From Acidobacteriota bacterium (GTDB lineage Bacteria; Acidobacteriota; Terriglobia; Terriglobales; Acidobacteriaceae), in the NCBI GenBank assembly GCA_021799405.1, contig JAJZAL010000059.1, forward strand, positions 1-23,563: DNA of 23,563 nt, in the 5' to 3' direction. The position numbers were made by a program, and so were the translations under genes. The notes below the pieces were generated by a model that saw only the letters and a list, made by a program, of their open reading frames with translations, had not been told where the DNA came from and made no database searches. Every line of letters starts with the position of its first letter. The stretch's first letter is position 1. Below are positions 1-23,563 of the stretch, piece after piece.

Positions 1-528
1 TCTACACTATCCGGAACCTCCAATGCGCAAAGCCTCACCAGCAATGGCCTCGGCAATCACATTTCCTTCACACACCTGAGCCGTCCCAGTACTGGACAAT
101 TCGGTGCAGTCCTCATGGGAGATTCTCCGGAACAGGACTTTCCAGAAACAGCTGATCTATGGACAGGCAGGAATGCCTACACTGTCTACATCAACGTGGG
201 TACGCCCACAAGCTGGATACTCCAGTACTCGCTGCCCAAAGCCGCCACTCCCGCGCAACTCCGGGGAACGCTCAGCGCTCCATTCCCGTATGACATGCTG
301 CGACCCAATTTTGCTTCCTCTGAGCTGAACGCCGATGACCTGCTCATTCACGGCTTCATCAATACCGAGGGCAAATTGGTCGATCTGACCGTGGAATTCC
401 CTCCAGGCTTCAGCCTAGCCAAGCTCGTCCTGAAGGCCTTATCGCAATGGCAATTCCGTCCGGCCACATTGAACGGAGCAGCCACCAGGGTGGAAATCCT
501 GCTGATTATTCCCAACCCCCCGAATTAG
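1..528 (+). CDS. TonB-C-like domain protein, 3' part (5' end outside window)
   Basis: The frame is open from base 1 to the TAG stop at 526-528, so this is the C-terminal part (about 175 residues) of a longer protein. An internal ATG at 115 is not needed as a start because the frame upstream of it is open and looks coding. The visible part has a stretch around GDSPEQDFPETADLW and YTVYINVG, then SWILQYSLP. It ends with a domain containing HGFINTEGKLVDL and LKALSQWQFRPA followed by VEILLIIPNPP. The last part follows the pattern of a TonB C-terminal domain (G-x-V-x2-G, then A-x-x2-W-x-F-x-PA). From memory, proteins with this layout are common and uncharacterised in Acidobacteria. The exact role is unknown; an envelope location is likely. 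It converges on the DUF192-PilZ gene on the other strand. Confidence 0.7.
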   Translation, partial: STLSGTSNAQSLTSNGLGNHISFTHLSRPSTGQFGAVLMGDSPEQDFPETADLWTGRNAYTVYINVGTPTSWILQYSLPKAATPAQLRGTLSAPFPYDMLRPNFASSELNADDLLIHGFINTEGKLVDLTVEFPPGFSLAKLVLKALSQWQFRPATLNGAATRVEILLIIPNPPN

Positions 529-712
529 CCTCAACAGTGGTCACGCATAGGACTTGGTCCACGGGGCGACCGAGACCAGATAAGCGACCCGGCAGCGCGG
601 GGCTGCGGTTAAGAGCCAAGGACGGTACCTGGAGTTTTGGCGATAGCTCTGCCCCTGGGAATCCCCAGCTTCCACTGCCCGGAAGCGTGTCCAGCCAGGA
701 TTGGCTGCTACG

Positions 713-1714
713 TCAACTGGCGTGACTGCTGTGAGTCACGTCCTGCTTCACGCTCTTGGGAGGCATAGTGAGATTACCATTGGACCCGGCCTGCGATGGT
801 TTCGACAGTTCCGGGAATGGGAGGAGCGGGGATTCAGAAAGAGAAAACCCGTTCAGGTCAGAAACCAGCTCATCAAAAAAGCGGTTCAGATCCCTGCGGC
901 TCGCCAGACGCCCGACATCCGCCAGACCTTCTCCGGCAAACCCCTCCGCAAGCATGAACGCCATACCTACGCCATCATCTCCGGTGCGCACCACCCGGCA
1001 CTGGATCGTGATGGTCTGATCGGGCATGATCGGATCAAGATTCCTCTTTTGCAAAGTCACCCGCAGCAGGGTGCGCGGGTGCCAGCGATCAGCTGTTCGA
1101 AGAAACAGACCGGTACGGCTGATATCTGGTACGGCGTGTGGTATCGGAATACCGCCGTCCCAATAGAAAGCCATCACTGCCGGGTAGGCATGTCGTGCGG
1201 CCCGGCGTCTGTCGCGGGCTGCAAAGACGCGTGCGAGCCATTTCATCGGTGCCTGCATCGTACGCCTTTCAACATTGGTTCCGTCCGCGGTGGGCGCATC
1301 GGCGATCGGTTCTACGCCCTCCAGAATAGCGCCGATTTCTTCAATTGTGCCAATTAAAATTTGATCCCCCATTTGCGTCTGAGAACCAAAAATCGTATGC
1401 ACCGGCAAGAGCAATACACTGTCAAATGCGTGTGGATCCGGATCCCCTGGCACCCCGAGCACCCCTTCCTTCAAACCCACTACACAAAGCTTGGTGTCCA
1501 GATAGATCCGGTCGCAGGGCCCGCTGCACGCCGCATCCCGCCGCCGCTTCGCGCTGGAAATCCACACCCCTTCGTTGGTTTTCAGTTCGCGTTGGGACAG
1601 GGCAGTCCAGAAGGATCCCCCCGCCTGGTCGGCAACCGAAACTCCCAGGCTCAGGAATGCTTCGCGCGTCTTGTTGTAAGCATAGTAGTGTTTCCGTTCC
1701 ATGCCCATTTTCAT
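713..1714 (-). CDS. DUF192-like / PilZ domain fusion protein
   Basis: The 333-residue protein has two parts. Residues about 10-125 look like a degenerate DUF192 domain: YAYNKTREAFLSLGVSVAD, then NEGVWI, RIYLDTKLCVVGL, VLLLPVHTIFGSQTQMGDQILI. Residues about 165-280 look like a PilZ domain with an RxxxR-type motif (R170 to R174, in DRRRAARH) and the D/NxSxxG motif (DISRTG, 197-202), the two elements that bind c-di-GMP in canonical PilZ domains. A polar tail of about 50 residues follows. The gene is the last on the strand after the tad block, 211 bases beyond the small membrane gene, so it may be co-transcribed or have its own promoter. A c-di-GMP input to pilus function is a reasonable inference. 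The start is uncertain: ATG 1714 is used here, but the later ATG at 1702 is also possible and neither has a strong ribosome binding site. Confidence 0.75.
   Translation of the reverse strand: MKMGMERKHYYAYNKTREAFLSLGVSVADQAGGSFWTALSQRELKTNEGVWISSAKRRRDAACSGPCDRIYLDTKLCVVGLKEGVLGVPGDPDPHAFDSVLLLPVHTIFGSQTQMGDQILIGTIEEIGAILEGVEPIADAPTADGTNVERRTMQAPMKWLARVFAARDRRRAARHAYPAVMAFYWDGGIPIPHAVPDISRTGLFLRTADRWHPRTLLRVTLQKRNLDPIMPDQTITIQCRVVRTGDDGVGMAFMLAEGFAGEGLADVGRLASRRDLNRFFDELVSDLNGFSLSESPLLPFPELSKPSQAGSNGNLTMPPKSVKQDVTHSSHAS
721..740. other. 7-bp perfect inverted repeat at the end of the PilZ gene
   Basis: CGTGACT (721-727) and AGTCACG (734-740) form a perfect 7-bp stem with a 6-base loop. It lies in the last codons of the PilZ gene, just before its stop at 713-715, and between two convergent genes. 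No T-run follows on either strand, so it is not a classical intrinsic terminator. It could help end transcription or protect the 3' end, or be chance. Confidence 0.3.
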
Positions 1715-1925
1715 CCGGTTAAATTGGGTCCTGCTCCCCGTTTCCAGAGATAACAGCTTGCATTGAACCTGGTCTTACTTTCCCCTGAGGGGGGGCAGAA
1801 GGGTACAGTCAGGCATCCGCACTTTCAGAAGTGCACATCTGCCGCAGGGGCCACATCGTTGGTCCTTCGTGCGTTCGTTTTTTGGGGCTTTCGGACTTCG
1901 TGCAATACAGTTCTGGCAGTTGCTC

Positions 1926-2021
1926 TTAGCGAGCCTTCATCTTGCGGCGCTGGATGATGATGAAAAGCAGAACCACCGCCACCACACCGGCGACAATGCG
2001 AATGATTGAGGTTGAATCCAT
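1926..2021 (-). CDS. 31-residue single-span membrane protein in the tad operon
   Basis: This short frame starts at ATG 2021 and ends at TAA 1926, giving 31 residues. It begins MDSTSIIRIVAG, continues with a hydrophobic stretch (VVAVVLLFIII) and ends with a strongly basic tail (QRRKMKAR). That is a one-pass membrane protein, with the tail predicted to lie in the cytoplasm by the positive-inside rule. An AAAGGAAAAG purine run precedes the ATG, with GGA about 11 bases away. It begins 24 bases after the tadC stop on the same strand, so it is probably translated from the tad message. I do not recognise a named family. Similar short proteins with an IRIVAG start and an RRK tail seem familiar from acidobacteria, but that is memory, not a search. 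A role in Tad assembly is inference from position only. Confidence 0.6.
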   Translation of the reverse strand: MDSTSIIRIVAGVVAVVLLFIIIQRRKMKAR

Positions 2022-2045
2022 ATTATTTCTTTTCCTTTCTTCTGT

Positions 2046-2957
2046 TTACCCGTGATGTAGAAGTGTTGGCATTACCTTGGCAATTGCCAGCAGCGCTGGA
2101 CCCAGCGTGACAAGCAGAATCGATGGGAAGATGAACAGCACGAGTGGGAACACGAGTTTCACGCTCGTTTTTGCCGCCTGCTCTTCCAGCATCTGCTTAC
2201 GCTTGAGACGCAATGTTTCCGAGTGTACACGCAGAGTCTTAGCAATACTGGTTCCAAACTGCTCTGCCTGAATGATCGTGGTGACCAGGTGCCGTACGTT
2301 GTCGACCCCGGTTCGCTCTGCCAGATGACGCCAGGCATCTCCCCTGACGGATCCAGCCGCCTGCTCCAGCACCACCAGATTGAGCTCGTCGCTCAATTCC
2401 GGATGAGCCACGCCCAGCTCTTTTGAAGTACGTGCCAGGGCCTGATCCAGGCTAAGACCGGCTTCCACGCAAATCACCAGCAGGTCCAGCGCATCCGGAA
2501 GCCCCTTCTTGATTTTCTTCTGCCTGATATGAATGAGCCGCTGCAGCGCGTAATCCGGAAGCAGGTACCCCACACCACCTGCAATGATGTAAGGGAAAAG
2601 ATTCGAAGTATGCCAGGCAAAGAGGATCAGCAGCACCAGGAAGACGGGAAAGACCACCTTAATCCCATACATCAGATTGACGGCATTGCTTTCCCGGTAT
2701 CCGGCCCGGATCAGGCTCTGCCGCATACTGGTTGTTTCTTGCTTCCCTTGCGGCACGCTCGTGCCAACGCGCTCCAGCAAGCTAGTAAACGCGGACTGCT
2801 GCGGCGCACCGCGGGTCAGATCCAGTTCCATCCCCTGCGGACTGCCGGCCACGACATCCTCAACGCGCCTCGTCATGGGATTGCGCGTCGAAAACACGAA
2901 CCCGATCACCGCAACCACTGCAAACAGCACTACGAAAACAAGAATCGCCAAGCCCAT
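2046..2957 (-). CDS. tadC: Tad inner-membrane platform protein TadC
   Basis: The 303-residue protein belongs to the type II secretion F (T2SF/GspF) family. It has an N-terminal membrane segment (MGLAILVFVVLFAVVAVIGF), a central hydrophobic pair (GIKVVFPVFLVLLILFA, IIAGGVGYLLP), a cytoplasmic T2SF region (GLPDALDLLVICVEAGLSLDQAL, residues about 150-255) with the usual LRxxR-like helix (ETLRLKRKQMLEEQAAK), and a C-terminal membrane segment (FPLVLFIFPSILLVTLGPALL). The LPDALDLL motif and the position after tadB fit TadC. Together with TadB it would form the membrane base that the TadA ATPase acts on. The start follows the tadB stop by 7 bases, and a GGAGG lies across the end of tadB, which suggests translational coupling. 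Confidence 0.93.
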   Translation of the reverse strand: MGLAILVFVVLFAVVAVIGFVFSTRNPMTRRVEDVVAGSPQGMELDLTRGAPQQSAFTSLLERVGTSVPQGKQETTSMRQSLIRAGYRESNAVNLMYGIKVVFPVFLVLLILFAWHTSNLFPYIIAGGVGYLLPDYALQRLIHIRQKKIKKGLPDALDLLVICVEAGLSLDQALARTSKELGVAHPELSDELNLVVLEQAAGSVRGDAWRHLAERTGVDNVRHLVTTIIQAEQFGTSIAKTLRVHSETLRLKRKQMLEEQAAKTSVKLVFPLVLFIFPSILLVTLGPALLAIAKVMPTLLHHG

Positions 2958-2964
2958 GTCCGTG

Positions 2965-3942
2965 TTATACCTCCACGTTCACGATGTTGCGGATAATCAC
3001 TGCGCCAATCAGAATCATGACAATACCGGCGTAAATCAGCTTTCGTCCAATCGGTACGATCCAGAGGATGGAGATCTCTTTCGGGTCGATCAGGAACATC
3101 AGGACTGCGATCACAAGCGGAAGAAAAGTCAGAATCCATCCCGTCAGCCGTCCCTGCGCAGTATGCGTCCGTACCTGTCGCTGCAGAGCGAATCGCTCTC
3201 GGATCACATGAGCGGTGTTCTCCAGAATCTCGGCAAGATTGCCGCCCGTCTCACGCTGAATCGTCATGGCCGTGGTGACCATTTTCAGATCCGGAAGCGG
3301 CATGCGCGTGATGAGATTATCGAGCGTCGTGGTAAAGTCCAGCCCGTAATTCTGCTCCTCAAAACAGATACGAAACTCGCCCGCCAGAGGATCGGCACAC
3401 TCTTTCGAAACCATACTCAGCGTGGAATTCATCGAGTGTCCTACCCGGAGAGCGCTCACCATCAGGTCCAGCGCTTCAGGCAGGTCGGCCTCAAACTTCT
3501 TGAAGCGGATCTTGCGCTTCTGAAATACGTAGACCCACGGAAGAAATCCAAGCAGCAGACCCGCGCCCAACGCTGCCAGAAATTGCCCAGTGATCAATTG
3601 AATCAGGTAGAGAGGCACCAGAAAACATGCTCCCGTCAGCAGCAGCAGCAGCGACGCCGTCCAGCGAACATTCGCCTGATACAGCAGGAGCCGAAGCCGG
3701 GGCACAATTTCGAATCTCAACAGGATACGGTTCAGCCAGGGGATCGAACTCAGCTCTTCCGTCTTGCGCAGATCGGCAACATCAATCTCATCTTCCTGGT
3801 TCCGCCGAGCCTGTAGCAGCACCGATTGCAGCACACGGATACGCTCTTTCGACAGCCGCGCGGATGACCCGCCCCCCGCTGCCATGAGCAGTATCACAAT
3901 GGACGCTACGCCGAGAAAGACAATGACGATCAGTTCAATCAT
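2965..3942 (-). CDS. tadB: Tad inner-membrane platform protein TadB
   Basis: The 325-residue T2SF-family protein starts with a membrane segment (MIELIVIVFLGVASIVILLM) and a Gly/Ser-rich link. It has two more membrane spans near residues 85-130 (ASLLLLLTGACFLVPLYLI, LAALGAGLLLGFLPWVYVF), the cytoplasmic T2SF helices (LPEALDLMVSALRVGHSMNS, ETGGNLAEILENTAHVIRER), and two C-terminal spans (LTGWILTFLPLVIAVLMFL, YAGIVMILIGAVII). The length and the LPEALDLM and GGNLAEIL motifs are typical of TadB. It lies 12 bases after tadA and 7 before tadC in the same operon. Its role is the inner-membrane platform for pilus polymerisation. Confidence 0.93.
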   Translation of the reverse strand: MIELIVIVFLGVASIVILLMAAGGGSSARLSKERIRVLQSVLLQARRNQEDEIDVADLRKTEELSSIPWLNRILLRFEIVPRLRLLLYQANVRWTASLLLLLTGACFLVPLYLIQLITGQFLAALGAGLLLGFLPWVYVFQKRKIRFKKFEADLPEALDLMVSALRVGHSMNSTLSMVSKECADPLAGEFRICFEEQNYGLDFTTTLDNLITRMPLPDLKMVTTAMTIQRETGGNLAEILENTAHVIRERFALQRQVRTHTAQGRLTGWILTFLPLVIAVLMFLIDPKEISILWIVPIGRKLIYAGIVMILIGAVIIRNIVNVEV

Positions 3943-3954
3943 AGGAAACGCTAC

Positions 3955-5235
3955 CTACTTCACTTCCACGACTTCCTCGAAGATGCTCGGCGAGAGGAAC
4001 AAACCTGCTACGCGGAGCTTATCAAGGAATCGCGGACGAATACGCGTCGGCTCGAAGATGCCGACGACTTTGCCATCTGCACCAATCCCCTTGCGGCGAA
4101 ACACGAAGATTTCCTGCATGCTGATCATGTTCTCTTCCATACCGGTAATCTCCGAAACACTCATCACCTTACGCGTTCCGTCGCTCAACCGTGATACTTG
4201 CACGACAATGCCCACTGCGGCAGCCATCTGCTGGCGCACACTCTTTTCCGGCAGATTCATGTTCGTCATAGCCACCATCGACTCGAAACGGCTCAGGGCA
4301 TCGCGGGGCGAGTTGGCGTGAATCGTGGTCATCGAGCCTTCATGGCCGGTGTTCATCGCCTGCAACATGTCAAACGCCTCTTCGCCGCGCAATTCGCCGA
4401 TGATGATCCGGTCCGGACGCATACGAAGGCTGTTAATCAACAGTTGCCGTTGCCGAATGGCGCCCTGCCCTTCCACGTTCGGAGGACGCGTTTCCAGTCT
4501 CACGAGGTTTTCCACCTGCAGCCGGAGTTCGGCCGCGTCCTCAATCGTCACAATGCGCTCATGCCGAGGAATATATTGCGACAGCAGGTTGAGGAATGTC
4601 GTCTTGCCGGCGCCCGTGCCTCCGGATATCAGCACGCTGATGCGCGCCTTCACCGCCGCGCTCAGCATTTCCAGCATTCCCGGCGAAACCGTCTTCAGCT
4701 GGACCAGCCGCTGTGCATCCAGCGGCGCCGTGCCGAATCGGCGGATCGATACCGCGGGACCATCCAGCGCCAGCGGTGGAATAATCGCGTTCACACGGGA
4801 GCCGTCCGGCAAGCGGGCGTCCACCATCGGAGACGATTCGTCAATCCGGCGCCCCACCCGGGAAACAATCCGGTCAATGATCTGCATCAGGTGACGATTG
4901 TCCCGGAATGAAGCGTTGGCACGCGACAGAATGCCAGCCTTCTCAATAAATACGTTGTCTTTTCCGTTAACGAGAATATCCGAGATCTGCTCGTCGGCAA
5001 GAAGCGGCTCCAGAGGTCCCAAACCAAAGACATCGTCCAGCAGCTCTACGCGGATCTTCTCCTGCTCGCTGAAGCTGAGCGGCACTTTCTTGCTCAGGAT
5101 GATCTCGTTCACCATGGTGGAGACAGCCTGCCGCGCCTGCCCGGAATCGACCCTTGACAGCTTCTCCAGGTCAAGCTGAGCAATCAGTGACCGGTGAATT
5201 TCGGATTTAAGCGTCTCAAAACTAGAGTTTTCCAC
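3955..5235 (-). CDS. tadA: Tad secretion ATPase TadA/CpaF
   Basis: The 426-residue protein is a hexameric type II/IV secretion ATPase (GspE/VirB11 superfamily, CpaF branch). The N-terminal helical region includes [23 protein letters not shown], typical of CpaF. The nucleotide site has Walker [10 protein letters not shown] (about 205-213), an Asp box [10 protein letters not shown] (about 230), Walker [13 protein letters not shown] (about 276-287) and a His box [13 protein letters not shown] (about 296-308). All key residues are present, so the enzyme should be active. It would power extension, and possibly retraction, of the Flp pilus from the cytoplasmic face of TadB/TadC. The start is GTG 5235, with AGGA about 10 bases upstream. 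It follows tadZ by 15 bases and precedes tadB by 12. Confidence 0.96.
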
Positions 5236-5250
5236 GGGGAATTCGTCCTA

Positions 5251-6534
5251 TTACTTTGTCTGTTTCGAGAAAAGTCTCAGAATACCGGCTTTCTGTGATC
5301 CCTGGGCCGTGCCGCTGAGACCTGCTGCGTCTTCTACCATCTGGTGAATCACCTTGGAAATCGGCGACTTCGTCAACGCGACCGAATTCTTCATGCTGAT
5401 TGAGTCGCGCACCGCGATGTAGTCCCCTGGGATCTTCCACTGGGGCTCCATCGTCAGAGCCTTTTTGATACTTTCGTCATCGATTCCGGCCGAACGCGGG
5501 TTATAACGGTTGAGCACCACCTCGGGCCGTCGCGTTCCTACGGGGAAAAACTCCGAGATAATGCGGTTCGAGTTCCGCAGTTCCGTCACGCTTACCTGCG
5601 TCACCAGGTAACTGATCGTTGCCTCGCGAAACAAAGTCCGTGAAAGGGGATCCAGCGTGCTCCCCATATCGAGCACGACATAATCATAGGCCTGCCTCGC
5701 CACCGCGATCAGCCTCGTGCGCGCATCCTCTGAGGAATCAATTCCGATATACCGGTCCGGGGCGGCCAGCACATCCAGGCCAGAACTGTGCTTCGACAAC
5801 AGGCTGGACAGGAAATTCGAGTCGAGCCGTTCAGCGTTCTGCAGCGCATTCAGCGTCGAGTACATCGAGGAAACGCCCAGCAGAATCGAAGCGTCGCCCA
5901 GCGGAAGGCTGAAGTCCACAAACAGGCACCGCTGACTCTTCGCCGCAGCCATTTGCGCAAGCACAACCGCGAAATTGCAGGCGACCGTGGTGGCGCCGGA
6001 CCCACCCTTCACGCTCGCAAAGACAAACATTTTCCCCTGGCTGGCCTTCGCCGGCCGGTCTGCCGGACGCCGCGCAAATGCACGCATCATGGCCGGCTCG
6101 AGCGCAGCCTGCTCCACAGGCAACCGCAGGAATTCTCGTGCCCCGGCACGCATGCACTGCACCAGCAAATCCGAGTCGGTCGACTCGGAAAACACCATGA
6201 CCGTGGCGTTGCTCCGGGAGCAGATCGTCTCCAGCAGGTACAGCGCATGGGAAGGATTCCCATCGAGATCGATCATGATCACGTCATAATCTTCGCGCAG
6301 TAGATTCTCAAGAAAATCGCCTTCCGGATACGCGGGGCATTCCTTCACATTTTGCGGCGGCAGAGCATTCATGGCCGCGGCGATTTCTCTGCGCCGGTCT
6401 TCCTCCGGCGACATGATGACGATGGACAAAGCGTGGGCCCTCAACGTCTGGGGGGCATGACCTCCGGACGGCTTCCCAGCCTGCGTCTTACCGGCCAGCA
6501 ACATATCCAGGGCAGACAGACCTTCTTGCGACAT
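5251..6534 (-). CDS. tadZ: Tad localisation ATPase TadZ/CpaE
   Basis: The 427-residue protein has the two-part CpaE plan. Residues about 30-150 form a receiver-like domain (VIMIDLDG with D89 at the usual phospho-acceptor strand, MVFSESTDSDLLVQCMRAGAREFLRLP). Residues about 165-390 form a MinD/ParA-type ATPase with the deviant Walker A motif KGGSGATT (176-183), LFVDFSLPLGD and YVVLDMGSTLD. In the family this protein places the Tad machine, often at a pole. The ATG at 6534 has an AGGAG ribosome binding site just upstream. It lies 15 bases after tadV and 15 before tadA. The C-terminal 40 residues are less conserved in type. Confidence 0.94.
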   Translation of the reverse strand: MSQEGLSALDMLLAGKTQAGKPSGGHAPQTLRAHALSIVIMSPEEDRRREIAAAMNALPPQNVKECPAYPEGDFLENLLREDYDVIMIDLDGNPSHALYLLETICSRSNATVMVFSESTDSDLLVQCMRAGAREFLRLPVEQAALEPAMMRAFARRPADRPAKASQGKMFVFASVKGGSGATTVACNFAVVLAQMAAAKSQRCLFVDFSLPLGDASILLGVSSMYSTLNALQNAERLDSNFLSSLLSKHSSGLDVLAAPDRYIGIDSSEDARTRLIAVARQAYDYVVLDMGSTLDPLSRTLFREATISYLVTQVSVTELRNSNRIISEFFPVGTRRPEVVLNRYNPRSAGIDDESIKKALTMEPQWKIPGDYIAVRDSISMKNSVALTKSPISKVIHQMVEDAAGLSGTAQGSQKAGILRLFSKQTK

Positions 6535-6549
6535 TCTCTTTCTCCTGCG

Positions 6550-7068
6550 CTATTTTGCGTGGGCAAGAAACGACAGCAGCACGCCTGTCGCGATTGCCGG
6601 CACGTATGGCATTTTCCTGGCAGCCGGGTTGGCCAGGTTCAGATCCGAATGCGGCTTGACGCCGCCCTTCCACGACCCAACCAGCGCTCCAGTATTGCCA
6701 AATAACTCTCCTGCAAACCCCTTCGAAACTGACCACACTATCGCCATTACGCCGCCGGCCAGAAACGTCAGAATCATTGCAATCAACAATTGCGAGGGGC
6801 CAATCCAGGCACCGATGGCTGCCATCAGCTTCACGTCGCCCATGCCCATCCCCCCTAACCAATTCAGAAAGCCAAACACAACGGCCGCAAGCCCCCAGCC
6901 GTAAAAACTCTCCAGCAACCCATGCCCGCCCGCTACCACAATGGAAATGATCGGCCCGGCAACCATAAACGGCAAAACCAGCCAATTTGGGACCCTGCGG
7001 CTCCGAATATCTGTAAACGTGGCAATTGCCACCACAATCAGCGTCGGCCACCACGCTACCGAATGCAT
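6550..7068 (-). CDS. tadV: Prepilin peptidase TadV/CpaA
   Basis: This is a type IV/Flp prepilin peptidase (A24 aspartic protease), 172 residues from the chosen ATG. The two catalytic aspartates are visible: D20 in FTDIRSRRVPNW and D78 in the GxGD motif, here GGMGMGDVKLM. It has about five membrane spans and ends with PYVPAIATGVLLSFLA, the usual PY-P-AIA segment. It would cleave, in the membrane, the leader of the Flp pilin and of pseudopilins. The frame is open to a TTG at 7098, but the extra ten residues (MLCKGCETVV) are polar and would displace the first membrane span, so ATG 7068 is preferred. It is the first gene of the tad block in the window, followed 15 bases later by tadZ. Confidence 0.92.
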   Translation of the reverse strand: MHSVAWWPTLIVVAIATFTDIRSRRVPNWLVLPFMVAGPIISIVVAGGHGLLESFYGWGLAAVVFGFLNWLGGMGMGDVKLMAAIGAWIGPSQLLIAMILTFLAGGVMAIVWSVSKGFAGELFGNTGALVGSWKGGVKPHSDLNLANPAARKMPYVPAIATGVLLSFLAHAK

Positions 7069-7202
7069 CACCACCGTCTCACATCCCTTGCACAGCAAAC
7101 ATCAAATATGGATAGCAATCTCTTCTCCAAAGAAGGCGCCCGTCGATAACCCACTCCAGAAAAGGAACTTAAAGACGAATTTCCACATCACCTGTTCACG
7201 TC

Positions 7203-7231
7203 CGTATACACACTGCGGCGGAAGGGAACAA
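7203..7231 (-). promoter_or_regulatory. Possible sigma-70-type promoter for the tad operon
   Basis: On the minus strand TTGTTC (7231-7226) and TATACG (7208-7203) are 17 bases apart, the ideal spacing. The matches to TTGACA and TATAAT are only moderate (3 of 6 and 4 of 6). It lies about 135 bases upstream of the tadV start and points the right way. Chance occurrence cannot be excluded. Confidence 0.25.
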
Positions 7232-7527
7232 GTGACTACACCGGCATGATAGACCGGCGTCTTTCTCCTTTGGCACTTGCATGATACCCGGATTTCATGG
7301 CGTCCGAACCGTTTATTGCCGCCAGGAAGCAGATCTGTCACATGCTGCTGGCTCATCAGCGCTCGCGAACGTCATCTCCACGCCATTTCCCGGGCCCCGC
7401 ACCGCAAGGGTTCCTGCATCGATTCAACCCCTGCTCTTCTCGCTCGAGGTACCAACGATCTTTATTACTAAGGCCACCTCAGATTCAGCCTATCAGATAC
7501 CAACTACAATTACCCTCGTTCTGTCAA

Positions 7528-7547
7528 CAACCTGCCTCGCAAGGTTG
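7528..7547. other. Small hairpin downstream of the SDR gene
   Basis: CAACCT (7528-7533) and AGGTTG (7542-7547) form a 6-bp stem with an 8-base loop. On the plus strand an A-run follows; on the minus strand the matching T-run comes before the stem. It is therefore not a normal terminator for the SDR gene, whose transcript reads on the minus strand. Confidence 0.25.
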
Positions 7548-7696
7548 AAAAAAACTGGTCGCAACCCCCACCTGCCTCCTATGGAACCTGATCTCCCGCA
7601 CGCACCGGCCCTCCGGCTTCACAGCGATTGTCTCCATGCGGGCCAGCCACCGGCGAGGAAACGGTCCAAAATGCACCGAACGCCGCGGCTCAGCCG

Positions 7697-8470
7697 TCAC
7701 ACCCATCCCGCATCGATCACATAGCTTTGGTTGGTGATCGCCGAACTGTCATCGGCAGCCAGAAACATCACCAGCCGCGCCACCTCATCCGGCAGAATCA
7801 TCCTCTTGAGGGCCTGATTCGTCAGCACGTGTGCCGTATACGCCTCCGTGAGCCAGAGCCTCTTTTGCCGTTCCGTCAGGATGGCGCCGGGCAGCACCGC
7901 GTTCACGCGAATGTTGTCTTTGCCGACCTCGTGCGCCAGCGTTCGGGTCATGCCCACAACCGCAGCTTTGGCCGTAACGTAAACAGACTGATGCGTCGAG
8001 GGAATCACCCACCCGATCGAGCTCATGTTGATGATCGAACCCCGCCCCGCTCGCTGCATGACCGGGATCACGGCCTGGGCCGCGAAGAACTGGTGTTTCA
8101 GATTCACGGCCAGCGTCCGGTCCCAGAACTCGGGCGTCACATCCGTCAGTTCGTGGCGAGTGTCATTGCCGGCGTTGTTGACCAGCACATCCACGGCGCC
8201 AAAGCGCTCCACCACGCGGCCAACTTCGCGTTGTAATGCCGAAATCTCCGTCAGGTCACAGTGGCCATAGACCGGCGAATGCCGCATGCTTCCAAGCCGC
8301 GCAACGAGCGACGCAGCGGCCTCGTCCTGCACATCGAAGAAGCACGTCCGTGATCCCTGCCGGGCGAACTCTTCGACGATCGCCTCGCCGATGCCGCTCG
8401 CTCCGCCCGTAACCACCACAACGCGATCCCGCAGGCTCGGATAGGTGGCATACATGCTTTCGCTCTCCAT
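7697..8470 (-). CDS. SDR sugar dehydrogenase, D-xylose/aldose 1-dehydrogenase-like
   Basis: The 257-residue protein is a classical short-chain dehydrogenase. It has the cofactor motif TGGASGIG (21-28), an Asp after strand 2 (D46, in CFFDV) that favours NAD over NADP, NNAG (98-101), the catalytic Ser in INMSSIGW (about 150), and YVTAK (Y164, K168). The start (MYATYPSLRDRVVVVTGG), DVLVNNAGND-RH, the NLKHQFF region, TERQ and the end SYVIDAGWV closely recall the Caulobacter xylose dehydrogenase XylB as I remember it. It probably oxidises an aldose such as D-xylose or L-arabinose at C1 to a lactone. The divergent SMP-30 lactonase would supply the next step. ATG 8470 is preceded by GGGAG at good spacing. 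The sugar is inferred, since related SDRs accept other aldoses. Confidence 0.85.
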   Translation of the reverse strand: MESESMYATYPSLRDRVVVVTGGASGIGEAIVEEFARQGSRTCFFDVQDEAAASLVARLGSMRHSPVYGHCDLTEISALQREVGRVVERFGAVDVLVNNAGNDTRHELTDVTPEFWDRTLAVNLKHQFFAAQAVIPVMQRAGRGSIINMSSIGWVIPSTHQSVYVTAKAAVVGMTRTLAHEVGKDNIRVNAVLPGAILTERQKRLWLTEAYTAHVLTNQALKRMILPDEVARLVMFLAADDSSAITNQSYVIDAGWV

Positions 8471-8491
8471 CAGATCTCCCGAAACTCACGT

Positions 8492-8617
8492 CCCGTCTCG
8501 CTTCGCGCCCGGCCACAGCGAACCCGAACGCAGCATCTCGCAATCCTTGCGCGACACCCTCAGGATAATAACGCAGCCTCAGACTCCTCATGTGAAGCAG
8601 GGCCCGCCTCGCTTCGC
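8492..8617. repeat. Pair of near-identical 15-base direct repeats in the divergent intergenic region
   Basis: CCCGTCTCGCTTCGC at 8492-8506 and CCCGCCTCGCTTCGC at 8603-8617 differ at one base, and similarity continues for about another eight bases. The two copies are 111 bases apart in the control region shared by the SDR and lactonase genes. They could be operator copies for a local regulator, or remnants of a dispersed intergenic repeat. Confidence 0.35.
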
Positions 8618-8671
8618 CCCTGGTCGCACCTTGGCGCGAGACGCCTTCTGGCGACGAGCTGCGATCGAGTC

Positions 8672-8677
8672 TATATT
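8672..8677 (+). promoter_or_regulatory. Possible -10 box for the SMP-30 gene inside an inverted repeat
   Basis: TATATT (8672-8677) matches the TATAAT consensus at 5 of 6 bases and lies 41 bases before the lactonase ATG. It sits within GAGTC-N7-GACTC, a short inverted repeat that could be an operator over the -10. The -35 region 17 bases upstream (TGGCGA) is poor, so an activator might be needed. Confidence 0.35.
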
Positions 8678-8690
8678 CGACTCCAGCGAC

Positions 8691-8697
8691 AAAGGAG
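8691..8697 (+). promoter_or_regulatory. Shine-Dalgarno-like AAAGGAG 21 bases before the lactonase ATG
   Basis: AAAGGAG is an excellent ribosome binding sequence but lies too far from the ATG at 8719 for standard initiation. The in-frame codon just after it is ATT (8698), a rare start; there is no ATG, GTG or TTG at 5-9 bases. Either initiation is unusual or the motif is not used. Confidence 0.4.
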
Positions 8698-8718
8698 ATT
8701 CCAGCTCAACATCGGTCT

Positions 8719-9627
8719 ATGCAGCCCATCCTTCACGAAGATTCGCCCCAACTCGATCTCATCGCCGACTACGCCTGCGAAACAGGAGAGAATCCCCTGT
8801 GGCATCCCTCGGAACAGCGCCTCTATTGGACCGACATTCCAACCGGACGCCTCTTCCGCTACGATCCGGCGTCGAACCATCACGAACAGATTTATCAGGG
8901 ACGCCCCGTCGGTGGTTTCACCTTCGAAGCAGACGGCGGCCTGCTCCTCTTCCGCGATCGCGGAAACATCGCGCTTTGGCGAAACGGTGAAATCGTCACC
9001 ATCGTCCCGGAAATCCCCGAGGAGTTGGACTCCCGCTTCAACGATGTCTTCGCCGATCCGGTTGGACGCGTCTTCTGCGGAACCATGTCCAGCGAAAGCT
9101 CCAAAGGCCGCCTCTACCGGCTCGACGCGGATGGTAGCCTCACCGTCATTCTCGATTCCATCGGATGCTCGAATGGGATGGGATTCAGCCCCGACCGAAA
9201 GACCTTCTACTATACCGACTCCTTCGCCGGCGAAATTTACCGCTTCGACTACGACATCGACACCGGCGCCCTGGCAAATCAAAGAGTCTTCGCCACCATC
9301 CCCGAATCCGACGGCCTCCCCGATGGCCTTGCCGTCGATCGCGAAGGCCGCGTCTGGTCCGCTCTCTGGGACGGCTATGCCATCGTTCGCTTCGACCAAT
9401 CCGGCAACGTCGCAGCCCGCTTTCGCTTTCCAACGCGCAAAACATCCAGCCTCGCCTTCGGCGGAAGCGATCTCACCGATATCTACGTAACGACAGCAGG
9501 GGGTCACACCAGGCAGGAAGACGGCGCTACTGCCGGGGCTCTCTTCCACCTCAGGCTGGATGCCACCGGGCAGCCTGAATTCTTTTCGCGAATCGCATCA
9601 CCATTGCCCTCTCACCAACGCTCTTAA
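8719..9627 (+). CDS. SMP-30/gluconolactonase family sugar lactonase
   Basis: The 302-residue six-bladed beta-propeller lactonase has its metal-site residues in place: E24 (GENPLWH), N152 (CSNGMGFSPD) and D202 (LPDGLAVD), plus the substrate-side N108 (RFNDVFADPVGR). The family hydrolyses aldono-lactones such as xylono- or glucono-1,5-lactone to the free acid, using one divalent metal ion. The length is normal. Its divergent partner is a xylose-dehydrogenase-like SDR, so a xylonolactonase (XylC-type) role is likely. The ATG at 8719 has no ribosome binding site at normal distance; the clear AAAGGAG at 8691-8697 is 21 bases upstream. No aldonate dehydratase is in the window, so the later steps must be elsewhere. 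Confidence 0.88.
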   Translation: MQPILHEDSPQLDLIADYACETGENPLWHPSEQRLYWTDIPTGRLFRYDPASNHHEQIYQGRPVGGFTFEADGGLLLFRDRGNIALWRNGEIVTIVPEIPEELDSRFNDVFADPVGRVFCGTMSSESSKGRLYRLDADGSLTVILDSIGCSNGMGFSPDRKTFYYTDSFAGEIYRFDYDIDTGALANQRVFATIPESDGLPDGLAVDREGRVWSALWDGYAIVRFDQSGNVAARFRFPTRKTSSLAFGGSDLTDIYVTTAGGHTRQEDGATAGALFHLRLDATGQPEFFSRIASPLPSHQRS

Positions 9628-9728
9628 CCCATTGCGCCGGGCAAACCTGCCTCGCACGGCGCAACCCTCTCTTTCCCGGCGGGCTGCAGCGTTTTCACTT
9701 CCAGTCTCTCCAGCACGCACGCCGCACG

Positions 9729-9754
9729 GTGGCTTCTTCTTCTAAAAAAGCCAC
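9729..9754. terminator. Possible hairpin after the lactonase gene
   Basis: GTGGCTT (9729-9735) and AAGCCAC (9748-9754) pair perfectly over 7 bp with a 12-base loop. It lies 100 bases after the SMP-30 stop, within the 264-base gap before the permease gene. There is no T-run after the stem on the plus strand, so it would be a weak or factor-dependent end point. The rest of the gap shows no gene. Confidence 0.25.
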
Positions 9755-9891
9755 GCTGCATGCCCTCATGCTGCCCACAAAGCGAAGCAATCCCACAGAA
9801 AAACTGATATCGTTATCATCATTTCCTGAAAGACCATGCTCGGTGCACCTCTTGAATTCGCGAAAATCTCTTCACCCCTGTCGAGGCCCAG

Positions 9892-11259
9892 GTGAGCACT
9901 GCCGACCTCCGCCAGAGTGCGGCCGCCAGCCATCTGCAGCGCGGCATCACGCTGCGTGGCGCCATCTCTGCCAATGTCCTCAACATGGTCGGCATTGGAC
10001 CGTTCCTCACCATCCCGCTGGTTCTTGCCGACATGGGCGGTCCGCAGGCCATGCTGGGATGGATTCTCGGCGCTGCCATCTCTCTTTGCGACGGGCTGGT
10101 CTGGGCGGAGCTGGGATCGGCCATGCCGCGTTCGGGCGGACCTTACTATTACCTGCTCGAGGCCTTTGGCCCCCGCCGCATGGGACGCCTCGTCAGTTTC
10201 CTCTTTCTGTGGCAGGCCATGCTGATTGGACCACTCTCGATCGCATCCGGGGCGGTGGGCTTTTCGCAGTACGCACGCTATCTGGTGCCCTCGTTGCACG
10301 GAACCCAGATGGAGTGGCTGGCGGCAGCCGTATGCGTCGCCAACATGGCGCTGCTGATGCGCAACATTCGCTCCATCAACGGCCTCTCCGTGATGATTGC
10401 GGTCATCGTGCTGGGCACAACTGCCTGGATAGCCGTCAGCGGAATGCTGCATTTTCATCCTGCCATGGCGTTTGATTTCCCCAGGAACAGCCTGAGCCTC
10501 TCCACGGGTTTCTTCGCCGGTCTGGGATCCGCAACGCTGGTGGCCGTCTACGATTACGGCGGCTACTACAACGTCTGCCTTGTCGGCGAGGAAGTCGAAA
10601 ATCCACGCAAAACCATTCCGCGCTCCATTCTCATTGCGATTGCGCTGGTTGCCGTGCTGTACCTGCTGATGAATGTCTCCATCCTCGGCGTGATTCCGTG
10701 GCGCGCGGCCATGCACTCCAGGGCGATTGCCTCGCTCTTCATCGAGCACCTCTACGGCACCACGGGCGGCAATATCGTAACCGTTCTCATCCTCATAGCC
10801 ACGTTCGGTTCGGTATTTGCGGTGCTCCTCGGCTATTCCAGAATTCCCTATGCCGCAGCCTGCGAAGGCCGCTTCTTCAGCATCTTTGCGCGCCTGCATC
10901 CACGTGGACAGTATCCGGTGGTGGCCGTCGTGGTGATGGGCGTGCTCTCCAGCCTTGCGTGCGTGCTCAGCCTCTCTGAGCTCATCACCACGCTGATTGT
11001 GGTGCAGACCCTGCTGCAGTTCATGGGGCAATGTGTTGCAGTCATCCTGCTGCGCAGGCGCGCGCGCAAAGATCCGGACTGCTTCCGCATGCCGCTCTTT
11101 CCACTGCCCGCTCTCATTGCACTCGCCGGCTGGAGCTATATCGTAGTTTCCAGCGGGGTAAAGTACATGCTCATCGCACTGATTCTTCTCTCCCTTGGAA
11201 TCGCGGGCTTCCTGCTGCATTCGCGTCTGGTGAAGGAATGGCCATTCAAGACCATATGA
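9892..11259 (+). CDS. APC superfamily amino-acid permease
   Basis: The 455-residue integral membrane protein has about 12 hydrophobic spans. The first span carries the APC unwound-helix motif (ISANVLNMVGIGPFLTIPLV), and the loop VGEEVENPRKTIPRSI is diagnostic of amino acid/polyamine/organocation carriers. It should import an amino acid or an amino-acid-like solute. The start is GTG 9892, with GAGG a few bases upstream; the frame has no good upstream alternative. Its stop TGA overlaps the ATG of the following kinase (ATGA at 11256-11259), so the two are translationally coupled. Its placement with a PfkB kinase and a GH4 glycosidase suggests that the substrate may be a glycosylated amino acid rather than a free one; E. 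coli FrlA (fructoselysine) is the known precedent for an APC carrier of that sort. The substrate is inferred. Confidence 0.9.
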   Translation: MSTADLRQSAAASHLQRGITLRGAISANVLNMVGIGPFLTIPLVLADMGGPQAMLGWILGAAISLCDGLVWAELGSAMPRSGGPYYYLLEAFGPRRMGRLVSFLFLWQAMLIGPLSIASGAVGFSQYARYLVPSLHGTQMEWLAAAVCVANMALLMRNIRSINGLSVMIAVIVLGTTAWIAVSGMLHFHPAMAFDFPRNSLSLSTGFFAGLGSATLVAVYDYGGYYNVCLVGEEVENPRKTIPRSILIAIALVAVLYLLMNVSILGVIPWRAAMHSRAIASLFIEHLYGTTGGNIVTVLILIATFGSVFAVLLGYSRIPYAAACEGRFFSIFARLHPRGQYPVVAVVVMGVLSSLACVLSLSELITTLIVVQTLLQFMGQCVAVILLRRRARKDPDCFRMPLFPLPALIALAGWSYIVVSSGVKYMLIALILLSLGIAGFLLHSRLVKEWPFKTI

Positions 11260-12200
11260 CCCAACGCTACGACATCACGGTGGTCGGCGAAATCTTCAAC
11301 GATCACGTCTTCTCCGGATTCGCGCAATGGCCGCGCCCGGGTGAGGAAGTTTTTGCCGAAAGCTATATCCGCGAAATAGGCGGCGGAGCAGCTATCACCT
11401 CATGTGCGCTGGCTCGGCTTGGGCGCAGGGTCGCCGTAGTAGGCGTGATTGGCAAAAGTGATGAATGGAGCCGTAAACGGCTGCACGATTTCGGCGTCGC
11501 CACTGACGGGCTCAAACCGTCTGCCCTCGATACCGCCGTTACCGTCAGCATCTCCACCAGTCAGGACAGGTCATTCTTTACCTGGGCTGGCGCCAATCGC
11601 GAACTGCCGGAGCATCTTGCTGATTCCGCCGTGCAGAGGATTCTGCTCGCCTCGCGCCATGTTCATTTCGCCATGCGGCTCGATAGAAACCTGGCATCGG
11701 CGTTGCTGCCGCTGCTCCATGACACCGGCTGCGGCACTTCCATCGACCCCGGATTTCACCCCGATTGGTATCGCCTTCCTGAAAACCGGCAGACCCTCGG
11801 CGAGTGCGACTACTTCTTTCCGAACCAAAACGAAGGGGAGTTGATCACCGGACGCACCCACCCGCAAGAAATCATGTCGAGCCTGCACAAGCTGGGAATT
11901 CGCGGCGCAGTTCTCAAGCTGGGACGCCGGGGAGCCGCAGCCGCGCGCGACGGGAAGTTGCTCTTCGCTCTTCCGCCGCCCATGCATACTGTCGACACAA
12001 CCGGCGCCGGCGACGCCTTCGACGCCGGATTCATCGATTCGATCTTGGATGACCCGGCAACAGAACGGGCGCTGCGGCGGGGTTGCGCCTGCGGCGCGCT
12101 CTCGACGCGCTCGGCAGGAGGCATTGCGGCTTTGCCCGCCAAAGAGGAACTGGAAGCAATGGATGAACAGGTCACGATCGGAGACGCATATGGCGAATAA
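11256..12200 (+). CDS. PfkB-family sugar kinase (first of two)
   Basis: The 314-residue ribokinase-fold kinase has PfkB motif 1 as IGGGAAITSCALARLG (about 41-56) and motif 2 as DTTGAGDAFDAGFI (about 247-260), with D253 as the catalytic base and GAG as the anion hole. It phosphorylates a hydroxymethyl group on a sugar or nucleoside with ATP. ATG 11256 is chosen because it overlaps the permease stop as ATGA; an in-frame ATG at 11238 (six residues earlier) is possible but has its AGGA directly against it. The 3' end overlaps the GH4 start by 11 bases. Tight overlap with the GH4 gene, whose enzymes often need a 6-phosphate, suggests that it makes the GH4 substrate. No PTS gene is in the window. 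Confidence 0.88.
   Translation: MTQRYDITVVGEIFNDHVFSGFAQWPRPGEEVFAESYIREIGGGAAITSCALARLGRRVAVVGVIGKSDEWSRKRLHDFGVATDGLKPSALDTAVTVSISTSQDRSFFTWAGANRELPEHLADSAVQRILLASRHVHFAMRLDRNLASALLPLLHDTGCGTSIDPGFHPDWYRLPENRQTLGECDYFFPNQNEGELITGRTHPQEIMSSLHKLGIRGAVLKLGRRGAAAARDGKLLFALPPPMHTVDTTGAGDAFDAGFIDSILDDPATERALRRGCACGALSTRSAGGIAALPAKEELEAMDEQVTIGDAYGE
12180..12183 (+). promoter_or_regulatory. Ribosome binding site fixing the GH4 start
   Basis: GGAG at 12180-12183 lies 6 bases before ATG 12190, inside the end of the kinase gene. It supports starting the GH4 protein at MANKSKISLIGG rather than at upstream codons in the open frame. Confidence 0.6.
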
Positions 12201-13596
12201 ATCGAAAATTTCGCTCATTGGCGGCGGAGGCGTTCGCACGCCGCTCGTCATCTTCGGAGTCAATGAGGCTGCGCAACTGTTGGGAGCCGAAGAACTCGCC
12301 CTCTACGATCCGGACAGCGAGCGCGTGCAGGTCATAGCCGATCTCGGTCGCGCCATTGTCGAACGCGAAGGCGGAAAGCTCCGCATCCGAGTCGCCGCCT
12401 CCGCCGAGGAGGCCGTCGCCGGTGCCTCCTTTGTCTTGCACAGCATCCGCGTGGGCGGCATTACCGGGCGCGCTCATGACGAAAATATCTCCGTCGATCA
12501 CGGATACCCGGGCCAGGAAACCACGGGCCCCGGTGGCGTGGCGATGGGCCTGCGTACCGTCAACGCGGCGATAGAATACGCGCGGCTCGTCGAGAAACAC
12601 GCTCCGGATGCGTGGTTCATCAACTTTGCCAATCCCGCCAGCATGATCACGCAGGCTGTTTCGCACCACACCGGAGCGCGCGTCGTCGGCATCTGCGACA
12701 CGCCGGCAGAGCTCTTCCACCACATCGCCGCTGCGCTTCAGATAGATCCCGAGCGGGTCATCTGCAAGTATCTCGGCCTCAATCACCTGGGATGGATTCG
12801 CGAAGTTCAGGTGGACGGCAAGGATGTGCTTCCGGAAATTCTCAAGCGTGACGATCTGCTCGACCAGCTCTATTCTGCGAACTTGTTTGACCATGACCTG
12901 CTGCGCTGCCTGCAACTGCTGCCAACCGAATATCTCTACTTCTATTACTGCCGCCGGCGCGCTCTCGAAAACCAGCAGAAGGCGGGCACCACGCGAGGCG
13001 AAGAGATCGGTCGCATGAACGAAAAACTCTTTGCGGATCTCACGCATCATCTGCGTTCCGGCCATGCGGCAAAAGCGATTGAGGTCTATACCAGCTACCT
13101 GAATCAGCGCTCTGGTTCCTATATGAAGCTGGAAGCCAGCGCGGGCTCGGCCTTTGACAGGGAGAACGCCTGGCATGACGATCCCTTTCGAACGTCAACC
13201 GGCTATCACCGCATTGCTCTCAACGTGATGAAAGCGCTGAGCGGAACGGACCCGAAACGCATCGTCGTCAATGTTCCCAATCGCGGAGCGATCAACGAAG
13301 TCGATTGCAATGACATTGTCGAAGTGCCCTGCTCCATCAGCAACAACCATATTCAGCCCGAGGCGTGCGGCTCTTTGCCCGAGGCCGTCCGGGGACTCGT
13401 CCTCGCGGTGAAGGCCTATGAGCGTGCCGCCATTGATGCGGCGGTCTCCGGCTCCAGCGTGCTCGCTCGAAAGGCCATGCTGCTCTATCCTCCCATTGGA
13501 GAATGGGAGCCATCCAAAGAATTGCTCGACGCATTTGTGGCCCATCATCCTGCGTTGAGTCACTTCGACTGCTGCGTGCAGCACGCAACCGACTGA
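12190..13596 (+). CDS. Glycoside hydrolase family 4, NAD-dependent (phospho-)glycosidase
   Basis: The 468-residue length is normal for GH4. The N-terminal Rossmann motif ISLIGGGGVRTP (8-18) binds NAD. QETTGPGG (109-116), INFANPAS (144-151), the metal-site Cys in GICDTP (C169) and His in LGLNHLGWIREV (H199) are the family landmarks. These enzymes work by oxidation at C3, elimination and re-addition, and need Mn2+ or a similar metal plus NAD. The protein is cytoplasmic. The four residues after the metal Cys mark GH4 subgroups; as I recall, CDMP marks phospho-alpha-glucosidases and CN-V/I-P marks phospho-beta-glucosidases. CDTP here fits neither exactly and is nearer the first. It follows a PfkB kinase with an 11-base overlap, which suggests a phosphorylated substrate. 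The precise substrate and the alpha or beta preference are open. Confidence 0.92.
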   Translation: MANKSKISLIGGGGVRTPLVIFGVNEAAQLLGAEELALYDPDSERVQVIADLGRAIVEREGGKLRIRVAASAEEAVAGASFVLHSIRVGGITGRAHDENISVDHGYPGQETTGPGGVAMGLRTVNAAIEYARLVEKHAPDAWFINFANPASMITQAVSHHTGARVVGICDTPAELFHHIAAALQIDPERVICKYLGLNHLGWIREVQVDGKDVLPEILKRDDLLDQLYSANLFDHDLLRCLQLLPTEYLYFYYCRRRALENQQKAGTTRGEEIGRMNEKLFADLTHHLRSGHAAKAIEVYTSYLNQRSGSYMKLEASAGSAFDRENAWHDDPFRTSTGYHRIALNVMKALSGTDPKRIVVNVPNRGAINEVDCNDIVEVPCSISNNHIQPEACGSLPEAVRGLVLAVKAYERAAIDAAVSGSSVLARKAMLLYPPIGEWEPSKELLDAFVAHHPALSHFDCCVQHATD

Positions 13597-13678
13597 GCCC
13601 GCGGATAAGCATTTCGATCCCGGAAACGACGCCACGGCAGGCTCTCAGCGGTCTTCCTTCAAGCTTCGGCTCCGTCGT

Positions 13679-13706
13679 TTGCACGGCATACGCAAGTTGT
13701 TAGACT
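13679..13706 (+). promoter_or_regulatory. Possible promoter before the PNGase A gene
   Basis: TTGCAC (13679-13684) and TAGACT (13701-13706) are 16 bases apart, about 70 bases before the PNGase A start in the 180-base gap after the GH4 gene. The matches to consensus are modest (3 and 4 of 6). Confidence 0.25.
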
Positions 13707-13776
13707 GAACCCGTTGTCCGCTGCCTCCCGCGTCATTTGAGCCGGGTTTCCACGGGCATCACATGGACAGGTGACG

Positions 13777-15636
13777 ATGAACAGTACCCGCGCATGGCGC
13801 GTGATCTCAGTGGTAGTGGTTTTGTTGTCGACAACGGCCGTTTTGGTTTCAGCGCGCGCGCAGTCCGTCCCGGAAACGCGCCTTGTCCCCGGTTCGCTTG
13901 TCATGGGATCGCGGGTCGTCGCATCGGCCGAACCTCCCGTATCGCGGCCGTCCACCACCCCATGTACCGTCACCCTCTTTCAGCACGAAGCATTCGATGA
14001 TCACGGCAATGGCTCCTCCATGGCCGCACGCTCGCACCCGTTTCAGTTTGTCCCTCCCAGCGGATGCACCGGCAAATGGGGCAAAGTTGTACTCGAAGCA
14101 AATTTCTCGGTCCCGGCCGGACGCCAGTTCGACCGCACTGCCTCCATATGGCTCGGCGGGGTGAATCTCTACTTCGGCACCACCATGGAGCCCGAACCGA
14201 ATCTCGCCCAGCACTGGCACGTCGAGCGCGATCTCACGGACTACAGCGCGCTCTTCCAGAAGCCACAGGCAGGGCAGATCATCCTCAACAACTGGATCAG
14301 CCCCACAACCAATCAGCCCATCTACGTAACCGCCAGCCTGCTCTTCTATCCGCGCGAGGCCGGAAGCACCGCGCCAATCGTGGCCGACCGCGTTTACCCG
14401 TTGAGCAGCGATCCCGCCGGGGCGCAGCAGGCGCTCAATACGCAGAACGACATCCTCTCGCGCCGGTTCACCTTCCCCCGCAACGTCGAACGCGCCTACC
14501 TTGACGTCATCGCCCAGAGCCAGGCGCACGACGAACGCTGGTATACCTGCGTGAACAAGCGATATCTGGCAGAGACGCGCGACTACTCGCTCGAAGCCTT
14601 CGAAGCCTGCGACGGCGGCAGCTTTCGCGGCGTCGAGGTGCTCGTGGATGGAAAACCCGCCGGACTCGCGCCCGTCTATCCGTGGATCTTCGCCGGCGGC
14701 ATCGCTCCGCACCTCTGGCTGCCCACACCCGGGATTCAAACCGTCAACTTCATTCCATTCCGGGTCGATCTCACACCCTTCGCCGGACTGCTCGACAATG
14801 GCAAACCCCATATAGTCAGCGTGCGCGTCCTCGGCGCGGATCACTTCTTCAACGTGGCGGCCAATCTGCTCCTCTACCAGGATCATCACAGCGCGCAGCT
14901 CCACGGGAAACTGCTCCAGGACACCCTGAGCGAAGCACAGCCCGCTGGCCTCACCGTGCAGGACACCCTCCATGCCAATCACGCCGGGCGCATCGTCGGC
15001 GCCATCCAGACCCACATGGCGCAGTCCTATCTCATCCAGGGACTGCTGCACACCTCGCGCGGAAACATGATCACCACCGTGCGCTGCACAGAAGATTTCC
15101 GCAATCACCAGACCTTCCAACGCCCCGGCGCGAAGCGGTACAACGAAACGATTGACCAGGACACCACCGTCTCGATGACGGTCCACCGCAAGCTCAACGG
15201 TCGGCTCCAGCACAGCTTCGTCTTCACGCAGCAGGATCCCCTTTCGCTTGCCGTTCGCAAGACCATGATCACCACCGGGCAGGATTTCACCGCGCTCGTC
15301 GCGGTGCACCAGGGACACCAAATTACCGTCCGCAGCACCAATCCCTCGGGTGCAGCCTACCATGCGCTCCTCAACGAAAGCCTCGACACTCGCGATCGCG
15401 CCTACGGCAAGACCATCCCGCCTCCCCTCGATCGCAGCAGCTTCAACCATGAAGAATCCGGGCGGGAAACAGTCAACTTCAAGGACTCCCTCGGTAGCTG
15501 CTACCAGACCGAAATCCTGTCGCACGAAGAACGCCTCACCGCAATCCACGAAGGCGTCGGATGCCCGGACCACGGCAACCACCTCCATAGCCGCTCGCGT
15601 CCCGATCATCCCTGGCTCATGCCGCTGCAACCGTAG
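13777..15636 (+). CDS. Secreted PNGase A-like peptide N-glycosidase
   Basis: The 619-residue protein begins with a signal peptide (basic start, hydrophobic VISVVVVLLSTTAVLVS, likely cut after ARA near residue 28). The body matches my memory of plant peptide-N4-(N-acetyl-beta-glucosaminyl)asparagine amidase A (PNGase A, Pfam PF12222): GRQFDRTASIWLGGVNLYFG, HVERDLTDYSALFQKPQ, FTFPRNVERAYLDV, DERWYTCVNKRYL, FRGVEVLVDGKPAG, YPWIFAGGIAPHLWLP, VDLTPFAGLLDNGKPH and ANLLLYQDH occur in the same order. The family releases whole N-glycans from glycopeptides by cleaving the Asn side-chain amide. ATG 13777 is preferred over GTG 13771 because AGG at 13769-13771 gives a 5-base spacer. It would act outside the cytoplasmic membrane and supply glycans or peptides to the neighbouring permease, kinases and GH4 enzyme; that link is inferred. 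Confidence 0.88.
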   Translation: MNSTRAWRVISVVVVLLSTTAVLVSARAQSVPETRLVPGSLVMGSRVVASAEPPVSRPSTTPCTVTLFQHEAFDDHGNGSSMAARSHPFQFVPPSGCTGKWGKVVLEANFSVPAGRQFDRTASIWLGGVNLYFGTTMEPEPNLAQHWHVERDLTDYSALFQKPQAGQIILNNWISPTTNQPIYVTASLLFYPREAGSTAPIVADRVYPLSSDPAGAQQALNTQNDILSRRFTFPRNVERAYLDVIAQSQAHDERWYTCVNKRYLAETRDYSLEAFEACDGGSFRGVEVLVDGKPAGLAPVYPWIFAGGIAPHLWLPTPGIQTVNFIPFRVDLTPFAGLLDNGKPHIVSVRVLGADHFFNVAANLLLYQDHHSAQLHGKLLQDTLSEAQPAGLTVQDTLHANHAGRIVGAIQTHMAQSYLIQGLLHTSRGNMITTVRCTEDFRNHQTFQRPGAKRYNETIDQDTTVSMTVHRKLNGRLQHSFVFTQQDPLSLAVRKTMITTGQDFTALVAVHQGHQITVRSTNPSGAAYHALLNESLDTRDRAYGKTIPPPLDRSSFNHEESGRETVNFKDSLGSCYQTEILSHEERLTAIHEGVGCPDHGNHLHSRSRPDHPWLMPLQP

Positions 15637-15694
15637 GACGTGACGAACCGTCGCGCCCTCTTGTGCCAGGGGAATCGCAGGCTATCATTGCTGC

Positions 15695-16654
15695 ATGGAC
15701 GTTGTCGGTGTCGGCCTGAATGCCACAGATACCCTGATCCCTCTCTCCCGTTATCCCGAATCGGGTGAAAAAATCGAGATTCATTCCGTCTCCGTTCTGC
15801 CCGGCGGTCAGGTCGCGAGTGCCATGATCGCTTGTCAGCAATGGGGCCTGCAGGCCCGGTATGTCGGCAAGGTCGGCGAGGACAGCGCCGCGAACCTGCA
15901 TCGATCCGAGTTCGAGAAGGCCGGTGTAGACGCCAGACTCATTACCTCCAAAGGATGCGCCAGTCAACAGGCGATCATCATGGTGGACGATGCCGGAGAA
16001 CGCACCGTCCTCTGGAAGCGAGATGAAAAGATCACCCTCCGTCCCGACGATCTCAAGCGGGAATGGATCACGGACGCTCGTGCGCTTCACCTCGACGGCC
16101 ACGACACGGAAGCAGCCATCCTCGCTGCCACCTGGGCTCGTGAAGCCGAAATCCCCGTCGTCGCCGACTTGGACAACCTCTATCCAAACGTCGAAAACCT
16201 GCTGACAAAGGTCGACTACCTGATCGTAAGCCGCGATATCCCGGAGCAGCTCACCGGCAATCCGGATCTTGCGCAGGCGCTCATCGAAACCAAAGAGCGA
16301 TTCGGGTGCAGCCTCACCGCTGTCACTCTCGGAGCAGACGGCGCGCTTGCCTGGGACGGACGCGACTTCTGCTACGTACCGGCATTTCATGTCGAAGTCG
16401 TCGACACCACCGGGGCCGGCGACATCTTCCACGCGGGATTCATCTACGGGCTCCTCAACGGATGGCAGCTCTCACGAGTCCTCGATTTCGCCTGTGCCGC
16501 CGCCGCCCTCAACTGCACTGCCCTGGGCGCGCGTGGAGGAATTCAGCCCGTGCATAACGTTCAGGCCCTGATGAGCACGGGAATGCGCAATCCCGCTTGC
16601 ACCGATCTGAATGATCTCGGGATGCTGAGCCGTCCGCTCCACTCTCCCGAATAA
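15695..16654 (+). CDS. PfkB-family sugar kinase (second)
   Basis: The 319-residue ribokinase-fold protein has motif 1 LPGGQVASAMIACQQWG (about 35-51) and motif 2 DTTGAGDIFHAGFIYG (about 237-252), with D243 as the catalytic base. It is clearly a different subfamily from the kinase at 11256. The N-terminal VVGVGLNATDTLIPLSRYPESGEK and the lid region recall ketohexokinase/sulfofructose kinase-like (YihV-type) members more than ribokinase. It follows the PNGase A gene by 58 bases on the same strand and converges on the GT-C gene with only 23 bases between stops. The ribosome binding site before ATG 15695 is weak. The substrate is unknown; a released hexose or an aldonate-pathway intermediate would fit the context. 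Confidence 0.85.
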   Translation: MDVVGVGLNATDTLIPLSRYPESGEKIEIHSVSVLPGGQVASAMIACQQWGLQARYVGKVGEDSAANLHRSEFEKAGVDARLITSKGCASQQAIIMVDDAGERTVLWKRDEKITLRPDDLKREWITDARALHLDGHDTEAAILAATWAREAEIPVVADLDNLYPNVENLLTKVDYLIVSRDIPEQLTGNPDLAQALIETKERFGCSLTAVTLGADGALAWDGRDFCYVPAFHVEVVDTTGAGDIFHAGFIYGLLNGWQLSRVLDFACAAAALNCTALGARGGIQPVHNVQALMSTGMRNPACTDLNDLGMLSRPLHSPE

Positions 16655-16677
16655 ATTATGGGCCGGATTCCCAGCAA

Positions 16678-18222
16678 TCATCGCTTCTCAACGGCCGCCG
16701 CTTTCGGCTCGAACTCCAGCACCTTCACCCCGTCATACACGCCCAGCCGGTGAACCGTGTACTGTGCCGACGCCTTTTGCCTGAGCCAGTCGAGCGTCTT
16801 GTAGGAAAACTCGAAGCCCATCGCGAGGAATCGTTCGCGCTTTCGAGTGGCCTTTTCGAGAAACGCGGTGCCAATCTGCTTTGCTTGGGCGGTGAGCGCA
16901 TATGGCAGCGGAACCACCGGCACCGTCAGCCGGTAGTAGGCAAGCGGCGAGAAGTACCGGCTCTCCTTTGCTGAATGCAGCGGCATATCTACATAATTCG
17001 ACTCCACGTAGCTGCTGCAGACCAGCACCGGAGCGTTGTCTCGAGAAGCATTCTTTTCCGCTACGGCGATCGCATACTTCCAAGGTGTGCCGTGTTGTCT
17101 CGCCGAGGGCGAAAGAATGTACACGCTCAAGGTCGCCGCCACAAGTGTGAGGCAGAATGCCAACTCCACGGCTCGCGATTTGAATTGATCGATACAGCAG
17201 GCCCAGAAAAGCGCAATGCCCGGTATTGCGATCAGAATGTGGCGAGTGGCAAAGATGTGAATGCTGGTACCCACGCTGACCCCATAAAGGAGCAGGAGGG
17301 GAGCCAGCATGAGGGGCAGACAAAGTTCCATTTGCCATCTCTGAAAGTGAGGCTTCACGGATCTTCGAATCGTGAACGCCGCCACGAGGATCGCGATGAT
17401 GAATGCAACTGGTTGGACCCCTGGCGCAAACATCTCCAGAAGCAGGATCGGACTGGGAGCCGATTGATATACATGAGTCCCGGCTGTGCGGAACATGCCC
17501 ACCAGTTTGGGAACCAGTGGCAAACTGATCAGCACGAAAACGCTCAATCCGGCGATGAGCTGTTTCCAGAAGGCGAATCCGGAATGGCGCTTCCAAATGA
17601 TGAAGGTAAGCAGGAAAGCCGGAAGGACCGCCGCGGCAAGGAAGTGGCAATAAATAATCAGGCCTGACAGCGCCCCAAACAATCCCGCCAGCCAGGCCGA
17701 ATCGCTTTTTCGCAACTGCAGGAGAACAAGGATGGTCGTGGTTGTCGTCAGCGCGACAAGCGCATACGGCCTGACATCAATGGCAGCAAACACTACGATT
17801 GGATTCGCACAGAAAAGGATGACGGCAACGATGGCAGCCTCGCGCTCAAAGAGCCGGCGCGCGCACAGGTAGAAGACGTACGTCGCGCACAGCATCGCCA
17901 GCACCGACGGTAGCCGCATGCCGATTTCGGTGGTGCCGGTGAGCCGGGTCGTAAACCAGAGGTAGTAGTTATAGATCGGCGAGCCCAGCGGTCCCAGCCG
18001 CGTCCAAATCTGCGAGAGACCCTTTTCAATAATCCAGTAATTGGCGGTTTCGTCCAACCGCAATGGTGAGTCTATGGCGATGAACCAACAAGCGACTGCC
18101 GCGATGAGTGCGAGGCTATATCCGGCAGAAACGCCGAGCCCGCGCCAACGCTGGCCCATCTCCCCCGGCGCCTCGGGCGGCGCCACGGAACCACCCGGGA
18201 TCTTGTCCTTAAGAGTCTCCAA
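16678..18222 (-). CDS. GT-C membrane glycosyltransferase (PMT/ArnT-like)
   Basis: The 514-residue protein has about ten membrane spans and the GT-C signature in its first periplasmic loop: IDSPLRLDETANYW, with Asp-Glu as the likely catalytic/metal motif. This is followed by GSPIYNYYLW, MRLPSVLAMLCATYVFYLCARRLF and DVRPYALVALT, typical of the PMT_2/DUF2029-like families. These enzymes transfer a sugar from a polyprenyl-phosphate donor to an acceptor on the outer face of the inner membrane. The start is TTG 18222, supported by GAGGAG 6 bases upstream. It is the last gene of the minus-strand glycan operon, 36 bases after the GT2 gene. The DPM1-like enzyme in the same operon could make its donor. 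The C-terminal 120 residues form a soluble domain. The acceptor is unknown. Confidence 0.85.
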   Translation of the reverse strand: METLKDKIPGGSVAPPEAPGEMGQRWRGLGVSAGYSLALIAAVACWFIAIDSPLRLDETANYWIIEKGLSQIWTRLGPLGSPIYNYYLWFTTRLTGTTEIGMRLPSVLAMLCATYVFYLCARRLFEREAAIVAVILFCANPIVVFAAIDVRPYALVALTTTTTILVLLQLRKSDSAWLAGLFGALSGLIIYCHFLAAAVLPAFLLTFIIWKRHSGFAFWKQLIAGLSVFVLISLPLVPKLVGMFRTAGTHVYQSAPSPILLLEMFAPGVQPVAFIIAILVAAFTIRRSVKPHFQRWQMELCLPLMLAPLLLLYGVSVGTSIHIFATRHILIAIPGIALFWACCIDQFKSRAVELAFCLTLVAATLSVYILSPSARQHGTPWKYAIAVAEKNASRDNAPVLVCSSYVESNYVDMPLHSAKESRYFSPLAYYRLTVPVVPLPYALTAQAKQIGTAFLEKATRKRERFLAMGFEFSYKTLDWLRQKASAQYTVHRLGVYDGVKVLEFEPKAAAVEKR

Positions 18223-18228
18223 TTCACT

Positions 18229-18234
18229 CTCCTC
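18229..18234 (-). promoter_or_regulatory. Strong ribosome binding site for a TTG start
   Basis: GAGGAG on the minus strand (18234-18229) lies 6 bases before TTG 18222 and decides the start of the GT-C gene. Confidence 0.65.
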
Positions 18235-18258
18235 GTTGTGGCGATGCCCGCCATTCCA

Positions 18259-19221
18259 TCATCCGTTATATATCTGCGCATCTCTGAGGCTTTGCCTCAC
18301 CTTCAGCCGCGCGCTCACTCGCTCAACAATCCGCGAGTCCCGCAGATACCGCCGCCAGCCCGACGGCCCCAGCGCAAGCAATTGGAGAAGAACTCCGGCT
18401 ACTCGCACAGATTCCCCGCGTGCGGCAGCGGCAAGCGTTGCATTCACCGCGTTTGAGGCCAGTGCGGCCTGCCTCACTTTCCTCTTTTCTCCCTCCGTCG
18501 CCTGCCATGCTTCAAAATGCCGGTGGAAGACAGTCTCAAGCTGATGCTCCCATTCTCCCGGTTGCAGTTTCCGTGCAATGGTCTGCGATTCTGGGTGAAC
18601 GCGAAAAGCGGTCAGCGGCTCTGCGAGAAACCGCACCGGTCCCATGGCGCCAAGCCGAAGCCATAACTCCCAATCGGCGGCCAGCCAGAGCGACTCGTCC
18701 AGCCCGCCGGAATCCAATGCCGCCCTGCGTCGAAATACAGGCGACGGGATCGCGATGAAATCCTGAACCAGAAGGTGCCCGAGGAAGCGCCCCGCGAGCA
18801 CAGTGCCTTCTTCCAGCGGGCACTTCCACGGCCCCAGGGGCTGTCCTTTTGGCCCCACAAAGATCGAGTTGTGCAAGACCATCGCCCCCTCCGCCTGCGC
18901 CACCTCGTTCATCACCTTCGCCATCCGGCCCGGAAGCCAGAGATCGTCCTGATGCAGAAAGCAGGCCCATTCTCCCCGGGCCTCGCGCAATCCAAGGTTC
19001 GTCGTGGCTATCCAGTTTCCAATCCTGCCGGGCCTCATGAGCCGGAGGGGAAGCGTCTTCGCAAATTCTTCAATAATCTCGATCGTCCGGTCCGTGGAAC
19101 CATCATCCACGATCACGATTTCGATCTCCTCGCAATATTGGTCGCGCACGCCTTGGAGCGCAGCCCCGAGGTACTCCTCGCCGTTATACGTCGGAATGAT
19201 GACTGAGATGGTTGGGCTCAT
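18259..19221 (-). CDS. Family 2 glycosyltransferase
   Basis: This is a 320-residue GT-A fold enzyme. It has the N-terminal nucleotide-sugar segment ISVIIPTYNGEEYLGAAL, then VIVDDGSTDRT, the metal-binding acidic motif HQDD (in CFLHQDDLWLPGRM) and the acceptor-side DWELWLRLG, all typical of soluble GT2 family members. It would add a sugar from a nucleotide donor to a lipid-linked or protein acceptor at the cytoplasmic membrane face. The open frame extends 49 residues upstream, but ATG 19221 (MSPTISVIIP) is the natural start because the upstream part is low-complexity and unlike GT2. It overlaps the methyltransferase gene end by 38 bases, so the genes are translationally coupled. The sugar and acceptor are unknown. 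Confidence 0.88.
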   Translation of the reverse strand: MSPTISVIIPTYNGEEYLGAALQGVRDQYCEEIEIVIVDDGSTDRTIEIIEEFAKTLPLRLMRPGRIGNWIATTNLGLREARGEWACFLHQDDLWLPGRMAKVMNEVAQAEGAMVLHNSIFVGPKGQPLGPWKCPLEEGTVLAGRFLGHLLVQDFIAIPSPVFRRRAALDSGGLDESLWLAADWELWLRLGAMGPVRFLAEPLTAFRVHPESQTIARKLQPGEWEHQLETVFHRHFEAWQATEGEKRKVRQAALASNAVNATLAAAARGESVRVAGVLLQLLALGPSGWRRYLRDSRIVERVSARLKVRQSLRDAQIYNG

Positions 19222-20173
19222 TTGCTTCTTTCTTGAATGCCAATGCGAACGCCTCAGTACCGCGTGCGCGCCAGGCCCGAAAAATGAGATCGGGCAGAAG
19301 AATAAAAGCTCGCATGCCAACGGAGACGAGGCGAAGCACTCTCTTCGCTGAGGTTTCCGCTTGGGCAATATAACTAACGCTACTCGCGTAGTAGCACCAT
19401 GCGGCGTCCAGCGTTGGAGTCTTGAAAATCATGAGATCCATTCCCGCAAGAGCACATAGTCTCGACAGCGATTCCTTGCTGAAGAAGTTCAAATGCCGCG
19501 GAAGATCGAGCAGAGTCCAGTGCTCCCCAAACCACTGCCCACGTTCAATTCCATAAAGCGTCGGCAGTTGAAAAAAGAGCTGGCCACCTGGTCTCAAATA
19601 AGAACAAGCTAATCGCAACGTGTCCAATGGATCCGGCACGTGTTCGATCACGCTCCAGAGTATGATCGCGTCGAAACTATTCTCCTCCCAGAGCCCCGGC
19701 CTCAGTTCGCCAACATGCACCTCAAACCCGAGCTCGGCGCGTATGGCACTAACCAACTCTTCGTTGTACTCGACCGCTCGCACATCCCAACCCGCGCGGT
19801 GGGCTGCGTCTATGAAATCTCCCGCCCCTGCGCCAACGTCCAGTAATTTGCTTCCTCTGCTATAGCGCTTCAAGCGCCGCACGCGACGCCAAGTCGTGAT
19901 GTGGCGCAGGATCTTCCACAACGGCCATCCCGGTTCCTTCCACGTCACCCGATACGGGGCATAGTCAGTGGAGTACGCCGCACGAAGCTCGGCATCACTC
20001 GGCTGGGGAGTTTGCATGACATGGCCGCAGGCCATGCACCGCGATAACCGGAAACGGACCTCGTACCCCGGCCTGCAAAGGTCGCGCCCCTCGCGGAGGA
20101 AAGTCCAATGGTCTTCCCCGCAAATTGTGCAGCGAGTTCCGAAACCGTTTGTTGTGCACTCTGTCTCGGGCAT
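19184..20173 (-). CDS. Class I SAM-dependent methyltransferase with N-terminal zinc ribbon
   Basis: In this 329-residue protein, residues 15-49 carry two Cys pairs (C15-x2-C18 in RCTICGED and C46-x2-C49 in RCMACGHV), a zinc-ribbon-like element often seen in sugar/envelope methyltransferases. Motif I of the methyltransferase is KLLDVGAGAGDF (109-120), followed by VRAVEYNEEL and IILWSVIEHVPDP (170-182), then a GGQLFFQLP strand. This matches the Methyltransf_23 type. It probably O- or C-methylates a sugar of the glycan built by the neighbouring transferases. ATG 20173 overlaps the stop of the upstream membrane gene (TAATG), and the 3' end overlaps the next GT2 gene. The C-terminal region (about 250-329) is less clear. 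Confidence 0.87.
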   Translation of the reverse strand: MPETECTTNGFGTRCTICGEDHWTFLREGRDLCRPGYEVRFRLSRCMACGHVMQTPQPSDAELRAAYSTDYAPYRVTWKEPGWPLWKILRHITTWRRVRRLKRYSRGSKLLDVGAGAGDFIDAAHRAGWDVRAVEYNEELVSAIRAELGFEVHVGELRPGLWEENSFDAIILWSVIEHVPDPLDTLRLACSYLRPGGQLFFQLPTLYGIERGQWFGEHWTLLDLPRHLNFFSKESLSRLCALAGMDLMIFKTPTLDAAWCYYASSVSYIAQAETSAKRVLRLVSVGMRAFILLPDLIFRAWRARGTEAFALAFKKEANEPNHLSHHSDV

Positions 20174-21174
20174 TAAGAACGCTTCCCTCCATCACGCGCG
20201 AATTTGAACACCAAAGCTCGCTCAAGGCCTAGCGCCGCTACGCCGATACCAGCCACAACAAAGCAGGATGCAAGCACCAGGATTCGATTTTCCAGCGCCC
20301 ATTGCGCCGCCACGGCCACAGGCGTGCCGAACAGATGCAGTGCGAAAGCATAGCCGAGTTCGGTGACCCCAAGCCCACCCGGGGTGATGGCCAGAGCATA
20401 CGCAAGGGCCGCGAGCGGCGTCGCCGCAGCCAGTTGCCAGATGGAAACATGCGCTCCCACCGCCTCGGCAACCTGTCCAACCATCAAAATCTGAACTACG
20501 AACCGCGCTGCGGAAAGCATCATCAACTGACGGGCCAAACCCGCATTCAGAAATCCTGATTGCTCCAGATCGGCAAATCGACGAATGACCCGGTTTCGGG
20601 CCCACTTGCTGTTTGCGGTTGCTGACAGCACGGAGCGGGCGAATCGAATTGACGGCCCGACCGCCAGGACGGCGAAAATAGTCATGATCGTCGCGGCAAT
20701 CATGTACACGGCCGCCCCACCCTTGGAAAACCAGGTAACTCCGGACGCTATCGCAAGAAAGCCCACAATGAATACGTCAAAGCTCTGCTCGTACAACGTG
20801 CCTGCCGTTCCGCGCTTCAAAGGGCTGCCGTAGAAATAAGTGCCGACCGTGCGAGCCGCTGACATCGAGATCTGGACCGGAAGAACCTGTCCGCACACCA
20901 CGCCCACGCTGGTAATGGCGAAGGACGCCGCAGCCGAAGGCGCGGAGTCTGAAGATCGGCGCAGGAAAGCATCGATCTTGCGCCACTTCAGGCTGGAAAG
21001 ATAGATATGCAGCGCAGTCAGCGCAACTAGCCCGGCGAATGCAACCGCGCTTACATCCCGCAGATGCTCGAATGTCGCATACAGGTTGATCCTGCCAATC
21101 TTGATGAGCGCGACAATGAGGATGCCGCTAAGCGCAAATGAAACGGCTAACAGAAATCCGCGCCGAAGGGACAC
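20173..21174 (-). CDS. UPF0104/LPG-synthase-TM family membrane protein (AglD/flippase-like)
   Basis: The 333-residue protein has about eight membrane spans. The hallmarks are the first span (GFLLAVSFALSGILIVALI), HIYLSSLKWRKIDAFLR, the FAITSVGVVCGQVLPVQISMSAA segment and TPGGLGVTELGYAF near the C-terminus, the conserved P-GG-G--E motif of the lysylphosphatidylglycerol-synthase transmembrane family (PF03706). Members next to DPM1-like GT2 genes (archaeal AglD region, bacterial hopanoid/glycan loci) are thought to help move or transfer lipid-linked groups across the membrane. There is no catalytic LPG synthase domain, so lysinylation is not expected. The start is GTG 21174, preceded by AAGGCGG. 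The stop overlaps the methyltransferase start. Confidence 0.85.
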   Translation of the reverse strand: MSLRRGFLLAVSFALSGILIVALIKIGRINLYATFEHLRDVSAVAFAGLVALTALHIYLSSLKWRKIDAFLRRSSDSAPSAAASFAITSVGVVCGQVLPVQISMSAARTVGTYFYGSPLKRGTAGTLYEQSFDVFIVGFLAIASGVTWFSKGGAAVYMIAATIMTIFAVLAVGPSIRFARSVLSATANSKWARNRVIRRFADLEQSGFLNAGLARQLMMLSAARFVVQILMVGQVAEAVGAHVSIWQLAAATPLAALAYALAITPGGLGVTELGYAFALHLFGTPVAVAAQWALENRILVLASCFVVAGIGVAALGLERALVFKFARDGGKRS

Positions 21175-21286
21175 TAGCGCCGCCTTAAGCCAAGAATGCT
21201 GAGGAAGAAGCTGCCGTCGGCAATCTCAACGCCCAACCCTCCGGGGAGATTAGCCGAAACTGCGGTGCGCTGTATGGGTTCAGAGT

Positions 21287-22348
21287 TCAAGGTGTTGAGA
21301 TCCTAGACGGTCCAGCCGCAACCTGCACCTCCGGGGCCGCACCGGCTGTTGCCTCGGCGGACGTTTCCATCCCACCGGAAAAGAACGGTATGGAAAGGTA
21401 GACCATCCGCTTCGCTTCCTTGCGGCCCAGGGCAACCGAATCCAGAATGAGGCCACAAGCCATAAACAGGAATGAGAGCAGCACCATGCCCATCGAAAGA
21501 ATGGCTGTCGGCAGTCGAGGGACCATGCCGGTCCGCTCATACTCCATCAAAACGGGAATAAAGAGCGCGATGCCGGACACGAAAAGCAGCATGGATGCTA
21601 TGGAAAAGACCTGAAGCGGGCGCTCTTGTTTGATCAGCCATACGATCGTTCGCAAGATGCGCAAGCCGTCGGTATACGTGCGGAGTTTGGAAGCTCCACC
21701 AGCGGCACGCTCGCGATAGCGGGTCGGCACCTCGGCCAACGGAACTCGCAGCTCCAGCGCATGCACGGTGAGCTCTGTTTCGATTTCAAAGCCCGCGGAC
21801 AGGGCCGGGAATGACTTTACAAATCGACGGCTGAAAACGCGGTAGCCGGAAAGCATATCGGTGATGCGATTGCCGAATATCCGGGCAACCATGCCACTCA
21901 GGACCAGATTGCCCGTGCGGTGCCCACGCCGGTATGCATCCCGCTCTTTGCTTACACGCGCGCCATTCACCATGTCGAGCCGGTTCAGCAGGAGCATCTG
22001 GACCATCTCCGGCGCGGACGCGGCGTCGTACGTTCCATCCCCATCGACGAGGACATATATATCCGCGTCAACATCGGAGAACATGCGCCTTACGACGTTG
22101 CCTTTGCCTTGGAGAGGCTCGCACCGGACATGAGCACCTGCGAGGGATGCCAGATGACGCGTCTCGTCTTGCGAATTATTGTCGTAAACGTAGACTTCGG
22201 CTTCGGGCAGGCAGCGGTGGAAGTCAGAAACGACGCCCGCAATGGAAGAGGCTTCATTGTGGCACGGAATCAGCACTGCCACCTTCGGAACTTCCTTCGG
22301 TTGTGACTCATTTCGCACGGAGTTCGCTTCGCCAAAGGGGTGTTTCAC
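21287..22348 (-). CDS. DPM1-like polyprenyl-phosphate glycosyltransferase (GT2)
   Basis: This 353-residue GT2 protein starts with VAVLIPCHNEASSIAGVV, then VYDNNSQDET, and has the metal motif VLVDGDGTYDAA (D-x-D, about 101-109). It also has MLSGYRVFSRRFVKSFP and the ELRVPLAEVPTRYRER segment typical of dolichol-/undecaprenyl-phosphate mannose or glucose synthases. Two C-terminal membrane spans (about 250-310) anchor it. It would charge polyprenyl phosphate with a sugar at the cytoplasmic face, providing a donor for the GT-C enzyme at the end of the operon. It is the first gene of the glycan operon, 112 bases before the next gene. Confidence 0.88.
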   Translation of the reverse strand: MKHPFGEANSVRNESQPKEVPKVAVLIPCHNEASSIAGVVSDFHRCLPEAEVYVYDNNSQDETRHLASLAGAHVRCEPLQGKGNVVRRMFSDVDADIYVLVDGDGTYDAASAPEMVQMLLLNRLDMVNGARVSKERDAYRRGHRTGNLVLSGMVARIFGNRITDMLSGYRVFSRRFVKSFPALSAGFEIETELTVHALELRVPLAEVPTRYRERAAGGASKLRTYTDGLRILRTIVWLIKQERPLQVFSIASMLLFVSGIALFIPVLMEYERTGMVPRLPTAILSMGMVLLSFLFMACGLILDSVALGRKEAKRMVYLSIPFFSGGMETSAEATAGAAPEVQVAAGPSRISTP

Positions 22349-22473
22349 GACGGGCCAGTCGACCTATGGATTCGTGAAGTAAGGGAAGATTACCATAGCG
22401 CCTCTTCCCCGCGCCCCCAAAGCTGAAGCCCGAACTCTAAGCGTCAACCCTGGTTCTTCCACCCTGACCCCGG

Positions 22474-22496
22474 AAAACCTCCAACGGCTTGGTTTT
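22474..22496 (-). terminator. Possible terminator after the symporter gene
   Basis: AAAACC (22474-22479) and GGTTTT (22491-22496) pair over 6 bp with an 11-base loop. Read on the minus strand, the second arm ends in TTTT. It lies about 30 bases after the symporter stop and before the glycan operon, where a terminator is expected. The stem is short, and the T-run is part of it. Confidence 0.3.
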
Positions 22497-22526
22497 GACG
22501 TCGTCAGTCCCTTTTCCTGGGCCTCG

Positions 22527-23563
22527 TCATCGGTTCGCTGTCGTTCCCTCTTCCACGACCTCTCGTTCGCGGTGCAGGATATCCGCGACCTGCTCAAAGC
22601 TCGGAGTCGTTGGCGGAGTGAGTAGGCTCACGACGATCTGAACTACGGCTCCAACCAGTGTCGGAACAACCGCGTTGTCCAGAAAGCTCACCCGTGCAGG
22701 CGCAAACATCACCGCCAGCGATGCAACCGGGGTCGCTATCAGAGCTGCCAATGCGCCCTGCCAGGTGCTCCGTTTCCAGAAGCGGCCAACCATGATAATG
22801 ACCGCCAGGCCGCTCAGAGTAATCGGAAGAAACTTGACGACGAACCCAACTATGGTACCGGCATGGAGCGCCACCAGCGTAGAGATCACGAACGAACATA
22901 TAAGAGCTACCCTGACTGCCAGAAGAGGCCGCTTCGCATACCGCCCGGTTGCCAGCGGGTAGATGTGCCGTACAAAAAACGTGCCGGCGGCAATGGCATT
23001 CCAGTTAGCGCAAGAAATGATTCCTGAAACCACAGAAACCACAACAAACGCTGCGAGCCATGAAGGCAGAGCATTCATGACGAGCCAGATCAGCGACTCA
23101 TCGGGATTGGCCAGATGCTGGTTGAGGTGAAAAGCGTACATGCCGGTGATGCCCACGACCGCCGAGAATACTATGACAATCACGCCGGCGAGAATCATCG
23201 CCAGTTTAGCCCCACGCTCGCTCCGGGCACTGTACATACTCAGCCTCCGGCCGGGATCGGCGATCGCAGAAGCCATCAACGCCACGATGAGCCCCGCGAC
23301 TTTCCACTTGCCATAGGAAGCTACGCCAAGAAGAGAGAAGTAGGCATGTGGCACCGATTGCCGGAGCCCCACCCATCCTCCGTTGTGGTGCAGAGCTGAG
23401 TAGGTAAGAACGGCGAAACCGGACAACAGGATGGCTGTCTGCAGAAAATCGGTATACACCACGCTCTTCAGCCCGCCGGGTATCGCGATGCCGGCCGTAA
23501 TCACCGCTGCCGCCACAATGCAAAGGTGTGGGGGCAAATGCGTCACCGCCGCCAGCAATGCTG
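22527..23563 (-). CDS. Sodium:solute symporter (SSS family), C-terminal part, 5' end outside window
   Basis: The frame is open to the window edge, so about 345 residues of a longer SSS-family carrier (usually 450-600) are present. The segment GGLKSVVYTDFLQTAILLSG is diagnostic of SSS/SLC5 proteins. SAIADPGRRLSMYSARSE and VVSVVSGIISCANWNAIAAGTFFVRHIYPL match the family pattern of the core helices after it. At least eight hydrophobic spans follow in order, ending in a short charged tail (REREVVEEGTTANR). The substrate (sugar, amino acid, carboxylate) cannot be told from this part. It is on the same strand as the glycan operon but 178 bases away, and may be unrelated to it. Confidence 0.85.
   Translation of the reverse strand, partial: ALLAAVTHLPPHLCIVAAAVITAGIAIPGGLKSVVYTDFLQTAILLSGFAVLTYSALHHNGGWVGLRQSVPHAYFSLLGVASYGKWKVAGLIVALMASAIADPGRRLSMYSARSERGAKLAMILAGVIVIVFSAVVGITGMYAFHLNQHLANPDESLIWLVMNALPSWLAAFVVVSVVSGIISCANWNAIAAGTFFVRHIYPLATGRYAKRPLLAVRVALICSFVISTLVALHAGTIVGFVVKFLPITLSGLAVIIMVGRFWKRSTWQGALAALIATPVASLAVMFAPARVSFLDNAVVPTLVGAVVQIVVSLLTPPTTPSFEQVADILHREREVVEEGTTANR

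Follow-up and report, generated by a model that had tools for sequence, protein, structure and literature searches.

Gene content of the locus and family assignments

The window, by which we mean the whole stretch of 23,563 nt that was analysed, carries on its forward strand the genes for an APC-superfamily permease (AA_permease_2; positions 9892-11259, GTG start; PF13520, 142.5 bits), a PfkB-family sugar kinase (PfkB1; 11256-12200; PF00294, 128.9 bits) and an NAD- and metal-dependent glycosidase of family GH4 (12190-13596). As an earlier note on this DNA had described, the three genes overlap, the permease stop and the PfkB1 start by 4 bases (ATGA) and the PfkB1 and GH4 genes by 11 bases; because of these two overlaps the layout suggests co-transcription, a reading that we limit to these three genes. 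The gene calls and family matches also agree with that note in placing downstream, on the same strand, a gene for a PNGase A family protein (13771-15636, GTG start) after 174 bases and, 58 bases further on, a gene for a second, ribokinase-like PfkB kinase (PfkB2; 15695-16654; PfkB match at 159.3 bits) which probably lies outside the conserved unit. The PNGase A family protein (PF12222, 180.6 bits, cut-off 25.3) scores 191 bits with PNGase Bb, whose structure is solved (9vla), and is predicted to be secreted, its N-terminus being signal-peptide-like as judged by eye.

Both GH4 domains are recognised in the glycosidase (PF02056, 138.6 bits, cut-off 23.2; PF11975, 157.3 bits, cut-off 24.1), and its AlphaFold model has a pLDDT of 93.5. 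The GH4 profile scored nine distinct phospho-type PDB sequences, three of them from one enzyme, at 265-374 bits and five other GH4 PDB sequences at only 124-129 bits, and the first 38 chains returned by Foldseek were all phospho-type. As judged from these comparisons, the protein is a member of the 6-phospho-glycosidase half of its family. R87 and R269, candidates for the arginines of the GH4 phosphate pocket, are conserved in all 56 GH4 proteins of the alignment, that of the window included. R87 is aligned to an arginine in all the phospho-type sequences shown; R269 has an arginine match in 1up6 and 1up7 and lies three residues off an arginine in the HMMER alignment to 1s6y and 5c3m. Besides N198-H199, the protein has a Cys-Asp pair (C169-D170) as in the 6-phospho-alpha enzyme 6wbt (ICDMP), whereas the beta enzymes have Cys-Asn, and this motif separates alpha from beta GH4 enzymes. 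The actinobacterial GH4 relatives, for which gene calls are poor in the GC-rich DNA, gave nothing firm on the substrate, and the literature matches listed held nothing usable on GH4 phosphate-binding residues or on kinase-plus-GH4 routes.

The permease has its best NCBIfam match in a general amino-acid transporter subfamily, at 176.8 bits and thus far under the cut-off of 556.8. The pairing of such a carrier with a sugar kinase had been read in the earlier note as the logic of the fructoselysine (frl) system, and the pairing itself, with a phosphorylation that would precede cleavage, stands as a likeness. Homology to the frl proteins was nevertheless rejected, the scores being far under the cut-offs: the permease reached 97.7 bits against FrlA (NF008466, cut-off 800), which we take to be an APC permease in agreement with its NCBIfam name, and PfkB1 and PfkB2 reached 51.3 and 83.0 bits against FrlD (NF007321, cut-off 247). 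The frl-type deglycase FrlB is absent from the triplet, in which GH4 is the third gene.

Conservation of the triplet and its recurring partners

The search of gene neighbourhoods that had been suggested along with these first observations shows that the triplet recurs beyond this strain. Among 48 related loci, in which gene presence was called by score thresholds that we set, 46 have a PfkB gene immediately upstream of GH4 and 42 have an APC gene within the fetched stretch, the other six being without one. The gap between PfkB and GH4, with the first GH4 residue in the alignment as its end point, is -15 to +87 bases in 45 of these 46 loci and +123 in one; since PfkB is directly upstream in so many loci, such tight spacing is not due to chance. 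The 48 loci include that of the near relative G001, a near twin of the window, as well as groups of close relatives. L002 and L003 were left out because their contigs are as long as those of L146 and L147, and from 80 loci of GH4 relatives only L004-L008, with GH4 identities of at least 51%, were taken in, the rest being more distant. The triplet is present in seven of seven loci with a GH4 identity of 51-72%, six from Acidobacteriota records and one on an Asticcacaulis contig (L004), where GH92, GH125, GH2 and a phosphoesterase lie nearby and neither PIG-L nor inositol genes are among the genes of the locus. Among the more distant relatives displayed (L009-L042) the same-strand triplet was not seen; the gene found on the opposite strand is PfkB or, for L009 and L010, one that is APC-like. 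The APC-PfkB-GH4 triplet is thus a real, conserved unit.

Other genes recur with it. A PIG-L/LmbE deacylase gene is present in 36 of the 48 loci (12 lack it in the fetched stretch), an outer-membrane receptor-like protein in 31, and at least one of IolA, IolB, IolD, IolE, IolG and MIOX in 20, the fetched stretch of the remaining 28 being without an inositol gene. The window has neither an inositol nor a PIG-L gene within its 23,563 nt, and both are found elsewhere in G001, where a 955-aa PIG-L protein is encoded divergently from a second APC gene, away from the triplet, and MIOX also lies apart from it.

The inositol genes were identified with curated models, IolG at 456.8 bits (cut-off 355), IolD at 918 (715) and IolB at 336.6 (205); IolE, at 184.6 of 290 bits, remains below its own cut-off. 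In L174 the gene order is IolG-IolD-IolE-IolB-PfkB-GH4, with IolG, IolD and IolB above cut-off. IolB exceeds its cut-off also in L007, L116, L122, L161, L164 and L165, and IolD in L122, L123 and L165, while in L112 MIOX separates PfkB from GH4 and in L160 it adjoins GH4. An IolA-type MMSDH is found in L113 and L115, which are weaker cases because MMSDH also serves valine breakdown. A second scan of inositol genes, in eight further loci, placed 10 of 10 proteins above cut-off.

At the level of whole genomes, MIOX or IolB is present in 31 of the 32 GH4-carrying genomes of the family (the exception, G346, has neither) and in 145 of the 366 others, with an odds ratio of 47 and a Fisher p of 4.1e-11 that is optimistic, since the loci share ancestry. 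The genome lists for our Fisher tests were assembled by hand from search results; G108 and G392 of a set of 22 genome matches were not taken in full, and G540, one of the 32 (short locus L144), entered the tree alone. The GH4 tree calls for four or more changes of the MIOX/IolB label, which could also be read as transfer of GH4 between lineages. MIOX lies within 3 kb of GH4 in six of the 20 GH4-carrying genomes that have it, and IolB in six of 11.

The PIG-L partners in the relatives appear to be secreted proteins, most of them some 880-990 residues in length, with a long C-terminal part. All 32 members with an N-terminal part carry HPDD followed by a histidine pair about 113 residues on; the four of the 36 cluster members without this part were dropped from the count. 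The HPDD and histidine signature agrees with the HXDD + H metal motif described for LmbE enzymes (PMC4101496), and we count these proteins as members of that family. Their best NCBIfam match was Mca in three of three tested, at 42.6, 35.5 and 39.0 bits against a cut-off of 277, and every match to Mca, MshB or BshB was far below the equivalog cut-off.

A proposed route for glycosyl-inositol and its alternatives

The conserved partners being a PIG-L/LmbE deacylase and inositol-catabolism genes, an inositol glycoside is suggested as the class of substrate. With a confidence only a little better than even, we propose that the three genes make up the cytoplasmic part of a pathway that degrades a sugar attached to myo-inositol, with (N-acyl)glucosaminyl-inositol shed by other organisms as the most likely compound. 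We infer the substrate, each reaction and the site of phosphorylation from the conserved triplet and the PIG-L, outer-membrane and inositol genes linked with it, from the MIOX/IolB association and from the phospho-type GH4. The locus of most relatives also encodes a receptor-like outer-membrane protein and a PIG-L/LmbE deacylase that is secreted and roughly 900-950 residues long, and the deacylase would strip the N-acyl group outside the cytoplasm and expose a free amine, a step modelled on MshB, Mca and PIG-L (acting on GlcNAc-Ins, mycothiol conjugates and GlcNAc-PI). The amine-bearing glycoside would then enter via the APC carrier, PfkB1 would phosphorylate its sugar, probably at C6, and GH4 would cleave the product by NAD-dependent redox elimination into a sugar 6-phosphate and myo-inositol, the latter being used by MIOX or by the IolG/E/D/B route according to lineage. 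The import, ATP-dependent phosphorylation without a PTS and redox-elimination cleavage envisaged in the earlier note would fit a GH4 enzyme predicted to be of the phospho type. The organism of the window may run the pathway with PIG-L and MIOX genes located elsewhere, by analogy with G001. Two results from G001 count against a glucosaminyl-inositol: glucosamine-6-phosphate deaminase (NagB) was not above cut-off (52.9 of 236.9 bits) and glucarate dehydratase was not found. Also on the opposing side stand the absence of inositol and PIG-L genes from the window and from L004, the loci that lack inositol, PIG-L or APC genes in the stretch fetched, the carrier G346, the low scores of the PIG-L proteins and of IolE, and the more distant relatives without a same-strand triplet.

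The inositol link itself is silent on which sugar is attached, and the imported compound might instead be a neutral inositol glycoside of the galactinol, glucosyl- or mannosyl-inositol type, with PIG-L acting on another part of the same material. The lack of a clear NagB in G001 and the mannosidase families GH92 and GH125 of the Asticcacaulis locus would suit such a compound. We consider it unlikely, however, since a deacylase with an intact metal site in 36 of the 48 loci suggests an N-acyl aminosugar, and APC-type carriers are unusual for neutral sugars.

It is less likely still that PfkB1 is a downstream, IolC-like kinase of the inositol pathway and that GH4 cleaves an unphosphorylated glycoside. 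IolC is itself a PfkB protein, and in L174 and L148/L149 the PfkB gene adjoins iolB/D/E/G and is the only PfkB seen in the part of the locus fetched. Against the IolC model (TIGR04382, cut-off 300), however, PfkB1 scores 84.9 bits and five GH4-adjacent PfkB orthologs 73-113 bits, so that the scores do not bear out the assignment, and we retain the idea as a weaker rival. GH4 carriers of the MIOX type have no use for IolC, yet PfkB immediately precedes GH4 in all 19 of their loci fetched (from 20 genomes, all but G540 fetched in full), and the phospho type of the GH4 protein also argues against cleavage of an unphosphorylated glycoside.

The earlier note had in mind glycosylated amino acids, here taken to be of the GlcNAc-Asn type, or small pieces of N-glycans, which PNGase A would help to release. 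The amino-acid-type carrier, the position of PNGase A downstream of the triplet, which the window shares with G001, and the mannosidase families adjoining the triplet in L004 are consistent with this, but as a conserved association the link was rejected. PNGase A stands beside the triplet in one of the 48 loci, that of G001, and is rarer in the GH4-carrying genomes of the family (5/32) than in the others (126/366; Fisher p = 0.03); in the recurring ORF clusters of related loci it is inositol genes rather than N-glycan genes that recur. Moreover, PNGase A (EC 3.5.1.52) frees the glycan from Asn and would thus not yield glycosyl-Asn. With PIG-L and inositol genes as the partners actually kept, we regard such substrates as very improbable and the PNGase A protein as probably a bystander. 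A permease for free amino acids, with no shared role among the three genes, might be suggested by the permease's best NCBIfam match but is hardly credible in view of the gene overlaps and the retention of the trio across Acidobacteriota loci and on an alphaproteobacterial contig.

Chitobiose use of a Chb-like kind, with PIG-L as a chitobiose deacetylase, was set aside, inositol genes being what recurs in the clusters; the Cys-Asp pair of GH4, as in the alpha-type 6wbt, disfavours it as well.

Actinomycetes, fungi and plants produce inositol glycosides such as mycothiol, GPI anchors and GIPC lipids. A bolder proposal, which we hold only tentatively and think rather doubtful, is that mycothiol or GPI/GIPC headgroups from these organisms are scavenged as food by Acidobacteriota and a handful of other soil bacteria: a secreted Mca-like amidase would remove the acyl-cysteine or acetyl group, the APC carrier would import GlcN-Ins as an amine, PfkB would form GlcN-Ins 6-phosphate, from which a GH4 enzyme with a novel specificity would release GlcN-6-P and inositol. 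This would be the first catabolic pathway for glucosaminyl-inositol; among the open-access literature matches listed there was no paper on bacteria living on a glycosyl-inositol core. The route, if true, would provide a new kind of substrate for a GH4 enzyme and a role in catabolism for a large family of secreted PIG-L proteins, and the presence of an amino-acid-type carrier inside a sugar operon would be explained by the substrate's free amine. Attention thereby shifts to the conserved partners and away from the neighbouring PNGase A gene.

Comparison with known systems

The window GH4 protein resembles the known GH4 6-phospho-glycosidases (GlvA 1u8x, 6vc6, 6wbt, BglT 1up6, Gan4C 5c3m) in fold and shares their NAD-binding GGG and Cys/His metal site, at an identity of only 24-32% to the solved phospho-type members. 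Those enzymes commonly serve PTS routes, whereas the window has an ATP-dependent kinase and an APC carrier instead. The iol and MIOX routes are represented by IolG/D/B equivalogs, IolA-type MMSDH and MIOX in the same loci as triplets of the window type. We know of no canonical inositol operon with GH4, PIG-L or APC genes, and in the present loci the inositol genes resemble the tail of a glycoside pathway.

Through PF12222 the PNGase A family protein of the window, whose N-glycan-releasing activity is putative and which does not recur with the triplet, is comparable with the acidobacterial PNGase H+ enzymes, which are PNGase A-like. Acidobacterial PNGase H+ enzymes were characterised in a study in which five named homologs were active and the activity of other candidates was negligible (PMC7348039). 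The PIG-L partners have the HXDD + H metal motif in common with MshB, Mca and PIG-L, but look secreted, have a long C-terminal part and score under the equivalog cut-offs; known LmbE-like deacylases mostly act on N-acetylglucosamine-containing substrates, e.g. GlcNAc-Ins and GlcNAc-PI (PMC4101496). In the frl system of E. coli, the FrlD kinase phosphorylates the imported conjugate before FrlB cleaves it (PMC5270733). The window triplet would likewise combine an amino-acid-type permease with a PfkB kinase acting before cleavage, but cleavage would fall to GH4 in place of the FrlB deglycase, and, unlike frl, loci of the window type have inositol genes as recurring neighbours.

The gene cluster and its conservation

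The coordinates and gene names first assigned to the cluster in the earlier note are borne out by gene calls and family matches. On the forward strand an APC permease (9892-11259) is followed by a PfkB kinase (PfkB1, 11256-12200) and a GH4 enzyme (12190-13596), the first two genes overlapping by ATGA and the last two by 11 bases, and then by a PNGase A-family protein (13771-15636) and a second PfkB (15695-16654). Downstream of the latter, a run of glycosyltransferase-type genes starts on the opposite strand (16678-22348), with family matches to a PMT_2 protein, two family 2 glycosyltransferases, a methyltransferase and an LPG_synthase_TM protein, and is probably a surface-glycan locus. Just upstream of the triplet, an SDR oxidoreductase (7697-8470, reverse strand; best NCBIfam match D-xylose 1-dehydrogenase, 330.7 bits against a cut-off of 400) and, divergent from it, an SMP-30/gluconolactonase family protein (8719-9627, forward strand, by family match) form an aldose dehydrogenase/lactonase-like pair (7697-9627). 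G001, the near relative of the window, has such a pair too, and none was seen at other loci in the same neighbourhood comparison. Reverse-strand genes at 2046-7098 match two T2SSF proteins, a T2SSE ATPase, an AAA protein and a prepilin peptidase; we take them to be Tad-type pilus genes with a CpaE-like AAA protein, both labels being our own.

Scanning species genomes with the window GH4 protein gave 80 loci. At a GH4 identity of at least 51% there are seven (L002-L008, six of them Acidobacteriota records and one an Asticcacaulis contig), and all seven carry APC, PfkB and GH4 in the same order on one strand, the APC of L005 as two overlapping frames; PNGase A was seen in none of their fetched stretches. 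Among the more distant relatives examined (L009-L042) no same-strand triplet was seen: PfkB lies on the opposite strand in many, as does an APC-like gene in L009 and L010, and PfkB is directly 3' of GH4 in L035. In L009 (7674-9779) the Streptomyces GH4 relative has a phospholipase C-type protein (PF04185 and PF05506) close by. A close GH4 (E <= 1e-70) occurs in 22 of 396 phylum genomes and in 32 of 398 family genomes, the GH4 carriers of the comparisons below.

The triplet, proposed earlier as a working unit, is kept beyond this strain, with and without PNGase A, in a comparison of 48 loci (L004-L008, L104-L123, L146-L165, L173-L175) against one query protein set, a non-independent sample of shared ancestry. 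PfkB is directly 5' of GH4 in 46/48, the exceptions being L112, with MIOX between the two, and L122, which shows no PfkB. APC lies within the fetched stretch of 42/48, upstream of GH4 in 34 (five of them 1.6-7.3 kb off: L117, L160, L162, L163, L174) and downstream in 8; it was not seen in that of L148, L149, L164, L165, L173 and L175. The glycosyl-amino acid or N-glycan substrate of the earlier note is disfavoured, since PNGase A is found at only one of the 48 loci (L104, the triplet locus of G001) and, though present in 131 of 398 family genomes, is rarer in GH4 carriers than in the others (5/32 vs 126/366, p = 0.03). G001 has a second PNGase A-family gene away from the triplet (G001:C137:54043-54945). 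Acidobacterial PNGases have been described before (PMC7348039, PMC4231336).

Enzyme type of the GH4 protein

A GH4 profile built from 21 relatives matched nine distinct PDB 6-phospho-alpha/beta-glucosidase sequences (three of them one enzyme) at 265-374 bits, and five other GH4 PDB sequences (AglA, LplD and TM0752 types) at 124-129 bits. A structure search with the AlphaFold model (pLDDT 93.5) gives 38 phospho-type chains ahead of any other GH4. Arg87 and Arg269, which we take to be phosphate contacts, are invariant in the 56 aligned GH4 proteins. By alignment, the Arg87 position is Arg in every phospho-type sequence shown and a gap, without Arg, in LplD; Arg269 matches Arg in 1up6/1up7, the nearest Arg being 3 residues off in the HMMER alignment to 1s6y and 5c3m. 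A GH4 of the phospho type makes sense of a kinase ahead of it.

A Cys-Asp versus Cys-Asn type motif separates alpha from beta GH4 enzymes. Since Cys169-Asp170 (Cys 56/56, Asp 54/56) resembles the ICDMP of the 6-phospho-alpha enzyme 6wbt, unlike the LCNVP of beta enzymes, the substrate is likely an alpha-linked glycoside. The glucosamine of mycothiol and GPI is alpha-linked to inositol.

Inositol genes and locus partners

MIOX or IolB is present in 31/32 GH4 carriers vs 145/366 other family genomes (Fisher p = 4.1e-11, odds ratio 47; singly, MIOX p = 3e-4 and IolB p = 6e-4), p-values that are optimistic given the shared ancestry of the genomes. Across the 398 genomes MIOX occurs in 130, IolB above cut-off in 49 and both in 3; among the carriers 20 have MIOX and 11 IolB, G346 alone having neither. 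The match lies within 3 kb of GH4 in 6/20 MIOX and 6/11 IolB carriers, some in one genus. A quick tree built from the 32 GH4 proteins requires the MIOX/IolB label to change at least 4 times (3 to 4 counting starred branches alone); either lineages swapped the inositol route keeping GH4, or GH4 moved between lineages that use different routes, and in both readings GH4 stays with an inositol route.

At least one inositol gene stands at 20/48 loci. By curated models, IolG, IolD and IolB score above cut-off in related loci and IolE below. GH4 and an iol operon are joined most plainly in L174 (2405-10696), where a transaldolase-like gene, IolG, IolD, IolE, IolB, PfkB and GH4 stand in a row on one strand. 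IolB is above cut-off in L007, L116, L122, L161, L164 and L165, and IolD in L122, L123 and L165; an IolA-type MMSDH lies 3' of GH4 in L113 and is present in L115. MIOX adjoins GH4 in L160 and, by genome coordinates, is also found in L107, L109, L155, L156 and L162. Beside the GH4 locus in L107, L109, L155 and L156 are MIOX, LacI, a LysR-like regulator, KdgD, a D-galactonate-type MFS transporter and a gene resembling glucarate dehydratase (816.6 bits against a cut-off of 828.7): a glucarate branch that may act after MIOX.

An outer-membrane protein occurs at 31/48 loci and a PIG-L protein at 36/48; neither is adjacent to the triplet in the window. The former, in L003, has the CarboxypepD_reg plus beta-barrel (PF25183) make-up common to TonB-linked receptors, its TonB_dep_Rec match being below cut-off. 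Most PIG-L proteins run to about 880-990 residues; their N-terminal stretches are by eye signal-peptide-like, and those of L003, L005 and L171 combine a PIG-L domain with an NPCBM-associated region (Pfam). All 32 having the N-terminal part show AHPDDE, followed some 113 residues later by D-x-H-x-x-H, which fits the HXDD plus H metal motif given for LmbE enzymes (PMC4101496). In the three tested, the top NCBIfam match is Mca, followed by MshB and BshB1; none of these scores comes near its cut-off. G001 also has MIOX and, on a contig other than that of its triplet (L171:6769-11098), a 955-aa PIG-L protein divergent from a second APC permease.

Proposed mechanism and known systems

We propose that an N-acyl aminosugar-inositol would be handled outside the cell by a receptor of the outer membrane and a secreted deacylase, PIG-L. 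Its amine form would be brought in by APC; the free amine would account for an amino-acid-type carrier. PfkB1 would then add phosphate to the sugar part, GH4 would cleave the phosphorylated glycoside, and the released inositol would enter the MIOX or Iol route. That inositol is one product of the system we consider quite probable, while the full mechanism with an aminosugar-inositol glycoside as the most likely substrate has about an even chance. Its weak points are the 28/48 loci with no inositol gene found in the fetched stretch, and the Asticcacaulis contig (L004:1438-13849), where GH125, a protein of phosphoesterase/phospholipase C type, GH2 and GH92 flank the triplet in place of PIG-L and inositol genes. 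From its gene content this looks like a mannosylated-glycan locus, whose enzymes could trim a mannosylated glycan resembling GPI or GIPC but might also suit N-glycans. No clear NagB was found in G001, a further weak point.

Among the open-access matches listed, judged by titles and abstract starts, no report of inositol-glycoside catabolism was found, and in one of the searches none of the matches listed named Acidobacteria; 'catabol' and 'degradation' occur 0 times in the main text of a review of glycosyl-inositols (PMC11907402). We rate the triplet locus as one for glycoside use, with a substrate that is probably new. The pathway logic of the earlier note is supported in part: a kinase ahead of cleavage fits the phospho-type GH4 and the kept PfkB-GH4 pair. 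The frl system joins a carrier, an ATP kinase and a phospho-cleaving enzyme (PMC5270733); the triplet follows the same carrier-kinase-cleavage logic with a permease and a kinase that are not FrlA and FrlD.
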